From Faecalibacterium prausnitzii (lineage in GTDB: Bacteria > Bacillota > Clostridia > Oscillospirales > Ruminococcaceae), in contig NZ_PRLD01000001.1 in NCBI RefSeq assembly GCF_003287405.1, positions 372,001 through 436,000 of the forward strand: a DNA stretch of 64,000 bases, in the 5' to 3' direction. The translations under genes and the position numbers were made by a program. Positions within the stretch are counted from its first letter, which is position 1; each line of letters starts with the position of its first letter. This document shows positions 1 to 64,000 of the stretch, in pieces. The notes under the pieces are model-generated. The model was given only the letters and a program-made list of their open reading frames with translations. It searched no databases and was not told the DNA's origin.

Positions 1-1
1 A

Positions 2-247
2 CTGGAGGATATGGATATGTCCGGGTTCCAGAAGGGGGCGACCTACGAGCAGATCAAGGCGTATGTGTTGGAGCATACTGGCTTGAAGGTGTCTTCCCTC
101 TACATCTCGCAAATAAAGCGCAAGTGCGGGCTGGATGTGGGGCAAAATTATAATCTGTCAAAGAAGGAAGATGCTAAAGTGCCAAAATGTCCGCCGGAGA
201 AGGAAGCGGCGATCAGGGATGCGTTGAAATATTTTCAGATGATTTAA
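2..247 (+). CDS. rlmD: Element-borne C-terminal tail of RlmD, 23S rRNA m5U methyltransferase (5' end outside window)
   Basis: An open frame enters from the left edge and ends at 247. Its 81 residues closely match the last part of the recombinase-fused tail at 10,350-10,596; both carry ATYxxIKAYVLE, QIKRKCG and KKEDAKVPKCPPEKEAAI. This is the C-terminal extension found after the methyltransferase domain in Clostridia RlmD proteins; the catalytic domain would lie upstream. The DNA of the two copies differs at many synonymous positions, so they are not a recent duplication. The best reading is that the element brought its own tail, so insertion left the chromosomal gene functional. A frame-internal ATG at 11 is probably not a start. 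Alternatively this is the tail of another rlmD-fused gene. Confidence 0.72.
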   Translation: MEDMDMSGFQKGATYEQIKAYVLEHTGLKVSSLYISQIKRKCGLDVGQNYNLSKKEDAKVPKCPPEKEAAIRDALKYFQMI

Positions 248-262
248 GAGTCTATTGAGCAA

Positions 263-297
263 AAAAGCAGTAAATCAATTTCAGATTTACTGCTTTT
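263..297 (+). terminator. rlmD: Intrinsic terminator after the rlmD tail
   Basis: A perfect 14-bp inverted repeat (263-276 and 284-297) with a 7-nt loop ends in TTTT. It starts 16 bases after the stop codon at 245-247 and would end rlmD transcription before the opposite-strand genes. It can also work for transcripts from the right. Confidence 0.8.
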
Positions 298-389
298 GCT
301 GGCCGGGCCGGTGAGCTACGAGCATTCATGACTTTTTGATAACTTGTTCCATACTGATATATTAAGCGGAAAGTTGTGGCCCTGTATTT

Positions 390-674
390 TCAGAGGGAAA
401 CGAATGCTCCTTGAATATATCCCACAAAATATGCCATCGCTATACTCAGTGCAATGCAACATATACATAGTATTTCAGCAATTACCTTTTTTTCGATTAT
501 TTCATTTATGGACTTTCCGTAATCAATAGTAGACCATACCATTGAAAGCAAAAATAGAATTGAAATCCATTGAGTATGAAATGATAGTCCCATGCTAACA
601 AATACATAGTTTGAGATGATGTAAAAAGCGCTTCTGACTACAACTTCTGTCACTTTTACAATCCGATTTCTCAT
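390..674 (-). CDS. Small membrane protein of unknown function
   Basis: A 94-residue protein read leftward from ATG at 674, with a GGGAG ribosome site just upstream; a longer in-frame start at 713 lacks one. It begins MRNRIVKV and shows three hydrophobic stretches, roughly residues 15-32, 35-52 and 70-90, with a polar loop (YGKSINEIIEKK) between the second and third. No family is recognised. It lies downstream of the lipoprotein, HAAS-domain and PadR genes on the same strand and may be part of that cargo unit, although a 160-base gap with a GC-rich hairpin (near 750-790) separates it. The local DNA is AT-rich compared with the replication genes of the element. Confidence 0.5.
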   Translation of the reverse strand: MRNRIVKVTEVVVRSAFYIISNYVFVSMGLSFHTQWISILFLLSMVWSTIDYGKSINEIIEKKVIAEILCICCIALSIAMAYFVGYIQGAFVSL

Positions 675-835
675 AGAATTCTCCCTCTCTGATAATACTG
701 TGGGCGGCAGCACTCCTTGCTGTCGCCCCTTGATTGCCTATCTGCAAAGGCGGGCGGGGCTGTCAACGGCGGCGCTTGCGCCGTTCATCTTGACCGTTGA
801 CTGGCTCGGCTGGCTTTGCTATTCCGTGATCTCTT

Positions 836-1279
836 TCAGTTATTGTCAAAGGAAATGTAGATAGTTAGACTATTGGGTATGTAGCTGATACTTAACCACT
901 TTTCGTCGTTTGATAAAAGTGTCCCGATAGAAACATAGTTTTCTCCCTCGATTTCCTCTGACACATTTTCAATTACGGAAAAGCCTTCTTGGTTCAAAAG
1001 CTCCATATACTCGTTATAGTCGTTTTCGCTAATACCGGTAAGGTTGATATTACAATTCTCATGTTCTGTATCAAGTGTAGCCCATGCAACCGTACCAGGC
1101 GCAACAGGAAGCCCCTCTGTGTACTCATTCTCAGGCCAAACACCCTCGTCCAATTTTGTAACACTATTAGATTGCGTATTGTTCTCATTGCTTGTCGGTG
1201 TAGATGAGGTATTTTGATTAGAACACGCAGCCAAAAAAATCATAATCATGATTGTGAATACAGAAATATATTTCTTCAT
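836..1279 (-). CDS. Putative lipoprotein
   Basis: A 147-residue protein with a classic lipoprotein signal: a lysine start (MKKY), a hydrophobic stretch and a lipobox ending LAACS, so Cys20 would be lipidated and the mature protein anchored outside the membrane. A Ser/Thr/Asn-rich linker follows (residues about 21-42), then an acidic globular part with alternating beta-like stretches. No domain is recognised. It ends the PadR-HAAS-lipoprotein unit and starts 3 bases after the HAAS gene stop, so the three are surely co-transcribed. Such triplets usually sense envelope conditions under PadR control, but the function here is unknown. Confidence 0.7.
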   Translation of the reverse strand: MKKYISVFTIMIMIFLAACSNQNTSSTPTSNENNTQSNSVTKLDEGVWPENEYTEGLPVAPGTVAWATLDTEHENCNINLTGISENDYNEYMELLNQEGFSVIENVSEEIEGENYVSIGTLLSNDEKWLSISYIPNSLTIYISFDNN

Positions 1280-1282
1280 TGG

Positions 1283-1741
1283 TTACCTCCTGTTTTTGTG
1301 TATGGTTCGGATAATTAACAAAAGAGCAATAGCTGTTGCTGCAAACCCAATAGCCAAAAGGATTTGCGAAATATCAAAGGCAAACGCGCCCTCAATCTGT
1401 ATATTTGTTGTCGCGTCGGCTTGTCCGATTGCTCCTTCTGGTACTTTTCCTGATTGTGTAACAGCATATACCGAAAAGGCAGCAGCCGCGATAACAAGCG
1501 CAGCAAGAGTAGAAATGATACCGTTCCGTTTTTTCGATTTGGTGTTATCAATGCCAAACTGTTCTGCGGTGCTGTCTGCAAATTCTTTTGGCGTCCCCAA
1601 ACGCTGGATAATCTGCTGCTCTGTTTCTCCATGCTCCATAGCAGACGCAAAAACTTCATTCAAGTCACGTACAACCTCTTTTTTCATTTTGCGTGGTAAA
1701 GATAGTTCCTTTTCAACCTGTTTGATATATTGTTCTTTCAT
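1283..1741 (-). CDS. HAAS/DUF1700-type membrane protein
   Basis: A 152-residue protein. Residues 1-65 form a helical HAAS-like domain (KQVEKELSLPRKMKKEVVRDL, then a RLGTPKEFAD motif) typical of DUF1700 proteins paired with PadR regulators. Two hydrophobic segments follow, about residues 75-93 and 122-143, ending in a basic tail (RTIHKNRR). The start overlaps the PadR stop by four bases, a sign of coupled translation. In characterised PadR-DUF1700 pairs the membrane protein transmits or tunes an envelope response; its partner here is probably the lipoprotein encoded just downstream. Confidence 0.72.
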   Translation of the reverse strand: MKEQYIKQVEKELSLPRKMKKEVVRDLNEVFASAMEHGETEQQIIQRLGTPKEFADSTAEQFGIDNTKSKKRNGIISTLAALVIAAAAFSVYAVTQSGKVPEGAIGQADATTNIQIEGAFAFDISQILLAIGFAATAIALLLIIRTIHKNRR

Positions 1742-2097
1742 TTGGATACCCTCGCTTGTTGATAACTTTCTATAAAGCCGTTTACGCAGTTTTCATAGCT
1801 TGACCAAAATAAGATTAGTTCATCAAGTACATTCCTGCCTTTATCCGTTAAAGAATAATACTTTTTTGAGCCGCCATTTGCCGCAGCCGGAGCCAATCGG
1901 CATTTGATTAGTTCTGCTTCCTGCAAACGATACAAAATGGGGTAAATGGTTCCCTCTTTCGCATATCCCAAAACAGACGCACTATTGTTCAATTCAGTTA
2001 TAATTTCATATCCATAAGTTTCCTTGCGTCCGATTAGGCACAAAAGTATCATTTCCAGAGAGCCTTTTTTGAATTGCTGGACATATTTGTTATTCAT
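1738..2097 (-). CDS. PadR-family transcriptional regulator
   Basis: A 119-residue winged-helix protein. The PadR signature is clear: GSLEMILLCLIGRKETYGYEI near the start, EGTIYPILYRLQEAELI in the recognition/wing region, and KKYYSLTDKGRNVLDEL, followed by a short C-terminal dimerisation helix. It heads a leftward operon with the HAAS protein and the lipoprotein, and PadR proteins usually repress their own promoter. That promoter should lie in the AT-rich stretch 2098-2160, where TATATT/TATAAT-like sequences are visible on the minus strand. The sensed ligand is unknown. Confidence 0.88.
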   Translation of the reverse strand: MNNKYVQQFKKGSLEMILLCLIGRKETYGYEIITELNNSASVLGYAKEGTIYPILYRLQEAELIKCRLAPAAANGGSKKYYSLTDKGRNVLDELILFWSSYENCVNGFIESYQQARVSK

Positions 2098-2659
2098 ATC
2101 GTCGCCTCTCTTTAGCTTTGCTATTTAGGCTCGCTAAGTAGCAACTATATTATATCTCTTCCGAAGTATCAGAGTCAATAGGCTTAACGAAAAAGTTACA
2201 AGATGTCTGTGTAAGGTAATGACAGAATAGCGGTGTGCTGGCAAACTATGCTTTATTTTGTTTTTTATCTAAATCATTCAATAGGGCGGTAGCATCCCTA
2301 TTGGCAAGGGGATTCCAAAAGGGAACAGCGTTCTCCTTTGTCTGGGGTGTTCAGAGGGGATAGTGTTCCCCTTTGACCGGAAGAATCCAAAGAAACCGGC
2401 GGTTTCGTGGCACACGATTTTCCGTAGGAAAGTCTAGTGTGTTATACCTTTGTGGAGCAGATGGCAGCCGGAATTGTAGCACACCCTGAAAAGTGTGGCC
2501 ACAGTTGCGGCGTTCTGGCGGGAAAGGTTGCCCCTTGCGGGGCAGCATAAGCGACAGAAAAAGGCTGGCAGGCGGTGCGGGCAAGCACTGTCTGTCAGCC
2601 GTGTCATTTGCGGAACAAAGGTATATCAAAGCCCCCGTCAGCCGCTGCTTCCCATCGTA
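2098..2659. other. Intergenic region of 562 bases between the PadR and sigma-factor units
   Basis: No convincing gene is present; short open frames here have no ribosome sites and no family resemblance. The left part (2098-2280) is AT-rich and should hold the PadR promoter. The middle contains short related motifs around GGGAACAGCGTTCTCC and GGGGATAGTGTTCCCC. An imperfect inverted repeat near 2412-2443 (CACACGATTTTCC / GGAAAGTCTAGTGTG) could be an oriT-like or regulatory hairpin. None of these has a confirmed role. Confidence 0.4.
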
Positions 2660-3322
2660 TCAGAACCACCACGGCAGCTTTCCGCGCAGGCTGTCCATCG
2701 CCTCGCCCTCCACCTTCTTTGTCCGGCTCTCGCTGAGATGGAAATGGAGCGCCGCGCCGATCAGCGGGTGCTCGATTCCATCGGTAAAGCCATAGCGGTA
2801 CAGCAGATAGGTCTGCTCTCTGGCTGTCAGCTTGTCCAGCGCCGCATACAATTCTATCAGCTGCTCTTTTTGGATATAGATTTGCTCCGGCGTTTGGGTG
2901 TGAGGGTCGGCTATGGCTTCGATCCGCAGCATCCGTTCATCCTCTGAGAGAACGTCATCCAGATATACTCTCTGGAAGCCGGGGGCGTCTTTCTTATCCA
3001 CCATCCGTTGCTCAAATAAACCGAGGGCGGCGCGGATGCAGTCCGTCATGGCGTTGCGGAGCGCCGGTGCTGCATAGGTCAGAAATTTCATGCCCCGTCC
3101 GGCATCAAACAAAGGGATCGCGTTCAGCAGGCCGATACTTCCCTCCTGCATCAAATCATCCAAATCAATTCCAATATCATTTTCATCCAGCCCCATGTTT
3201 CGGTATTGCTCCAGCGCAATTTTTCGGATGAATCCCAGATTCTTTTCCAGCAGAATGTCACGGGCAGCCGTATCCCCTTTCTGTGCCAGTCTGCACAGCT
3301 GCTCATTGCTCCGGGTCGGCAT
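2660..3322 (-). CDS. Element-encoded sigma-70-family factor
   Basis: A 220-residue protein with sigma region 2 (VEK-like AARDILLEKNLGFIRKIA, DLMQEGSIGLLNAI, FLTYAAPALRNAM, about residues 15-95) and a region-4-like C-terminus (LDKLTAREQTYLLYRYGF, then a helix-turn-helix-like segment to residue 215). DLMQEG and the region-2 aromatic FLTYA core are intact, so it should bind core RNA polymerase. It starts inside the last 20 bases of the upstream XRE gene, so the two are translationally coupled. This pairing suggests the XRE protein and sigma factor jointly control element genes. No dedicated anti-sigma factor is seen unless the XRE protein plays that part. Confidence 0.78.
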   Translation of the reverse strand: MPTRSNEQLCRLAQKGDTAARDILLEKNLGFIRKIALEQYRNMGLDENDIGIDLDDLMQEGSIGLLNAIPLFDAGRGMKFLTYAAPALRNAMTDCIRAALGLFEQRMVDKKDAPGFQRVYLDDVLSEDERMLRIEAIADPHTQTPEQIYIQKEQLIELYAALDKLTAREQTYLLYRYGFTDGIEHPLIGAALHFHLSESRTKKVEGEAMDSLRGKLPWWF

Positions 3323-4142
3323 TTTGCTTCTCCTGCGCGTGGTCTAAGGTGGATTGGAGAAATTCCGTCAGCGCCTGACCGAACTTGTCTAATGCTTCCT
3401 TTTGCACACCGTCCATCCCCGCTGCGCTCTGGGTAACGGCGGCGGAAATCATTTCGGGCGTGATGGTCGGAGTATGAACATCCGCCCCTTTGGTGAGTTC
3501 GGTAAACATCTGCTGAGTGATGCCCTTGGTCAAGGACTGCGCTGCTGTGAAATCGTTGCCGATCTCTTTCTTCACTTCCCGCAGCGCCGCCATAAATGTG
3601 TTCTGTATCATCGTCAGGTCTGCCTGATATACGGGAACTTTCTGCCGGTTGACAGTTCTGGCCGCCTGCACCGCAGCGTCTGTTTTATTGTTTCGGCGTA
3701 GCATGGCGCTGAGAGTAGTAAGCATCTGGTTCTGTCCGGCGAAACCGGCGGCCAGCGTATCGTCAAAATATTGCTCAATCATATAGGTGACTTCTGCAAA
3801 GCGAGGGCTTTCCAAAAGGCGGTTGACGATCTCTGCATTGGCTTTTCCGGTGTACAGATTCCGCGCCGCCTGCACCGACAGGCCCAGTTCTTCAATATCA
3901 AAATTTGTCCGGTCGGGCGTGTTGACTTCCCCCAGCAGGAAATCTGTGGAGACTTCAAACACTTTCGCAATGCGGAGCAAATGTTCTGTGCTGATCTTAT
4001 CAGTCTTACCGCTGACAAACCGGCTGATGGCGCTCTCGGTGCTGCCGATGCGGGTCGCCAGCTGTGCCTGGGTAATTTTATGTTCCTTCATAAGCTCCTG
4101 CATCCGCTGCCGGATATTGCCGGGCAGATAGGCTCCCTCCAT
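3303..4142 (-). CDS. XRE-family regulator with long C-terminal domain
   Basis: A 279-residue protein from ATG at 4142, chosen because GAGAGG lies about 8 bases upstream; a GTG at 4151 is the alternative. Residues about 5-70 form a Cro/CI helix-turn-helix (ITQAQLATRIGSTESAISRF, then TEHLLRIAKVFEVSTDFLLG). The rest is mostly helical with no recognised domain; residues 85-130 resemble the C-terminal part of several Clostridia element regulators. Transcribed leftward, divergently from the primase gene at 4376, it likely controls both promoters in the 230-base gap. The sigma-factor gene follows with an overlap. Confidence 0.78.
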   Translation of the reverse strand: MEGAYLPGNIRQRMQELMKEHKITQAQLATRIGSTESAISRFVSGKTDKISTEHLLRIAKVFEVSTDFLLGEVNTPDRTNFDIEELGLSVQAARNLYTGKANAEIVNRLLESPRFAEVTYMIEQYFDDTLAAGFAGQNQMLTTLSAMLRRNNKTDAAVQAARTVNRQKVPVYQADLTMIQNTFMAALREVKKEIGNDFTAAQSLTKGITQQMFTELTKGADVHTPTITPEMISAAVTQSAAGMDGVQKEALDKFGQALTEFLQSTLDHAQEKQNADPEQ

Positions 4143-4375
4143 GTGACGCACCTCTCTTCTGAAAACTCTCTTTATCCATTATACCTGATAAAACCAGCGC
4201 GGGCAAATGCTTTCCGCTGGCTTCGCCGCTCTGAGGTCTTGCATTTTTGCAAGATTTCAGGGCGGCGTTTTTTCATTTCTTGCACTTTTAGCGGATTTTT
4301 CGGTTTATAGGCTTTTTCCCCGTATATTCAGGCAGACGGGCAGATACCGTCAATAAATAATGGAGGACAAAGCCT

Positions 4376-4996
4376 ATGAATTTATTTGAAACTGTAAAAT
4401 CCGCTGTCACCGTGAAGCAGGCCGCCGAATACTACGGCTGTAAGGTCAACCGGGGCGATATGATCTGCTGCCCCTTCCACGATGACCGGCATCCCAGCAT
4501 GAAGCTGAACAGGGATTATTTCTATTGCTTTGGCTGCGGGGCTACCGGGGATGTGATCGATTTTGTGGCGCGGCTGTTCGGCCTGAGCAGCTACGAGGCC
4601 GCAAAGAAGCTGGCCTATGACTTTGGCATCGACCCGGACAAGCCCCCGGCAGCGATGGCTTTGAAAAAGCCCTATCCGCTGGCGCAGGATTTCCGCAACG
4701 ATGAGATACACTGCCAGCGGGTGCTCTGCGATTATCTGCATCTGCTGGAACGCTGGAAGGTCGAATATGCCCCGCAATCGCCGGAGGATGAACTGGATGA
4801 CCGCTTTGTGGAAGCCTGTCATATGATCGAGTATGTAAATGATTTGTTGGACGTTCTCATGTTTGCGGAACTGAAGCAGCGTGTGAAAGCGGTGGATATG
4901 CTGCTGAAGGACGGCACTATCACCGCGCTGGAGCAGCGGCTCAGACGTCTGGAAAAGGAGGTGCAGCACCGTGGCGAAGAACGAGCAATCGCGTGA
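4376..4996 (+). CDS. CHC2 zinc-finger DNA primase-like protein
   Basis: A 206-residue protein. The N-terminal 95 residues are a DnaG-type zinc-binding domain: CCPFHDDRHPSM and then YCFGCGATGDVIDF, giving the CHC2 ligand set (Cys, His, Cys, Cys). The TOPRIM catalytic domain is absent; the C-terminal half is helical and ends in charged coil. Such short CHC2 proteins partner with a separate P4-type helicase, here encoded immediately downstream with a 26-base overlap. Together they would prime and unwind the excised element. The homologous pair in IME-2 (21,803 and 22,359) has the same design. The ribosome site is GGAGG before ATG 4376. Confidence 0.87.
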   Translation: MNLFETVKSAVTVKQAAEYYGCKVNRGDMICCPFHDDRHPSMKLNRDYFYCFGCGATGDVIDFVARLFGLSSYEAAKKLAYDFGIDPDKPPAAMALKKPYPLAQDFRNDEIHCQRVLCDYLHLLERWKVEYAPQSPEDELDDRFVEACHMIEYVNDLLDVLMFAELKQRVKAVDMLLKDGTITALEQRLRRLEKEVQHRGEERAIA

Positions 4997-6344
4997 GGCC
5001 AACCAGCCCATCTGGTTTGACGGCAAGAGTATCAATGAAGCCCTGTTTTGTGATGATTTTCTCGGCAGACACAAAATCATCTACACAAACGGGGCTTTTT
5101 TCACGCCTGATGGCCGCGTGACCGATGAGCTGCCACTGCGTGGAGAAATTTTTGAGGAACTGAAATGCTGTGCGGTCAGCAATATCCCCCGCAAAATCAG
5201 CAATATCGTGGAGCTGATGAAGCTGGCGGCGCTGGTAGAGGATTTCCCGCCGGAGGCTGACCGCATTCATCTGGCAAACGGCACGTTGTTTCTGGATGGC
5301 TCCTTTACGGAGGGAAAACCGGACATCGTGCGTTGCCGCCTGCCGGTGGCCTATAATCCCGATGCGCCCACGCCGACCCGCTGGCTGGCTTTTCTGTATG
5401 GGCTTCTTTACCCGGAGGACATTCCCACTTTGCAGGAATATATCGGCTACTGCCTGATCCCCAGCAACAAGGGACAGCGCATGATGGTCATTAAGGGCAA
5501 TGGCGGCGAGGGTAAGAGCCAGATCGGCGCGGTGCTGTCCGCCCTGTTCGGCAGCAACATGAAGGACGGCAGCATCGGCAAAATTTCCGAGAACCGTTTT
5601 GCCCGCGCTGATCTGGAACACATTCTGCTGTGTGTGGACGATGATATGCGGATGGAGGCACTGCGGCAGACCAACTATGTCAAATCCATCGTCACCGCAC
5701 AGGGTAAAATGGATTTGGAGCGTAAAGGCAAGCAGAGCTATCAGGGATGGATGTGCGCCCGGCTGCTGGCATTCAGCAATGGCGACTTGCAGGCTCTCTT
5801 TGACCGCAGTGATGGCTTTTATCGGCGGCAGTTGGTGCTGACCGCCAAAGAGAAACCTGCCGACCGTGTGGATGATCCCGACCTGGCAGAGAAGATGAAG
5901 GCCGAGGTGGAGGGCATTCTGCTGTGGGCTTTTGCGGGATTGCAGCGGTTGGTAGCGAACAACTTCAAGTTCACCGAGAGCCAGCGCACCAGAGAGAACC
6001 GGGAGGCCGTCAAGCGGGACAACAATAACGTGTTTGATTTTCTGGAATCCGAGGGCTATATCCGGCTGAAAGCGGATGCGTCCATCAGTTCAAAGGATTG
6101 CTACGACATTTACCGGATGTGGTGCGAGGAAAATAGCCTGACTGCACTCAAACGCCGCAGCTTCAGCGATGCGCTGGTGGCAGCCTGCGGTAAGTACAAT
6201 CTGGAACACTGCAACACGATTACCAATTCGGCAGGACGCCGGGTATGGGGCTTTATGGGGATCGAGGCAGTGGCAAGGCCGCATATAAACGAGTTTACGG
6301 ACGCTTCACAGTGTACGTACGTACCGGAAGACTGGCGGGATTGA
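4971..6344 (+). CDS. Phage/plasmid primase, P4-type SF3 helicase
   Basis: A 457-residue protein. After an N-terminal domain (1-150) comes the D5/P4 helicase core: Walker A as GNGGEGKSQIG (about residue 178), Walker B-like LLCVDDDM, and an SF3 sensor region with LLAFSNGDLQALFDRSDGFYRR. This ring helicase opens DNA at an element origin and works with the CHC2 protein encoded just upstream. Its last bases form the left arm of a 15-bp inverted repeat (6313-6374), so the likely origin adjoins the gene. The C-terminal winged-helix region (FLESEGYI to the end) probably contacts that DNA. Confidence 0.85.
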   Translation: MAKNEQSREANQPIWFDGKSINEALFCDDFLGRHKIIYTNGAFFTPDGRVTDELPLRGEIFEELKCCAVSNIPRKISNIVELMKLAALVEDFPPEADRIHLANGTLFLDGSFTEGKPDIVRCRLPVAYNPDAPTPTRWLAFLYGLLYPEDIPTLQEYIGYCLIPSNKGQRMMVIKGNGGEGKSQIGAVLSALFGSNMKDGSIGKISENRFARADLEHILLCVDDDMRMEALRQTNYVKSIVTAQGKMDLERKGKQSYQGWMCARLLAFSNGDLQALFDRSDGFYRRQLVLTAKEKPADRVDDPDLAEKMKAEVEGILLWAFAGLQRLVANNFKFTESQRTRENREAVKRDNNNVFDFLESEGYIRLKADASISSKDCYDIYRMWCEENSLTALKRRSFSDALVAACGKYNLEHCNTITNSAGRRVWGFMGIEAVARPHINEFTDASQCTYVPEDWRD

Positions 6345-6374
6345 TTTCCGATCTGGTCGCCGGTACGTATGTAC
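6313..6374. repeat. 15-bp inverted repeat at the end of the helicase gene
   Basis: GTACGTACGTACCGG at 6313-6327 and CCGGTACGTATGTAC at 6360-6374 are inverted copies with one mismatch, separated by 32 bases. The left arm lies in the helicase coding region and the right arm beyond its stop. The position, directly after a replication helicase, suits an origin or a protein-binding site; a simple terminator is unlikely because no T-run follows. Confidence 0.6.
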
Positions 6375-6937
6375 GCAGCGATTGACCCTGTTACCTCATA
6401 TATTGTAGAGGCGCTTCATTTGGATAAAGTGGTCGTGCCCATTTTGGGTACACCTATTTTGATGTGTAAAAGTGGTTATGGATATTTTGTCCACCACCAG
6501 AACCGTGAAATTCTTCGCGCTTTTGTGCTGTGAAACAGGTGTGGTCATTTTGACCACACCTGAAGCGGTCAGTAAAAGCGGTAATTTTGCAGGCATATTT
6601 TAGAGCAATCTCAAAACAGCGAAATGTTTCTCTTTTATCCGTATACAGTTCGCCGGATGGCGGCTCACGGAACGACGTACAGATTGCAGCATTTTGTGAC
6701 AATACAGCCCGAACAGTGAAAAGTCCCGCATTTCTGTGAAGTCGAATATTCCGCCGTTGACCAACGATACGCAGGGAATCATTTCTATCGCAAAACAGCA
6801 TTTGCACAAATTTCACCATTGACCAAAGCCGGTGCGCTCCCCAGCGTAGCCGGTTCTTTTTATGACGCAACCGAAAATCATGTTTTATCTATCAAGTGAC
6901 AAAGGGCTTCACTTGCGAAAATGGAGGAATATATTTT
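6345..6937. other. Candidate replication origin / oriT region of IME-1
   Basis: About 590 bases without a convincing gene between helicase and relaxase operons. It contains three related ATTTTG-N(3-4)-ACACC-type motifs (near 6434-6448, 6483-6497 and 6547-6560), a perfect 12-bp palindrome with a 3-base loop at 6536-6562 (CAGGTGTGGTCA / TGACCACACCTG), and an imperfect GC hairpin near 6825-6855 upstream of the relaxase operon. Repeats plus palindromes beside a helicase and a MobV relaxase suggest an origin on the left and a transfer origin on the right. Which part is which is inference. Confidence 0.5.
6536..6562. repeat. Perfect 12-bp palindrome with TTT loop
   Basis: CAGGTGTGGTCA (6536-6547) and TGACCACACCTG (6551-6562) pair perfectly around TTT. 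There is no T-tract, so it is not an ordinary terminator. It embeds one of three ATTTTG-type repeats of the region and could be a binding site for the helicase, an origin hairpin or the relaxase recognition hairpin. Confidence 0.65.
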
Positions 6938-7156
6938 ATGAAGTCAAGTATCCGAAACGAAATCAAGGCGCAGATCATCCGCGCCGGTTACACCATGCAG
7001 GAAGTCGTTGACCAGCTGCACGATGAGTATGGGTGGAGCGACAGCGTATCCAATCTTTCCGGAAAATTGCAGCGGGAATCGCTGCGGTATCGGGAGGCCG
7101 TGGAGTTGGCTGACGTGCTGGGATATGACATTGTCTGGCAGAAACGGAGGGATTGA
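6938..7156 (+). CDS. Small helix-turn-helix-like protein, relaxase operon
   Basis: A 72-residue protein from ATG at 6938, set by GGAGGAA 8-9 bases upstream; an earlier in-frame ATG at 6896 has no such site. The sequence (IRNEIKAQIIRAGYTMQEVVDQL, then SDSVSNLSGKLQRES, then ELADVLGYDIVWQ) reads as a Cro-like five-helix fold. Small proteins of this sort often precede MobV relaxases and may act as auxiliary oriT-binding or regulatory factors; that role is inferred. Its stop is just before the relaxase start, sharing one operon. Confidence 0.7.
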   Translation: MKSSIRNEIKAQIIRAGYTMQEVVDQLHDEYGWSDSVSNLSGKLQRESLRYREAVELADVLGYDIVWQKRRD

Positions 7157-7158
7157 GT

Positions 7159-8145
7159 ATGGAAAAAGCACAATACGCGATTATGCGATTTGCCAAATAT
7201 AAGGGGCCTGAAATCGGCAATATCGAGGCCCATAACGAGCGCACAAAGGAAAAGTACGCCAGTAATCCCGATGTGGATACCAGCCGAAGCAAGTACAACT
7301 TCCATCTGGTCAAACCGCCCGGCAAGTACCGGGCCGAGTCAGAGAGGCAAATTGCCGCTGCCGGATGCCGTACCCGGAAAGACAGTATCCGTATGATCGA
7401 GACGCTGTTCACAGCCAGCCCGGAGTTCTTTAAGGGAAAGAAACGGGCGGAAATTCGGGTATTTTTCGAGGAAGCTCTGCACTTTCTGGAACAGCATCAG
7501 TCCAAAGAGACAATTATATCCGCCGTGGTGCATATGGACGAGAAAACGCCCCATATGCACCTTTGTTTTGTCCCTTTGACGGAGGATGGCAGGCTCAGCG
7601 CCAAAGACATCATGGGCAATAAAAAGAAGCTGACCTGGTGGCAGGATGAGTTTTGGAAACACATGGTCAAGAAGTTTCCAGATTTGGAGCGTGGCGAGAG
7701 CGCCAGCCTGACCGGGCGCGACCATATCCCGCCCCGCGTATTTAAGGAGATGACCAGACTGACCAAACAGAAAAGCAAACTGGAGGATCTGCTCACTGGA
7801 ATCAATCCCTTTAACGCCAAAAGCCGGGCGGAGGAAATCTGCAAGATTCTGGATAGCTATATTCCCAGCGTGGAGAAGATGGACACGCTGCTGCGGAAAT
7901 ATGGCGTGGCTTTTACGAAAACAGCATCCGAAAACAAAAAGCTGAAAACGAAAAATGCCGAGCTGGAAGAATCTCTTGCATCGGCGCAGAAGGTCAGCAC
8001 CCTAAAGCAGATCGAAGACCTCAAGCTGCGGCGCGACTATGACAGTGCCGTGGCGATTTTGGAACAGATACCGGCAGAAGTTTTGAACATCTATGCGCAG
8101 AGCAGCCATAGAGGAAAGGAGCGGCCTATTGAGCAAAGTTTATGA
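7159..8145 (+). CDS. MobV-family (Pre/Mob) relaxase
   Basis: A 328-residue protein from ATG 7159 with CGGAGG 8 bases upstream; a TTG two codons earlier is less likely. The N-terminus (MEKAQYAIMRFAKYKGPEIGNIEAHNER) and the catalytic metal-binding motif VHMDEKTPHMHLCFVPL (HxDExTPHxH, about residues 125-140) define the MobV relaxases of small Gram-positive plasmids and IMEs. It would nick oriT and pilot one strand into a co-resident conjugation machine. The C-terminal third is coiled coil (LEDLLTGINP to KQIEDLKLRRDYD). It is shorter than many plasmid Mob proteins (about 400-500 residues) but retains the catalytic domain. Confidence 0.88.
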   Translation: MEKAQYAIMRFAKYKGPEIGNIEAHNERTKEKYASNPDVDTSRSKYNFHLVKPPGKYRAESERQIAAAGCRTRKDSIRMIETLFTASPEFFKGKKRAEIRVFFEEALHFLEQHQSKETIISAVVHMDEKTPHMHLCFVPLTEDGRLSAKDIMGNKKKLTWWQDEFWKHMVKKFPDLERGESASLTGRDHIPPRVFKEMTRLTKQKSKLEDLLTGINPFNAKSRAEEICKILDSYIPSVEKMDTLLRKYGVAFTKTASENKKLKTKNAELEESLASAQKVSTLKQIEDLKLRRDYDSAVAILEQIPAEVLNIYAQSSHRGKERPIEQSL

Positions 8146-8326
8146 TGATCCGAAATATAATGCGGCATTTGACCGCTGTGTTGATGTGATGGCGCGGCTG
8201 TTGCAGAAGTACGGGCCACAGCTGTTGGGGCAGATGCAGGAGACTGAGAAGGATGGCCGTACACAGTCTGCGGTATCAGGAAAGCAACCCGTTCCTGTGT
8301 ATCAGGAATTTGACAAAGCCGCTTGA
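8129..8326 (+). CDS. Small protein downstream of relaxase, unknown function
   Basis: A 65-residue protein starting at TTG 8129, supported by AAGGAG 7 bases upstream; it overlaps the relaxase stop by 17 bases. The sequence (SKVYDDPKYNAAFDRCVDVMARLLQKYG) is amphipathic helix followed by a polar tail. No domain is recognised. Its overlap and spacing say it is the last gene of the mobilization operon; an accessory role for the relaxase is a guess. Confidence 0.55.
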   Translation: MSKVYDDPKYNAAFDRCVDVMARLLQKYGPQLLGQMQETEKDGRTQSAVSGKQPVPVYQEFDKAA

Positions 8327-8339
8327 TATAAATTAAATT

Positions 8340-8390
8340 TACACGTTGCGTATTTGTTTGGCGTATGCTATAATAAATACGCAACGTGTA
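8340..8390 (+). promoter_or_regulatory. Promoter inside a perfect 16-bp inverted-repeat operator
   Basis: TACACGTTGCGTATTT (8340-8355) and its exact inverse (8375-8390) flank a strong sigma-A promoter: TTGCGT at 8346-8351, a 17-base spacer, and TATAAT at 8369-8374. The left arm covers -35 and the right arm covers the start point, so a dimeric repressor bound to either or both would shut the promoter. It drives the HTH gene (8415) and the recombinase (8647). The HTH protein itself is the obvious candidate autorepressor. Confidence 0.85.
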
Positions 8391-8414
8391 TTTTTGCTTT
8401 ATGGGGTAAATGAA

Positions 8415-8660
8415 ATGGACTGCAAAACCAAAATAAAAGAATTGCGGGAAAGCACTGGCATGAATCGCAAGGAATTTTGTAAATATTTTCAGATTCCCTA
8501 TCGGACTGTGACAGAATGGGAACTGGATAACCGCCATGCGCCGGAATATGTGCTCCGTTTGTTGGAGTACTACATTCAGAATGAAGGTCTGGCGAAGAAG
8601 AAAGTTACGGATGAATGTTCAGAGATGGAAGAAAGGGGCGGCCTGCATGAAAAAAACTAA
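8415..8660 (+). CDS. Small HTH regulator upstream of recombinase
   Basis: An 81-residue protein from ATG 8415. KIKELRESTGMNRKEFCKYFQI and PYRTVTEWELDNRHAPEYVLRLL form a Cro/CI-like helix-turn-helix ending around residue 58, followed by a charged tail. Its last 14 bases overlap the recombinase gene, so both are produced together from the operator-bearing promoter at 8340-8390. It likely represses that promoter and so controls excision. Some related small proteins act as recombination directionality factors, which is an alternative role. Confidence 0.78.
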   Translation: MDCKTKIKELRESTGMNRKEFCKYFQIPYRTVTEWELDNRHAPEYVLRLLEYYIQNEGLAKKKVTDECSEMEERGGLHEKN

Positions 8661-10596
8661 AACAAAATGCTATCTCTACACACGGGTATCTACTTCCATG
8701 CAGGTGGACGGATACAGTCTGGATGCTCAGCGAGACAAACTGCGGAAATACGCTGAATACGAAGATATGGTAGTGGCTGGTGAATATTCTGATGAAGGCT
8801 TTTCCGGCAAGAATATTCAGGGCAGGCACGAATTTCAGCGGATGCTGCAAGACATTCAGGACGGCAAAGACGGTGTGGAATATGTGCTGGTGTTCAAGCT
8901 GTCCCGGTTTGGCAGGAATGCCGCTGACGTTCTGAATTCCTTGCAGCTGATGCAGGATTTCGGTGTCAATCTGATTTGTGTGGAAGACGGCATTGACAGT
9001 TCCAAAGATTCCGGCAAGCTGATGATTTCTGTCCTTTCTGCGGTGGCAGAGATAGAGCGTGAAAATATTCGGACACAGACGATGGCCGGACGGGAGCAGA
9101 AAGCCCGTGAAGGAAAATGGAACGGCGGCTTTGCCCCTTATGGATACCGTCTTGAAAAAGGCGAACTGTTGATTGCTGAGGATGAAGTGGACGTGATCCG
9201 CACCATCTTTGACCGCTATATTCACACCAACGATGGCGTCAGCGGTGTGGCGAAATATCTGAACCGGCAGGGCTTTGTGAAGAAGCTGCGGCAGAACGGC
9301 ACCATTCCCGGTTTTTCCGCCAGCTTTGTGAAAAGTATCATTGACAATCCGGTATATATGGGGAAAATTGCCTATGGCAGACGCCGGACAGAGAAGAAGA
9401 TTGGTACCCGGAATGAGATGCACGTGGTTGAACAGTCGGAGTTTCCCGTGTACGAGGGAAAGCACGAGGCTATCATTTCTGAAGAAGATTGGAATCTCGC
9501 GCAGGAGAAACGGAAAGTCAATGCTTATCGGCGCGAGAAGGTCAACGATCCTACCCATGCGCATATTCTGTCCGGCATTCTGAAATGCCCCTGCTGTGGT
9601 AAAAGCCTATATGGGAATATTGCAAAAGCCCACAGCAAGGACAAAAAGACCCGCTATTACTATTACTGCAAGAATACGGTAACGCCAACAGGCCACGAGT
9701 GCACTTTCCGGCTGAACATTGAACAGACAGAGATGAACCGCATGGTAGCGTCAATTATCTCCGCTATGGTCAGCGACCCACGGTTTGCGGATGCAATCAA
9801 GGCGAAAATTGGCTCCGCTGTCGATACGAACGACTTAGAGAAACAGCTGGAAGCGTTGCAAGCGCAGCTTCGGCAGACGTTAGGCACAAAAGCCCGCCTG
9901 GAACGGCAGATGGACGGTTTGGATGTGAATGACCCGTATTATGACCGGAAAATTTCTGATTTGCAGCGTCGCTATGACGAGCAATATGGTAGAATAGATG
10001 AGATTGAAGTCCAGATTGACGATGTGCAAAGCCAGATACGGAGCATCCGGCAGGAGAAAATTTCGGGTAATAATATCTACCGCCTGTTGCTGGCATTCGA
10101 TCAGGTCTATGAAGCAGCCTCCGAAGTGGAGCGGAAGGAGTTCATGCGGGCGTTTATTGAGCGGATTGAGTTATTCCCGGAAAAGCAGCCGGATGGCAAC
10201 TGGATTAGGAAGATTATCTTCAACTTCCCTGTCCCGGTGAATGGAACAGAAGTGACAGAATTGCCCTTGGAAAATGAAACAATGGTCGAAACGGTATGTT
10301 TATTGTCCAAACTAAATGTCAAGCATCATATCGAGGTGGAAATCACGATGGATGAGTTGGATTTGACGGCAGCGGAGAGTAAAGCCACTTACGATGAAAT
10401 CAAGGCTTATGTACTTGAAAAATTCGGCTTTAAAGTCAGTCAGCTTTATATCGCCCAAATAAAACGGAAATGTGGCATTATCGAGAGAAAGAACTATAAC
10501 CAGTCAAAAAAAGAAGATGCCAAAGTGCCGAAGTGCCCGCCAGAGAAAGAAGCGGCGATTATGGATGCACTCAAGCATTTCCAGATGATTCCATAG
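8647..10596 (+). CDS. Large serine recombinase, C-terminally fused to the displaced rlmD tail
   Basis: A 649-residue chimera. ATG 8647 overlaps the HTH gene and follows AAAGGGG. Residues 1-150 are the resolvase domain (YTRVST with catalytic Ser, then LSRFGRNAADVLNSL); 160-290 the recombinase domain (NGGFAPYGYRLEKGELLI); about 318-350 a zinc ribbon (CPCCGKSL ... YYYYCKN ... HEC); about 395-480 a coiled coil. From about residue 545 the sequence becomes RlmD: METVCLLSK matches the conserved end of the methyltransferase, and the remainder is its Clostridia-specific tail, ending at 10,596. The junction is the attR site. The recombinase would catalyse integration and excision at rlmD. Whether the fused tail is tolerated in the enzyme is untested. 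Confidence 0.85.
   Translation: MKKTKTKCYLYTRVSTSMQVDGYSLDAQRDKLRKYAEYEDMVVAGEYSDEGFSGKNIQGRHEFQRMLQDIQDGKDGVEYVLVFKLSRFGRNAADVLNSLQLMQDFGVNLICVEDGIDSSKDSGKLMISVLSAVAEIERENIRTQTMAGREQKAREGKWNGGFAPYGYRLEKGELLIAEDEVDVIRTIFDRYIHTNDGVSGVAKYLNRQGFVKKLRQNGTIPGFSASFVKSIIDNPVYMGKIAYGRRRTEKKIGTRNEMHVVEQSEFPVYEGKHEAIISEEDWNLAQEKRKVNAYRREKVNDPTHAHILSGILKCPCCGKSLYGNIAKAHSKDKKTRYYYYCKNTVTPTGHECTFRLNIEQTEMNRMVASIISAMVSDPRFADAIKAKIGSAVDTNDLEKQLEALQAQLRQTLGTKARLERQMDGLDVNDPYYDRKISDLQRRYDEQYGRIDEIEVQIDDVQSQIRSIRQEKISGNNIYRLLLAFDQVYEAASEVERKEFMRAFIERIELFPEKQPDGNWIRKIIFNFPVPVNGTEVTELPLENETMVETVCLLSKLNVKHHIEVEITMDELDLTAAESKATYDEIKAYVLEKFGFKVSQLYIAQIKRKCGIIERKNYNQSKKEDAKVPKCPPEKEAAIMDALKHFQMIP
10284..10315. other. 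Probable attR crossover region in rlmD
   Basis: The recombinase frame passes into RlmD sequence around the codons for METVCLLSK (10,281-10,310). Large serine recombinases cross over at a central dinucleotide in a short shared core, so the core must lie here and recur just left of the window. The exact dinucleotide cannot be assigned from one junction. Confidence 0.55.
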
Positions 10597-10628
10597 AAAA
10601 ACGGAATAGAGATGCCAGTTTCAGATTT

Positions 10629-10664
10629 AAAAGGTGTTGCTTTCGAGCAGCACCTTTTGCTTTA
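10629..10664 (+). terminator. rlmD: Intrinsic terminator after the native rlmD tail
   Basis: AAAAGGTGTTGCT (10,629-10,641) pairs with AGCAGCACCTTTT (10,646-10,658), with one G-U pair, around a stable TTCG tetraloop, followed by a T-rich stretch. It lies 33 bases after the stop at 10,596 and is probably the original rlmD terminator. Confidence 0.85.
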
Positions 10665-10699
10665 AGCATTTAGAATTTTTTAGGAGGGAGGTGTAATTC

Positions 10700-11602
10700 A
10701 TGCCAGACCTTGCCATGCTGGACTACTTCTACGGAGATGAAGCGGAACAGTTCACTTTTTACCGGATACCCAAAGTGCTGTTCACTGACCCCAGCTACCG
10801 GCGCATATCTTCCGACGCCAAAATCCTGTATGGGCTTATGCTTGACCGTATGGGGCTGTCAGTTCGGAATGGCTGGCTGGACGAATACAACCGGGTATTC
10901 ATTTTCTTTACCCTGGAGGATGCTTTGGAATATCTGTGCTGCGGGCATACCAAAGCCGTTTCCCTTTTTGGGGAACTGGATAAGGCGGGCTTGATCGAGC
11001 GCAAAAAGCAAGGCCAGGGAAAGCCGACAAAAATCTACGTTAAGAACTTTGTTCGGAATGCGGAAGTCTTGACTTCCGAAAAACGGAAGTCTAAAGTTCC
11101 GCAATCTGGAAGTCAAGACTTCCAAAAAACGGCCTCTAATAATACTGAGATAAAAGATACTGAATTGAGTGATACTGAACCATCTATCTATCCGGCCAGG
11201 GGGCTGCCGGAAGATAGATCGCCTGCGGCAGATGCGATGGATACGATGCGTGTCTATCGTCAGATTATCATGGAGAATATTGAGTACGACATCACTCGCA
11301 GGCAGCTCGGCTATGATGCTGACATTCTGGACGAGATTGTTGACATCATGGTGGACACGGTTTGCAGCACAAAGCCCATGATCCGCATAGGCGGCCAGGA
11401 CTTCCCCTTAGAGGTTGTAAAGAGCCGCCTGCTAAAACTCAATTCGGAGCATATCAGCTATGTGGTGAGCAGTTTGAAATCTAACACCACCAAAGTCCGA
11501 AATATCCGGGCGTATCTGCTTACCGCCTTGTATAATGCCCCTACCACTATCAGCAGTTACTACACAGCTTTGGTCAACCATGACCTTTACGGCGGTGGGT
11601 AA
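10700..11602 (+). CDS. RepA N-terminal-type replication initiator of the ICE
   Basis: A 300-residue protein with a strong ribosome site (GGAGGGAGG) before ATG 10,700. Residues 15-110 match the RepA_N winged-helix domain (FTFYRIPKVLFTDPSYRRISSDAKILYGLMLDRM, then FFTLEDALEYLCCGHTKAVSLFGELDKAGLI). The middle is a low-complexity linker with nearly all Ser/Thr/Glu, and residues about 180-300 form a helical DnaD-like C-terminal domain ending in a PTTISSYYTALVNHDL motif. It would bind the element origin and start replication of the excised circle. It is the first gene of the ICE region, directly after the rlmD terminator. Confidence 0.85.
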   Translation: MPDLAMLDYFYGDEAEQFTFYRIPKVLFTDPSYRRISSDAKILYGLMLDRMGLSVRNGWLDEYNRVFIFFTLEDALEYLCCGHTKAVSLFGELDKAGLIERKKQGQGKPTKIYVKNFVRNAEVLTSEKRKSKVPQSGSQDFQKTASNNTEIKDTELSDTEPSIYPARGLPEDRSPAADAMDTMRVYRQIIMENIEYDITRRQLGYDADILDEIVDIMVDTVCSTKPMIRIGGQDFPLEVVKSRLLKLNSEHISYVVSSLKSNTTKVRNIRAYLLTALYNAPTTISSYYTALVNHDLYGGG

Positions 11603-11676
11603 CTGCTTTTTTCATAATCACCTATGGGCGGCTGCGCCAGTTCCTGGCCAGCCCCCTTAACTGCAAAAATGCAAAT

Positions 11677-11739
11677 GAGCAGCACTGTGTCAAGAACGCA
11701 CGGTGTGCGTTCATTTTCATTCTTGACACGGGGTTGCTC
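11677..11739. repeat. Long nested inverted repeat between repA and the DUF7768 gene
   Basis: Outer arms GAGCAGCACTGTGTCAAGAA (11,677-11,696) and its inverse at 11,720-11,739 match at 16 of 20 positions, with the ten bases nearest the centre perfect. An inner hairpin AACGCAC / GTGCGTT (11,695-11,701 and 11,705-11,711) sits at the top. There is no T-tract. Such a structure could be an ICE oriT, an origin or an RNA switch ahead of the gene at 11,778. Confidence 0.6.
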
Positions 11740-11777
11740 GTTTGCTACCCAGCACAGCCGGAGAAAGGAGCTTCCCC

Positions 11778-12131
11778 ATGAAAAAGCCATTTGCCTACAT
11801 TACAGCCGTCTGGAAAGGCGGCGAGTTTACCGTCATTGACCAGGCGGCGGTGTACTGCCGCAAAGTCTATGAAGCCGGGTTTACCCCGATCTGCCCGGTT
11901 CTCTATCTTCCCCATTTCCTGCGTGATTCCATTCCTGCCGAACACAAGGACGGCATTGACATTGGGCGTGAACTTCTGCGCCGGAGCCATGTGCTGATCG
12001 TCTGCGGGGACGAAGTTGACGAGTCCGTTAAAAACGATATTGCCGTGGCACAGCGGCTGGGCATTACCGCCACTACCCTGGATGGTGTTCTCAAAATCAA
12101 GGAGCAGGGGCGTGATACTGATGCCGTCTGA
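11778..12131 (+). CDS. DUF7768/DUF4406-like protein (nucleoside deoxyribosyltransferase-like fold)
   Basis: A 117-residue protein from ATG 11,778 after AAAGGAG. It starts with a beta strand plus FAYITAVWKGGEF and has DQAAVYCRKVYEAGFTPICPVLYLPHFL, RELLRRSHVLIVCGDEVDESVKNDI and AQRLGITATTL. This is the Rossmann-like pattern of small nucleoside 2-deoxyribosyltransferase-like proteins common on Clostridia ICEs. Catalytic residues of true deoxyribosyltransferases are not certain, so activity is unknown. It is followed, 79 bases on, by a PAPS-reductase-like gene, and the two recur together on such elements, suggesting joint action on a nucleotide. Confidence 0.6.
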   Translation: MKKPFAYITAVWKGGEFTVIDQAAVYCRKVYEAGFTPICPVLYLPHFLRDSIPAEHKDGIDIGRELLRRSHVLIVCGDEVDESVKNDIAVAQRLGITATTLDGVLKIKEQGRDTDAV

Positions 12132-12210
12132 CTTTTTCTACTTCTTTGTGATTCCTCCTTAGCGTATCAAACCGCAACTTGCTGTGAGATTACAAAGGAG
12201 GTCTAAAACC

Positions 12211-13017
12211 ATGATATACAAAAGCGAAAATGCGCCTAAAGAATCCGAGAAAGGCTGTTATCATGCGGTATCTCTTTCTGGCGGTAAAGACAGCACTGCT
12301 ATGCTCCTGCTGATGATTGAGCGGGATATGCCGATTGACATCGTTTTATCGGCCGATACGGGCATGGAGTTCCCGGAAATGTATGAGCATCTGGCAAAAG
12401 TGGACGCATTTCTTTACGAAAAGCGCAATATCCACATTACCACCCTGCGGCATCCGAAAGGGTTTGAATGGCTCATGTTTGAAGAACCCAAGCAAAAGCC
12501 CTCTGCTATTGAGCGGCGGCTGCGTGATGGAGTTCCGTTATATGGGAACGGCTGGCCAGGTATCCGTGTCCGTTGGTGTACGGGACAGCTTAAAACACAT
12601 CTGATTACCAAGAAAGTCAATGAGTTAAAGGGAAAATATCATGCCCTGCATTATGTTGGAATTGCCTATGATGAGCGCAATCGCTGCAAGTGTGAGCAGT
12701 ACCCGCTTGTTGACTGGAAAATTACGGAAGTAGAAGCCCTTAAAATCTGCTATGATCGTGGGTTTGATTTTGGGGGCTTGTATGAGATTTATCATCGGGC
12801 ATCCTGCTGGTGCTGTCCATTCCAACGGATTGATGAACTGCGTAAGCTGCGGCAACATCATCCCGAACTGTGGAAACATCTGCGGGAGATGGATAACCGG
12901 GCACTGGAACAATTTGGCCCCGGCCCGTTAGGGCAATTCAAAAAAGACTGGACTGTGCAACGACTGGAAGAACGATTTTTCCAGGAAGAACAGTCCAGTT
13001 TGCCTTTGGCGGGTTAA
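12211..13017 (+). CDS. PAPS-reductase/DndC-like protein of the ICE
   Basis: A 268-residue protein from ATG 12,211 after AAAGGAGG. The adenine-nucleotide alpha-hydrolase core is clear: SLSGGKDSTAMLLL is the PP-loop (about residues 20-33), SADTGMEF follows, then RWCTGQLKTHLI and a C-terminal SCWCCPFQ cluster (about residue 202) with further Cys in RNRCKCEQYP. These features match the PAPS-reductase family that includes DndC-type sulfur transferases; the paired cysteines may hold an Fe-S cluster. No dndD/E or other phosphorothioation genes are nearby, so DNA modification is not supported. The substrate is unknown. Confidence 0.72.
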   Translation: MIYKSENAPKESEKGCYHAVSLSGGKDSTAMLLLMIERDMPIDIVLSADTGMEFPEMYEHLAKVDAFLYEKRNIHITTLRHPKGFEWLMFEEPKQKPSAIERRLRDGVPLYGNGWPGIRVRWCTGQLKTHLITKKVNELKGKYHALHYVGIAYDERNRCKCEQYPLVDWKITEVEALKICYDRGFDFGGLYEIYHRASCWCCPFQRIDELRKLRQHHPELWKHLREMDNRALEQFGPGPLGQFKKDWTVQRLEERFFQEEQSSLPLAG

Positions 13018-13040
13018 TTCGTCTTGAGAAAGGAGTAACT

Positions 13041-13094
13041 GTGTATCGGAAAGCGATTATCTATCTGCTGCACCGGCTGGTGGTTCCGCCTTAG
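13041..13094 (+). CDS. Possible 17-residue peptide
   Basis: GTG at 13,041 lies 7 bases after AAAGGAG and opens a frame of 17 codons (MYRKAIIYLLHRLVVPP, stop TAG 13,092). It falls between the PAPS-reductase-like gene and PcfB. The strong ribosome site is the only support; it could be a coupling leader or a remnant. Confidence 0.3.
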   Translation: MYRKAIIYLLHRLVVPP

Positions 13095-13141
13095 ACCATT
13101 TCCTTTTTCAGCATTCCTGCCAGAGAAAGGAGTGATGAGGT

Positions 13142-13624
13142 TTGCAGGAAGAAGTTGAAAACAAATCGGTGGCGATTAGTATCAAAGCCACCAAGCTGAC
13201 TGCCAATGTGCTGAAAGCCGCACTCCTGAAAGCCCTTGCGGAAATGGAGAAAAAGCAGAAAAATCCCAAGGTCTACAAGGGCAAACAGAGTGTGAAACAC
13301 CTTGTCCGGCAGGGAGTTGGGGTCAGCAACATCGAAATCACGGACGGCAACATCAAGTCTTTTGAGAAAGTTGCCCGGAAATACGGTATTGACTTTGCTC
13401 TCAAAAAGGATGTTTCTACACAGCCGCCCCGGTATCTGGTCTTTTTCAAGAGTAAAGATGCCGACGCACTGACGGCGGCATTCCGGGAATATTCCGGTAA
13501 AGTCGTGAAAAGCCAGTCCAAGGAGAAGCCGTCCATCCGCAAGCAGCTTTCCAAACTCCAGGAAGTGGTCAAGGATATGGCAAAATCCCTCTCCCGGAAC
13601 AAGAGCCAGGAGGTGGACAGATGA
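13142..13624 (+). CDS. PcfB/DUF3801-family conjugation protein
   Basis: A 160-residue protein from TTG 13,142 preceded by AAAGGAGTGATGAGG. It has the DUF3801 pattern: VAISIKATKLTANVLKAALLKAL, then GKQSVKHLVRQG, FEKVARKYGIDFALKKD and YLVFFKSKDADALTAAFREY. PcfB of the enterococcal pCF10 system links relaxase to the coupling protein, and here its stop overlaps the VirD4 start (ATGA), which fits that partnership. The C-terminal 35 residues are basic coil. Confidence 0.82.
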   Translation: MQEEVENKSVAISIKATKLTANVLKAALLKALAEMEKKQKNPKVYKGKQSVKHLVRQGVGVSNIEITDGNIKSFEKVARKYGIDFALKKDVSTQPPRYLVFFKSKDADALTAAFREYSGKVVKSQSKEKPSIRKQLSKLQEVVKDMAKSLSRNKSQEVDR

Positions 13625-15405
13625 AGAAATTGCCAAAAATCAATACTTCCAAGCTGCTAAAAGCGGCTTTGCCGTATATCCTGGTCGGCCTGATGGCTAC
13701 CAAGCTGGGGCAGGCGTACCGCATGGCATCCGGCGGCGATGTGCTGGATCGGATTTTTGGGGCGTTCCTCAAAATCGGGGAAGCCTTTACCAATCCCCTG
13801 CCCAGCCTGCATCCGTTTGACCTGCTGGTGGGGGCTGCCTGCGGCGCTCTGCTGTGGTTTATCGTATACCAGAAATCCAAGAATGCCCGGAAATACCGGC
13901 GTGGTGCGGAGTATGGGACTGCCCGATGGGGAAATGCAAAAGATATTGAGCCGTTCATCGACCCGGATTTTTCGCAGAATATCCTGCTGTCCGAAACGGA
14001 ACGTCTGACGCTGGGAAAAATTGCAGACCCCGAAAAGAGAAACGTCAATCTGAATGTGCTGGTCATTGGGGGGAGTGGTTCGGGAAAGACCCGCTACCAC
14101 ATTAAGCCCAATCTTCTCCAGATGAACGCATCGTATGTCTGCTCCGATCCAAAGGGTACGGTTATCGAGGAAGTCGGGCGGGCACTGGTGCGTGGCGGGT
14201 ACAAAATCAAGGTTTTAAATACCATTGATTTTTCCTGTTCCATGCACTACAACCCATTTGTCTATCTCCATAGCGAAACGGACATTCTCACCCTTGTCAC
14301 GGTTATTATGACCAATACCCAGGGAGAAGCCAAAGGCGGGGACGATTTCTGGCAGAAAGCGGAAGCCCTGTTGTATCAGGCACTGATCGCTTATATCTAC
14401 TATGAAGCCCCAGCCGAGGAACGCAACATGAATACCCTGCTGGATATGCTCAATGCCTGCGAGTGCCGGGAGGACGACGAGAACTTTAAATCAGCGGTTG
14501 ACCTGCTGTTTGAACAGTTGGAACAGCGCAATCCCGACCACTTTGCGGCAAGGCAGTATAAAAAATTTAAGATGGCGGCGGGAAAAACTCTAAAAAGCAT
14601 ACTTATTTCCTGCGGGGCCAGATTAGCCCCATTTGATATTGCCGCCGTCCGGGAGATGATGTCCTATGATGAATTAGAGCTTGAAAAGCTGGGTGACGAG
14701 AAAACCGCCCTCTTTGCGGTGGTTTCCGATACCGACCCGACGTTCAACTTCATTTCAGCCATGATGTACTCCCAGATGTTCAACGTACTGTGCGACCGGG
14801 CGTTGAAAGTCTATCATGGCAGGCTCCCGATCCATGTAACCTGCCTGTTTGATGAGTTCGCAAACCAAAAAATTCCGAACTGGGAGCATTTGGTTTCCGT
14901 GATCCGGTCGAGGAATATATCTGCCCACATCGTCCTCCAGACGTTCAGCCAGCTTAAAGGAATGTATAAGGACAATGCGGAAACCGTTGCCGGGTGCTGC
15001 TCAACCATGCTGTTTCTGGGCGGGAAAGAGGAAAGCAGCTTAAAGATGGTGTCCGGGCTTTTGGGAAAAGAAACCATTGACACCATGAATGAAAGCGATT
15101 CCCGTGGTGCCCAGCGTACCTACGGTCTGAACTATCAGAAGCTGGGCAAAGAACTGATGAGCGTGGATGAGCTGGCTGTCATGCCCTCCAGTCGCTGCAT
15201 CGTCCAGGTGCAGGGTGTCCGCCCATTCTACTCCAAGAAGTATGATCTGACGAAGCATCCCCAGTACAAGTACACGGCAGACGCCAACCCCAAGTTTACC
15301 TTTGATGTAAAGACATACCTGCAACACCGGCTCAAAGTCAAGCCGGAAGAAGAATTTGAGGTCTATGACCTCGGAGAGATAGAACAGCCCCAAGCGGCTG
15401 CCTAA
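13621..15405 (+). CDS. VirD4/TraG-type type IV coupling protein
   Basis: A 594-residue protein. Two membrane segments lie near residues 15-32 and 60-82, followed by the cytoplasmic ATPase: Walker A GGSGSGKTRY (about residue 150), DPKGTVIEE, and Walker B CLFDEFANQKIP (about residue 405) with LQTFSQLKGMY. This is the VirD4/PcfC coupling-protein family that delivers the relaxase-DNA complex to the secretion channel. Length and motif order are normal. It overlaps PcfB by four bases and is followed directly by a strong terminator (15,404-15,453), so later transfer genes may rely on readthrough or another promoter. Confidence 0.93.
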   Translation: MKKLPKINTSKLLKAALPYILVGLMATKLGQAYRMASGGDVLDRIFGAFLKIGEAFTNPLPSLHPFDLLVGAACGALLWFIVYQKSKNARKYRRGAEYGTARWGNAKDIEPFIDPDFSQNILLSETERLTLGKIADPEKRNVNLNVLVIGGSGSGKTRYHIKPNLLQMNASYVCSDPKGTVIEEVGRALVRGGYKIKVLNTIDFSCSMHYNPFVYLHSETDILTLVTVIMTNTQGEAKGGDDFWQKAEALLYQALIAYIYYEAPAEERNMNTLLDMLNACECREDDENFKSAVDLLFEQLEQRNPDHFAARQYKKFKMAAGKTLKSILISCGARLAPFDIAAVREMMSYDELELEKLGDEKTALFAVVSDTDPTFNFISAMMYSQMFNVLCDRALKVYHGRLPIHVTCLFDEFANQKIPNWEHLVSVIRSRNISAHIVLQTFSQLKGMYKDNAETVAGCCSTMLFLGGKEESSLKMVSGLLGKETIDTMNESDSRGAQRTYGLNYQKLGKELMSVDELAVMPSSRCIVQVQGVRPFYSKKYDLTKHPQYKYTADANPKFTFDVKTYLQHRLKVKPEEEFEVYDLGEIEQPQAAA

Positions 15406-15453
15406 AGGCTCCACCGATGCCCCTTTGTGGGCTTTGAAATCGGTGGAGCCTTT
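15404..15453 (+). terminator. Intrinsic terminator between virD4 and the Maff2 region
   Basis: AAAGGCTCCACCGAT (15,404-15,418) and its exact inverse (15,439-15,453) form a 15-bp stem, followed by TTTTCTTTTTTT. It starts at the VirD4 stop codon. Its presence inside a conjugation gene cluster suggests staged expression. Confidence 0.85.
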
Positions 15454-15510
15454 TCTTTTTTTGCCCAAAACCAGCCGGACACCGGCAATTTCATCACATG
15501 GGAGGTCAAA

Positions 15511-15780
15511 ATGGGATTTTACGACGAAGCGGTTCATGTATTGGAAACGATAGCCAGGGCGTTAAACGGCGCTTTTTATTACGGTTCAATGGCAGATTTT
15601 TATAACCGCTCCCCGGAGAAAACCCCGATCTGCCCGGAATTTTCCAAAACGGCGGTGCGGATGAAAAAGCATATCCGTCCGCCCGTCCGGGCAGAGCCTG
15701 AAAGGGGGCTGCTCCAATCCAAAAACCAAACCGACAACATATCAACACGTTTTTTAAATTCAAGGAGGATTTTATTATGA
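15511..15780 (+). CDS. Small protein of the ICE transfer region, unknown
   Basis: An 89-residue protein from ATG 15,511 preceded by GGAGG. The first 35 residues are helical (MGFYDEAVHVLETIARALNG), then a Pro/Arg/Lys-rich tail follows. No family is recognised. It overlaps the maff2 start by four bases, so both are one operon. The basic tail may reflect weak selection or a nucleic-acid-binding function; neither can be decided. Confidence 0.5.
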   Translation: MGFYDEAVHVLETIARALNGAFYYGSMADFYNRSPEKTPICPEFSKTAVRMKKHIRPPVRAEPERGLLQSKNQTDNISTRFLNSRRILL

Positions 15781-15935
15781 GTTTCTTTACGACTGCTGTT
15801 TCTACGATGTCTACTCTGGTTGTTGCCCTGGGCGGCGGCGTTGGCGTGTGGGGTGTGGTCAACCTCATGGAGGGTTACGGGGCCGACAACCCTGCTTCCA
15901 AAAGCCAGGGTGTCAAGCAGTTCATGGCTAATTAA
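15777..15935 (+). pseudogene. 5' half of maff2, split by IME-2
   Basis: ATG 15,777 follows AAGGAGG and encodes the start of a Maff2-family membrane protein (MSFFTTAVSTMSTLVVALGG, ending GADNPASKSQGVKQFMA). After QFMA the frame enters IME-2 and stops one codon later. The rest of the family sequence (GGGIMLLGLKVVPLLSSLITV) is at 25,972-26,040. Together they make a normal 70-odd-residue Maff2 with a glycine-rich membrane helix in each half. The truncated product would lack the second helix; excision of IME-2 would restore it. Confidence 0.85.
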
Positions 15936-15997
15936 AGGGAACAAAAAGAAAGGAAAAACCAATCCAGACGGTATCAGCGGCAGGCTACAAGAATAAA

Positions 15998-16026
15998 TTG
16001 TGATTTCACAAGATTGGTGTTATAAT
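15998..16026 (+). promoter_or_regulatory. Promoter for the left operon of IME-2
   Basis: TTGTGA (15,998-16,003), a 17-base spacer and TATAAT (16,021-16,026) form a good sigma-A promoter about 64 bases before the HTH gene at 16,090 and 70 bases inside the left junction. It could also read outward circle-dependently when the element is excised. Confidence 0.7.
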
Positions 16027-16089
16027 AAGAGAAAAGCTCCTGCCGGGGCAGCCGCCCCGGTGGTATGGGTAGAAAGGCAGGAAAACAAT

Positions 16090-16362
16090 ATGCACATCAG
16101 CTATAAACCACTCTGGCACACACTGTTAGAGCGTGATATGCGAAAAGAAGATTTAAGGCTTGCCGCTGGTATGACAACGAATATGATTGCCAACATGAGT
16201 AAAGAGGGAAAGCACATCAGCATGGACACATTAGCCCGTATCTGCGAAACGCTGAATTGTGAGATTACCGATGTGATTGAGTTAGTACCAGACGAGCCTA
16301 CTTCCACAGGAGGTAAGGAACATGAGCGAACTGAAACCAAGAATAACGGAAAACGGAATTGA
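16090..16362 (+). CDS. XRE-family HTH protein of IME-2
   Basis: A 90-residue protein from ATG 16,090. LWHTLLERDMRKEDLRLAAGM and TTNMIANMSKEGKHISMDTLARICETL, then CEITDVIELVPD, make the compact Cro/YozG-like helix-turn-helix of about 65 residues; the last 25 residues are polar. Its final 41 bases overlap the next gene, tnpV, whose own ribosome site (GGAGGTAAGG) lies inside it. The pair is driven by the promoter at 15,998-16,026 and presumably regulates transfer or excision of the element. Confidence 0.82.
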   Translation: MHISYKPLWHTLLERDMRKEDLRLAAGMTTNMIANMSKEGKHISMDTLARICETLNCEITDVIELVPDEPTSTGGKEHERTETKNNGKRN

Positions 16363-16699
16363 TTATATCCTTGTCGGAGATTACTATATCCCGGATTTGA
16401 AGCTGCCGAAGGAACACCGCCCTATTGGAAAGTACGGACGGATGCACAGGGAATATTTAAGGGAAGTCCACCCAGTCAGATTGAACACATTGACCTTGAC
16501 CGGGGAGTTATGGACATACCTTGCAGACCTGAACGAACAGGCACAGGAACGGTTAGACACCATCATGGAGCAGATGAAAGATGCCGAGGGCGTGACCGAG
16601 GAATTGAAACGAACCCAAGAAATGGAATGGGTGCGGCGTTGCAATAACATTCACAACCGGGCAGAAGAAATTATTTTGCAAGAGATGATTTATTCATAA
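16322..16699 (+). CDS. tnpV: TnpV-like transposon-encoded protein
   Basis: A 125-residue protein from ATG 16,322 with AGGAGG 10 bases upstream. The sequence MSELKPRITENGIDYILVGDYYIPDL, then LTLTGELWTYLADLNEQAQER, then GVTEELKRTQEMEWVRRCNNI and ending AEEIILQEMIYS, matches TnpV proteins of Tn4451-family elements. It is closely related to the second TnpV found inside the giant helicase gene (39,223-39,582). TnpV has no established biochemical role; it is a small, mainly helical accessory protein. Confidence 0.85.
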   Translation: MSELKPRITENGIDYILVGDYYIPDLKLPKEHRPIGKYGRMHREYLREVHPVRLNTLTLTGELWTYLADLNEQAQERLDTIMEQMKDAEGVTEELKRTQEMEWVRRCNNIHNRAEEIILQEMIYS

Positions 16700-16721
16700 C
16701 GGTATGATAGAATGATTATGA

Positions 16722-16907
16722 CAAATCGGCAATTTATTGAGCTTTGGTTCTTCCTATGCAGTTGCAAAACTGTCTGGTATGGAGCCGATGGGACACTATT
16801 TCAAGCCTTTTACTTCCTACGGTCTGATTATCGTCATTTCGGTTGTTGCCATTATTGTCCATACGATTATCGTGCTGATTTACAGATCAAAGAAAAAGGC
16901 AACCTAA
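16722..16907 (+). pseudogene. C-terminal remnant of a membrane protein
   Basis: An open frame without a start (stop TGA 16,719, ending TAA 16,905) encodes 61 residues, GNLLSFGSSYAVAKLSGMEP at the beginning, then a strongly hydrophobic helix (GLIIVISVVAIIVHTIIVLI) and a basic end YRSKKKAT. It reads like the last helix and tail of a transporter or ABC permease whose front is missing. Its parent family cannot be named. Two intact small membrane genes follow, so this may be the eroded edge of a larger cargo unit. Confidence 0.5.
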
Positions 16908-17115
16908 CTAATTCCAAATTGACAAAGGAGCGTGATTGTATGAAAAAGAATAAGGGTATCGCTATTTTGTTGTTCGCTATTTTACTGCAAATGTGTAGTT
17001 CGGGAATGGAGTTGCTTACATTGGCAGTAGGTGCTGTCGGATTGGTTCTTGCCATTGTTGATGATAGCAAGAAAGACTGACCAATTCCAATTTGACAAAG
17101 GAGTGTGATTGTATG
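16908..17115 (+). repeat. Two copies of a translation leader (16,908-16,942 and 17,081-17,115)
   Basis: Both read close to CCAATTCCAAATTGACAAAGGAG, then YGTGATTGTATG, differing at only a few positions, and each ends in the start codon of a small membrane protein gene (16,940 and 17,113). A third, shorter relative follows the second gene (17,269-17,290). The repeats look like a duplicated gene-plus-leader unit. Confidence 0.65.
16940..17080 (+). CDS. Small two-helix membrane peptide A
   Basis: A 46-residue protein from ATG 16,940 after AAAGGAG. MKKNKGIAILLFAILLQMCS forms one helix and GMELLTLAVGAVGLVLAIVDD another, ending DSKKD. No family is recognised. It shares its leader sequence with the next gene and the two are probably co-expressed. 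The size and topology fit bacteriocin-immunity or toxin-like peptides, but nothing here proves either. Confidence 0.55.
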   Translation: MKKNKGIAILLFAILLQMCSSGMELLTLAVGAVGLVLAIVDDSKKD

Positions 17116-17271
17116 GGTAAAGCGATTTTAGCAATGATTGTAACTGTAATTGTTGGTTTTATGAGTAGTGCCATCTTTGCAAACTGGGTCAATGCACCCG
17201 AATGGGGTATTGTTCTTGCAATTGCAGTTATGGGTGGATTTATCATCTACTTCAACGATAAGAAGAAGTAA
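17113..17271 (+). CDS. Small two-helix membrane peptide B
   Basis: A 52-residue protein from ATG 17,113 after AAAGGAG. It has two hydrophobic helices (AILAMIVTVIVGFMSSAIF and WGIVLAIAVMGGFIIYF) and a lysine end (NDKKK). It resembles the 50-residue protein at 58,534-58,686 in pattern: both have a G(F/L)(M/V)S(S/A)-IxxxW turn, then a WG/GxxI helix ending FIIY/AIIY, and a basic tail. This hints at a family of tiny membrane proteins carried by different elements. Function unknown. Confidence 0.6.
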   Translation: MGKAILAMIVTVIVGFMSSAIFANWVNAPEWGIVLAIAVMGGFIIYFNDKKK

Positions 17272-17318
17272 CCAAATCCCAGTTTGTCGTTCTAAAAATT
17301 CAACTGAATAATCCCAGC

Positions 17319-17367
17319 AAAAACCGCTGCTACATGGAAGCCAACAAACCATGCAACAGCGGTTTTT
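17319..17367. terminator. Bidirectional terminator between convergent genes
   Basis: AAAAACCGCTG (17,319-17,329) and CAGCGGTTTTT (17,357-17,367) pair, with an inner CATGG/CCATG helix. A-runs on the left and T-runs on the right make it usable from both sides, for the peptide genes and for the leftward XRE gene ending at 17,370. Confidence 0.8.
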
Positions 17368-17369
17368 CT

Positions 17370-18176
17370 TTACCGTTTTTTCCTTTGGCTGATAGGCGTT
17401 CCCATTTTCTTTGATTTTTTGAGAATCCGAATCAACCAGCGAAATTCTTCGTCTGACAGATTTTTATAGTTGATACCGAGCTGTTTACAGTAAAGGACAA
17501 CCAGCTTTTCATCCCGGCTGCCCTTGAAATTTTCGACCGCTTCCAGATTTTCTTTCAGTTCATTGGCAACAGTGGTCTGGGGTGCACTCTCACTGTCCTT
17601 TTTATGGGCTTCTCGAATATCCCGGATAATGAGGTTGAGGTCATCCCGTACCATCTGACTGAAATATTCATCATCACTGATATGGGCGGCTTGTAGCACT
17701 TTCAAATGGGGGTCGTCTTCGCCAGGGCGATACCGTTCAATGATTTCATGTCGGACAGTATCAACAAGGGCATTGAGGTTTTGAATCTGCATGGTGGCAA
17801 TCCCGTCCACATAAATCTCAATGTCCGCAAGAAACTTGATAAAATCTTTATGTGTGGCAAGCTCACAGAGCAGACGGTTGTTAATCCGACCGCTTTTCAG
17901 GAGAGCAACCATCTCATCATTCAAATGCAACTCCGTCAATGGCGTGTTGATCTGCTCCCTGTTCTCTGTCCGGCACAGCAGATAATCAACGGAAACCCCA
18001 TAGAAGTCTGCCAGTGTGATAAGGTTGCCATGATTGATTTCTTTATAATCCTCTTTCTCATAACTTCCAAGAGCTGATTTGGAAATACCCGTCAACTCTG
18101 ACAACTCTTCCAGATTTAAGCCTTTGTCCTTGCGGAGTTCCCAAAGGCGTTCCTGTATGCTTGTCGCTCCTTTCAT
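17370..18176 (-). CDS. XRE-family regulator of IME-2
   Basis: A 268-residue protein with an N-terminal helix-turn-helix (IQERLWELRKDKGLNLEELS, then GISKSALGSYEKEDYKEINH and DFYGVSVDYLLC, residues about 5-72). The remainder is helical, acidic, and has no named domain; EEFRWLIRILKKSKKMG near the end is basic. It reads leftward, opposite to the IME-2 replication genes, and likely represses the promoters in the 480-base gap at 18,177-18,659. A homologue in layout is the IME-1 regulator at 3303, although sequences are unlike outside the DNA-binding domain. Confidence 0.83.
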   Translation of the reverse strand: MKGATSIQERLWELRKDKGLNLEELSELTGISKSALGSYEKEDYKEINHGNLITLADFYGVSVDYLLCRTENREQINTPLTELHLNDEMVALLKSGRINNRLLCELATHKDFIKFLADIEIYVDGIATMQIQNLNALVDTVRHEIIERYRPGEDDPHLKVLQAAHISDDEYFSQMVRDDLNLIIRDIREAHKKDSESAPQTTVANELKENLEAVENFKGSRDEKLVVLYCKQLGINYKNLSDEEFRWLIRILKKSKKMGTPISQRKKR

Positions 18177-18659
18177 GGGCGCACGCTCCTTTCCGGTGGT
18201 TTGATTGCTGCCGCTTATCTGGATTATATCACACTTTCCGCAATCGTGGAAATTTCTGATTTTTACCCCTAATTCCTACTTTGTGGACATACGGCACAGG
18301 GCACAAAAATGTTCTATGATACAGGTAGTTCATCGATGGATTATTCCAATCGAATGACCAGCCTGTGTGGGATATGCTTCCCCGGCGATGTAGTGCCATG
18401 ACTTTTGGCAGGGATATGGAGGAACCCTTACCAAAACGAGCATACCAAAGGGAGCGATACGCCGCTGTGAGATTCAGGGGAGGAACGACACCGGGGAGAA
18501 CTGGCGAACTGACACCGAAATGATACCGAAACACGACAATCTGATAGGGGGACAGTCTACCCTATCGCTGATACTTCGGGAGATTTTAAGCGGCTCTATG
18601 GCTGTAATTTTGCCGAAAATCGCCCCGAAACCATACACGAAAACGGGAGGAAGCGCAAT
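18177..18659. other. Intergenic control region of IME-2
   Basis: About 480 bases between the divergent XRE gene and the 18,660 gene. No supported gene. It contains several short related motifs (GACACCGGGG, GACACCGAAA, GATACCGAAA and ATACTTCGGG, 18,487-18,585) that look like weak iterons or operator half-sites, and a GATAGGGGGACAGTCTACCCTATC inverted pair near 18,542-18,565. It probably holds the promoter for the small Cys protein, RepA-like and DUF3847 genes. Confidence 0.4.
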
Positions 18660-18848
18660 ATGCCGAGAATGAGCAAAAAGAGGAAGCATGAGCTTTCCTT
18701 TTACCTCAATGACCGGGGGCGTGTCACTTACAACGAATTATGCCGGAAATGCCAGCATGGGTGCAGGCAGAGCTTCCGGGCGGTTGTGATTGACTGCCCC
18801 CGTTATTTATCCAAGCGAGCAAAGAAAAAGGAGGAACACACAGAATGA
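18660..18848 (+). CDS. Small cysteine-containing basic protein
   Basis: A 62-residue protein from ATG 18,660 after GGGAGG. It is rich in Lys/Arg and carries CRKCQHGCRQSFRAVVIDC, with three close cysteines plus one, and a basic end (YLSKRAKKKEEHTE). This could bind zinc. It overlaps the next start by four bases, so it belongs to the replication operon of IME-2. No named family; small Cys/Lys proteins at this location are common in Tn4451-like elements. Confidence 0.6.
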   Translation: MPRMSKKRKHELSFYLNDRGRVTYNELCRKCQHGCRQSFRAVVIDCPRYLSKRAKKKEEHTE

Positions 18849-19186
18849 ATTTTGAATTTATGACGATAGACACACCATTGCCGCCCTGTATGCCCTTTCC
18901 CAGAGCGTTGACAGGATTTCCAGTCAGCAGCACCGCAAAGGTCATGTACTGCCGGATGTTGGACGCTATGCTATCCAAAGGGCAGGAGGACGAAAACGGA
19001 ATCCTGTTTGTCTGCTTCCCTGTTACAGCCATTGCCGCAGTCTTGTCCCGCAGCTCTATGACGGTCAAGCGTTCTCTGAATGAACTGGAAACCGCCGGAC
19101 TTATCATGCGGGTGCGTCAGGGCGTTGGAGAACCAAACAGGATTTATGTGCTGATACCGGGAAAGGAGGACGCTGCCCTTGCCTGA
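18845..19186 (+). CDS. RepA-like winged-helix replication protein
   Basis: A 113-residue protein. LPPCMPFPRALTGFPVSSTAKVMYCRMLDAM and CFPVTAIAAVLSRSSMTVKRSLNELETAGLI are the winged-helix pattern also seen in the ICE RepA (10,700), with a final RVRQGVGEPNRIYVLIP strand-wing. It is about one third as long, lacking the DnaD-like C-terminus. It most likely binds an origin or controls the operon of IME-2. It is linked by four-base overlaps to its neighbours on both sides. Confidence 0.7.
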   Translation: MNFEFMTIDTPLPPCMPFPRALTGFPVSSTAKVMYCRMLDAMLSKGQEDENGILFVCFPVTAIAAVLSRSSMTVKRSLNELETAGLIMRVRQGVGEPNRIYVLIPGKEDAALA

Positions 19187-19475
19187 TACCTCAAAGCTGG
19201 AAAAGCTCAACCGGGAGCTGGAGAAAAGCGAAAAGAAACTGCGGAAAGCCATCAATGATGAAAAGGCATTGCAGCACCAGTTAAAACAGCTTACCCGAAA
19301 GGAACGGACGCACCGGCTCTGTACCCGTGGCGGTATGCTGGAAAGTTTTCTGCAAGAGCCGGAACGCCTGACAGATGATGATGTCATGCTGTTATTGAAA
19401 CTCATTTTTCACAGGCAGGACACGCAGGAACTATTGAAAAAACTGCTGGAACGGAAGAAGCCGAAAACCCCTTAG
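19179..19475 (+). CDS. DUF3847-family protein
   Basis: A 98-residue protein starting at TTG 19,179 (GGAAAGGAGG upstream). The first 45 residues are a lysine/glutamate coiled coil (LEKLNRELEKSEKKLRKAIN), then KERTHRLCTRGGMLESFLQEPERLTDDDVM. The latter matches DUF3847, a small protein adjoining MobA/L relaxase genes on Clostridia mobilizable elements. Its position upstream of the relaxase suggests a MobC-like accessory role at oriT, which is an inference. Confidence 0.78.
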   Translation: MPDTSKLEKLNRELEKSEKKLRKAINDEKALQHQLKQLTRKERTHRLCTRGGMLESFLQEPERLTDDDVMLLLKLIFHRQDTQELLKKLLERKKPKTP

Positions 19476-19776
19476 TTTACTAAGGGCGCAATTATACACC
19501 ACCCAGAGGTTGGTGCATTGCGTTCTCCGAAGGCTCCTCACCGGAGGGCTGTGATTTTCCGCAGTCATGGTCTGCTCCAAATCAAACAGGGGACGCTACG
19601 CTTCCCCTGCGCTGGCTGCCGCCAGCTACCCTTTTGTGGACTTGCCATCTGGGGACACCTTGCGTTGCAAGTTGTTCCCAGCCGACAAGTTTTACAAAAT
19701 CTCTCTATACTTTGACGGTCGAATAAAGTATAATGAAGTCAACGACTAATCGGAAGTTCAATGTGAGGAAAATTAG
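19476..19776. other. Candidate oriT region of IME-2
   Basis: About 300 bases with no supported gene between DUF3847 and a small membrane gene. The first part (TTACTAAGGGCGCAATTATACACC, hairpin CACCACCCAGAGGTTGGTG at about 19,498-19,517) has the ATTATACAC-and-hairpin look of transfer origins beside MobA/L relaxases, and further GC hairpins follow. It is the best place for the nick site. A TATAAT-like promoter lies near 19,728. Confidence 0.45.
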
Positions 19777-19974
19777 ATGAAGAAAAAGTCTTATTGGTTA
19801 AGTATTAGTGTGTTCGTATTGATACTGATATGGACAGTTTATTATTATGCAATGCAGTACACAGGAGGATTTGCAGACTTAAAGGACTCTATTGTTTGTG
19901 GGATTGTAGGTTTGATATGTATCGTATTTATCGTGAAAAGAACTATTGACTTTTTGAAAAACAAAAAATCGTAA
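19777..19974 (+). CDS. Small membrane protein of IME-2
   Basis: A 65-residue protein from ATG 19,777 after GAGGAAAA. MKKKSYWLSISVFVLILIWT is a membrane helix, then a short outside loop (YYYAMQYTGGFADLKDS), a second helix (IVCGIVGLICIVFIV), and a basic tail KRTIDFLKNKKS. No family recognised. It lies in AT-rich DNA between the oriT-like region and the relaxase gene and may be an acquired cargo gene. Confidence 0.55.
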   Translation: MKKKSYWLSISVFVLILIWTVYYYAMQYTGGFADLKDSIVCGIVGLICIVFIVKRTIDFLKNKKS

Positions 19975-20059
19975 AATTCAAGTTTGCCACCCACACATCG
20001 GGTCAACTTGTCCCGAACTTTTACAGCTAAATATCCGCCGCCTTCACAGCGGCACACCG

Positions 20060-20094
20060 AGCAGGAAATCTGAAAAAGGTCTCCTGCTTTTTTT
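20060..20094 (+). terminator. Intrinsic terminator upstream of the IME-2 relaxase
   Basis: AGCAGGA (20,060-20,066) pairs with TCCTGCT (20,082-20,088), followed by seven T. The stem is short but the T-tract is strong. It would end transcription from the small membrane gene before the relaxase at 20,157. Confidence 0.6.
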
Positions 20095-20156
20095 CTGCCA
20101 AAATGAGGTGGTAAAACGCCACCCCATCCACCAATTACCGAAAGGAGGGACACGAA

Positions 20157-21737
20157 ATGCCCTGCCCACACAACGAAATCACGATTGTTCAGCGCAGCCA
20201 GCGGCAGTCTGCGGTTGCCGCCGCTGCTTACCAAAGCGGCGAAAAGCTGTTCTGTGAATACGACCAGCAAGTGAAGCACTACCCGGAAAAGCGTGGTATT
20301 GTCCACAATGAAATCCTGCTCCCACCTAATGCCCCACAGGAATATGCAGACCGCAATACTTTGTGGAACGCCGCCGAAGCGGTGGAAAAACAATGGAACT
20401 CCCAGCTTGCAAGGCGGTGGGTGCTTACCATCCCCAGAGAGATACCGCCCGACCAGTATGCTGTCCTTGTCCGGGAGTTTTGTGAGCAGCAGTTTGTTTC
20501 CAAAGGCATGATTGCTGATTTTGCAATCCATGACCCCCATCCGCCGGGACACAATCCCCACGCCCATGTCATGCTCACTATGAGGGCAATGGACGAACAT
20601 GGAAAATGGCTTCCCAAGAGCCGCAAGGTTTATGACCTTGACGAAAACGGGGAACGGATAAAACTTCCGTCCGGCAGATGGAAAAGCCACAAGGAGGATA
20701 CGGTTGACTGGAACGACCAGAAGTATTGCGAAATCTGGCGGCATGAATGGGAGGTCATCCAGAACCGCTATCTGGAAGCCAATGACCGCCCAGAGCGTGT
20801 GGACTTGCGTTCTTATGCCAGACAGGGGCTTGATATTATCCCTACTGTCCATGAGGGAGCTGCTGTCCGGCAGATGGAAAAGCGGGGTATCCAGACGAAC
20901 ATCGGCAACCTGAACCGGGAAATCAGAGCCGCCAACCGCCTGATGAAGTCCATCCGGCAGCTTATCCAAAACCTCAAAGGCTGGATTACCGAGCTGGGAG
21001 AAAAACGGAAAGAACTGCTTGCACAAAAGGCGGCGGAGGAAGCGACACTTCTTCCCAATCTACTGATGAAATATATGGAGATACGAAAGGAAGAACGGAA
21101 GGACTGGACGAGGTCTGGACAGAACCGGGGGACTTCACAGGACTTAAAGGCAGTCAGCGAAGCCCTGTCCTATCTCCAGCAAAAGGGGCTTTCCACTGTG
21201 GAGGACTTAGAAGCATTTCTGGAATCTTCCGGGAAATCAGCCGCAGATTACCGCAATCAGATGAAGCCAAAGGAAGCCCGAAGCAAAGTGATTGACGGGA
21301 TTCTTGCCAGCCGGACAGACTGCAAGGAATGTAAGCCTGTCTATGAGAAGTACCAGAAGATATTTTTTAAGAAAACAAAGGAGAAATTCAAACAGGAACA
21401 CCCGGAGGTTGCCCGGTATGAAAAAGCCGCCACCCACCTTGCCAAGCACCCAGATGATAAGGACAGTACCCAAAAGGAGCTGCAAGAGGAGCAGGAAACG
21501 CTTCTGGAAGAAATCGCAGAGTTGAAAGTACCACTGACCGAGGTACAGGAGGATTTGAAGAAGCTGCGGGACATCCGCTACTGGGTACGGAAAGCCACAC
21601 CCGGCACAGAGGAAAGTAAAGAGCCGCCCAAGAAGCAGCCCATCAAGGAAGTCTTGCAGGATAAGGCAGACGAGAAAAAGGCTCAAAGAACCGCCCCGGC
21701 ACAGGCGAAACACAGACAACAGGATATGGAACTTTAA
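20157..21737 (+). CDS. MobA/MobL-family relaxase of IME-2
   Basis: A 526-residue protein from ATG 20,157 after AAAGGAGG. The N-terminal 240 residues are the MobA/MobL nuclease: catalytic tyrosine in VAAAAYQSGEKL, then HNEILLPPNAP and the metal-binding histidines in HDPHPPGHNPHAHVML. The C-terminal half is coiled coil and basic, ending QAKHRQQDMEL. It corresponds to TnpZ/MobL of the Tn4451-like elements. It would nick the IME-2 oriT and lead a strand through a conjugation channel, such as the one its host ICE encodes. Length is typical. Confidence 0.9.
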   Translation: MPCPHNEITIVQRSQRQSAVAAAAYQSGEKLFCEYDQQVKHYPEKRGIVHNEILLPPNAPQEYADRNTLWNAAEAVEKQWNSQLARRWVLTIPREIPPDQYAVLVREFCEQQFVSKGMIADFAIHDPHPPGHNPHAHVMLTMRAMDEHGKWLPKSRKVYDLDENGERIKLPSGRWKSHKEDTVDWNDQKYCEIWRHEWEVIQNRYLEANDRPERVDLRSYARQGLDIIPTVHEGAAVRQMEKRGIQTNIGNLNREIRAANRLMKSIRQLIQNLKGWITELGEKRKELLAQKAAEEATLLPNLLMKYMEIRKEERKDWTRSGQNRGTSQDLKAVSEALSYLQQKGLSTVEDLEAFLESSGKSAADYRNQMKPKEARSKVIDGILASRTDCKECKPVYEKYQKIFFKKTKEKFKQEHPEVARYEKAATHLAKHPDDKDSTQKELQEEQETLLEEIAELKVPLTEVQEDLKKLRDIRYWVRKATPGTEESKEPPKKQPIKEVLQDKADEKKAQRTAPAQAKHRQQDMEL

Positions 21738-21802
21738 CAGGCACTTGCCATTTTCAATCAGAGAATGTCAGGTGCTTTTCTTATTTTCAAGGAGGGATAG
21801 AT

Positions 21803-22447
21803 TTGAATGTATTTGAAGCTGTGAAGCAGTCCGTCACAACAAGACAGGCTGCGGAGCATTATGGAATCCATGTAGGTCGGAACGGGATGGCTTGCTGCCC
21901 GTTCCATAATGATAAAACCCCAAGCATGAAGCTGGATCGGCGTTACCACTGCTTCGGCTGCGGTGCGGATGGGGATGTGATTGATTTTGCCGCCGCCCTG
22001 TATGGGCTGGCAAAGAAAGAAGCCGCCGTACAACTGGCAAATGACTTCGGGCTTTCCTATGAGGACTGGAAACCGCCGGGAAAGGCAAAAAAGCCCAAGC
22101 CCCGGCAGAAATCCCCGGAGGAACAGTTTCAGGAAGCAAAGAACCGCTGCTTCCGTATCCTTGCCGATTATCTCCACTTGCTTATGGCATGGAGAACGGA
22201 ATATGCCCCGCACTCCCCAGAGGAAGCCTTTCATCCCCGGTTTGTGGAAGCCTTACAAAAGCAAGCCCATGTGGAATATCTGCTGGATGTGCTGCTGTTC
22301 GGGGAGACAGAGGAAAAAGCGGCTTTGATTGCGGACTACGGAAAGGATGTGATACAGCTTGAACAGCGAATGGCAGAGCTTGCAGCCGCAGACGCAGCAA
22401 GAACTAAAAAACACCATGAACGCCATGCAGCCGCCCCAGAGCATTGA
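21803..22447 (+). CDS. CHC2 zinc-finger primase-like protein of IME-2
   Basis: A 214-residue protein from TTG 21,803 after AAGGAGGG. Residues 1-95 are the DnaG-type zinc domain: CCPFHNDKTPSM and HCFGCGADGDVIDFAAALYG. There is no TOPRIM domain. It is homologous along its whole length to the IME-1 protein at 4376, including DYLHLL and the WR-EYAPHSPEE segment. It overlaps the VapE gene by 89 bases, more than usual, which suggests tight coupling; the overlap depends on the TTG start chosen for VapE. Confidence 0.86.
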   Translation: MNVFEAVKQSVTTRQAAEHYGIHVGRNGMACCPFHNDKTPSMKLDRRYHCFGCGADGDVIDFAAALYGLAKKEAAVQLANDFGLSYEDWKPPGKAKKPKPRQKSPEEQFQEAKNRCFRILADYLHLLMAWRTEYAPHSPEEAFHPRFVEALQKQAHVEYLLDVLLFGETEEKAALIADYGKDVIQLEQRMAELAAADAARTKKHHERHAAAPEH

Positions 22448-23753
22448 GGAAATCAAGGCGGGGCTGGAAACCACCGAGAAAGGCGGTGTCCGCCAGAGCA
22501 TACGGAACTGCCTGACCGTATTCCAGCGTGACCCTCTGCTTTCCGGGGCTATCGCATACAACATCCTGACCGACCGCAAGGACATCATAAAGCCCATCGG
22601 TTTTCACAGAGAAAGCACAGCCCTGAACGATACGGATATGAAGTATCTGCTTCTCTATCTGGAAGAAACCTATGGGCTTACCAATGAGAAAAAGATTGAT
22701 AATGCCATCGGGATTGTGGCGAATGAAAACAAGTACCATCCCATCCGGGACTACCTAAGTGCCCTTGTGTGGGACGGGACAGAACGAATCCGTTTCTGTC
22801 TGCGGCACTTTCTGGGGGCTGACGCAGACGATTACACCTATGAAGCGTTGAAGCTGTTCCTGCTGGGTGCAATCTCACGAGCCTTTCAGCCGGGGTGCAA
22901 GTTTGAAATCATGCTCTGTCTGGTAGGCGGTCAGGGGGCTGGAAAGTCCACCTTCTTCCGTCTGCTGGCAGTCCGGGACGAGTGGTTCTCCGATGATTTG
23001 CGGAAGCTGGACGATGACAATGTGTACCGTAAGCTGCAAGGTCACTGGATTATCGAAATGTCGGAAATGATGGCAACCGCAAACGCCAAGAGCATTGAGG
23101 AAATCAAGTCATTTTTAAGCCGACAGAAAGAGGTTTACAAGATACCCTATGAAACCCACCCAGCAGACCGCCCCCGTCAGTGCGTGTTTGGCGGCACTTC
23201 CAATGCCCTTGACTTCCTGCCCCTTGACCGTTCCGGCAACCGCCGCTTTATCCCCGTCATGGTGTACCCGGAGCAAGCCGAGGTTCACATTTTGGAGGAC
23301 GAAGCCGCTTCCAGAGCCTATATCGAGCAGATGTGGGCAGAAGCGATGGAAATTTACAGAAGCGGCAGGTTCAAGCTGGCTTTCAGCCCTGCCATGCAGC
23401 GGTATCTCAAAGAACACCAGCGGGATTTTATGCCGGAGGACACCAAAGCCGGGATGATACAGGCGTATCTTGATAAGTACACCGGGAGCATGGTCTGCTC
23501 CAAGCAGCTCTATAAGGAAGCCTTGAACCATGCCTTTGACGAGCCGAAGCAATGGGAAATCCGGGAAATCAACGAGATTATGAACCAGTGCATTTCTGGC
23601 TGGCGGTACTTCCCGAACCCAAGAATGTTTTCCGAATATGGCAGACAAAAGGGCTGGGAGCGTGAAAACCCGGCAACGGACTCCGGCAACCCGTCTGAAA
23701 AAACGATGGACGGTTTTGTGGAGGTCACAGAACAGATGGAGCTTCCGTTCTGA
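22359..23753 (+). CDS. VapE-family SF3 helicase of IME-2
   Basis: A 464-residue protein from TTG 22,359 (AAAGGA about 12 bases upstream); ATG 22,416 is a shorter alternative. The virulence-associated-E domain has Walker A GGQGAGKSTFF (about residue 189), Walker B-like HWIIEMSEM, and VFGGTSNALDFLPLDRSGNRRF (sensor and arginine finger). The hexameric helicase unwinds the element origin, with the CHC2 protein for priming. The three-gene set (relaxase, CHC2, VapE) is conserved in order. The last 30 residues are polar. Confidence 0.86.
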   Translation: MNSEWQSLQPQTQQELKNTMNAMQPPQSIEEIKAGLETTEKGGVRQSIRNCLTVFQRDPLLSGAIAYNILTDRKDIIKPIGFHRESTALNDTDMKYLLLYLEETYGLTNEKKIDNAIGIVANENKYHPIRDYLSALVWDGTERIRFCLRHFLGADADDYTYEALKLFLLGAISRAFQPGCKFEIMLCLVGGQGAGKSTFFRLLAVRDEWFSDDLRKLDDDNVYRKLQGHWIIEMSEMMATANAKSIEEIKSFLSRQKEVYKIPYETHPADRPRQCVFGGTSNALDFLPLDRSGNRRFIPVMVYPEQAEVHILEDEAASRAYIEQMWAEAMEIYRSGRFKLAFSPAMQRYLKEHQRDFMPEDTKAGMIQAYLDKYTGSMVCSKQLYKEALNHAFDEPKQWEIREINEIMNQCISGWRYFPNPRMFSEYGRQKGWERENPATDSGNPSEKTMDGFVEVTEQMELPF

Positions 23754-23994
23754 AAATGGCAGCCCGTTGCACCCCCTGTTGCTATCCCGTTGCCGAGCCG
23801 GTTGCCGGGGAAAATCCCGAAACTATCGGCTTTTCTCCCCTATGACAACCAAAACAACAGAAAAATAAAAGAAAAGTATAAATAGTAACCATCGCCAGAT
23901 TGAGATTGTTTGCAAGGTCTTTTGAAGCCCGTTGCCGGACTTCGTTGCCGACACCCTCTGTCTGGCTATTTTCATGTATGGAGGATAACTGCCT
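23754..23994. repeat. GTTGC iteron-like repeats after vapE
   Basis: Six copies of the core GTTGC in a loosely conserved (C/T)(C/G/T)GTTGC(C/A/T) context occur at 23,763-23,803 (four copies) and 23,929-23,950 (two), separated by an AT-rich stretch (23,855-23,890) with A/T runs. Direct repeats beside an AT-rich block next to a helicase gene is the design of a replication origin. No other gene is supported in these 240 bases. Confidence 0.5.
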
Positions 23995-24192
23995 ATGGCA
24001 AAAAACAAAACAGAGATTCATGTTACAACGGTATTTGACGGGGAACTGGACGCAACCGATGTGTTCGTCAGCCTGATTTCCCAGAAATACGGTAAGACAA
24101 ATACGAAAGAATATCTTGCTAAAAGGAAAGATATGAGCTATAATGAAGATGAGGTTCAAAAGAGCCAGATACCGTCTGGATTGTGTGGGTAA
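23995..24192 (+). CDS. tnpW: TnpW-like protein
   Basis: A 65-residue protein from ATG 23,995 after GGAGG. The first part (IHVTTVFDGELDATDVFVSLIS, then YGKTNTKEYLAKRKD) matches TnpW, a short protein of unknown role encoded just upstream of tnpX in Tn4451-like transposons. Its stop codon is immediately followed by the tnpX start, so translation is coupled. It is dispensable for excision in the studied relatives. Confidence 0.78.
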   Translation: MAKNKTEIHVTTVFDGELDATDVFVSLISQKYGKTNTKEYLAKRKDMSYNEDEVQKSQIPSGLCG

Positions 24193-25863
24193 ATGGCTAT
24201 GATGAACGAAATGGAATACAGAACAATCGGTTCGGCACTTGCCGGAGGGTATCGTGCAGCGGTCTATTGCAGGCTGTCAAAGGACGATGACCTGCAAGGC
24301 GAAAGTGCCAGTATCGCAAACCAGCGTGATATGCTGGAAAAATACTGCGAAAAGCAGGGATGGGAGGTTGTGGCAGTCTATCAGGACGATGGCTTCACAG
24401 GTCTTAATATGGAGCGTCCTGATTTACAGAGAATGTTGAGAGCCATTGAGCGCAGGCAAATCAACCTTGTCATCACGAAAGACCTCAGCCGACTGGGGCG
24501 TAACTATCTGCAAACCGGGCATTTGATTGAGGACTTTTTCCCAAGAAACGGTGTCCGCTATATCGCCATGAATGACGGTATCGACACCCTGCGGGATAAC
24601 AACGATATTGCCCCGTTCAAGAATATCCTGAACGAGATGTACAGCAAGGATATTTCCAAGAAAGTCCATTCCTCTTATCTTCTGAAAGCGCAGAAAGGAC
24701 AGTTTACCGGGTGTCTTGCCCCCTTTGGGTATCGGAAAGACCCAGAGGACAGAAACCATCTGCTCATTGACGAGGAAACCGCCCCGATTGTGCGGCTGAT
24801 TTTCGGATATGCCCTGAACGGTCATGGTCCGAACTATATCCGCAGACGGCTGGAGGAAGAAAAAATCCCCTGCCCCACATGGTGGAACCGGGAACGGGGG
24901 CTTCGCAATACCCGCACCAAATGGGAAAAGAAAGACCCAGAAAACGGACGGTATATGTGGGACTTCTCCGTTATCAAAGACCTCTTGATGAATCCCGTCT
25001 ACACCGGGGCGATTGCTTCCCAGAAAAAAGACTACCGTTTCAAAATCGGCACGATTGGAGAAAAGAAGCCGGAGGACTGGATTGTGGTGGAGGGACAGCA
25101 TGAACCGCTGATTGACCGCATGAGCTTTGACATTGTGCAGAACAAGCTGAAATCCCGCCAGCGTCCGGGGCAGACCAATGAAATCAGCCTGTTTGCCGGA
25201 CTGATAAAATGCGGCGAGTGTGGGAAGTCGCTGACGATACGCTACACAAACGCAAAACATCCCCAGCAGATTTATTCCTGCAAGACCTACAATGCCTTTG
25301 GAAAGAACCACTGCACCCAGCACCGGATTGACTATGACACCCTTTACAGCCATGTGCTGCGGAAAATCCGGGAATGTGCCAGAGCTGCCCTGATGGACGG
25401 GAAAGCGGTTGCCGACCGCCTGACTAATACCTGTGAAGCCGAGCAGCGGGAACAGCGGGAAGCAATGGAACGCTCCCTTACAAGGGACGAGGAACGGATT
25501 GAGGTTCTGGATAAAATGGTCATGCGGCTTTATGAGGATATGATTGCAGGGCGTATCAGTGAGCAGAATTTCAACACCATGCTGGAAAAGACACAGACCG
25601 AGCAAGCGGAGCTTAAAGCAAAAGTGTCCGAGGGCAGAAAGCGGCTGTCCGATGAAGTCCAGCTTGCCAATGACGCAAAACAATGGGTGGAAGCCATTCA
25701 GGAATACGCCAATATCACAGAGCTGGACGCAGCCACCCTCAACCGCTTAATCAAAGAAATCGTCGTGCATGAGCGCATTGACGAAGATAAAACAAGACAC
25801 ATTTCTATCGAAATTCATTTTAATCTCAAACCCATCCCAGAGGTGGAACAGGTCACTGCCTGA
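24193..25863 (+). CDS. tnpX: TnpX-type large serine recombinase of IME-2
   Basis: A 556-residue protein starting at ATG 24,193, directly after the tnpW stop; ATG 24,199 or 24,202 are possible. The resolvase domain (VYCRLSKDDDLQGES with catalytic Ser, then ITKDLSRLGRNYLQTG) spans residues 15-160; the recombinase domain (LAPFGYRKDPEDRNHLLID) and zinc ribbon (CGECGKSL ... YSCKTYNAFGKNHC, about residues 338-376) follow, then a coiled coil and a conserved end (LIKEIVVHERI). It catalyses insertion and excision of IME-2 at maff2 with no host factors known. It lies 100 bases from the right junction. Confidence 0.9.
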   Translation: MAMMNEMEYRTIGSALAGGYRAAVYCRLSKDDDLQGESASIANQRDMLEKYCEKQGWEVVAVYQDDGFTGLNMERPDLQRMLRAIERRQINLVITKDLSRLGRNYLQTGHLIEDFFPRNGVRYIAMNDGIDTLRDNNDIAPFKNILNEMYSKDISKKVHSSYLLKAQKGQFTGCLAPFGYRKDPEDRNHLLIDEETAPIVRLIFGYALNGHGPNYIRRRLEEEKIPCPTWWNRERGLRNTRTKWEKKDPENGRYMWDFSVIKDLLMNPVYTGAIASQKKDYRFKIGTIGEKKPEDWIVVEGQHEPLIDRMSFDIVQNKLKSRQRPGQTNEISLFAGLIKCGECGKSLTIRYTNAKHPQQIYSCKTYNAFGKNHCTQHRIDYDTLYSHVLRKIRECARAALMDGKAVADRLTNTCEAEQREQREAMERSLTRDEERIEVLDKMVMRLYEDMIAGRISEQNFNTMLEKTQTEQAELKAKVSEGRKRLSDEVQLANDAKQWVEAIQEYANITELDAATLNRLIKEIVVHERIDEDKTRHISIEIHFNLKPIPEVEQVTA

Positions 25864-25914
25864 CCTGTCCCGCCGGGACGGTTCTCTTAAAAACACCATA
25901 TAGATTTTTTGTAC

Positions 25915-25983
25915 GCCGCCGCCCGCCATCGAGCAGAGTTTTACACCTAATTGGGGATAAAACAGCTTATGGCGGGCGGCGGC
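25915..25983. repeat. 15-bp inverted repeat spanning the right IME-2 junction
   Basis: GCCGCCGCCCGCCAT (25,915-25,929, inside IME-2) is the exact inverse of ATGGCGGGCGGCGGC (25,969-25,983, which is maff2 coding sequence at the junction). The arms are 39 bases apart and the right arm contains the crossover core. One arm thus belongs to the element and the other mainly to the target. It could be an attachment-site structure or a hairpin that forms only in the integrated state. Confidence 0.65.
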
Positions 25984-26040
25984 ATTATGCTTCTCGGTCT
26001 GAAAGTGGTTCCGCTGCTGTCCAGCCTGATTACCGTCTAA
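25963..26040 (+). pseudogene. 3' half of maff2, split by IME-2
   Basis: Codons for QLMA-GGGIMLLGLKVVPLLSSLITV run to TAA 26,038. This is the C-terminal helix of the Maff2 family; its partner ends at 15,929. The shared CAG-(T/C)T(C/T)-ATGGC (15,918 and 25,963) marks the crossover. No start codon or ribosome site serves this half, so it is silent unless IME-2 leaves. Confidence 0.85.
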
Positions 26041-26059
26041 TCGGCACGGGTAGCGGCTT

Positions 26060-26929
26060 ATGCAAAGCATAATCGACGCCATTGAACAGTGGCTGAAAGA
26101 CTTCTTAATCGGAGCCATCACTGGCAATCTGTCGAGTATGTTTAGCGATGTCAACAGCAAGGTCGCCACAATCGCAACCGAAGTGGGAAAGACGCCGGAG
26201 TCCTGGAACTCCAGCGTCTTTTCCATTATTCTTACGCTGTCTAAGAATGTGGTAGTCCCCATAGCGGGGCTTGTGATAGCCGCCGTCCTGACGTATGAAC
26301 TGATTTCCATGATTATCGAGAAGAACAATATGCACGACATTGATACCTTTATGTTCTTCAAATGGGCGTTCAAGTCAGCGGCGGCGGCAATCATCGTTAA
26401 TCATACCTTTGATTTCATCATGGCGATTTTCCAGGTTGCACAGACAATGGTTCAAAGGAGTGCCGGTGTCATAGATACCAACGCCAGCATCGACATTTCC
26501 TCTGCAATCGCCAACATCACGACGGAGCTTCAGGCCACGGGGCTGGGAGATCTGTTTGCCTTGATGCTGGAAACCTGGGTCGTATCCTTTGCCATGAAAG
26601 CGATGGGGCTTATCATCACGGTCATTTTGTATGGCAGGATGATTGAAATTTATATTTACGCCAGTGTCGGCCCGCTGCCCTTTGCCACCTTTATGAACCG
26701 GGAATGGGGCAACATCGGCACCAACTACGTCCGGGGGCTTGCCGCCCTGGGGCTGCAAGGCTTCTTAATCATGATCTGTGTCGGCATCTATGCCGTGCTG
26801 GTCAATGCTCTTTCCCTGGGTGGGGATTTGCAGGCTTCCATCTGGAGCTGCGCCGCCTACACGGTGCTTCTGTGCTTCAGCCTGTTTAAGACCGGCTCCG
26901 TGGCGAAAAGCATCCTAAACGCACACTAA
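26060..26929 (+). CDS. TrbL/VirB6-like conjugation membrane protein
   Basis: A 289-residue protein with about six hydrophobic helices (for example NVVVPIAGLVIAAVLTYELI, FALMLETWVVSFAMKAMGLI and GFLIMICVGIYAVLV), which fits the inner-membrane channel component of a Gram-positive type IV secretion system. Position confirms this: it sits between Maff2 and PrgI/VirB4, as in CD-type ICEs. The MIEKNNMHDIDTFMFFKW and YGRMIEIYIYASVGPLPFATFMNRE segments are conserved. ATG 26,060 follows maff2 by 19 bases and lacks an obvious strong ribosome site. Confidence 0.78.
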   Translation: MQSIIDAIEQWLKDFLIGAITGNLSSMFSDVNSKVATIATEVGKTPESWNSSVFSIILTLSKNVVVPIAGLVIAAVLTYELISMIIEKNNMHDIDTFMFFKWAFKSAAAAIIVNHTFDFIMAIFQVAQTMVQRSAGVIDTNASIDISSAIANITTELQATGLGDLFALMLETWVVSFAMKAMGLIITVILYGRMIEIYIYASVGPLPFATFMNREWGNIGTNYVRGLAALGLQGFLIMICVGIYAVLVNALSLGGDLQASIWSCAAYTVLLCFSLFKTGSVAKSILNAH

Positions 26930-26952
26930 GTTTTGAGAAAGGAGGGTTTCGA

Positions 26953-27444
26953 TTGGCTTATGTGACGATTACCAAAGATTTGACCGAGGTCAAGGACAAA
27001 GTGGCTTTTGGGCTGACCAAGCGCCAGATTGTCTGCTTTTCCCTGGGCGGGATTGCAGGCGTGGGCACTTACTTCTTAACCCGGCACTCCCTGGGGAATG
27101 ACCTTGCCCTGCTTCTTCTGATTGCCCTGGCAGCGCCCTTTATGCTGTTCGGGCTGTATGAGAAGAACGGTCAGCCATTGGAAAAGATTCTGAAAAATAT
27201 CATCCGTGTCCGGCTGCTCGCACCTGCGGCCAGACCTTACCAGACCAACAACCGGTTTGCCGCCCTGGAGCGGCAGGCACGCTATGAAAAGGAGGTACAA
27301 CAACTTGTTTCCATTCAGAACAAAGCCACCGGCAAAAACAGCCGTGGGCTGGGAACATCTCGTGATCCGGCCCGACACCAAGCTGACCGCCGCCGACAAA
27401 AGGCGTGTGGAAAAGGCAATCCGGCGGGCAAAAAAAGAGGGTAA
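26953..27444 (+). CDS. PrgI-family conjugation membrane protein
   Basis: A 163-residue protein from TTG 26,953 after AAAGGAGG. Two helices (QIVCFSLGGIAGVGTYFL and ALLLLIALAAPFMLFGLY) followed by YEKNGQPLEKILKNIIRVRLL and RPYQTNNRFAALERQARYEKEV match PrgI, a VirB3-like partner of the VirB4 ATPase. The final 47 codons run in a different frame through the first 140 bases of virB4. They are basic and look poorly conserved, so the overlap may carry little function. Confidence 0.78.
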   Translation: MAYVTITKDLTEVKDKVAFGLTKRQIVCFSLGGIAGVGTYFLTRHSLGNDLALLLLIALAAPFMLFGLYEKNGQPLEKILKNIIRVRLLAPAARPYQTNNRFAALERQARYEKEVQQLVSIQNKATGKNSRGLGTSRDPARHQADRRRQKACGKGNPAGKKRG

Positions 27445-29737
27445 AATCGCAAAGACCGCCCAGCAGACCATTCCCTATGAAGAAATGTACCCGGACGGCA
27501 TCTGCCGCATCACGAACCGGCTTTACAGTAAAAGCGTCCTCTGCGATGACATCAACTATGCCGAAGCGTCTGACGATGAAAAGGCGGTTCTGTTTGAGCT
27601 TTACTGCAAACTGGTCAACTATTTCGGGCCGTCTGTGGGCTTTGAACTTTCCGTGATCTGCTATCCGGCAGACCTGGTGGAATACCGGAAAATGCTTGCC
27701 CTTAACCCCCAGGGCGACCAGTTCGATGAAATCCGAAAGGAATACAGCGATATGCTGGTGCGGCAGGTTTCCAAGAGCCGGTATGAGCGCCGTATCTGCC
27801 TGACCTATACTATCGAAGCAGACGGCATCAGGCAGGCCCGTTCCCGCCTGGAGCAGATCGACAATGATGTGGTGGGGCATTTCCGTGCCCTGACGGTTGC
27901 CGCACATCCGATGGACGGTTATGAACGGTTGACGCTTCTCCATCGGTGCCTGCATCTGGAGGAGAACCGGAAGTTCCGTTTTAACTGGGATTCCTTAAAC
28001 CACACCGGGCTGTCCAGCAAAGACTATATCGCCCCCAGCTCGTTTTTCTTCAAGGATGGGCGCTATTTCCGCTCCGGCGCATCTTTCGGGGCGGTTTCTT
28101 TTTTGCAGATCCGGGCGACCAAACTGTATGACACGCTGTTAAACAGCATTTTGAACATGGAAGGGAGCCAGATCATCAGCATCCATGCCAAAGCCCTCGA
28201 CCAGAATGCCGCTCTGAAAGCGGTCAAGCGCAAGCTAAGTGATCTGGACAAGGCAAAGATCGACGAACAGAAAAGGGCCGTCCGCTCCGGTTTTGATATG
28301 GACATCCTGCCGCCCGACCTTGTGACATTCGGCAAAGAAGCCCAGAAACTTTTGGAGGATTTGCAGAACCATGACGAGAAAATGTTTATGGTCACAATCC
28401 TGGTTGTCCATGCGGCGTCCAGCCGTCAGAAGCTGGAAAATCTGATCTACTCCGCAAACGGCATTACCAATACTCAGAACTGCGATCTGATCCGGCTGGA
28501 CTATCAGCAGGAACAGGGCTTTGTGTCTGCGCTGCCCATCGGCATCAACCAGGTGGAAATCCAGCGTGGGCTTACCACCAGCGGAACGGCAATCTTTTTG
28601 CCGTTCCGTGCCTGTGAGGTATTCCAGCCCAAAGGCGTTTACTATGGGTTAAACGCCACCACAAACCGGATGATTCTGGCTGACCGCAAAACGCTCAAGT
28701 GCCCCAACGGAGTGGTGCTTGGCACGCCCGGTTCCGGTAAATCCTTTAGCTGCAAGCGGGAAGCGGCAGACGTCTATCTGCATACCACGGATGACATTTT
28801 GTTCCTCGATCCTGAGAATGAATATACTTCCCTGTGCCAGCAGCTTTCAGGACAGGTGATCCGGCTTGCCCCGGACAGCCACGATTATATCAATCCGCTG
28901 GATGTAGACCTGACCACGAATACCGGCGAGAATCCGCTTCTGATGAAAGCGGACTTTATCATGTCATTCTGTGAACTGATTTTGTCCGCCGCTCAGGGCG
29001 GCCTAAAGCCCATTGAGAAATCGGTCATTGACCGCTGTATCCCGAAAATCTACCGCCAGCTCATCAAAGACCCCAGACCGGAAAATATGCCGATCCTGGG
29101 GGATTTGTATGAGTGCCTGCGGGCACAGCAGGAAGAACAGGCACAGGAACTTGCCACGGCACTGGAACTGTATGTGTTTGGTTCCCTCAATTATCTGAAC
29201 CACCGAACCAACGTCAATGTTGATAACCGTGTGGCCTGCTATGACATCAGCGGTCTGGGGCAGAACCTGAAAAAGCCCGGTATGCTGACCGTCCAAAATA
29301 ACATCTGGCAGCGCACCACCGTAAACCGCTATGCCGGAAAGACCACCCGCATCTACTTAGATGAGTTCCACTTGCTTTTAAAGGAGCCGCAGACGGCTGC
29401 CTACACCGCAGAAATCTACAAGAGATTCCGAAAATGGAATGGCATCCCGACAGCTCTGACGCAGAACGTCAAGGATCTGCTGGAAAGCCCGGAGATTGAA
29501 AATATCCTGGAAAACAGCGATTTTATCCTGATGCTGAACCAGGCGGCCAGCGACCGGAACATTCTGGCGCAGCGTCTTGGTATCTCTCCCCAAGAGCTGG
29601 GTCACATCACGAACAGTGACGCCGGTGAGGGGCTTTTGTTCTTTGGAGATAAAATCATTCCCTTTGTCGATAAGTTCCCCACGGATACGAAGCTGTACCA
29701 GGTTATGACTACGAAGCCTGCGGATTTGGCAGCATAA
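27305..29737 (+). CDS. VirB4-family type IV secretion ATPase
   Basis: An 810-residue protein from TTG 27,305, chosen by AGGAGG 9 bases upstream (27,290-27,295). The N-terminal CagE/VirB4 domain occupies about residues 60-420 and the ATPase follows: Walker A LGTPGSGKSFSCKRE (about residue 473), Walker B RIYLDEFHLLLKEP (about residue 682), and the final ITNSDAGEGLLFFGDKIIPF and TDTKLYQVMTTKP. It powers assembly or DNA passage through the channel. It starts 140 bases inside the prgI gene. Length is normal for Gram-positive VirB4. Confidence 0.93.
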   Translation: MFPFRTKPPAKTAVGWEHLVIRPDTKLTAADKRRVEKAIRRAKKEGKIAKTAQQTIPYEEMYPDGICRITNRLYSKSVLCDDINYAEASDDEKAVLFELYCKLVNYFGPSVGFELSVICYPADLVEYRKMLALNPQGDQFDEIRKEYSDMLVRQVSKSRYERRICLTYTIEADGIRQARSRLEQIDNDVVGHFRALTVAAHPMDGYERLTLLHRCLHLEENRKFRFNWDSLNHTGLSSKDYIAPSSFFFKDGRYFRSGASFGAVSFLQIRATKLYDTLLNSILNMEGSQIISIHAKALDQNAALKAVKRKLSDLDKAKIDEQKRAVRSGFDMDILPPDLVTFGKEAQKLLEDLQNHDEKMFMVTILVVHAASSRQKLENLIYSANGITNTQNCDLIRLDYQQEQGFVSALPIGINQVEIQRGLTTSGTAIFLPFRACEVFQPKGVYYGLNATTNRMILADRKTLKCPNGVVLGTPGSGKSFSCKREAADVYLHTTDDILFLDPENEYTSLCQQLSGQVIRLAPDSHDYINPLDVDLTTNTGENPLLMKADFIMSFCELILSAAQGGLKPIEKSVIDRCIPKIYRQLIKDPRPENMPILGDLYECLRAQQEEQAQELATALELYVFGSLNYLNHRTNVNVDNRVACYDISGLGQNLKKPGMLTVQNNIWQRTTVNRYAGKTTRIYLDEFHLLLKEPQTAAYTAEIYKRFRKWNGIPTALTQNVKDLLESPEIENILENSDFILMLNQAASDRNILAQRLGISPQELGHITNSDAGEGLLFFGDKIIPFVDKFPTDTKLYQVMTTKPADLAA

Positions 29738-29748
29738 GGAGGTCTGCC

Positions 29749-31476
29749 ATGAAGAAAAAAGCCAACATCTACGATGCTGATGATGTGGAGCGCAGCAAAC
29801 GGCTGAATTTCACCCCGGAGGAACGGGCTGCCCGTGCGGAACACAAGGCGGAGGTTTTGGGTACGAAGCTGGAAAAGGCGAAAAAGAAAGTGCCTAAGAA
29901 GAAAAAACTGCGTCTGCAAAAAGAACTTGATCCCGAAAAAAGCAGGCTGAAGCACACACTCCGGTTTGAGGAAGTGGAGAAAAAACGTGGGCAGGAAACC
30001 CTGCCGAAAAAGGCGGGCAGGCGCATGGTACAGAGTGCCAGCGCCACCGTCCACTCCAAGATTCATCAGGTGGAGGAAGAAAACGTGGGTACGAAAGCCG
30101 CCCATCGGACAGAGCTTGCGTCTGAGGGGGCCGCTGCTCTCGCCAGCCATGAAATCCGCAAGTACCGGCAGAACGCCCCGTATAAGCGTGTGGAGAAGCT
30201 GGAAGCCCAGGTCAACCGGGCGAATGTCAGTGCCGCTTATCGTGCCGCTGTCCGGGATAACCCGGAATTGCAGGAAAACGCCGTCAAGCGTCTTATTCAG
30301 AAACAGCGCATCAAGCGCCAGTATGCCAAAGAGTTTCGGAAAGCAAAGCAGGCTGAGAAACAGGGATCAGCTTTTGTTCAGAAAGCAAAGGATATGTTTG
30401 GCAGTATCGGTCAGACCGTGGCGACTGCGGTGCAGGAGCATAAAGGCGGGCTGGTGATGGCTGGTGCGATTGCCATGCTGATTATTATGGTGTTTTCGTC
30501 CCTTTCTTCCTGCTCTGTGATGATGGATGGAGCCATGAGCGCCGTGCTGGGCACTTCCTACACTTCGGAAGATCCCGACATCATTCAGACAGAAGCCAAT
30601 TACACCGCCCTGGAAACCGCTTTGCAAAATGAACTGGCAAATATCGAGCGCACCCACCCTGGCTATGATGAATACCGGTACGATGTGGACAGCATCGGGC
30701 ATAACCCCAATGAACTGATTTCCTATCTGACGGCAAAGTTTGACGCTTTTACCCCTGCCCAGGTGCAGGCAGAACTGGAAGCCATGTTCGACAGGCAGTA
30801 CAGTCTGACCACCCGTGAGGTGGTGGAGATCAGAACCCGCACGGTTACTTCCACCGACCCGGAAACCGGGGAAACCACGGAGGATGAGGAGGAATATGAG
30901 TATTACATCCTCTATGTGACCCTTAGAAATAAAGGGTTCGGGGCGGTTGCCCTGGAGAACTTGGACGAGGAGCAGAAAGAACGCTATACGGCCACCCTTT
31001 CCTTAAAGGGGAATAAGCCCTATCTGTTCGGCAGCGATATTTACGCCAATGAAAGCGCCGGTGAAGATTACGACATTCCGGGGGAAGCCCTGGCTGACCC
31101 TGATTTTGCCGCACTGATCGCAGAAGCCGAAAAATACTTAGGGTTCCCCTACGTCTGGGGCGGTTCTTCTCCAAGCACCAGCTTTGATTGCAGCGGATTT
31201 GTCTGCTACGTTTACACGCACAGCGGCGTCCACAACCTGCCCCGCACCACCGCCCAGGGCATTTATAACCAATGCGCCCATATCCCAATGTCAGAGGCAA
31301 AGCCCGGCGACATTATTTTCTTTACCGGCACTTATAACTCCCCAGGGCCGGTGAGCCATGTGGGAATTTACGTCGGCAACAATATGATGATTCACTGTGG
31401 GTCGCCCATCCAGTACGCAAGGACTGACAGCAGCTATTGGTCGCAGCATTTCTATGCCATCGGCAGATTAAATTAA
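29749..31476 (+). CDS. NlpC/P60 cell-wall hydrolase, CD1108 family
   Basis: A 575-residue protein from ATG 29,749 after AAGGAGG. Residues 1-225 are very basic and coiled (many KK/AR repeats, cytoplasmic); a membrane helix lies near 230-252 (GGLVMAGAIAMLIIMVFSS); the outside part ends in NlpC/P60 (about 450-575) with catalytic Cys in TSFDCSGFVCYV, His in SHVGIYVGN, and a third in MMIHCG. This matches the CD1108 type, VirB1-like enzymes that open the peptidoglycan for the secretion apparatus. It is transcribed with virB4. Confidence 0.9.
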   Translation: MKKKANIYDADDVERSKRLNFTPEERAARAEHKAEVLGTKLEKAKKKVPKKKKLRLQKELDPEKSRLKHTLRFEEVEKKRGQETLPKKAGRRMVQSASATVHSKIHQVEEENVGTKAAHRTELASEGAAALASHEIRKYRQNAPYKRVEKLEAQVNRANVSAAYRAAVRDNPELQENAVKRLIQKQRIKRQYAKEFRKAKQAEKQGSAFVQKAKDMFGSIGQTVATAVQEHKGGLVMAGAIAMLIIMVFSSLSSCSVMMDGAMSAVLGTSYTSEDPDIIQTEANYTALETALQNELANIERTHPGYDEYRYDVDSIGHNPNELISYLTAKFDAFTPAQVQAELEAMFDRQYSLTTREVVEIRTRTVTSTDPETGETTEDEEEYEYYILYVTLRNKGFGAVALENLDEEQKERYTATLSLKGNKPYLFGSDIYANESAGEDYDIPGEALADPDFAALIAEAEKYLGFPYVWGGSSPSTSFDCSGFVCYVYTHSGVHNLPRTTAQGIYNQCAHIPMSEAKPGDIIFFTGTYNSPGPVSHVGIYVGNNMMIHCGSPIQYARTDSSYWSQHFYAIGRLN

Positions 31477-31488
31477 GGAGGTTTTGAC

Positions 31489-31755
31489 TTGAGTAACAAG
31501 TTGCAGAAAGTCTTGTCGGAGATCGACAAGGTAAAAGAAAAAATCGCTGTCCAGCAGACCCGGCTTAGGGAACTGGAGCAGCAAAAGACCGAACTGGAAA
31601 ATATGGAGATTGTCGGTATGGTTCGCGGGCTGGATGTAGCCCCGGAGGAACTGGCAGCATTTATCAAGGCGTTCCGTGGCTCTAAAGCCGGGACGCCTGA
31701 TTTTATGGAAAGCGAGGATAACGAACATGAAGAATCTGAACATGAAGCGGAGTAA
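31489..31755 (+). CDS. DUF4315-family protein
   Basis: An 88-residue protein from TTG 31,489 after AAGGAGG. It begins with a coiled coil (LQKVLSEIDKVKEKIAVQQT, RLRELEQQKTELENMEIVGM) and then a GLDVAPEELAAFIKAF segment, the DUF4315 pattern of ICE transfer regions. It is acidic at the end. It overlaps the DUF4366 gene by 29 bases. Its role in conjugation is not defined; a coiled coil may bind the wall hydrolase or the next protein. Confidence 0.82.
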   Translation: MSNKLQKVLSEIDKVKEKIAVQQTRLRELEQQKTELENMEIVGMVRGLDVAPEELAAFIKAFRGSKAGTPDFMESEDNEHEESEHEAE

Positions 31756-33688
31756 GCGGCTGACCGGAATGGTCTGCATGATGCTCTCTATCTTCCTTTT
31801 GACGATGCCCCTTTTGGGCATGGCTGCGGCGCAGGACGTATCGGGCAACGATGCGCCTGCCTGCATTTGTGATACGAAATGCTCGGTGGAAAATCCCAAT
31901 CAGGAATGCCCGGTGTGCAAGGGAAATGCCGATGCCTGCAAAGGGCAGGCGGCAGAGCCGAACATGCTGCCCTGCTTTTGCGAGAAGAAATGCACCAAGG
32001 ACGATCACAATACCGAGTGCCCCGCCTGCGCTGCCGATATGGATTTGTGTACCGCTCCCCCGGCAGGAGAACCGGCAGTTTGTATCTGCACGGTTCTGTG
32101 CCAGGAGGGTGCGGTGAATCCTGACTGTGCTGTCTGCCAGTCTGACCGGGCACAGTGCATCGGGAAAGCACCGGATACGCCCACGGAGCCGGAACCGCCT
32201 GCCGAACCGGAAAAATGCACCTGCACCGATAAATGTGCCGCTGGTGCGGTCAATACAGGATGCGAGATCTGCAAGAATAACCTGACAAAATGCGAGGGCA
32301 AGGAGCCGGAAGTGGTTGACCCCAAGTTTACCATTTCCATTCTTGCCCCGGACGGCTGGTACACCAATCGGGCAAACGTGGAAATCCGCATTAAGGATGT
32401 CAATAAAACCGGCTGGGATACCGTGGAAGCCAAAATCAACAGCGGCGGCAGTTGGATTGATTTAACGGACGATCTGGTGGATAAAGACAAGGTATCCCTG
32501 GAAATCTCCGAAAACTGCACTATTTATGTGACCGTGACCGATAAAAACGGGAAGTCCCACACCAAGAACCGTTACATTGAGGTCTTTGACCGGGAAGCCC
32601 CGACGATCCGTGCGGGGATTGAGGGCGAGCTGCTCCGTGTGGAAGCAAGCGATGACCTTTCCGGCGTGGATAAAATCTACGTCTGCGGCAATTCCTTTTC
32701 CAAGCTGAATAATGGCACTCTGGATATTCGCCTGAAAGATTATGCGGACAATTATGAGCAGATCACGATCCAGGCCACTGACCGTGCTGGGAATAAAAGC
32801 CGCATGACCCAGCTTAACAATCCCTATTATGAGGAACCGAAAAAAGACAGCGATAAGACTTCCAGTTCTCCCACCAGTCCGTCTATCCCTGCATCCACGG
32901 TTACAACGCCCACGGGCGGGGGCACCGGCACCACGCTTTCACAGTCTGGCACTGGCGGGACTGCTTCTACCGGGCAGACGGCAAAGCCTACCGGCGGCAC
33001 TATTTCTTCCTCTAACAAAGCGGATACCGAAAAAGACCCGTCTGCGGTAAGCCCGGTTGCCACGGAGGAAACGGAGGATAACCCGTTTACCCCGGATGGC
33101 AGCGCCACGGTGGTTGATAACGCTAGCGATGAACAGGGCAAGGAGTTCTATACCATTATGACCCCGGATGAAAATGTGTTTTACCTTATTATCGACAAGC
33201 AGCGTGACAGCGAAAATGTGTATTTCCTCAATGCCGTAACGGAAAGCGACCTGATGGCGCTGGCACAAAAAGACACGGACAGCCAGACTGTCACACCGAC
33301 CGCACCGTCAGAGCCGGAACCCGCCGCTCCTGCCGAGCCGGAGGAACCGTCAGAACCGGAAACATCGGAACCCGAACCGGAGCAGCCCGCCCCCAAGAGT
33401 AACAACAGTATGATGTTCCTTGTGATCGTGGCTGCGCTGGCGGCTGGCGGCCTGGGCTACTATTTCAAGGTTTATAGGCCGAAGCATGATCTGGATGATG
33501 CCGAGGACATCGACGATTTTGAGTTTGAGGGGCCGGAGGAGCCTACTGTCAACGAAGATGAGGAAGCAACCGGCGAGGATGCAGGTCAGGAGGAACTTTC
33601 CGAGGAAGAAGAAGCCGAACAGCGCAGGCTTTATGAGGAAGATAACGAGGATATTCCCATCGAGGGCGACGATGACCTTGTTTTCTGA
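31727..33688 (+). CDS. DUF4366-type surface protein with four Cys-rich repeats
   Basis: A 653-residue protein. ATG 31,727 gives a short lysine start and signal peptide (RLTGMVCMMLSIFLLTMPLL, cleaved near AAA); an earlier in-frame ATG lacks such a start. Residues about 42-185 hold four tandem modules with the pattern CxCxxxCx(7-9)CxxCx(6)C, as in CICDTKCSVENPNQECPVC. An Ig-like region follows (210-370), a Ser/Thr/Pro linker (380-550), a helix (SMMFLVIVAALAAGGLGYYF, about 567), and an acidic tail. This is the DUF4366 family, a surface protein of ICE transfer modules, perhaps an adhesin or channel component. The Cys modules may bind metal or form disulfides. Confidence 0.78.
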   Translation: MKNLNMKRSKRLTGMVCMMLSIFLLTMPLLGMAAAQDVSGNDAPACICDTKCSVENPNQECPVCKGNADACKGQAAEPNMLPCFCEKKCTKDDHNTECPACAADMDLCTAPPAGEPAVCICTVLCQEGAVNPDCAVCQSDRAQCIGKAPDTPTEPEPPAEPEKCTCTDKCAAGAVNTGCEICKNNLTKCEGKEPEVVDPKFTISILAPDGWYTNRANVEIRIKDVNKTGWDTVEAKINSGGSWIDLTDDLVDKDKVSLEISENCTIYVTVTDKNGKSHTKNRYIEVFDREAPTIRAGIEGELLRVEASDDLSGVDKIYVCGNSFSKLNNGTLDIRLKDYADNYEQITIQATDRAGNKSRMTQLNNPYYEEPKKDSDKTSSSPTSPSIPASTVTTPTGGGTGTTLSQSGTGGTASTGQTAKPTGGTISSSNKADTEKDPSAVSPVATEETEDNPFTPDGSATVVDNASDEQGKEFYTIMTPDENVFYLIIDKQRDSENVYFLNAVTESDLMALAQKDTDSQTVTPTAPSEPEPAAPAEPEEPSEPETSEPEPEQPAPKSNNSMMFLVIVAALAAGGLGYYFKVYRPKHDLDDAEDIDDFEFEGPEEPTVNEDEEATGEDAGQEELSEEEEAEQRRLYEEDNEDIPIEGDDDLVF

Positions 33689-33863
33689 TAACCCCGGACT
33701 GGAACGGATGATGCAGCAGAAACCCGCTGGGCGGCAGGTGTCGGAGGAAAGGCCGGCACCTGCCCCCGATTCCCCCTGCTATGACTGTGGTTATGGCAAG
33801 GGGCGGCGCTGTGTGGGTATCTGCTACAAGAAGCTGATGGGCGAAAGGAGGAAAACGGCTTGA
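33672..33863 (+). CDS. Small protein with CxxC-type cluster
   Basis: A 63-residue protein from ATG 33,672, overlapping the DUF4366 stop by 17 bases. A polar front (residues 1-34) is followed by CYDCGYGKGRRCVGICYKKL, a four-Cys motif (CX2C and CX3C) that would suit a zinc knuckle. It overlaps the topoisomerase start by four bases. Small Cys proteins are often found just before topoisomerase III on such elements. No further function can be read. Confidence 0.6.
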   Translation: MTLFSDNPGLERMMQQKPAGRQVSEERPAPAPDSPCYDCGYGKGRRCVGICYKKLMGERRKTA

Positions 33864-35962
33864 AGTTAGTAATTGCAGAAAAGCCCAGTGTGGCGCAGAG
33901 TTTAGCCGCCGTGCTGGGCGCAAAGGAACGTGGACAGGGATATTTGCAGGGTAACGGCTATGTGGTGTCCTGGTGTGTGGGGCATCTCATCGGGCTGGCG
34001 GCGGCTGACGCTTATGATGCCCGGTATTCCAAATGGTGCTATGAAGATCTGCCCATTATCCCGGAAGAATGGAAATACACGGTGGCACCGGATAAAAAAG
34101 ACCAGTATGAGGTGCTGGTTTCCCTGATGAACCGCCCGGATGTGGAAAGCATGGTGTGCGCTACGGATGCGGGGCGTGAGGGGGAATTGATTTTCCGGCT
34201 GGTCTATGACCATGCCGGATGCACAAAGCCCTTTGAACGGCTGTGGATCAGCAGTATGGAAGATTCCGCAATCCGGGAGGGATTTGAGAACCTGCGCCCC
34301 GGTGCAGAGTATGATCTTTTGTATCAAGCTGCCCTGTGCCGTGCCAAGGCGGACTGGCTGGTGGGCATTTCCGGCACCAGGCTGTTTTCTACCCTGTACC
34401 GGAAAACTTTGAACATCGGCAGGGTTATGACCCCGACCCTTGCCCTGGTAGTAGACCGGGAAACTGCCATTTCCGATTTTAAAAAGGAAAAGTTTTATAC
34501 GGTGGTGCTGGACTGCGGGAAGTTTACCGCCGCCAGTGAACGGTGTGAGAACCGAAAAGCCGCCGACCATCTTTCAGCCGCCTGCAGCACGCAGGCTGCT
34601 GTTGTGCAGTCCGTGGAAAAGAAGCAGAAGTCCACACAGCCGCCCAAGCTCTATGACCTGACTTCGCTTCAGCGGGACGGGAACCGGCTGTTTGGATATA
34701 CGGCCCAGCAGGTGCTTGACTACGCCCAGGCGTTGTATGAGAAAAAGCTGCTGACCTACCCACGGACGGATTCCAACTATCTGACGGAGGATATGAAAGA
34801 TACCATTCCGGCGCTGTGTGAGCTGGCGACGTCCGCCCTGCCGTTTTCCGTGGCGGCTCTCAGCGTGGATGCGTCCCGTATCATCAATAACAGCAAGGTC
34901 AGCGACCACCACGCATTACTGCCCACAAAGCAGATTTCTGGCACTGACCTCTCCTCGCTTCCTGCCGGGGAGCGCAATATCCTGACATTGGTAACGGTGC
35001 GGCTGTTGTGCGCTGTGGGGGAAAAACATCTTTATGAGGATACCACGGCTGTTCTTCTCTGCGGCGGCGTTACATTTACGGCAAAAGGGCGTGTGGTGGT
35101 ATCGCCCGGTTTTAAGGCGGTGGAACAGGCTTTCTTTGCTACGCTGAAAAAGAAGCCGGAGGACGATTCCAAGGACGAGGACGCCAAAGCCCTGCCGCCG
35201 CTTATAGAGGGGCAGACCTTTGAAAAGGTCAGGGCTTCTACCAAAGAGGGAACCACCAGCCCGCCCCGGCACTTCACGGAAGATCTGCTTTTATCGGCTA
35301 TGGAACACGCCAGCGCCGAAGAATTTGCCGAGATCGAGGGCGCAGAGCGCACGGGCCTGGGCACACCTGCCACCCGTGCCGGTGTGTTGGAAAAGCTGGT
35401 GCGTGGCGGTTTCCTGGAACGCAAGGGCAGGCAGCTTCTCCCCACAAAAAAGGGGTTCAACCTGATTGTGGTGCTGCCGGACAGCGTGAAGTCCGCCAGG
35501 CTGACCGCCCAGTGGGAAGCTGGCTTAAAAGCTGTGGAGCGTGGCGAACAGGCTCCCGATGTGTTTATGGGCGGCATTGAACAGATGGTGTCCGATCTGG
35601 TTGCCCAGTACAGTGCCGTCAAAGCGGATACTTCCCTGTTCCAACAGAGGGAGGTTATCGGGAAATGCCCCCGCTGCGGCTCTGATGTGCTGGAGGGCAA
35701 GAAGAATTTTTACTGCTCCAACCGGGAGTGCCAGTTTTCCATGTGGAAAGACGACCGCTTTTTCACTTCCAAGCACAAGGAACTGACCAAACCGATGGCG
35801 GCGGCGCTCTTAAAGAATGGGCGTATCAAGATGAAAGGTCTGTTCAGCGAGAAAAAAGGCGTACTCTATGATGCTGTGGTGGTGCTGGCGGATACCGGCG
35901 AAAAGTATGTGAATTACAAGATCGAGCTGCCGCCCAGACCGAAAACCAAAGGAAAGGAGTAA
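33860..35962 (+). CDS. topB: DNA topoisomerase III
   Basis: A 700-residue type IA topoisomerase from TTG 33,860. The TOPRIM domain starts LVIAEKPSVAQSLAAVLGA and has CATDAGREGELIFRL with the acidic triad; the catalytic tyrosine is in LLTYPRTDSNYL (about residue 298); DHHALLPT and GLGTPATRAGVLEKLV are the other type IA signatures. A zinc ribbon (CPRCGSDVLE ... CSNREC) occupies about residues 602-628. On conjugative elements TopB may decatenate transferring or replicating DNA. It is one gene in a run with overlaps or 3-base gaps. Confidence 0.95.
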   Translation: MKLVIAEKPSVAQSLAAVLGAKERGQGYLQGNGYVVSWCVGHLIGLAAADAYDARYSKWCYEDLPIIPEEWKYTVAPDKKDQYEVLVSLMNRPDVESMVCATDAGREGELIFRLVYDHAGCTKPFERLWISSMEDSAIREGFENLRPGAEYDLLYQAALCRAKADWLVGISGTRLFSTLYRKTLNIGRVMTPTLALVVDRETAISDFKKEKFYTVVLDCGKFTAASERCENRKAADHLSAACSTQAAVVQSVEKKQKSTQPPKLYDLTSLQRDGNRLFGYTAQQVLDYAQALYEKKLLTYPRTDSNYLTEDMKDTIPALCELATSALPFSVAALSVDASRIINNSKVSDHHALLPTKQISGTDLSSLPAGERNILTLVTVRLLCAVGEKHLYEDTTAVLLCGGVTFTAKGRVVVSPGFKAVEQAFFATLKKKPEDDSKDEDAKALPPLIEGQTFEKVRASTKEGTTSPPRHFTEDLLLSAMEHASAEEFAEIEGAERTGLGTPATRAGVLEKLVRGGFLERKGRQLLPTKKGFNLIVVLPDSVKSARLTAQWEAGLKAVERGEQAPDVFMGGIEQMVSDLVAQYSAVKADTSLFQQREVIGKCPRCGSDVLEGKKNFYCSNRECQFSMWKDDRFFTSKHKELTKPMAAALLKNGRIKMKGLFSEKKGVLYDAVVVLADTGEKYVNYKIELPPRPKTKGKE

Positions 35963-35965
35963 CCT

Positions 35966-37270
35966 ATGGCGAATATAAACCGGAATGAAGAAAAAGTACC
36001 TGCCCCGGAGGAGATTCACGGTCTGGCGGCTGCCCTTGACCAGTTTGGGGCGGATTTTGACCCTTATGAGTACATGGATACCGTTGAGGACAAAGAACAG
36101 AACATCCGGGATACCGAAGCGATGCTGCTTGCGGGAAAAACGGATGGGCTGAAAAACTATCTGCTGGGCTTTATCGACGATGACCGTGATCCCCAGGCGG
36201 TGCAGGCAGCACAGGAACTTATGAAGCGGCTGGAAGAAATCATCCCGCAAAATGCTTTGCGAACCGCCGAAATGAGCATGGAGCAAAACTGCAACATGAT
36301 CGACGGGATTCTCAACAACCTGCCAAATCCGGAAGAAGTGGGATTGTCCATTGACGGCGGTTCCCGTTACCTGGCAATCCAGACCTGTGACAGCGGCTAC
36401 GATTACACTTTTTTCAATCAGGATTTTCAGGAATTGGACGGCGGGCAGCTTGACAACCCGGAATTTTCCATGTCGAGGGCAATCTATGAACTTCTCTCCG
36501 ATGAACGTTTGCAGGAGGCAAAGCTGGAAGCCTTGGACTATGCGTTTTTAGTGGAACAGGCGGAAGCTGCTGAAAAGGAAAAGCGTGCGGCGGTGCTGGC
36601 GGCACAGGAAATGCAGAAGCAAAAACAGGAAACGCCGATTTTGCGGGTCGTGCCGGTCAACCGCTTTGAACGGTATATCGAACCCGGTGAGATTACCCAG
36701 GATCAGTACATTGTCAAAGGCGGCATCCTTTTAACGCCTTGTGCGTCCACCCCGGATTTTTATGAGTCCTCCAACCGCAGGGTAAACGGCAGCTATATTG
36801 ATGCCCATATCTATGAAGTTGCCGAGCGGAGCAAACGGGGCAGGCCTACCGCTTTTCGTGTGGTGGAAGATGCGCCGGTGGAGAATCCCTTTGAGCCGGT
36901 GGGCAAAGAAATCGCCATTACCCAGTCTGGCGGGATTCCCTGCGGCCTGGTGTATAAGCATGAAATGGAGGGCTTTATCCTTTCCGATAAGACCGTGCTG
37001 CTTCAGAAAGAACGGGACGCCCACGGGAATTATTACGGCGGCATCAGTCTGGACGGCATGATGTTTAAGATTCCGAAAATGTATACCCCTGTCACGGATG
37101 AAACCGGCAGGATCACCGCTTTTAGGCAGATGCGGGAAAAGGATTTTTCCAGGGAGCAGCCGCAAAAGAAAACGGAAAAAAAGCCCTCGATCCGGGAGCA
37201 GCTTGCGAAAAAGCCGGAGCAGCATACGGCAGCCAAGCCCCCGGCGAAGCGGAAAGATTTGGAGAGGTAA
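35966..37270 (+). CDS. DUF4316/YodL-like ICE protein
   Basis: A 434-residue protein from ATG 35,966 (AAAGGAG upstream). Residues about 20-220 resemble YodL/DUF3849-like modules; the central part includes RVVPVNRFERYIEPGEITQD, SSNRRVNGSYIDAHIYEVAE and YGGISLDGMMFKIP. The end is Lys/Pro-rich coil (KKTEKKPSIREQLAKK). DUF4316 proteins occur between topoisomerase and the giant methylase-helicase on Clostridia ICEs. Their biochemical role is unknown; because the helicase carries related small domains, they may share a partner. Confidence 0.7.
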   Translation: MANINRNEEKVPAPEEIHGLAAALDQFGADFDPYEYMDTVEDKEQNIRDTEAMLLAGKTDGLKNYLLGFIDDDRDPQAVQAAQELMKRLEEIIPQNALRTAEMSMEQNCNMIDGILNNLPNPEEVGLSIDGGSRYLAIQTCDSGYDYTFFNQDFQELDGGQLDNPEFSMSRAIYELLSDERLQEAKLEALDYAFLVEQAEAAEKEKRAAVLAAQEMQKQKQETPILRVVPVNRFERYIEPGEITQDQYIVKGGILLTPCASTPDFYESSNRRVNGSYIDAHIYEVAERSKRGRPTAFRVVEDAPVENPFEPVGKEIAITQSGGIPCGLVYKHEMEGFILSDKTVLLQKERDAHGNYYGGISLDGMMFKIPKMYTPVTDETGRITAFRQMREKDFSREQPQKKTEKKPSIREQLAKKPEQHTAAKPPAKRKDLER

Positions 37271-37275
37271 TGCCT

Positions 37276-37557
37276 ATGAGATTAACAAAGTATGAGCAGG
37301 AAACGATCATCCTCTTTAATGAGAGTGAATCTACTGCTGCGGTTTATACCTACAACACAGGCTTGCAGAACACGCTGAACAGCTTGTGCCAGAGCCACCC
37401 GGAGCAGGTCACGCAGACCGGCGACAATGGCTACGGCGGCCTGACATACTCACTTCCCAAGAAGTGGGTCAAGGTTGCCCCTCCCAGGGTGTTGTCTGAA
37501 GCACAGAAAAAGGTTTTGGAGGATATGAACCGGAAAAATAAAGAACGCCGACAATAA
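37276..37557 (+). CDS. Small ICE protein, DUF4316-associated
   Basis: A 93-residue protein; ATG 37,276 has GGAGAGG at a good 8-base distance while ATG 37,270 would be too close. The sequence MRLTKYEQETIILFNESEST and VYTYNTGLQNTLNSLCQSHP, then SLPKKWVKVAPPRVLSEAQK, is typical of a small conserved family encoded after DUF4316 on these elements. No known domain. It ends at a bidirectional terminator. Confidence 0.65.
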   Translation: MRLTKYEQETIILFNESESTAAVYTYNTGLQNTLNSLCQSHPEQVTQTGDNGYGGLTYSLPKKWVKVAPPRVLSEAQKKVLEDMNRKNKERRQ

Positions 37558-37559
37558 GA

Positions 37560-37596
37560 AACAGGCGGTGTCCGTTCTTTTCAGATACCGCCTGTT
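37560..37596. terminator. Bidirectional hairpin between convergent genes
   Basis: AACAGGCGGT (37,560-37,569) and ACCGCCTGTT (37,587-37,596) form a 10-bp stem. The leftward transcript of the XRE gene (stop at 37,595) gets a TTTCTT tail. The rightward T-tract is weak, so it probably works mainly for the minus strand. Confidence 0.55.
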
Positions 37597-37912
37597 ATTC
37601 GTCTGTGTGCTTCATCCGTTCAATAAATCCAATTAGTAACTGGATGTCCTCATCCGTCATGGTATAGATATAGTCAATCGCTTTTTGTTGGGTCAAAGTG
37701 GTTTCTTTTTCTTCTTTGAAGAATTCTGATGGTGTGATACCTAAGTATTCACAGATATAAAGGAACTCGCTCATGGACGGGAGCGACCTGCCGGATGTGA
37801 TGCCACGGATATAACTGGTGCTGTGTCCTAAATCCAGGCTCATTTTTCGTTCTGAAACCTGCTTTTCTTCCCGAAGTTTGGAAAGCCGGTCACGAATAAA
37901 TTGTTCTTCCAT
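37595..37912 (-). CDS. XRE-family regulator of the ICE
   Basis: A 105-residue protein read leftward from ATG 37,912 after GGAGGGAG. Residues 5-68 are a Cro/CI helix-turn-helix (RDRLSKLREEKQVSERKMSL, then LGHSTSYIRGITSGRSLPSM, then FLYICEYLGITPSEFF). The end is a helix (EDIQLLIGFIERMKHTD). It is transcribed away from the 38,061 gene; the shared gap holds a perfect promoter (37,987-38,015) with an overlapping inverted repeat, the likely operator. It may repress the giant helicase and mobilization genes. Confidence 0.85.
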   Translation of the reverse strand: MEEQFIRDRLSKLREEKQVSERKMSLDLGHSTSYIRGITSGRSLPSMSEFLYICEYLGITPSEFFKEEKETTLTQQKAIDYIYTMTDEDIQLLIGFIERMKHTDE

Positions 37913-37969
37913 TTGCTGCTCCCTCCTTGTAGATAATCATAAGTCACGCCGAAGCCAAAACCGAGCGAT

Positions 37970-38036
37970 TGTAACGCCTGTTTCTGTTGAAACGAGTGTT
38001 AATATCGCTTATAATCGAATCATCCAGGCGATTACA
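37970..38036 (+). promoter_or_regulatory. Promoter with flanking inverted repeat
   Basis: TTGAAA (37,987-37,992), a 17-base spacer and TATAAT (38,010-38,015) give a near-consensus promoter for the genes at 38,061 onwards. It is bracketed by TGTAACGCCTG (37,970-37,980) and CAGGCGATTACA (38,025-38,036), inverted copies with one extra base. These are likely binding sites for the neighbouring XRE repressor. Confidence 0.78.
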
Positions 38037-38060
38037 GTATTTACTTAGGAGGAAGTTTTT

Positions 38061-38285
38061 ATGAACATGAGGAAGATATACCGGAAAGTGGCGAAAGAAT
38101 ACGGTGTCAGCGTGGAAGAAGTCAAGCGGGAAATGCAGGCTGCTATTACGGACGCATATACTAATCCACTAAATAATAACGAGATAACCAAAGCCTATCA
38201 AAGCCGTGTTCCGTGCAAGGGAGAAATCCCAACCCCAGAAGAATTGATCCGCCATTTATCGGAACAGGCAAAACAAAATTATTAA
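38061..38285 (+). CDS. Small Spo0A-C-like helical protein
   Basis: A 74-residue protein from ATG 38,061 after AGGAGG. KIYRKVAKEYGVSVEEVKRE, MQAAITDAYTNPLNNNE and GEIPTPEELIRHLSEQAKQ resemble the helix-turn-helix output domain of Spo0A and of small Spo0A-C-like proteins on Clostridia elements, though lacking a receiver domain. It probably binds DNA. It is expressed from the promoter at 37,987-38,015 and ends at a terminator, so it may be separate from the giant helicase gene. Confidence 0.65.
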   Translation: MNMRKIYRKVAKEYGVSVEEVKREMQAAITDAYTNPLNNNEITKAYQSRVPCKGEIPTPEELIRHLSEQAKQNY

Positions 38286-38304
38286 AGAATCCTATTTGTA
38301 AACT

Positions 38305-38345
38305 ACACCCAGAACTTGTAAAAAAGCAGGTTCTGGGTGTTTTTC
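38305..38345 (+). terminator. Terminator or attenuator before the giant helicase
   Basis: ACACCCAGAAC (38,305-38,315) pairs perfectly with GTTCTGGGTGT (38,330-38,340), followed by TTTTT. It is placed between the 38,061 gene and the helicase start at 38,364, so the helicase would need readthrough of this hairpin or a promoter further inside. Confidence 0.78.
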
Positions 38346-38363
38346 GTTTGAAAGGAGGTCACA

Positions 38364-41300
38364 ATGGCAAACAGATGGTTTCTGTATATTTCTGAGCTGG
38401 CGCAGAAAGCCCAGCAGGAAGTCACAAGAACACCGGAAAACTGGCAGAAGTTTCTGACCACGGCATCCCGATTTTATAAAAGCTATGATTTTGACGACCA
38501 GCTTTTAATCTATATCCAGCGCCCGGATGCAGTCGCCTGTGCGGACATCGAAACGTGGAATAACAAGATGCACCGCTGGGTCAACGCCGGTTCCAATGCA
38601 ATCGGCTTGATCCGCAAAGGCACAGGCGGCAGGCCCTATATCCAGAACGTCCACGATGTTTCCGATACCCATAGGGTAAAAGGCGGCAAAGACCCGTGGC
38701 TTTGGAGAATGGAGGAAGCCTATCATGCCCCGGTTATGGAACGGCTGGCAAAAGCGTTTGGCATCCCGGAGGGCGGCGACCTGGGCGAGTGCCTGATGGA
38801 AGCGGCTTCAAAGGTGTCGGAGGAACACTATGGGGAATATCTCCGTGATCTGCACTATGAGGTGGAGGACAGCTTTTTAGAGGGACTGGACGACCACAAC
38901 ATAGAGGTCATTTTCCGTGACACCATAAAAGCCAGCGTCCAGTATGCGGTTTTAACCCGCTGCGGGCTGGACGCTTCCCTCTATATCGACGCAGACGATC
39001 TGCGGGGCATTACGAACTTTAACAACGTGGGCACCCTGGCCTGCCTGGGCACTGCCACTGCCGAAGCCAACCGCACCATTTTAATGGAGATCGGCGAGGC
39101 GGTGAAAAATATCCAACTGGAACAGGTCAGACAGGCGAAAAAAAGCCTTGCCAAACAGCCGGATGTGTCCTATAATAAAGATGAACAGTTTAACACTTTA
39201 AAGCGCGAAAGGAGTGGCGAAGATGAGCGAATTGACATACACCAACCGGAACGGTTATCAGATTCCGAACATCGTGATGGACAGCAGGGAGAACGAACCG
39301 GAAACCCTGACCCGGTACGGCAGGGCGAGGGAGAAATATCTGATGGAACACAGGAAAGCGGCTTACACGGCGATGCTGCTGAAAGGAACCCTGTGGGCAC
39401 ATCTGACGGAGATCGACCAGGCGGCGAACCAGCAGGTAGAGAGCATGATGGCGGAACTGGCGATGAGCGAGGGCGTGACGGAGGAACTGAAAGCAGCCAA
39501 CCAGATGGAATGGGTACAGCGGATGAACAACATCCGGCAGAGAGCCGAGGAGATCGTGATGGCAGACTTGATTTACAGTTAAATACAGACACCCGGACGG
39601 CAGGCGGCGGGCCTGCCGTTTTATCGTCTGTGGAGATGGACGGCCCGTATTCCGATGCCAGCCCGACTTTTACACAAATGTCCCTGTTCCCCACCGTGGA
39701 GGAACAGATTGAACAGATCGCCCAGTCACAAGCGGAGGCAAGCGCCCCCGCTTTTTCTGTGAGCATGGTGCCGGAGCAGGCAGTTGAGAGGATTTTGTCT
39801 GCCGGAACCAACGAGCCTGCCGGGGCGCTCCGTATTTATGCCCAGTATCAGGCTGGCGCTCCTGCGGGAGAAATGGCGGTATCTTTGCGCAAAGAGTTCG
39901 GCACCGGCGGGCGTGGCTTTACCATAGACGGCACTCCCTATGCGGTCTGGTTTGATGAAAACGGGTTTTCTATCAACAGCGGCAAAAGTGCCCGCTATGA
40001 CAAAGAGAGCCTGCGCCTGTCCTGGACGGAGGTAGAAAGCCGTATCCGCAGGCTGGTGGAAACCGGCAAATATCTTTCTGCGGAACAGGCAGGCCGGGTC
40101 AAAGGGAATGAATTTAAAGAGCTGGCGGCGCAGCTTTGGTATCTTAGGCAGGATTTTGGCGATGGGGCAAAGGAAGCCGGACTTCTCCCCACTGTGGATG
40201 GAGTCTATATGCAGAGGGGCGGTTTCCCGGAGGATACGGCTAAGTTAGAAAAGCTGCTGCAATCCCCGGAGCAGTTGGCGGCTGTTGTAAAAGAAATGGA
40301 GGGCTTCTGCGATGCTTACCAGGAGAACCGGGAAATCCTGCGGTTCCATTTTCACCGCCCCAACGCCATTTTGCACCGGCTTGAGCAGGCGCAGATCCCG
40401 GCAGAAGTCTTTCCCCTGGATGGGCAGTTCAAGGAAGAACGCCCCACTTTCATTACAGAGGACGAAATCAATGAGGTGCTTGCCCCTGGCGGCGGCTATT
40501 CGGACAGCAAGCTGGCGGCGTATGTGTTTTTCCAGAATCACACAGACCGCAAAGAAAGACAGGATTATCTGAAAGAGTCTTTTGGCACTGGCGGCAGTGG
40601 CAGCTCTATCCGTGATACCTGGCATGATGCCAAAGGCATGAAGATCAAGCGCAGCTATGGGAAGCCTTATGCGGAAACTTCTTTGAACTGGAACCAGGCC
40701 GAGCGCCGTATCCATCAGCTTATGGAAAGCGGGCGGTTCCTTACCCCGGACGATAAGGCACGGTTCCCGGAATATGAGCGTTTTATCCTCTCCCGTGATG
40801 TGGATTCCTTTTTCCACTATGCAGCCAAAGAACAGCGTCCTTATCAGGTGGAGGGATTCTTTGACGGCTGGAAGCAGGTTCGCCCCATGCTTGATAATCC
40901 GGCGCAGGTGGACGGCCTGCTGTCTGTGATGAAAGACGGCTTGCAGTCCCTGACACCCAAACAGTATGGCTATGAAGTCTGCACCAGGGCGTATGACAGG
41001 CTTTCCGCTTACAAAGACGGCTCCTATTCGCTGATCCAAAGGGCGGCGGATATGCCCCAAAAGGCGGCACCGGCGAAACAGCCGAAAGCCAGCCGGGAAC
41101 AGAAGCCCCTGGATGCCGCCCAGTCTGCCCTGCGGCGGTTAAAGAGCCAGAGCCACAAAACGGCAAAAGCGGACGAACCGGAACAGCTTTCCTTTGATTT
41201 TTCGGAAAGTGCGGTGCAGACGGAACCGGAAAAACCGGATGCTCCATCCTCCCGTGAGAAAATCATTTTACAGGCACAGGAACTGTTGGATAAACAAGGG

Positions 41301-44300
41301 CTTGTGGTTTCTGAAGAATATTTGAATGACGCTTTTGAGGAATTGGGAAGTGAAACCCCGAAGCCGGAGGAACTGGCAGACCACACCCGGTCTATGCTGG
41401 AGCGTGACGAAGCGGAGGCCGCCCTGGAGCCGGAACCGGCAAAGCGCACTGTCCGGGATATTTATGAGCAATTCCAGCCCGTGGTCTTAGCCCAGGTCTT
41501 ACAGGATAACGCCTTTGCCAACGCCCTGGAAAATTCCGATGAGGAAAATATCAAAATCGAGTGCGACGTCGCTATCAGGCGGGCGGTGCTTGCCGTGGAC
41601 GATGTGGAACTGACCAAAGCCTATTTTGATGTGTCCGCTTTCCATAACCGTCTGCACAAGGAAGTGCTTGCCCAGGCAACGGAACAGGCAGCCCTTACCC
41701 CGAAACGGCTTTATGAAGCGGCGCTGCCGGAACTGATCGGATTGATCGAACAGAGTGAGATCTATCCTTTCCTGCGTGACCGGGATACAGATGTGCTGGA
41801 TGCCCAGGAAGAACTTTCAGCAAAACTGGACGAACTGCTGTCCGGTCTGAAAGACAGCCGTCCCGCCCTTTATGAAGCCTACACCACGCTGCCGGATTTC
41901 AGGGAATACTTAATCGACGATATTTTAGAGCGTACTTATCAGGATATGGTAACGGATCGCCGTACCAGCGTGGAACAGCACGAAAATGACCCCGATGCTC
42001 CTGCGTGGGTAACGGGAAAGACAGAACCGGAAGAACCGGCTGAAACGTCTGGCTCTACAACCCTTTTACCCCATGTGGATGCCTACAACGCCTTAAAAGA
42101 AAAGCACCCGAAAGAATTGGTCGGTATCCAAAACGGCGGGTATTGCCTGTTTTACGGTGAAGATGCCCGGACTGCCTTTGAAGCGGTGCCGGTATCCTGG
42201 CTTCTGCCGGTTGATCTGCCGGGAATAGGCGAAGTGACCGTGGCAGGTATCCGGGAGGGCTGGCAGGAAGCCGCTGACCGGTTACAGACGGCGGGCCTGC
42301 CTGCGGTGTTCTTCCAGGATAACGGCGAAACTTATACCGCCCTGGGGCGCACACTGACCTTAAAGGAAGCCGGACAGGAAAGTACCCTGCCCCAGCCGGA
42401 ACGTACTGACAGGGAAACCCGTGCGGGCGCACCGTCAGAGGAAGAAAGCCCCCAGCCGGAGCCGAACCTTACGCCGCTGACCGAAGAATACTTAAAGCTC
42501 AAAGCAGAATACCCCGGCCATGTGGCAGGTGTCCGAGTGGATGATCTGTACCTGTTCTATGGCAAGGATGCGGAAACTGCCGCCAAAGCCCTGGGGAGCA
42601 AGATCGTTACCAGGGAGATTCCGGGACTTGGGGAAACTGCCGTCACCGGCTCTGCCGCAAGCTGGCAGGCATTGGGGGAAAAGCTGCTCCAGCACGGAAA
42701 CAGCGCCCTGTTTGCTCGCCCGGAGGGAGAAACCTACGAAGTCCAGAAAGTCCTGGAGATTGCAGACTATATCCCCATCGGGATGCAGGTCACAGACGAG
42801 GGGCGCACTTTTACCATTGACAGCGTAGACTATGATTTCGGCTCGGTCAGCCTGCGGGATGATACCTTTGCTGCCGGAACCGGATTCCCGGTTTTCAGGA
42901 ATGAGCCGGTGTCTTACGTCCGGGAACTGGTCAAAGACGCCCAGGACAAGGAACTGGAAGAACTGGCTGCATCCGGCGCTCCGCTGTCGGAGCCGTCCGA
43001 ACCGGCAGCACCTGTGCAGCACCAACCGCCCAAAGCAGAAAATTTCCGCATTACTGCTCCCGATCTGGGAGTGGGCGGCCCGAAAGCAAAGTATCAGGCG
43101 AATGTGGCGGCCATCCGGCTGTTAAAGGAACTGGAAGCCGGTGGCCGAAATGCCACGCCGGAGGAACAGGAAATCCTGTCCCGTTATGTGGGCTGGGGCG
43201 GCATTCCCCAGGCGTTTGACGGTTCCGATGAAAAGTGGAAAACAGAATATGCCGAACTGAAAGGGCTTTTAACCCCGGCTGAATATGAAGCCGCCAGAGG
43301 TTCGACCCTAAACGCCCATTACACCGCACCGGTCATCATTGAAAGCATTTATCATGCCGTGGAGCAGATGGGCTTAGAACCAAAAACCATGCTGGAGCCT
43401 GCGATGGGCACCGGCAATTTTTTTGGCATGGTGCCGGATTCCATGAAAGATACTGCCCTTTACGGCGTGGAACTGGATTCCATCACGGGCAGGATCGCCA
43501 AGCAGCTTTATCCCCAGGCGCATATCACAGTGGACGGGTTCGAGCGTGTCAACTTTGCCGATAACCGGTTTGACCTGGCGGTGGGCAACGTGCCCTTTGG
43601 CAACTACCAGATAGCCGACGCCCGGTATGATAAGCAGCACTTTTTCATCCACGATTATTTCTTTGGAAAGACGTTGGATAAAGTGCGTCCAGGCGGTATC
43701 GTGGCATTTATCACATCAAAAGGCACACTGGATAAGCCGAACACCGCCGTCCGGGAATACCTGGCAGAGAGAGCCGACCTTTTGGGCGCTGTCCGCCTGC
43801 CGGACAATGCGTTTAAAAATGCTGGTACGGAAGTGACCAGCGACATCATCTTTTTGCAGAAACGGGCCGCTCCGCCGGAACAGATGCCGGACTGGGTAGA
43901 CGTTTCCCAGACCGCTGCCGGCATTCCCGTCAACAAATATTTTGAACAGCACCCGGAAATGGTTCTGGGTTCTATGGTATGGGAAGGCGGCCCCTACGGG
44001 CAGGAAACCGCCTGCAAGCCGCTGCCGGATGCCGACTTGAAAGAACAGCTTGCCGCTGCGGTGGCAAATTTAAGCGCACCGGACAAAGCCCTGCTGATGC
44101 GGGAAGCGGCTGCACCGGAGCAGGAAGCCGAACCCCTGGACGCCCCTGCCGAAGTCCGCAATTTCAGTTACACCGAAGCAAACGGAAAACTTTACTACAA
44201 GGAAGATGGCGGGCTGATTCCGGTCGAAGTCCCGGCTGCCACGGAGGAACGCATCCGGGGCATGATCGCCCTGCGGGACATTACCCGGAACTTAATTGAA

Positions 44301-47300
44301 ACCCAGCTAAACGGCGGTTCCGATGCGCAGATTGCACAGCTTCAGACACGGCTGAACTCGGCCTATGACAGCTTCACTGCAAAATGGGGGCTTCTCAACA
44401 GCACCGGCAACAAGCGTGCGTTTGAGCAGGACAGCTCCTACTGCCTGTTATGTTCCCTGGAAGTGCTGGACGAGGACAGGAACCTGGAGCGCAAAGCGGA
44501 TATGTTTTCCAAGCGCACCATCAACCAGGAAAAGCGCATTAACCATGTGGATACCCCGGTGGAAGCCCTGGCTGTGTCCATTGGGGAGCGGGCCGGAGTT
44601 GACCTTTCCTTTATGGCGGAGATATTAGACCGCCCCGGCGAGGAACTGGAGATTGCCAAGGAACTCTCCGGCGTGATCTTTAAGAACCCGGAAAAAGGGC
44701 TGGATCATCCGCTGGCAGGCTGGGAAAACGCTGACGAGTACCTTTCCGGCAACGTGCGGAAGAAACTGGCGGCTGCCAGGGCTGCGGCAGAACATGACCC
44801 GGCGTATGCGGTCAACGTATCTGCGCTGGAGCAGTCACAGCCCAAAGACCTCTCTGCGGCTGAGATTGATGTGCGGATCGGCGCAACCTGGATTGACCCG
44901 AAGTATTACACCCAGTTTACCTATGAACTTTTAAAGACCCCCGGCTATCTCAGGGGCGATACCATTGCCGCACGGTATTCCTCTGCTACCGGCGAGTGGA
45001 ACATCAGCGGCAAGGCCCGTGACAGTACGAACAATACGCTTGCCTATGTGACTTACGGAACCAAGCGCAAGAACGCCTATGCTATCATTGAGGACAGCCT
45101 GAATCTGCGGGACTGCCGGGTTTATGACACCATCCACGATGCAGACGGCACGGAAAAGCGTGTCCTCAACACGAAAGAAACCATGCTGGCCCAGCAGAAA
45201 CAGGAAATGGTGCGGGAAGCCTTTAAATCCTGGATATGGAAAGACCCGGAGCGCCGGGAAGCGCTGTGCCAGAAATACAATGAAATCTTCAACAGCATCA
45301 AACCCCGTGAATATGACGGCAGCCATATCCGCTTTACCGGTATGACACCGGAAATCAAGCTGCGTCCTCACCAGCAGAATGCCGTTGCCCGGATGCTTTA
45401 CGGCGGGAACAGCCTGCTTGCCCACTGTGTGGGCGCTGGCAAGAGTGCGACACGTTCGTAACTGAAAAGGTTACGCACAAGTCAGCTAACAATAGAATCG
45501 GGAACTGGAAAGGAGTCCCTGAAAAGACTTGGAGAACTAATATTCCGATAGGTGGAATGATGGGGTAACGCCCTGAAACGCCTACCTTATAAACTGCGAT
45601 ATGCGGCAGTCCTCTGTAACAAGGATTGCGGTATAACGCTCGCTAAAGTCGGCGGAAATGTACCCAAACAGGTTATGCCGTGGAAAGTATCTCAGCGGTG
45701 GGATGTGTGCATGATACGCCGGAGGTCTAAAAACTGCCTATGGTCAGAATGTCACGATGACTGACGAAATCCCGAATGTACGGGTCTAAAAGGCGCAGGA
45801 GCAGAAATGTTCCTTTCCGATTACGGAAGTATGTGAGGATGAGTAAGAATTTTTACTATGAAAGTCCTTGCGGTGTTACAGGCACCGCCCAGCATACAGG
45901 CTCAGAGGGACACCTAAGGGCAGATATGTACAGATAGGAATATTGGAACGTGGAAAGGCTGGAACACGGAGCCAGTTACAGGCTATGAGGTGTTGGATTG
46001 GAAAGCGCATTGCGTATAACAATCCTTTATCCAGCTGAGAGAGATGGCACAGTACCGTTGAAGCCGTAGAAATACGGTGGAGGGATGGCCATTAGTCGTC
46101 AGCAATCAATAAATTGAAAACTATACAGACACAAAGGTTCGAGTATGACTAAGAAAAGCGAAATCCCCCATACAAGGAGGAAAGTACCTGACTTTGGCAA
46201 ACAAGAAGAAACCCTTAAAGAAACAGAAAATCCGCAACTCTGAATACTACGATATGCAGCTTGTTTTTGACGAACTGTATGCCGCAAGTGTCAAGGGGCA
46301 GCGGTTCTGCAATCTTGTGGAACTGATAAAACGCCCTGAAAACATCAAGTTGGCATATAGGAATACCCGAAAGAACAGCGGCAGTCGGACGGCGGGTGTG
46401 GATAACAAGACAATAAGCGATTTGAATAAGTGGAACGAAAATGCCTTAGTTGCCCATGTTCAGCGCAAGCTGGACTGGTATGTTCCCAACGCTGTCCGTA
46501 GAGTGGAAATACCAAAGGATAACGGGAAAACCCGTCCCCTCGGAATACCCACGATTATGGACAGGCTCATTCAGCAATGTATTCTGCAAGTATTAGAACC
46601 TATCTGTGAAGCAAAATTCTTCAAGCGAAGCAATGGCTTCAGGCCAAACCACAGTGCGGAAAATGCCATTGCCCAAGCGGAAAGAATGATACAGAACGTC
46701 GGTTGTCATTACGTCATTGATATCGATATTAAATCTTTCTTTGACAATGTGAACCACGGCAAGCTGCTGAAGCAGATGTGGACACTTGGTATCCGGGACA
46801 AAAAGCTGTTATCCATCATTTCTACCATGTTAAAGGCAGAAGTGGCTGGAATCGGTTTTCCCGAAAAGGGCACGCCGCAGGGCGGTATCATTTCCCCACT
46901 GTTGTCAAACATCGTTCTAAATGAACTGGATTGGTGGATTGTCAGCCAGTGGGAGGAAATGCCCACCCAAAGGAACTATGTACACAGAATCTATGCGAAT
47001 GGAACTCCCGACAAAAGCAGTACCATCCGTACTCTGCGTAACTACACGAATCTAAAAGAGTGCTATGTTGTCCGTTATGCAGATGATTTCAAAATCTTTT
47101 GCAAAAAGCGGTCGGATGCAATCAAGCTGTTCGAGGCTACGAAACAATGGCTTTTAGATCGTCTGGGACTGGAAATCAGCCCGGAGAAGTCAAAGATCGT
47201 AAATCTGAAACGCCATTACTCTGAATTTCTTGGCTTTAAGCTGAAAGTTCGAACAAAAGGAAAGAAGCCAGATGGACAACCAAGGTATGTAGTAGAAGCG

Positions 47301-50300
47301 CATATCAAGGATAAAGCATTGCAGAAAATCCGGAAGAAAAGCAAGGAAATCATTGGGCAGATACGGCAGACCTATGACCCAGGAATGGAATATCGTCTGA
47401 TACAGAAATACAACTCCTATGTCATGGGCGTTCATAACTATTACAGCATTGCAACCCATGTGAATATTGACTTTCACAAAATTGCTTTCGATGTCAAAAA
47501 GAGCCTTTACAACAGATTGAAGCACAGACTGCAAAAGAAAGGTCAAATCACAAACAGGTATATCAAGGAGAAATACGGCACAAGCCGGGAGGTGCGTTAT
47601 CTGAATGGTCACGCCATCGTCCCGATTGCCTATGTTCAGCACAGAGTACCCATGGACAAGAAAAGTCGGGTAAATAAGTACACGCCTGAGGGACGGGGTG
47701 AGATTCACAAGAATCTTGCCGGTATCAATATGGCTGTCCTCTATTATCTGATGAACAATCCCTGCGGCAAGCAAAGTGTGGAGTACAACGACAACCGCAT
47801 TGCGCTCTATGTTGCGCAGAAAGGAAAATGTGCTGTTTCCGGTGTGGAACTGGAAGCAAATCAAGTGGACTGTCACCACAAAAAGCCGTTGGTGCTTGGG
47901 GGCAATGACAGTTATCAAAACCTGATTATTGTTTCCGATGTGGTTCACATCCTCATTCATTCCAGCAATGAGCGCACCATCCGAAAATACCTGAAAGTGC
48001 TAAATCCTGATAAGAAGCAGTTGGCAAAGCTCAATAAGCTCCGTGTGCTGGCAGAAATGCCGGAACTCGTTTTCTAAAGGGCAAATCTGTTTGATGTATA
48101 GATTGTCATAAAAATTGTTGACGATGGAAAGCCGTGTGATGGGAAACTGTCACGCACGGTTTGGAGCGGGGGAAAATCTGGAGGAACGGATATGCAGCCT
48201 GCGGCTGCATATCCTGCCCAAAGGATTACCTATCGCTATCCTTTGAAATTATTGCGGCGGCTATGGAGGGCAAACGACTGGGCTTATGCCGGAAAAACCT
48301 TGTAGTGGTTCCTAACCATCTGACGGAACAATGGGGCGCAGATTTTCTGCGGCTCTATCCCGGTGCCAAAGTGCTGGTTGCCACAAAGAAAGACTTTGAA
48401 CCCCAGAACCGGAAGAAATTTTGCTCCCGGATTGCCACCGGTGATTATGATGCGGTGGTGATCGGGCATTCCCAGTTTGAGAAAATCCCCCTCTCCCCGG
48501 AGCGGCAGAAAGCAATCCTGCGGGAGCAGATCGACCAGGTGATTGACGGCATTGAGGAAGCCAAAGCCCAGAACGGTGAACGCTACACCATCAAACAGCT
48601 TGAAAAATCCCGGAAATCCTTGCAGGCAAAACTGGAAAAGCTAAATGACCAGAGCCGCAAGGATGATGTGGTCACTTTTGAGGAACTGGGCGTGGATAAG
48701 CTGTTTGTGGACGAGGCGCACGGATTTAAAAATCTTTTCCTCACAACAAAAATGCGGAATGTTGCCGGTATCGGGCAGTCCGAAGCCCAGAAATCCAGTG
48801 ATATGTTTGCCAAGTGCCGGTATCTGGACGATCTGACCGGAGGGAAAGGCGTGGTGTTTGCCACCGGAACCCCGGTCAGCAACAGCATGGTGGAACTTTA
48901 CACCATGATGCGCTACCTGCAATATGACCTGCTAAAAGAAACCGGCCTTGACCATTTTGATAGCTGGGCGGCAGCATTTGGCGAAACGGTCACGGCGCTG
49001 GAGCTGGCCCCGGAGGGCGGCGGTTTCCGTGCCAAGACCCGGTTTGCCAAGTTTTTCAACCTGCCGGAACTGATGGCCATGTGGAAAGAGGCGGCGGACA
49101 TCCAGACTGCTGAAATGTTAAAGCTGCCGGTTCCGGCATCGGAAAATATCACGGTAGTTACAAAGCCCAGCGAATTTCAAAAAGAGCTGGTTGCTGAACT
49201 GGGAGAACGTGCGGAGGATGTAAGAAACCGCTTAGTGGACCCCAGGGAGGACAATATGCTCAAGATTACATCGGACGGCAGGAAGCTGGCGCTGGATCAG
49301 CGTCTGGCATATCCTGAACTGCCTGACGACCCGGAAAGCAAAGTCAATGCCTGTGTGGGAAATGTGCTAAAAGTCTGGCGGGATACGGAACCCCAGAAAG
49401 GTGCCCAGCTTGTTTTCTGCGACCTTTCCACACCCCACGGGGATAATTCCTTTAATGTGTACGATGACATCAAACAGAAGCTGATGGCGCAGGGCGTTCC
49501 GCCGGAACAGATTGCTTTTATCCATGACGCAAAGACCGACGTTCAGAAAGCGGAGCTTTTTTCCAAAGTACGGAAAGGACAGGTGCGTGTCCTCTTAGGC
49601 TCCACCTCCAAGATGGGGGCTGGCACCAATGTCCAGACACGGCTTGCGGCGCTCCACCATTTGGACTGTCCGTGGCGGCCTGCGGATATCGAACAGCGAG
49701 AAGGGCGTATTCTGCGCCAGGGCAACCAGTTTAAGAGCGTCAAGATCTTTAAGTATGTGACCGAGGGAACCTTTGATGCTTATAACTGGGGGCTGATTGA
49801 GAACAAACAGAAATTCATCGGCCAGCTTATGAGCGGCAAAAACCCATCCCGCTCTTGCGAGGATGTGGACGAAGCTGCTCTTTCCTATGCAGAAGTCAAG
49901 GCGCTGGCATCCGGCGACCCCAGGATTATGGAAAAGACCGAACTGGATGGGCAGGTCACGAAGCTAAAGCTGTTAAAAGCCAACCATGAAAGCCAGCGGT
50001 ATGCCCTGGAGGATAACCTGATTAAGTTCTATCCCCAGGCAATCAAACGGGAACAGGAAACGATTGCTGACCTGGAGACAGACATCCGGCACTTGGAAGC
50101 CCATACGCCGCCGGACAAGGAGCATTTTTCCATGACGGTCAGGGGCACTACTTACACCGAGAAGAAAGAAGCAGGTCAGGCGATCATCGCTGCATTTGAA
50201 AGCCTGAAAGATTTGAGCGACAAGGTGGAACTGGGCGAATATCGTGGTTTTCCCATGACGTTATGGGTATCCGACAGCGGCCTATCTCCGAAACTTCAGA

Positions 50301-50689
50301 TTACTTTGAAGCATACACGCTCCCACACCTTTGAACCGGGCAGCGACCCCTTTGGCAACATTACCCGTATGGACAATGTGCTGGAGGGAATGCGGGATAA
50401 CCTGAAACAGCATCAGACGGTTCTTGGAAACCTACTCCAGCAGATGGAGGACGCCAAGGTTGAGGTCAAGCGTCCATTCCCCCAGGAAGCGGAGCTTGCG
50501 GAAAAATCGGAGCGGCTGGCTGCCTTAAATGTGGCGTTAAATATCGGCGGCAAAGACAAACCAAACAGCCGGGAACGGCAAAAGCATGACGGCAAGACTT
50601 CCATCAAGCGGCTTTTGCGCCGTATGGGTGTGGAGTCCGCCGCCAGTGCAGCACCAAAGAAAGATAAAGAAATGGAGGTGGCAATTTAA
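38364..50689 (+). CDS. Giant SNF2-type methylase-helicase, split by a group II intron (exons 38,364-45,444 and 48,240-50,689)
   Basis: Spliced, the gene has 9,531 coding bases, 3,176 residues. ATG 38,364 follows AAAGGAGG. Order: ArdC-like N-terminal domain (1-130); a low-complexity linker at about 275-410 that also encodes TnpV in another frame; two related modules (466-575 and 697-800, each with FGTGG); two MutS-domain-I-like modules (about 1236-1330 and 1369-1470; [28 protein letters not shown]); N6-methylase motifs [13 protein letters not shown] (about 1676) and GNVPFG (about 1742); then a helicase with GAGKT (2357-2361, across the intron), [10 protein letters not shown] and [11 protein letters not shown]. 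Proteins like this are common on Clostridia ICEs, probably for anti-restriction or DNA metabolism during transfer. In the unspliced state the first frame stops at 45,459-45,461. Confidence 0.85.
39223..39582 (+). CDS. tnpV: TnpV-like protein encoded in another frame inside the giant helicase gene
   Basis: A 119-residue protein from ATG 39,223 with AAAGGAG 9-10 bases upstream, in a frame offset from the helicase. [20 protein letters not shown], then [40 protein letters not shown] and [12 protein letters not shown] are clearly homologous to the TnpV of IME-2 (16,322). The helicase frame here reads as low-complexity Asp/Glu/Arg/Gly (residues 287-406), a disordered linker, so the constraint is on TnpV. 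This is a true nested overlapping gene. Whether both are made at once is not known. Confidence 0.82.
45445..48239 (+). mobile_element. Group II intron inside the giant helicase gene
   Basis: The intron starts GTGCGAC at 45,445, the group II consensus, and ends CGCTAT at 48,239. Domain V is visible at about 48,130-48,163 (AGCCGTG ... GGGAAAC ... CGCACGGTTT), and domain VI follows with the branch A near the end. Joining AAG-A (to 45,444) to CC-TTT (from 48,240) gives AAG-ACC-TTT, that is K-T-F, and restores the frame: both exon lengths add to a multiple of three. It encodes a reverse transcriptase in domain IV. CTTGC at 45,867-45,871 could pair with GCAAG at the 5' exon end as EBS1, which is a weak match. 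Confidence 0.9.
46194..48077 (+). CDS. ltrA: Group II intron-encoded reverse transcriptase/maturase (LtrA type)
   Basis: A 627-residue multi-domain protein. Reverse transcriptase motifs run from residue about 85 to 370 with the catalytic YADD in [11 protein letters not shown] (about residue 295) and [15 protein letters not shown]; maturase X is about 390-480; an HNH endonuclease ends it ([20 protein letters not shown], about 540-600). TTG 46,194 is the only start in this frame near the ribosome site AGGAGG (13 bases upstream). An overlapping frame from ATG 46,145 ([15 protein letters not shown]) looks like the usual N-terminus, shifted by one base. So the protein may be N-terminally frameshifted. 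Confidence 0.9.
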   Translation: MANKKKPLKKQKIRNSEYYDMQLVFDELYAASVKGQRFCNLVELIKRPENIKLAYRNTRKNSGSRTAGVDNKTISDLNKWNENALVAHVQRKLDWYVPNAVRRVEIPKDNGKTRPLGIPTIMDRLIQQCILQVLEPICEAKFFKRSNGFRPNHSAENAIAQAERMIQNVGCHYVIDIDIKSFFDNVNHGKLLKQMWTLGIRDKKLLSIISTMLKAEVAGIGFPEKGTPQGGIISPLLSNIVLNELDWWIVSQWEEMPTQRNYVHRIYANGTPDKSSTIRTLRNYTNLKECYVVRYADDFKIFCKKRSDAIKLFEATKQWLLDRLGLEISPEKSKIVNLKRHYSEFLGFKLKVRTKGKKPDGQPRYVVEAHIKDKALQKIRKKSKEIIGQIRQTYDPGMEYRLIQKYNSYVMGVHNYYSIATHVNIDFHKIAFDVKKSLYNRLKHRLQKKGQITNRYIKEKYGTSREVRYLNGHAIVPIAYVQHRVPMDKKSRVNKYTPEGRGEIHKNLAGINMAVLYYLMNNPCGKQSVEYNDNRIALYVAQKGKCAVSGVELEANQVDCHHKKPLVLGGNDSYQNLIIVSDVVHILIHSSNERTIRKYLKVLNPDKKQLAKLNKLRVLAEMPELVF

Positions 50690-51027
50690 TGAATCCACGC
50701 AGTGGGCGCACCATTCCCTTGTATTTCAAGGTATCGCCCGAAGAAAAAGAGATTATTGACAAAAAGATGGAACTGCTCGGCACGCACAACCAGAGGGCGT
50801 ACCTCAGAAAAATGGCGGTGGACGGCTACGTTGTCCGGGTAGATATGACAGACGTTAAGGAACTGGCCGCCCTGCTGCGCACCTGCTCCAACAATTTGAA
50901 CCAGATCGCAAGGCGTGTGAACAGCACCGGCAATCTGTATGGGGAGGACATCGCAGATTTAAAAACCAGATACGGAGAACTGTGGGGAGCGTTCAGCTCC
51001 CTGCTCTCCAAGTTTGAGGATTTGTGA
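50689..51027 (+). CDS. mobC: MobC-family mobilization accessory protein
   Basis: A 112-residue protein. The ribbon-helix-helix front (GRTIPLYFKVSPEEKEIIDK and NQRAYLRKMAVDGYVVRVDM) and the helix LAALLRTCSNNLNQIARRVN, then GNLYGEDIADLKTRYGELW, match MobC. MobC binds near the nick site and helps the relaxase melt oriT. ATG 50,689 overlaps the last base of the helicase stop codon, and the relaxase gene follows 145 bases later. The gap may hold the transfer origin. Confidence 0.86.
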   Translation: MNPRSGRTIPLYFKVSPEEKEIIDKKMELLGTHNQRAYLRKMAVDGYVVRVDMTDVKELAALLRTCSNNLNQIARRVNSTGNLYGEDIADLKTRYGELWGAFSSLLSKFEDL

Positions 51028-51172
51028 ACCGCCGGGGGCGGCTGTCTGGCTGACAGAACAAGTAGACGATATAAACAGTATGCGAAAGGCAATTTAACAG
51101 CATAACCCCAACCGGGCACGGCAGTATTTTCAAGCTGCCGTGCCCTTACTTTTGACAGAAAGGAGCCGCTGT

Positions 51173-52594
51173 ATGGCGATCTCAAAACTCAAACCCCGCC
51201 ATGCCAGCGAGGGGCGCAGCATTGCCGCTGTGTTAAAAGACCGGCTGGACTATGACAAGAATCCAGAGAAAACAGACGGCGGCTTACTGGTCACTGGCTA
51301 TCAGTGTTCCCCGGATACGGCATGGCAGGAATTTGCGGTGTCCAAGCAGATTTATACCGCTACAACCGGGCGCAAACGTGCCCCGGATCAGGATGTGATT
51401 TCTTATCTGATTATCCAGTCCTTTGAGCCGGGAACCATCACGCCGGAGGATGCCAATAAGCTGGGATATAAATTGGCTTTGGAGTTTACTGGTGGAGAAC
51501 ATCAATTTATTGTGGCGACCCATGTGGATAAGAAGCATATCCATAATCACATCGAATTTAACAGCACCGCTCTGGACTGCTCCCACAAGTTCAACAATGT
51601 GAAAAACAGCTTTCTCCCTCTACGGAAAGCCAATGACCGGATATGCCAGGAATTTGGCTTGAACATCATTGAAGAACCCCAGGAAAAAGGCAAGCACTAT
51701 GCGGAGTGGGCGGCAGAGAAAAACGGCAAGAGTTGGAAAAATCTCTTGCGGAAAAATATTGACCGGATACTGCCTGCGGTTAAGACTTTTGATGAATTTC
51801 TGGAAGCTATGCGGCAGGAGGGCTATGAGGTCGTCCAGAGTAAAAAGATTCTGAAATTTCGTGCCCAGGGACAGGAGCGTTTTACCCGCTCCCGGACACT
51901 GGGAGCCGATTACACGCTGGAAGCCCTGCAAGAGCGTATTGGAAAGACCCAGTTACCCCGCCGTAAAAAGAAAGTCAATCTGGAAAAGGATACCCGTATC
52001 AATCTGCTTATGGACATTCAGGCCCGCCTGCAAGGGCGTGGCCCTGGCATGGAGCGGTGGATGAAGATTCACAATCTGAAAGAGGCCGCAAAAACCCTCA
52101 ACTATCTTACAGAGCATGGTATCACGGAGTATGATGTTCTGGTATCCAAAGCAGAAACGGCTTCGGCAGATTTTGAAGCGGTTTCTACCTCTATCAAGCA
52201 GATAGAACATCGTATGGAACAGATCGCAGCCTTAAAGACGCATATCATCAACTATGCCAAGACCCGGAATACCTATCTGGCTTACCGGAAAACAAAAGCT
52301 GCGGATAAACCGGCGTTTAGGGCAGCCCATGAAACGGATCTGCTTCTGCATGAAGCGGCGAAGCGGGCGTTTGATGCCCAAGGCGTGAAGAAGCTGCCGA
52401 CGGTTAAGGTGCTGCAAGCGGAGTACACCGACCTGCTGGCAAAGAAAAAAGCAGCCTATGAGGATTTCAAGCGGCTGCGGCAGGAAAATCAGGAATTGCA
52501 GGCGGTCAAGTCAAATGTGGACAGTCTGCTTCAGATTAAGCAGGAAGAAAAGAAAGAACAGGAACAAGAGAAAAAACAGGAGCAAGACCGCTAA
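51173..52594 (+). CDS. MobP-type relaxase of the ICE
   Basis: A 473-residue protein from ATG 51,173 after AAAGGAG. Tyrosine in VLKDRLDYDKNPEKT is a candidate nucleophile; the three-histidine motif is VATHVDKKHIHNHIEFNST (about residue 118-136), and QSFEPG with ANKLGYKLA precede it. The Relaxase/VirD2 nuclease domain spans 1-250. The C-terminal part is coiled coil, ending in Lys/Glu/Gln repeats (KQEEKKEQEQEKKQEQDR). It would nick the ICE oriT and couple to VirD4 with PcfB. It is the last gene before a strong terminator. Confidence 0.88.
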   Translation: MAISKLKPRHASEGRSIAAVLKDRLDYDKNPEKTDGGLLVTGYQCSPDTAWQEFAVSKQIYTATTGRKRAPDQDVISYLIIQSFEPGTITPEDANKLGYKLALEFTGGEHQFIVATHVDKKHIHNHIEFNSTALDCSHKFNNVKNSFLPLRKANDRICQEFGLNIIEEPQEKGKHYAEWAAEKNGKSWKNLLRKNIDRILPAVKTFDEFLEAMRQEGYEVVQSKKILKFRAQGQERFTRSRTLGADYTLEALQERIGKTQLPRRKKKVNLEKDTRINLLMDIQARLQGRGPGMERWMKIHNLKEAAKTLNYLTEHGITEYDVLVSKAETASADFEAVSTSIKQIEHRMEQIAALKTHIINYAKTRNTYLAYRKTKAADKPAFRAAHETDLLLHEAAKRAFDAQGVKKLPTVKVLQAEYTDLLAKKKAAYEDFKRLRQENQELQAVKSNVDSLLQIKQEEKKEQEQEKKQEQDR

Positions 52595-52603
52595 GGTATT
52601 AGG

Positions 52604-52648
52604 AAAACCGGAAGCCGTGGCATAGTGTCCAGCTTCCGGTTTTTTCTT
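52604..52648 (+). terminator. Terminator after the relaxase operon
   Basis: AAAACCGGAAGC (52,604-52,615) and its exact inverse (52,632-52,643) form a 12-bp stem, followed by TTTTTTCTTTT. It starts 10 bases after the relaxase stop and closes the ICE mobilization operon. Confidence 0.88.
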
Positions 52649-52952
52649 TTATAAGCGAAGCGTAGCCACCACAATTATGTGGTGTTCGGTCAGAGTTGCG
52701 CCAGCACTCTGCCGGGGGCTTGGGGAACTCCCCAACAAGCGGAAAGGGATAAACTTCTGCCCTCCGCCCCATAAGGGGTGGAGGGCAAAAGGATATCCCT
52801 TTCCATTGCTTGCAAAATCTTTCGTTATTTGCTCCCGTGTACCGCATCTTGCTACTTTCCAAAAGGATAGTGCCTTTCAAAAAAGTACATTCTTGTTTAG
52901 ATTTGTCCGGGATGATACCCTAAACATGAATACATAGAAAGGACATATACTC
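52649..52952. other. Spacer between ICE backbone and the cargo, with an operator
   Basis: About 300 bases without a gene. It has a GGGGCTTGGGGAACTCCCC hairpin (about 52,713-52,731), a GGAAAGGGATA ... TATCCCTTTCC inverted pair (52,740-52,803) enclosing a GCCCTCC/GGAGGGC helix, and the HxlR-type operator at 52,865-52,895. The GC-hairpin block could be the remnant of a mobile end; nothing coding was found. Confidence 0.5.
52865..52895 (+). promoter_or_regulatory. Operator copy 1, radical SAM gene
   Basis: A 31-base element starting GGATAGTGCC and ending TACATTCTTG matches the site at 54,526-54,556 at 29 of 31 positions. It ends at TTG of a -35-like TTGTTT and precedes the radical SAM start by about 57 bases. 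It is the probable binding site of the HxlR protein at 54,126. Confidence 0.8.
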
Positions 52953-53978
52953 ATGAAAGATATAGAAATTGGGCCTATTCGCCCGCCCTCTGAGAGTAAT
53001 AGCCTACTGATACGAGTTACAAGAGGATGTCATTGGAATAAGTGCTATTTTTGTGGGCTTTATAAATCCATGCAGTTTTCCATGCGTCCCATCGACGAAA
53101 CCATAGAGGACATTAGACAGCAAGCCCAGTTTTATCAGGGCAAGAAAATCAATTCCTGTTTCTTGCAGGACGGGGATGCTCTGGTGTTGAAAACAGATTA
53201 TTTGCTTCGCATATTGGACGCAATCAATCAGTATTTCCCCGACATTCAATACATCACTTCCTATGCCCGTGCGGATAGTATCACTCGGAAAACTCCAGCA
53301 GAGTTAAAGATACTCCGGCAAGCTGGACTAAATCATCTCTACTGCGGAATGGAAACCGGTTCAGCTCAGATATTGAGACTAATAAATAAAGGATTCGATT
53401 CAGATACGGTTGTACGAAGTGGCTGCATGGCAAAAGACGCTGACATGATTTTGTCAGAGTTTATATTGCTTGGGATCGGCGGTAAAGAGTTATCGGAAGA
53501 AAATGCGATCCAGACGGCAAAAGCATTGAACGTGATCCAGCCTGATTTTATCCGTGTCCATGCTACGGGTATTAAACCGGAATCCAAGCTGGGGGAGTTC
53601 GTCCGTGATGGCTCTTTCACCTTGCAATCAGAAGAAGAAATTGTAATAGAGCAAAAGATGTTTTTGCAGCAGTTACAAGCGATGGACAGCTACTATGTAA
53701 ATGAACACATCATCAATCTTCTTCTGGAAGTCCGGGGCAATTTGCGGACAGAGAAACAGGAAATGCTATCGGCGATTGATCGGTTTTTGTCTTTATCCCC
53801 GGATGAAAAACTTCTTTTTACGATTGGCAGGCGGCTCAACATTTTCTTTCTGCTGGATGATCTGAAAAAGCCGGAGCTGCATAAAAAGGCGGAAGAAAGC
53901 TTGAAAAATATTTTGGGTAAAAGTCCAGATGTTGACTTTGTTGCGCTGTGTAATTATATTAGGCAATCCCAAATTTGA
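52953..53978 (+). CDS. Radical SAM protein (CX4CX2C type)
   Basis: A 341-residue protein from ATG 52,953 (AGAAAGGACA upstream). The iron-sulfur motif is RGCHWNKCYFCGLYK, three cysteines spaced CX4CX2C rather than the usual CX3CX2C, as in several Elp3/YgiQ-like groups. Other conserved pieces are QDGDALVLKTDYLLRILDAI, YCGMETGSAQILRLINKGF and FILLGIGGKELSEENA. The C-terminal 80 residues are helical. It reductively cleaves SAM; the substrate is unknown. It shares an operator with the nitroreductase gene, pointing to a stress or detoxification response. Confidence 0.85.
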   Translation: MKDIEIGPIRPPSESNSLLIRVTRGCHWNKCYFCGLYKSMQFSMRPIDETIEDIRQQAQFYQGKKINSCFLQDGDALVLKTDYLLRILDAINQYFPDIQYITSYARADSITRKTPAELKILRQAGLNHLYCGMETGSAQILRLINKGFDSDTVVRSGCMAKDADMILSEFILLGIGGKELSEENAIQTAKALNVIQPDFIRVHATGIKPESKLGEFVRDGSFTLQSEEEIVIEQKMFLQQLQAMDSYYVNEHIINLLLEVRGNLRTEKQEMLSAIDRFLSLSPDEKLLFTIGRRLNIFFLLDDLKKPELHKKAEESLKNILGKSPDVDFVALCNYIRQSQI

Positions 53979-54125
53979 TTTCTCAATTTTCTTTCTATAT
54001 CTCCTTTACAAATTCCAGATTTATTGGCTCATATTATGACAGTTTGGTTCTTATGATACAACACATTCTAACAAAGCACAACATACGGGTAGTTACCATG
54101 AAAAGGCGATTATCCAATTTTTGTA

Positions 54126-54488
54126 TTATTGAGAGTTATGATTTTGACAGCATGGTGCCTGAACATCCAGCCCGTCCAGATAACTGTTTCCCCATTGGCA
54201 CATTGCGTCCAAAATAGGGATAAGGCTCCTGCCAAAAGCAGTGAGGGAATACAGAGTCTTTGGTGGCTTTTCCGGTATAACTTCACGATGAATGATACCA
54301 CTGTTTTCCAGATCATGGAGCTGTTGAGAGAGCATTTTAGGGGTTGCTTTTGGTATGAGTCGCTGCAATTCAGCATAGTGCAGGGGATGGTCTATCAGAA
54401 ACCAGAGAATCACCGGCTTATATTTGCCGCCGATTAAGGACAATGTTACTTCAATAGGGCAGTTATTTGGGTTCGTTTCGCATTTCAT
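54126..54488 (-). CDS. HxlR-family transcriptional regulator
   Basis: A 120-residue winged-helix protein read leftward from ATG 54,488. The HxlR pattern is complete: CPIEVTLSLIGGKYKPVILW, LHYAELQRLIPKATPKMLSQ, LHDLENSGIIHREV and PKTLYSLTAFGRSLIPILDAM. Cysteines occur at positions about 3 and 9 (MKCETNPNNC) and near the end (PCCQNH), so redox or electrophile sensing like YodB/HypR is possible. It is divergent from the nitroreductase gene, with the operator at 54,526-54,556 in the gap, and convergent with the radical SAM gene. Confidence 0.88.
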   Translation of the reverse strand: MKCETNPNNCPIEVTLSLIGGKYKPVILWFLIDHPLHYAELQRLIPKATPKMLSQQLHDLENSGIIHREVIPEKPPKTLYSLTAFGRSLIPILDAMCQWGNSYLDGLDVQAPCCQNHNSQ

Positions 54489-54525
54489 TTAAGATAACTC
54501 CTTTCACGCAAGCTGCTATCTTTTG

Positions 54526-54556
54526 GGATAGTGCCTATCAAAAAAGTGCATTCTTG
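54526..54556 (+). promoter_or_regulatory. Operator copy 2, between hxlR and the nitroreductase gene
   Basis: GGATAGTGCCTATCAAAAAA and the following GTGCATTCTTG form the second copy of the 31-base element (29/31 match to 52,865-52,895). It contains the short palindrome GATAG-TGC-CTATC and runs into a promoter for the nitroreductase: TTGCGG, 16 bases, TACAAT. A regulator bound here blocks the -35 region and faces the hxlR gene, so it may autoregulate. Confidence 0.82.
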
Positions 54557-54634
54557 CGGTTTTCATTCTAAGTGCTACAATAAATTCAACGGTTGATTTG
54601 ACACAATACATGATTACAGAAAGGACTTCATACT

Positions 54635-55153
54635 ATGGATTTTATCAATATCGCAAAACAGCGTCACTCGGTACGCAGTTACACTAACCAGAAAGTTGAG
54701 CCGGAAAAGCTGGAGCAGATTTTGGAAGCCGCTCATGTGGCTCCGACTGCGGCGAACCTCCAGCCGGTTCATCTGCTTGTCGTTCAGAGTGAGGAGGGCC
54801 TTGCTAAAATCAGCAAGGCAGCGGGCATCTACGGTGCGCCCCTGGCAATCATCGTGTGCGCCGATCACAATAAGGCATGGACACGGCCTTTCGATAAGAA
54901 GCAGAGCGGTGACATCGACGCTTCCATTTTGACAGATCACATGATGCTCCAGGCCACAGAGCTGGGACTTGGCACGGTATGGGTTTGCTATTTCCAGCCT
55001 GATGTGCTGAAGCAGGAATTTAACCTCCCGGCCAACTTGGAGCCGGTCAACATCCTGGTTGTCGGCTACTCAGATGAGGAGGACGCTGACACCAATCGTT
55101 TCGATTCCCAGCGTATCCCGATGAGCCAGTTGGTTTCCTACGAAAACCTGTAA
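54635..55153 (+). CDS. Nitroreductase-family FMN protein
   Basis: A 172-residue protein from ATG 54,635 after GAAAGGA. The FMN-binding signature is DFINIAKQRHSVRSYTNQKV with LEQILEAAHVAPTAANLQPV, then ASILTDHMMLQATELGLGTVWV and EPVNILVVGYSDEE. It belongs to the short (about 170-residue) branch of NAD(P)H-dependent nitroreductases, flavoenzymes that reduce nitroaromatics and quinones as homodimers. Operator control by the divergent HxlR regulator suggests induction by electrophiles, as for B. subtilis YodC. It ends at a strong terminator. Confidence 0.9.
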   Translation: MDFINIAKQRHSVRSYTNQKVEPEKLEQILEAAHVAPTAANLQPVHLLVVQSEEGLAKISKAAGIYGAPLAIIVCADHNKAWTRPFDKKQSGDIDASILTDHMMLQATELGLGTVWVCYFQPDVLKQEFNLPANLEPVNILVVGYSDEEDADTNRFDSQRIPMSQLVSYENL

Positions 55154-55165
55154 CGAGCGTCCAGC

Positions 55166-55199
55166 GCAGCCCCTGCCCACAACGCAGGGGCTGCCTTTT
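55166..55199 (+). terminator. Terminator after the nitroreductase gene
   Basis: GCAGCCCCTGC (55,166-55,176) and its exact inverse (55,184-55,194) form an 11-bp GC-rich stem, followed by CTTTT. It lies between the nitroreductase and the convergent ArsR gene and may serve both. Confidence 0.82.
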
Positions 55200-55516
55200 C
55201 ATCTTTCTGAAATATGGGCATAGGTTTCTTCCAGTACCCATCCGATATGTTCATCCTGCAAGGAATAGATTACTTTCTTTCCCTCTTTGCGTGACCGGAC
55301 TAATCGAACAATCCGCAATGCACGGAGTTGGTGGGATAAAGCGGATTCTGTAACACCGATTTCCTTGGCAAGATCACTGACGCAGTATTCTTTCTGCGTT
55401 AGATGCCAGAGGATTCGCATTCGGGTATGGTCGCCCATTGCCTTATGCAATTCAGCCAGTTGCTCTAATTCGGCAGCACTGGGAATTGCGGAAACAATTT
55501 TTTCTGTTTTGTCCAT
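55199..55516 (-). CDS. ArsR/SmtB-family regulator 1
   Basis: A 105-residue winged-helix protein read leftward from ATG 55,516. LAELHKAMGDHTRMRILWHL, EYCVSDLAKEIGVTESALSH and QLRALRIVRLVRSRKEGKKV, ending YSLQDEHIGWVLEETYAHISE, match ArsR/SmtB. The alpha-3 metal site is reduced to a single Cys (YCVSDL), but the C-terminal DEHIGWVLEETYAHISE has the Asp/His/Glu pattern of an alpha-5 site, as in CzrA-type zinc sensors. It is divergent from the second ArsR gene at 55,597. Either could control the HMA-CadA operator at 58,222-58,251. Confidence 0.88.
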   Translation of the reverse strand: MDKTEKIVSAIPSAAELEQLAELHKAMGDHTRMRILWHLTQKEYCVSDLAKEIGVTESALSHQLRALRIVRLVRSRKEGKKVIYSLQDEHIGWVLEETYAHISER

Positions 55517-55596
55517 GTATTTTCTCCAATCTATATAAGCTGTTTGACAGATAAAATAGATGCAGGTATCATTATTTCAGGAAGGAGCTGAGCCTT

Positions 55597-55962
55597 ATGC
55601 CGCATTATAATTTACCTCATAACCACGGGCAGAATATGGAACGGGTTTTAAATAAAATGCCTCACACAGAGGACTTCACAGATATAGCTTTTCTGTTTCA
55701 GCAACTTGGAGATCCGACACGCCTGCGGATATTATGGCTTTTGTGCCATTGCGACGAATGTGTCTGCAATATTGCGGCGGCTGTTGATATGAGTGCCCCG
55801 GCTGTATCGCATCATCTGCGGATACTAAAGAAAAGCGGCATTATATCCAGCCGGAGGGACGGAAAGGAAGTCTATTATTCTTTAGCCGACACGCCACAGG
55901 CAAAGCTGCTGCATCGTTCCATAGATGCGTTGTTTGAAATATCATGTCCGACTGATTTGTAA
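55597..55962 (+). CDS. ArsR/SmtB-family regulator 2 with CxCxxCxC site
   Basis: A 121-residue protein from ATG 55,597 after AAGGAG. The winged helix has FLFQQLGDPTRLRILWLLCH, then CDECVCNIAAAVDMSAPAVSHHLRILKKSGI and YYSLADTPQAKLL. Cysteines in CHCDECVCNI give a thiolate-rich alpha-3 site typical of Cd/Pb/Zn or As sensors (CadC type). A His-rich front (HYNLPHNHG) may add ligands. Convergent with cadA across a shared terminator, it is probably the metal sensor for it. Confidence 0.9.
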   Translation: MPHYNLPHNHGQNMERVLNKMPHTEDFTDIAFLFQQLGDPTRLRILWLLCHCDECVCNIAAAVDMSAPAVSHHLRILKKSGIISSRRDGKEVYYSLADTPQAKLLHRSIDALFEISCPTDL

Positions 55963-55966
55963 TAGA

Positions 55967-56010
55967 GAAATGCGCCGCAGAAGAAAACAGCGGCGCATTT
56001 CTGCTTTTAT
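55967..56010. terminator. Bidirectional terminator between arsR and cadA
   Basis: GAAATGCGCCGC (55,967-55,978) and its exact inverse (55,990-56,001) form a 12-bp stem, with A/T runs on both sides. It ends the rightward arsR and the leftward cadA transcripts. Confidence 0.82.
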
Positions 56011-56029
56011 TCTCCAACCTGTATTTTCT

Positions 56030-57892
56030 TTACGCAGTCATATTCGGCTGCTTCACACGCATGGCCCGGATTGCGTTCAGGATAGCGATGACAGAAACAC
56101 CTACGTCAGCGAATACCGCCGCCCACATATTTGCATACCCCAAAGCGCCTAAAACCAGTACCAGGAATTTAACGCCCAGGGCAAATACGATGTTCTGATT
56201 GGCAATACCAATGGTCTTACGGGCAATCTTCATAACGGCGGCAATCTTGGACGGTTCATCCGTCATCAGAACGACGTCGGCAGCTTCGATAGCAGCGTCG
56301 GAACCCAAACCTCCCATAGCAATACCTATATCGGCTCTTGCCAGCACAGGGGCATCATTGATACCATCCCCGACAAAGACCAGCTTGCCCTTTTCGCTTT
56401 TCTGCTTCAGCAGATCTTCCACACGGTCAACCTTGTCAGCCGGGAGCAGTTCGGTATATGCCTGATCCAGACCAAGGCGGCCGGCTACCTTTTGCCCAAC
56501 CGCATCTGCATCACCGGTCAGCATAACAGTTTTGCGGATACCGGAAGATTTCAGCAGCTTAATAGCTGCCGGTGCATCTTCCTTGACTTCATCTTCGATG
56601 ACAATACACCCGGCATATTTTCCGTCACAGGCCAGATAAACCACTGTACCAATGGAAACAGACGGTTTGTACTTGATGTGTTCCTTTTCCATTAGTTTGG
56701 CGTTGCCAGCCAGAACCGATTTGCCGTCAATGACAGCCTGCACACCATGACCGGCAATTTCCTGCACGTTGGAAATACGGCTGTTGTCGATTTTCTTCCC
56801 ATAGGCTTTCTTGATCGAGAGCGAAATAGGATGGTTGGAATAATCCTCTGCGTATGCCGCCAGCTCCAGAAGTTTTTCCTCTTTCATGCCATTGGGATGG
56901 ATTTCACTTACCGCAAAAGATCCTTTGGTCAAAGTGCCAGTCTTATCAAAGACTACAACTTCGGCATGAGCCAGAGATTCCAGATAGTTGCTGCCCTTTA
57001 CGAGAACACCAATCTTGGAAGCACCGCCGATACCGCCAAAGAAGCTAAGCGGGATGGAAATGACCAGCGCACAAGGACAGGAAATAACCAGGAAAGTCAA
57101 GGCTCTGTAAATCCAGACGCCAAACGCCTGCCCAGTAATAAGCGGCGGCAGGACTGCCAGCGCAAGGGCGGCAAACACCACCGCAGGCGTGTAGTAACGG
57201 GCAAAGCGTGTAATAAAGTTCTCGGTTTTTCCTTTTTTATCGCTTGCATTTTCAACCAGGTCAAGGATTTTCGCTACGGTGGATTCCCCAAACTCTTTTG
57301 TTGTCTGGATAGTCAAGATACCAGTCTGGTTGATGCAGCCGCTGATGACCTCCATTCCCGGTTCCACCTCACGAGGCATGGATTCGCCTGTGAGGGCGGA
57401 TGTATCCAGAGCGGAAGAACCTTTGATGATGGTTCCATCCAACGGGATACGTTCACCCGGCTTTACTACGATAACAGAACCGATCTGAACTTCGTCAGGG
57501 TCAACCTGCACCAGTTTGCCGTCCTGTTCGACGTTCGCATAGTCCGGTCGAATATCCATCAGGCTGGCAATAGATTTTCTGGATTTGGAAACCGCATAAG
57601 ATTGGAACCATTCTCCAACCTGATAGAACAGCATAACGGCGACACCCTCTGAATGTTCGCCTAAAATCAATGCGCCGATGGTGGCAATCGTCATCAGGAA
57701 ATTTTCATCAAACACCTGCCCATGCAGAATGTTCGTAATTGCTTTCCAAACAATATCCCACCCAACTACTGCATAGCAGACAAGGAATACTCCCATCTCC
57801 ACATATTCGGGGAGATGGAGCAGACTGCCTGCAAGGAACAGCACCGCCGCCACAAGGATGCGTGTAAGCAGATGCTTTTGTTTTCGTGTCAT
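56030..57892 (-). CDS. cadA: P1B-type Cd2+/Zn2+ exporting ATPase
   Basis: A 620-residue membrane pump read leftward from ATG 57,892. It has the TGES actuator (ALTGESMPREV), the metal-transport CPC motif in VISCPCALVISIPL (about residue 270), the phosphorylation site FDKTGTLTKGS (about 315), the HP motif (YSNHPIS), GDGINDAPVLARADIGIAMG and the final helices. CPC with the following SIPLSFFGGIGGA is typical of ZntA/CadA rather than CopA. It lacks the usual N-terminal HMA domain; a separate 72-residue HMA protein is encoded 64 bases upstream in the same operon and may take its place. It exports cadmium, zinc or lead. Confidence 0.92.
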   Translation of the reverse strand: MTRKQKHLLTRILVAAVLFLAGSLLHLPEYVEMGVFLVCYAVVGWDIVWKAITNILHGQVFDENFLMTIATIGALILGEHSEGVAVMLFYQVGEWFQSYAVSKSRKSIASLMDIRPDYANVEQDGKLVQVDPDEVQIGSVIVVKPGERIPLDGTIIKGSSALDTSALTGESMPREVEPGMEVISGCINQTGILTIQTTKEFGESTVAKILDLVENASDKKGKTENFITRFARYYTPAVVFAALALAVLPPLITGQAFGVWIYRALTFLVISCPCALVISIPLSFFGGIGGASKIGVLVKGSNYLESLAHAEVVVFDKTGTLTKGSFAVSEIHPNGMKEEKLLELAAYAEDYSNHPISLSIKKAYGKKIDNSRISNVQEIAGHGVQAVIDGKSVLAGNAKLMEKEHIKYKPSVSIGTVVYLACDGKYAGCIVIEDEVKEDAPAAIKLLKSSGIRKTVMLTGDADAVGQKVAGRLGLDQAYTELLPADKVDRVEDLLKQKSEKGKLVFVGDGINDAPVLARADIGIAMGGLGSDAAIEAADVVLMTDEPSKIAAVMKIARKTIGIANQNIVFALGVKFLVLVLGALGYANMWAAVFADVGVSVIAILNAIRAMRVKQPNMTA

Positions 57893-57956
57893 AAGTTAAG
57901 TTCTCCTTTCATGAAAACACCGGCTACCAGGGATGGCAGCCGGTGGATGGCTTTTA

Positions 57957-58175
57957 TTACGCCTTGACGGTTACATCCGGCTCGATCTTTTTAATCAGTG
58001 CCTTTGCTTCGGCCAGGACGGCATCAAACTTGTCATCCGGCGCTTCCAGAACCATCTTCTGGCCCAGGAAGTTGACGGATACGCTGGTAACACCGTCGAT
58101 TTTCTTTACGGCGTTCTGGATTTTGTCCGCACAGTGACCACAATCCAGGTCAATCAGCTTAATTGTCTTTTTCAT
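57957..58175 (-). CDS. Free-standing heavy-metal-associated (HMA) domain protein
   Basis: A 72-residue protein read leftward from ATG 58,175 after AAAGGGGG. IKLIDLDCGHCADKIQNAVK shows the metal-binding CxxC as CGHC, and the beta-alpha-beta pattern continues with VSVNFLGQKMVLEAPDDK. It is a metallochaperone-like single HMA domain. Being the first gene before cadA, which has no HMA of its own, it probably delivers metal to the pump or acts in trans. It is transcribed from the promoter at 58,259-58,287. Confidence 0.88.
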   Translation of the reverse strand: MKKTIKLIDLDCGHCADKIQNAVKKIDGVTSVSVNFLGQKMVLEAPDDKFDAVLAEAKALIKKIEPDVTVKA

Positions 58176-58221
58176 GGAGATAGCCCCCTTTCTTTTTGTG
58201 ATTTGGTTGGTTTGACATGGC

Positions 58222-58287
58222 TGAACAATTAAAAGGATGTTTAATCGTTCATGCCGCCAGTATATTCACAAAAAAGCCCTTAGTCAA
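58222..58287 (-). promoter_or_regulatory. Promoter and ArsR-type operator for the HMA-cadA operon
   Basis: On the minus strand, TTGACT (58,287-58,282), a 17-base spacer and TATACT (58,264-58,259) make a strong promoter. Just downstream lies a 12-6-12 inverted repeat, TGAACAATTAAA (58,222-58,233) and TTTAATCGTTCA (58,240-58,251), with one mismatch. Its TGAA-TTCA ends fit SmtB/ArsR operators. Bound repressor would block transcription start. One of the two ArsR proteins at 55,199 and 55,597 should bind here. Confidence 0.85.
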
Positions 58288-58533
58288 TGGCTTGGGAGCT
58301 GATATTGCCCTTTGGATTGGAAAACCTGCTGATTGGATTTTTACTCAAAAAATCTCTTGCTTTTTGGGTAAAAAAATCTCCTTTATGGAGCGGACACAAA
58401 AAGCGATATTTCATATAATAACTCTAACCAAGCAGATAAGGTGCCTTTTTGAGAGAAAGTATTCTATGAATAAAAATCTCGGTTCCTCTGACGAACGAGG
58501 CAATCAGAAAACTTTTAGCTATTAGGTGAAATC

Positions 58534-58686
58534 ATGAGAATTGTTATTGCTGTTTTGATTGGACTTGTTAGCGCAATAGTTGGAACTTGGTTTGCTTTTT
58601 TCAATCCAGGCATCGGGGTAGTAATGTCGGTTAGCATTATTGGAGCGGCTATTATATATTTACTATCAAAAGGAAAAGACCGCTGA
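58534..58686 (+). CDS. Small two-helix membrane protein
   Basis: A 50-residue protein from ATG 58,534 (TTAGGTGAAATC upstream). IVIAVLIGLVSAIVGTWFAF and GIGVVMSVSIIGAAIIYLLS are two membrane helices joined by FFNPG; the end is basic (KGKDR). It resembles peptide B in IME-2 (17,113) in helix spacing, a turn with a Trp, and the final IIYL-basic tail. Function unknown. It is in AT-rich DNA between the cadA and copA units. Confidence 0.55.
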   Translation: MRIVIAVLIGLVSAIVGTWFAFFNPGIGVVMSVSIIGAAIIYLLSKGKDR

Positions 58687-58786
58687 TTTTGGAAACCGTT
58701 TTATGCCAGAAAAATAATACTCTATATTCAAAGTACACAGCAGCTCCGGTCACACTTAGAGCTAATTAGGAGAGAGGCTGATAAAT

Positions 58787-59098
58787 ATGAGCGATAACAC
58801 TAAAATCCTTTTCGGTATCTTTTGCTTGATGCTCACTCTTGTATTTCTCTATACTTTAACAGCACTTGGCTTCAACGGAAATGATTCAGCTTTTATCATT
58901 CTGGTTTTAGCGGTAATATCTCTGGTAACTGGATTGATCTTTGGTATTTCGGGGATTCTTTCGAGCCGAAAAAATAATACTCTGCCACACGGGGAGTTTG
59001 CTGCTGAAGCAAGCTCCCTTTTTCTTTTCAGAAAACAGCTAAATGGATTTGAAAGCCTACCCATTGGAGCAGACAAAAAACGGTGCTGGCAAGTATAA
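58787..59098 (+). CDS. Small membrane protein, unknown
   Basis: A 103-residue protein from ATG 58,787 after GGAGAGAGG. Two membrane helices (ILFGIFCLMLTLVFLYTLTA and AFIILVLAVISLVTGLIFGI) are followed by a soluble tail of 40 residues. The last part (LFLFRKQLNGFESLPIGADK) looks like a partly random read, so the original stop may have been earlier. No family recognised. It lies 160 bases before copA, with a hairpin (59,103-59,128) between them. Confidence 0.5.
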   Translation: MSDNTKILFGIFCLMLTLVFLYTLTALGFNGNDSAFIILVLAVISLVTGLIFGISGILSSRKNNTLPHGEFAAEASSLFLFRKQLNGFESLPIGADKKRCWQV

Positions 59099-59202
59099 TA
59101 ATGCACGGTCAAGTAATGACCATTCGTGCAACGCTATGACTGGGGCGGACAGGTATCTTTCCCCCAAAGATGCCAAACGCCCCTTTCCATAACGGTTTTT
59201 AG

Positions 59203-59222
59203 TGCCCTACGGGGGGAGGGTA
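59203..59222 (+). promoter_or_regulatory. CsoR-box-like site upstream of copA
   Basis: TGCCCTACGGGGGGAGGGTA, a G-tract framed by TxCCC and GGGTA, resembles the pseudo-palindromic boxes bound by CsoR in Firmicutes. It is 37 bases before the copA start. The csoR gene is at the end of the same operon, so copper would relieve its own repression. Confidence 0.65.
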
Positions 59223-59258
59223 CTCGCACAATACCCAAAAAGAAAGAAGGGATAATTT

Positions 59259-61832
59259 TTGCAAAAGGAGCAATTTGACATTACGGGTATGACTTGCTCG
59301 GCCTGCTCTGCCAGGATTGAAAAGAGCGTGGGCAAGCTCCCCGGCATCAAAGAAGTGTCCGTCAATCTGCTGAAGAATAGCATGGTTGCTTCTTATGATG
59401 AGTCTGTTTTGGACACGGCGGGAATTGTCCAGGCAGTTGAAAAAGCCGGATATGGTGCGTTTCCAAAAACTCCGGCACAAACGAAAAGCCACACGGCTGC
59501 CCCGGCAGCAAAGCCGGAAGCCAGCACAGCGCAGGCAGAATATAAGCAGATGAAACAACGGCTTTTGCTGTCTGCGCTCTTTACGATACCGTTGTTTTAT
59601 ATCTCTATGGGTCACATGATGGGCTGGCCCTTGCCCGGTTTTCTGCTGGGCATGGAAAATGCGATGAGTTTTGCATTTACCCAGTTTCTTCTGCTGATCC
59701 CGGTGGTATTTATCAATTTCAAATACTATCGCATGGGATTCAAGACTTTGTTCCACGGTTCGCCCAATATGGATTCCCTGATTGCCATAGGTTCCAGTGC
59801 GGCAATCGTCTATGGTATTTATGCCATTTATAAAATCGGCATCGGATTCGGTCACGGGGATATGGCTACGGTTCACAGCTTTATGATGGATTTGTATTTT
59901 GAATCCGCAGGTATGATCCTAACCCTGATTACGCTGGGCAAGACTCTGGAAGCCCGTGCAAAGGGCAAAACTTCTGATGCGATTACAAAACTGATGAACC
60001 TGGCTCCCAAGACTGCTACCGTGGAGCGGGACGGCCAGGAACTTCAAGTTCCTGTTGAAGATGTGCAGATAGGTGAAACCCTGATTGTCAAGGCCGGAGA
60101 ATCCGTGCCGGTGGATGGCATTGTGATTGAGGGATTCTCCTCTGTTGATGAATCCGCCTTAACCGGTGAGAGCATCCCGGTGGAAAAGCATATTGGGGAC
60201 AAAGTGATCGGTGCGACAACAAGTAAGTCCGGCTATTTCAAAATGCAGGCTACCAAAGTGGGCGATGATACAACGCTGGCGCAGATCGTCCGCCTGGTGG
60301 ATGAGGCGACCAGTTCAAAAGCCCCCATTGCAAAGCTGGCTGATAAAGTTAGCGGCGTATTCGTACCGGTAGTTATCACGATTTCCCTGATTGCCGTTGT
60401 AGTCTGGCTGTTGTTGGGCTATGGATTTGAATTTGCCCTTTCTATCGGTATCTCCATTCTGGTCATTTCCTGCCCCTGTGCGCTGGGACTGGCAACACCT
60501 ACTGCTATTATGGTTGGAACCGGCAAAGGTGCGACAAATGGCATCCTGATTAAATCAGCGGAAGCCCTGGAAACCGCCCATAACATTGATACGGTCGTTC
60601 TGGACAAGACCGGAACCATTACCCAGGGTACACCTGTGGTAACAAATATGCTCTGCAAAGAGGGTATCCGCTCAAAAGAGCTGCTGCAAATTGCGGCTTC
60701 TCTGGAAAAACTGTCCGAACATCCTTTGGCAGATGCGATTGTAACAGAAGCTGAAAAAGAGGGGCTTTCTTTCCTGCCGGTGAGCGCTTTTAAGCAGATT
60801 CCCGGCCAGGGTATTGTCGGTTGGATCGGTGATGATACCTGCCTTGCCGGCAATCGCCGGTTAATAGAGGCAAATGATATCCAGGGCGGCGCACTCCTCC
60901 AGTTGGGCGAGGAAATGGCTGTGGATGGCAAAACACCGCTGTTCTTTGCCCGTGGCGGGCAGCTCATTGGTGTCATTGCCGTGGCCGATGTAGTGAAGCC
61001 CACCAGCAGACAGGCGGTGCAGGAACTGGCCCGCATGGGGATTGAAGTCGTCATGCTGACCGGGGATAATGCCAAGACTGCTGAAGCAATCCGGCGTCAA
61101 GTCGGTGTGAACCGTGTGGTTGCCGAGGTGTTTCCCCAGGACAAGGAAAAGGAGATCCGGCGATTACAGAACGAGTGGAAAAAGGTTGCGATGGTTGGCG
61201 ACGGCATCAATGATGCACCGGCACTTGCCAGAGCAGATGTCGGTATCGCCATCGGAGCGGGAACCGATGTGGCGATTGAATCCGCAGATATTGTCTTAAT
61301 GAAAAGTGACCTGCTGGATGTATCGACGGCAATTCAGCTTAGTAAGGCGGTGATCCGCAACATCAAGCAGAATCTGTTCTGGGCATTTATCTATAACATT
61401 ATCGGGATTCCGGTGGCAGCAGGGCTTTTCTACCTGCCTTTTGACCTGAAATTGAATCCAATGATCGGTGCGTTTGCCATGAGCTTCAGCTCTGTATTTG
61501 TGGTATCGAACGCCCTGCGGCTGAGATGGTTCAAGGCAAAGCATTTATCCCATACGGAGCCAGACACGGCCCAATCGTATGCAGAAACACCAGCTAAAAA
61601 AATAAGCAAAGGAGCGATTGAAATGGAAAAAGTATTGAATATTGAGGGGATGGTCTGCATGAACTGCGTAAAGCACGTTGACAAGGCGCTGCGTGAAATC
61701 CAGGGCATCAGGGAGGTTTCTGTCAGCCTTGAAAACAAATCGGCACAGGTGCAGCTTAATCAGGATGTGCCGGATGAAGTATTGAAAGCGGCGATTGAGG
61801 ATGCGGGCTATCAGGTTGTGGGTATCCAGTAA
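59259..61832 (+). CDS. copA: Copper-exporting P1B ATPase with N- and C-terminal HMA domains
   Basis: An 857-residue membrane pump from TTG 59,259 with AGAAGGG upstream. HMA1 has ITGMTCSACSARIEKSV (residue 10); then membrane helices, TGES (ALTGESIPVEKHIGD), CPC in VISCPCALGLATPTAIM (about 404), DKTGTITQGTPV (about 448), HP in LSEHPLAD, and GDGINDAPALARADVGI (about 647). The CPCALGLATPTA pattern is that of Cu+ pumps. A second HMA, MEKVLNIEGMVCMNCVKHVD, is joined at the C-terminus from residue 789 after an internal ribosome site. It exports copper from the cytosol. Followed 11 bases later by csoR. Confidence 0.94.
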   Translation: MQKEQFDITGMTCSACSARIEKSVGKLPGIKEVSVNLLKNSMVASYDESVLDTAGIVQAVEKAGYGAFPKTPAQTKSHTAAPAAKPEASTAQAEYKQMKQRLLLSALFTIPLFYISMGHMMGWPLPGFLLGMENAMSFAFTQFLLLIPVVFINFKYYRMGFKTLFHGSPNMDSLIAIGSSAAIVYGIYAIYKIGIGFGHGDMATVHSFMMDLYFESAGMILTLITLGKTLEARAKGKTSDAITKLMNLAPKTATVERDGQELQVPVEDVQIGETLIVKAGESVPVDGIVIEGFSSVDESALTGESIPVEKHIGDKVIGATTSKSGYFKMQATKVGDDTTLAQIVRLVDEATSSKAPIAKLADKVSGVFVPVVITISLIAVVVWLLLGYGFEFALSIGISILVISCPCALGLATPTAIMVGTGKGATNGILIKSAEALETAHNIDTVVLDKTGTITQGTPVVTNMLCKEGIRSKELLQIAASLEKLSEHPLADAIVTEAEKEGLSFLPVSAFKQIPGQGIVGWIGDDTCLAGNRRLIEANDIQGGALLQLGEEMAVDGKTPLFFARGGQLIGVIAVADVVKPTSRQAVQELARMGIEVVMLTGDNAKTAEAIRRQVGVNRVVAEVFPQDKEKEIRRLQNEWKKVAMVGDGINDAPALARADVGIAIGAGTDVAIESADIVLMKSDLLDVSTAIQLSKAVIRNIKQNLFWAFIYNIIGIPVAAGLFYLPFDLKLNPMIGAFAMSFSSVFVVSNALRLRWFKAKHLSHTEPDTAQSYAETPAKKISKGAIEMEKVLNIEGMVCMNCVKHVDKALREIQGIREVSVSLENKSAQVQLNQDVPDEVLKAAIEDAGYQVVGIQ
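61623..61832 (+). CDS. copZ: Internal CopZ-like protein within the 3' end of copA
   Basis: ATG 61,623 lies in the copA frame and is 8 bases after a strong AAAGGAG (61,608-61,614). It would give a free 69-residue HMA protein, MEKVLNIEGMVCMNC, with the classic CopZ CxxC and VSVSLENKSAQVQL fold. So one gene may make both a pump with an attached chaperone and a separate copper chaperone. It looks like a once separate copZ whose upstream stop codon was lost. That both products are made is inferred from the ribosome site only. Confidence 0.6.
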   Translation: MEKVLNIEGMVCMNCVKHVDKALREIQGIREVSVSLENKSAQVQLNQDVPDEVLKAAIEDAGYQVVGIQ

Positions 61833-61843
61833 ACGGGCGGCCT

Positions 61844-62107
61844 ATGAAAGCAAAAAAAGATGATATTACCCACAAATTGAAGATTGCCAGAGGACAAATA
61901 GACGGTATCCTGCAAATGATTGAGGAAGATCGCTATTGTGTAGATATATCCACGCAGCTTCAGTCCGTGCAGGCTTTGTTAAAGAGCGTAAATCAACAGA
62001 TTCTACAGGCACATATCCGAAACTGTGTCCGGGAGGCTTTGCAAACCGATGCAGAAAATCCGAAGCTGGAGGAAGCCCTGAAACTACTTGAAAAAATGGC
62101 ACGGTAA
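61844..62107 (+). CDS. csoR: CsoR-family copper-sensing repressor
   Basis: An 87-residue all-helical protein from ATG 61,844, 11 bases after copA. The CsoR metal-site residues are in place: Cys in DRYCVDISTQLQ, then His and Cys in QAHIRNCVREAL, a C-H-C triad for Cu+. The starting KLKIARGQIDGILQMIEE helix is typical. CsoR tetramers bind G-tract boxes and leave DNA on binding Cu+; the box at 59,203-59,222 is the likely target. It ends the copA operon with a strong terminator. Confidence 0.9.
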   Translation: MKAKKDDITHKLKIARGQIDGILQMIEEDRYCVDISTQLQSVQALLKSVNQQILQAHIRNCVREALQTDAENPKLEEALKLLEKMAR

Positions 62108-62111
62108 TACC

Positions 62112-62145
62112 AGGAGCGGAAAGGGATTCTTGCCTTTCCGCTCCT
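62112..62145 (+). terminator. Terminator after csoR
   Basis: AGGAGCGGAAAGG (62,112-62,124) and its exact inverse (62,133-62,145) form a 13-bp stem, followed by AATTTCGTTT. It starts five bases after the csoR stop. Confidence 0.8.
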
Positions 62146-62264
62146 AATTTCGTTTCGGATTGGATTGTAAATCCTGCAATTAGGAGCGTACAAAAAAGCC
62201 CTAATTTTATATACTTTAGGTGGTTAGATGTGGCTAATGAATGAAGATCAGGAGGAAATAAGTG

Positions 62265-63638
62265 ATGAAACAGGCACTTGACACAAGAACAAAACTTTTA
62301 ACGAAAAGTCCCTGGCCTCTCATGCTGGAACTGAGCATCCCTGCTGTCCTGGGCATGGTGGTTGTCGGGCTTTACAACATGATGGATTCCATCTTTGTCG
62401 GCCAGTTGGTGGGCGACGTGCAGATGGGAGCCGTTTCTGTATCCTATCCGTTTACCTTAATCAACGCTGGTTCAGCCGCTATGCTGGGCGTGGGTTCCGC
62501 TTCGGTGCTGTCCCGTGCCATTGGCAAAAAGGACGAAAACACCGTCAAAAAGATCATGGGCAACCTGGTTGCTATGGTTCTTCTGCTGTCGGTGATATAC
62601 ACAGTGATCGGCATGACGTTTACCCGTCAGCTTCTGTCCCTGGCCGGTGCAAGCGACAATATTCTGAACTATGCTGAAAAATATCTGCGGATCGTGTTTG
62701 CCGGTTCTCTGTTCGTAAACTTCTTCCAGAGTGCAAACATGGTAATCCGTGGTGAGGGGCAGCTTAAAAAAGCAATGACCATCATCGCCAGCGGTGCAAT
62801 CCTTAACATCATTCTCGACCCGATTTTTATTACGATCTTAAATCCCTATGGCATGGGCATTGAGGCCGCTGCTTATGCGACCGTCCTTTCCCAGTTTATC
62901 CAGGCCGCTGTTACCCTGTGGTATTTCAAGAAGAAAAGCCCAAACGTGAAAATCGGACGCATCCGCATCGACGGCACGCTGCTCCCGCAGGTTCTTTCGG
63001 TCGGCGTATCTGCTCTGTTGATGCAGATCCTGACGCTGGTACAGCAGACTGTAATTTATCGTGTGGCATCCAACTATGGCGGCGAAACCTCCCAGCTTCT
63101 TTTGGGAGCAGCACTCCGGTTCTGGAACTTCTCTTTTGTTCCTCTTTGGGGTATCAGCCAGGGCTTCCAGCCTGCCGCCGGTACGAACTACGGCGCAAAG
63201 GATTATGACCGTGTAAAGAAGCTGACAAAGGTGTTTATCATTGCCGCTACGTTACTGTCACTGGTATTCTACATTCCGGTGGAGCTGTTCCCGGAAAAGA
63301 TTTTGTCTATGTTCTTAACAACACCGGGTATCGCCGCATCGGGAGCCACGAACTTCCGTATCATGTTCAGCACCTATATCCTGCAAGGCAGCTTCTTGAT
63401 TGCCGTAACTTTGTTCCAGTCCTTGGGCAAGGCAAATAAGGCGACCTGGCTGGTGCTGTTCCGTCAGATTATCCTGTTTATCCCGCTTTGCGTCATTCTG
63501 CCGATGATCGGCGGCATGGGCATCCGTGGCGTGTGGCTGGCGATTGCGCTGACCGATGCGATCCTCGTCGTTATCACGATTTCCATGATGCTGTATGAGT
63601 TTGGCAAGATGCCGGCGACTTCCAGCGTAAAGCGATAA
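62265..63638 (+). CDS. MATE-family multidrug efflux pump
   Basis: A 457-residue membrane protein. ATG 62,265 is nine bases after AGGAGG; a GTG one codon earlier is possible. It has about 12 helices in two MatE halves; KSPWPLMLELSIPAVLGMVV begins the first and RIDGTLLPQVLSVGVSALLM the second. Motifs such as MMDSIFVGQLVGD and NMVIRGEGQLKKAM are usual in the family, which expels cationic drugs by Na+ or H+ exchange. It is 12 bases before feoA, so these may be co-transcribed. A role in drug or metal-stress tolerance is likely; the substrate is unknown. Confidence 0.9.
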   Translation: MKQALDTRTKLLTKSPWPLMLELSIPAVLGMVVVGLYNMMDSIFVGQLVGDVQMGAVSVSYPFTLINAGSAAMLGVGSASVLSRAIGKKDENTVKKIMGNLVAMVLLLSVIYTVIGMTFTRQLLSLAGASDNILNYAEKYLRIVFAGSLFVNFFQSANMVIRGEGQLKKAMTIIASGAILNIILDPIFITILNPYGMGIEAAAYATVLSQFIQAAVTLWYFKKKSPNVKIGRIRIDGTLLPQVLSVGVSALLMQILTLVQQTVIYRVASNYGGETSQLLLGAALRFWNFSFVPLWGISQGFQPAAGTNYGAKDYDRVKKLTKVFIIAATLLSLVFYIPVELFPEKILSMFLTTPGIAASGATNFRIMFSTYILQGSFLIAVTLFQSLGKANKATWLVLFRQIILFIPLCVILPMIGGMGIRGVWLAIALTDAILVVITISMMLYEFGKMPATSSVKR

Positions 63639-63650
63639 GGAGGGCCGTAT

Positions 63651-63866
63651 ATGTACCTCTGCGATGGAAAGATAGGAAATAACTACAAAGTTTCAGATAT
63701 TGAGCTGCCCACCAATATGGAAAAGCGGCTGGAAGCCCTGGGCATGACCCGTGGGACTTCCGTTGCCGTTCTGAACAGCAAAAGCCACGGTGTTCTGATC
63801 GTCAAGGTGAGAGGAACACGGTTTGCTCTTGGGCGCAATATCACCAAAAATATTTTAGTGGGGTAA
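63651..63866 (+). CDS. feoA: FeoA iron-transport protein
   Basis: A 71-residue protein from ATG 63,651 after AAGGAGGG. The SH3-like FeoA pattern is present: KIGNNYKVSDIELPTNMEKR, LEALGMTRGTSVAVLN and GVLIVKVRGTRFALGRNITK. FeoA assists FeoB in ferrous iron uptake. It starts 12 bases after the MATE gene and is followed six bases later by feoB. Placing an iron importer next to copper and cadmium exporters suggests general metal homeostasis, or that the chromosome begins here. Confidence 0.9.
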   Translation: MYLCDGKIGNNYKVSDIELPTNMEKRLEALGMTRGTSVAVLNSKSHGVLIVKVRGTRFALGRNITKNILVG

Positions 63867-63872
63867 ATTCCG

Positions 63873-64000
63873 ATGAGAGAAAACTTGACAATAGGCTTCA
63901 TCGGAAATCCGAACTGCGGAAAGACTACGCTTTTTAATGCGTATACCGGCGCAAACTTAAAAGTGGCGAACTGGCCGGGAGTTACGGTTGAAAAAGTAGA
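63873..64000 (+). CDS. feoB: FeoB ferrous iron transporter, N-terminal part (runs off the window)
   Basis: ATG 63,873 begins a frame open to the right edge. The 42 visible residues include the G-protein P-loop [16 protein letters not shown] (G1) and the switch region [13 protein letters not shown] (G2), the unmistakable start of FeoB. The membrane channel lies outside the window. It is the third gene of a MATE-feoA-feoB run. Confidence 0.93.

Follow-up and report, generated by a model that had tools for sequence, protein, structure and literature searches.

The window analysed here is a 64,000-nt stretch of the Faecalibacterium prausnitzii genome (G000, contig C18, positions 372001-436000). 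It opens inside rlmD, whose 3' end is the ORF at 2-247; extension to the left of base 1, which the sequence-only reading had proposed as a check, recovered the full gene (C18:370598-372247) and a GA core at C18:371939-371940. That reading held that an insertion had disrupted rlmD and that the left of two tail copies completed it; the insertion stands, but the gene is not disrupted, its reading frame being intact over 549 aa. The features of the locus are as follows (window coordinates).

1-247, plus strand: 3' part of rlmD with tail A; gene start at C18:370598, outside the window
1-10287: integrative mobilizable element (IME), 10,349 bp; left end 62 bases outside the window, before base 1
1283-1741: HAAS-domain gene, next after the PadR-like regulator
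1738-2097, minus strand: PadR-like regulator
2660-3322, minus strand: sigma-70-like factor
3303-4151, minus strand: Cro/C1-type HTH regulator
4376-4996, plus strand: CHC2 zinc-finger primase-like protein
4971-6344, plus strand: DUF5906/D5-like protein
7153-8145, plus strand: Mob_Pre relaxase
8647-10287, plus strand: body of rec1, a large serine recombinase (Resolvase, Recombinase, Zn ribbon)
10288-10289, plus strand: GA crossover core at the junction of the IME with the second element, the first two positions of a Glu codon
10288-10596, plus strand: tail B with stop, in frame with rec1; left end of the neighbouring element
10288-64000: second element (61,669 bp), which extends to a GA at C18:443957
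13621-15405: TraG/VirD4-like ORF in the second element, named by eye

The GA to the left of the window and the GA at 10288-10289 form the two boundaries of the IME. As had been claimed, two diverged tail copies bracket a mobilizable element of ~10 kb: at the DNA level, 38-244 and 10384-10590 align ungapped over 207 nt with 71% identity, the protein tails A and B are 63% identical (E 1.2e-36), and genes for Mob_Pre, the CHC2 primase and the DUF5906 protein lie between them. The element combines a relaxase (Mob_Pre) with its own integrase (the recombinase), and no conjugation apparatus was found when ten IME ORFs and the recombinase were scanned for domains and the remainder was read from the ORF list. 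From its ATG at 8647, rec1 runs for 649 aa with no internal stop, contains Resolvase, Recombinase and Zn_ribbon_recom domains, and matches the end of RlmD over its last 102 residues. This fusion had been described as the displaced host tail joined to the recombinase; the in-frame fusion and its length hold, but, judged by position and closest relatives, tail B is the second element's left end, not the host's original tail. The right GA of that second element sits inside its own recombinase, rec2 (C18:442304-444004), and some of its ORFs look, by eye only, like genes for a coupling protein, a relaxase and type IV secretion. A DNA-pattern search of viral contigs, a weak test, found no circle junction of the IME.

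The boundaries were determined by comparison with other genomes. The same IME is present in Oscillospiraceae POC01 (L135), where the match extends from the left GA to four bases past the right GA at 98.8% over 10,355 columns; both ends are also present in L136, and L137 has part of the element. In L136, a tail A that is 100% identical (77 residues compared) is attached to an RlmD that is 46% identical over residues 17-440. In G026, a near relative without the elements, rlmD ends with nine residues after the Glu (CVLLMSKAQ*) instead of the tail, and an alpha-galactosidase gene that is ~82 kb away in G000 lies ~0.4 kb beyond rlmD. The recombinase of G029 ends with the same CVLLMSKAQ*, and the DNA beyond it is that found downstream in G026, with homology beginning at the G of the GA; at this plain site the recombinase thus bears a short host-derived end. 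The earlier proposal that insertion exchanges the tails is borne out by the start of L135 at the same GA, by tail A on the RlmD of L136 and by the short end in G026. The companion idea, that the enzyme always carries part of the host gene, applies to the short end in G029 and is not supported in the sense of an RlmD domain; the copy on rec1 comes from the neighbouring element. At the level of sequence, these comparisons show the element's boundaries and an in-frame swap.

Across recombinases, the sequence changes abruptly at the GA. In 77 pairs, drawn from 37 recombinases, the 150 nt preceding the GA are >=95% identical; the 30-nt tips differ in 37/37 of these recombinases, and mean identity in these pairs falls from 0.97 before the GA to 0.45 at +3 to +32 and 0.27 at +33 to +62. 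This comparison covered 80 loci, the best 80 of 473 matches, four of which (L174, L176, L178 and L190) were unassigned. Several assigned tips, for example those of L135, L139, L169 and L172, are not RlmD-like. The codon phase is the same at the listed sites (22 rlmD and seven recombinase sites, found by a Glu-codon pattern); rlmD and the recombinase gene are cut in the same phase, and their ends therefore swap in frame. Because a Glu or Asp codon served to pick the sites, GA counts at crossover sites are circular, and the boundary evidence is the L135 match and the G026/G029 empty-site comparison, not these counts.

We then asked where else the tail occurs. The sequence-only reading had taken it as the normal end of Clostridia RlmD, which is not supported, given its presence in only 21 of 148 Clostridia genomes in a class-wide sample and its absence from 15 of 25 same-genus rlmD genes with a readable 3' end (out of 30 loci; the pattern missed L056, L062, L064 and L065, of which L056 was read separately, and L060 and L061 lie at contig edges). 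Within the genus, a rec1-family recombinase (E <=1e-60, near full length) accompanies four of ten tail-bearing rlmD genes and 0/15 short ones; G034, from another genus, has both a tailed rlmD and a rec1-family recombinase. In a scan of viral contigs, recombinases account for 53 of 75 tail loci, and 37 of these 53 are fixed-tail recombinases without an att motif, a split made with one regular expression and a count that includes near-identical contigs (22 left at 97%). Fixed-tail recombinases are 31-43% identical to rec1 in the body and 53-68% in the tail, and body and tail co-vary (r=0.84, n=22, fragments L286 and L289 left out). In a quick tree, 15 sampled members form one clade (SH-aLRT 96), with the age order of fixed-tail and att-type recombinases left unsettled. 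Comparison thus shows a fixed fusion to related recombinases and, again as read from sequence, an element origin of the tail.

Tails at the left ends of elements also follow the element's own recombinase (r=0.63, p=0.00005, n=11; our 61.7-kb element and L138 were matched to their tails by position, and our IME and L136 count as one element). Among RlmD carriers only (n=10), the correlation is r=0.61 (p=0.002) with the recombinase and r=0.21 (p=0.14) with RlmD; the nine other elements show a smaller contrast (recombinase r=0.50, p=0.013; RlmD r=0.32, p=0.057). Right-end tails do not track their recombinase (r=-0.17, n=11; r=-0.02, n=24, the latter leaving out L243, L283 and L306, three of 16 att-type viral loci). 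The p-values are optimistic because the rows are related, and co-variation with the recombinase would be expected of any gene on the element; it is the fixed-tail class that carries the domain claim.

No Pfam or NCBIfam family matches the tail stretch (tail B formed part of the first recombinase query), and the best hit of a tail profile to PDB sequences (E 0.13) is not meaningful. AlphaFold models reached pLDDT 66 with 19 sequences and pLDDT 77, with three helices, with 46 sequences; at E 0.001, Foldseek found nothing in the PDB for either model or in BFVD for the second. The Foldseek PDB rows include LacI-type regulator-DNA complexes (1rzr, E 4.8; 1bdh, E 6.6), and at such values a helix-turn-helix reading of the tail is a mere guess.

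Taken together, the rarity of the tail, its fixed fusions and the left-end co-variation suggest that insertion moves the recombinase's C-terminal domain onto RlmD; the tail looks like a domain that RlmD received rather than its own, and we read tail A as the C-terminal domain of the IME recombinase after such a transfer. As a whole, a swap of this domain onto RlmD by in-frame GA crossover is the best explanation, with a probability of roughly 0.8. The large serine recombinase would integrate the IME by crossover at a GA, part of a Glu codon among the final codons of rlmD; on the IME, the crossover site would fall within the recombinase gene itself, where a linker joins the catalytic body to a ~76-residue C-terminal domain. 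RlmD would gain an ETVVLLS-like stretch plus this domain, and the recombinase would gain the end already at the site, which is a short stretch, mostly of 7-13 residues past the Glu, or, where an earlier element is in place, that element's C-terminal domain. At this locus, the 61.7-kb element would have come first, leaving tail B on rlmD; insertion of the IME would then have given its own tail A to RlmD and tail B to its recombinase. We infer this order, a circular form in which tail A is on the recombinase, and any role that the domain may have.

Could the tail instead be an ancestral domain of Clostridia RlmD, captured by elements as an attP arm that restores the gene? Eleven of 20 non-own tail loci in the class-wide sample are on RlmD, and RlmD-borne tails have dN/dS of ~0.05-0.34 in computable pairs, both in its favour. 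However, the low frequency of the tail across Clostridia, the short end at the empty site of G026 and the 37 tailed recombinases without an att motif argue against it, as do the discordant distances of RlmD body and tail (dN 0.008 and 0.247 for G000-G005; 0.419 and 0.106 for G005-G034), and we consider it improbable. That the fusion is a chimeric contig has a negligible chance of being correct: the G000 genome is in 70 contigs, but other genomes, two of them single-contig (G005 and G029), have the tailed rlmD and recombinase arrangement, and the IME recurs in L135-L137.

A further possibility shares the anatomy of the domain swap and differs on function: the domain would have started out in mobile elements as a small protein on its own, been captured by recombinases and be meaningless for integration. 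Free-standing homologues of ~70 aa are present in L232-L234, and the tail weakly matches PHROG 27283 (E 5.7e-05), a family with 69 positions and no known function. Tail-less RlmD also occurs beside att-type recombinases; in L190, L195 and L200, the RlmD upstream of the recombinase has no tail, and if these are element left ends, the recombinase can at times do without the domain. The fixed fusion common to one clade and co-varying with the recombinase body, and left tails that follow their recombinase, weigh on the other side, making this origin unlikely. Slightly less doubtful, but still speculative, is a joint claim that the domain swap acts as a state switch, in which a circle with the domain would be set for integration, insertion would remove the domain and leave an enzyme of different directionality, domain made by RlmD could serve in trans, either as directionality factor or as site guard, and tandem neighbours would re-arm recombinases with foreign domains. 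Under this claim the host RlmD would make the domain from a housekeeping promoter.

Reciprocal 3'-end exchange between rumA (rlmD) and an integrase gene is already in print for Streptococcus (Ambroset 2016, PMC4701971), whose rumA ICEs and IMEs have a single serine integrase (PMC4701971; Coluzzi 2017, PMC5357655); our comparison covers the parts of these papers available to us. Both systems share the target gene, a single large serine recombinase (PF00239, PF07508 and mostly PF13408), a short direct repeat found once in rumA and once in the integrase gene, and the reciprocal 3' exchange; the present IME has the recombinase domains, the att sites in rlmD and the recombinase gene, and the 3'-end exchange of a rumA/rlmD-specific element. 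They differ in that the direct repeat is a 2-bp GA core here and 2-21 bp in Streptococcus, and in that the streptococcal exchange changes the reading frame of both proteins (PMC4701971), a reported rather than strictly defining trait, whereas the phase is kept here. In addition, the piece exchanged here includes a conserved 76-residue domain that is permanent in related recombinases, and stacked elements exchange domains. Within the portions of the published accounts of rumA/integrase exchange that we covered, a recombinase origin of the domain was not found. A near system is CTn5, from Clostridioides difficile strains 630 and 630 delta erm (van Eijk 2015, PMC4320837), whose ORF CD1844A is at most a candidate for this domain; the part available does not state the origin of the ORF. 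The integrase gene of Myxococcus phage Mx8 likewise contains attP, and integration swaps a long C-terminus (112 residues) for a short one (13), yielding a modified integrase reported to be less active (as cited in the part of PMC4701971 available). Mx8, however, has a tyrosine integrase and another host, and the present case is known from sequence alone.

If true, the domain swap would explain the extra domain on some RlmD proteins of gut bacteria. It also turns rumA/integrase end exchange into a testable idea, namely that the recombinase's reaction removes its own domain and stores it on a host enzyme. Finally, it suggests that a serine recombinase sequenced from an integrated element may be without its native C-terminus, which matters for the mining of genome-editing tools.

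The window covers bases 372001-436000 of contig C18. As the sequence-only reading had expected in taking the left tail to complete the gene, the DNA to the left of base 1 holds a complete rlmD, which crosses the window edge. A 10,349-bp mobilizable element (IME) lies 3' of it; besides a large serine recombinase (rec1) and regulators it encodes a Mob_Pre relaxase and proteins resembling primases and D5. We call the C-terminal end on RlmD, at the left end of the IME, tail A, and the end on rec1 tail B. A second element starts with the tail of rec1 and runs for 61,669 bp, up to the crossover dinucleotide GA inside its own recombinase (rec2, 52% identical to rec1). Beyond rec2 we recognise type I restriction genes by eye, and there is a fragmentary third related recombinase; an alpha-galactosidase gene comes next, and we infer a third, decayed element between it and rec2.

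Features in the window:
8647-10287: body of rec1
10288-10596: tail B
20157-25863, inside the second element: an apparent nested mobilizable element, with another relaxase-like ORF, an unrelated serine recombinase and an ORF of helicase/primase-like type
38364-45461 and 48161-50689: a very large helicase/methylase-like ORF in two pieces, on either side of the next feature
46194-48077: ORF that by eye encodes a group II intron-type reverse transcriptase
56030-63638, second-element cargo: a MATE-type transporter ORF plus two ORFs resembling metal P-type ATPases (all by eye)

RlmD of genome G026 is 98% identical to that of our genome (G000) over the first 440 residues and ends in CVLLMSKAQ and a stop after the Glu encoded at GA, with the alpha-galactosidase gene at a distance of about 0.4 kb. 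Homology to the G026 rlmD ends 4 bases before GA in G000 and G005 and 5 bases before it in G022, and extends 7 bases past the G of GA in G029 and G006. The G029 recombinase (78% to rec1) itself terminates in CVLLMSKAQ and a stop, followed by DNA resembling the post-rlmD sequence of G026 (258 nt at 91%, homology beginning at the G of GA). The swap is visible from both sides in the comparison of G026 with G029. At the rlmD-type sites listed, GA has the identical codon phase on both sides, so that the exchange is in frame, and the left ends observed contribute an ETVVLLS-like stretch similar to the end of tail-less RlmD.

In the fixed-tail class (recombinases with a tail that lack an RlmD-like att motif before it), body and tail distances agree (r=0.84, n=22). 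Distances of left-end tails agree with those of the element's own recombinase (r=0.63, n=11, the tail B row being assigned by position), and right-end tails, on the recombinase of the integrated element, show no agreement with it in two sets (r=-0.17, n=11; r=-0.02, n=24). Leaving the tail B row and loci L138 and L136 out of the left-end test gives r=0.50 (p=0.013) for the recombinase versus r=0.32 (p=0.057) for RlmD (n=9). Tail A shares its linker form with G029, L138 and L168, whose recombinases (the two loci coming from the best 80 of 473 rec1 relatives) are 77-88% identical to rec1, and on this likeness we read tail A as rec1's own domain. Among left-end tails of rec1-family elements in these genomes, the nearest to tail B are those of G034 (84%) and G005 (80%), a comparison independent of the correlation test; the recombinases of both cluster with rec2 in the tree, on which grounds tail B is read as the domain of rec2. 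The nearest tail found overall is on an RlmD paralogue of G009 (93%).

The genome scan for rec1 relatives confirmed 473, of which the best 80 were kept. Among these, near-identical recombinase bodies end in differing tips. One locus (L136) holds the same IME with an identical tail A, but on a different RlmD; in another (L135) the same IME lies inside a lipoprotein-like gene, an apparent secondary insertion site, with tail A again in frame. RlmD is upstream within the available flank in 8 of the 80 loci, with a tail in five (L136, L168, L175, L178, L193) and without one in three (L190, L195, L200).

A profile of the tail, whose predicted model has three helices, matches 21 of 148 genomes sampled across the class Clostridia (our own included); the 20 tail loci outside our genome comprise 11 on RlmD, one on a recombinase and eight orphan or free-standing. 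Viral contigs yielded 75 tail loci (53 recombinases, four RlmD, 18 small or other), and of the 53 recombinases 37, colinear with rec1, lack an RlmD-like att motif ahead of the tail. One such recombinase (L275) aligns with rec1 plus tail B over residues 10 to 638 of 648 (43%), and 15 sampled recombinases without the motif form one clade in a quick tree. For tails on RlmD, dN/dS is about 0.05-0.34 (computable pairs only); some of these pairs, such as G001-G002 and G002-G003 (fragmentary assemblies), join genomes in neither of which such a recombinase was found. Free-standing homologues of about 70 residues (L232-L234) lie beside ORFs that by eye resemble regulators, HNH proteins and MazF. Elsewhere in our genome (L009, C44:211717-217348) an orphan tail is followed by the riboflavin genes ribH, ribBA, ribE and ribD (by eye), with a recombinase fragment about 5 kb beyond the tail; a tail and recombinase fragment are similarly spaced in G009 (L115, C1:2300273-2305969). 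The arrangement may be what is left of a member of this element family that carried riboflavin genes.

In streptococci, rumA and a serine integrase gene are described as exchanging 3' ends, with attR lying within the integrase gene, and the authors proposed that the two forms of the integrase differ in function (PMC4701971); another account describes rumA fused to an ORF of the element CTn5 (PMC4320837). In the accessible parts of both papers, and in the open-licence literature searched, we found no description of the transferred piece as a recombinase domain that stays in frame and passes between neighbouring elements.

A second RlmD-like gene, with the tail in G009, G029 and G030 and without it in G000, G005 and G026, is apparently targeted as well; 3' of the tailed gene in G029 lies a recombinase fragment. 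In G009 and G025 (L047, L055) a second att-like sequence directly follows the rlmD stop. The two att-like sequences enclose some 57 nt, nearly identical in both genomes, that have a stop codon of their own and are followed by differing ends; they resemble a cassette of minimal size or the remnant of a deletion. Searching 31 genomes of the genus, our own included, gave 25 readable rlmD ends, 10 long-tailed and 15 short, the short ones taking many forms unrelated to one another. Across the genus, RlmD ends come and go as through a turnstile.
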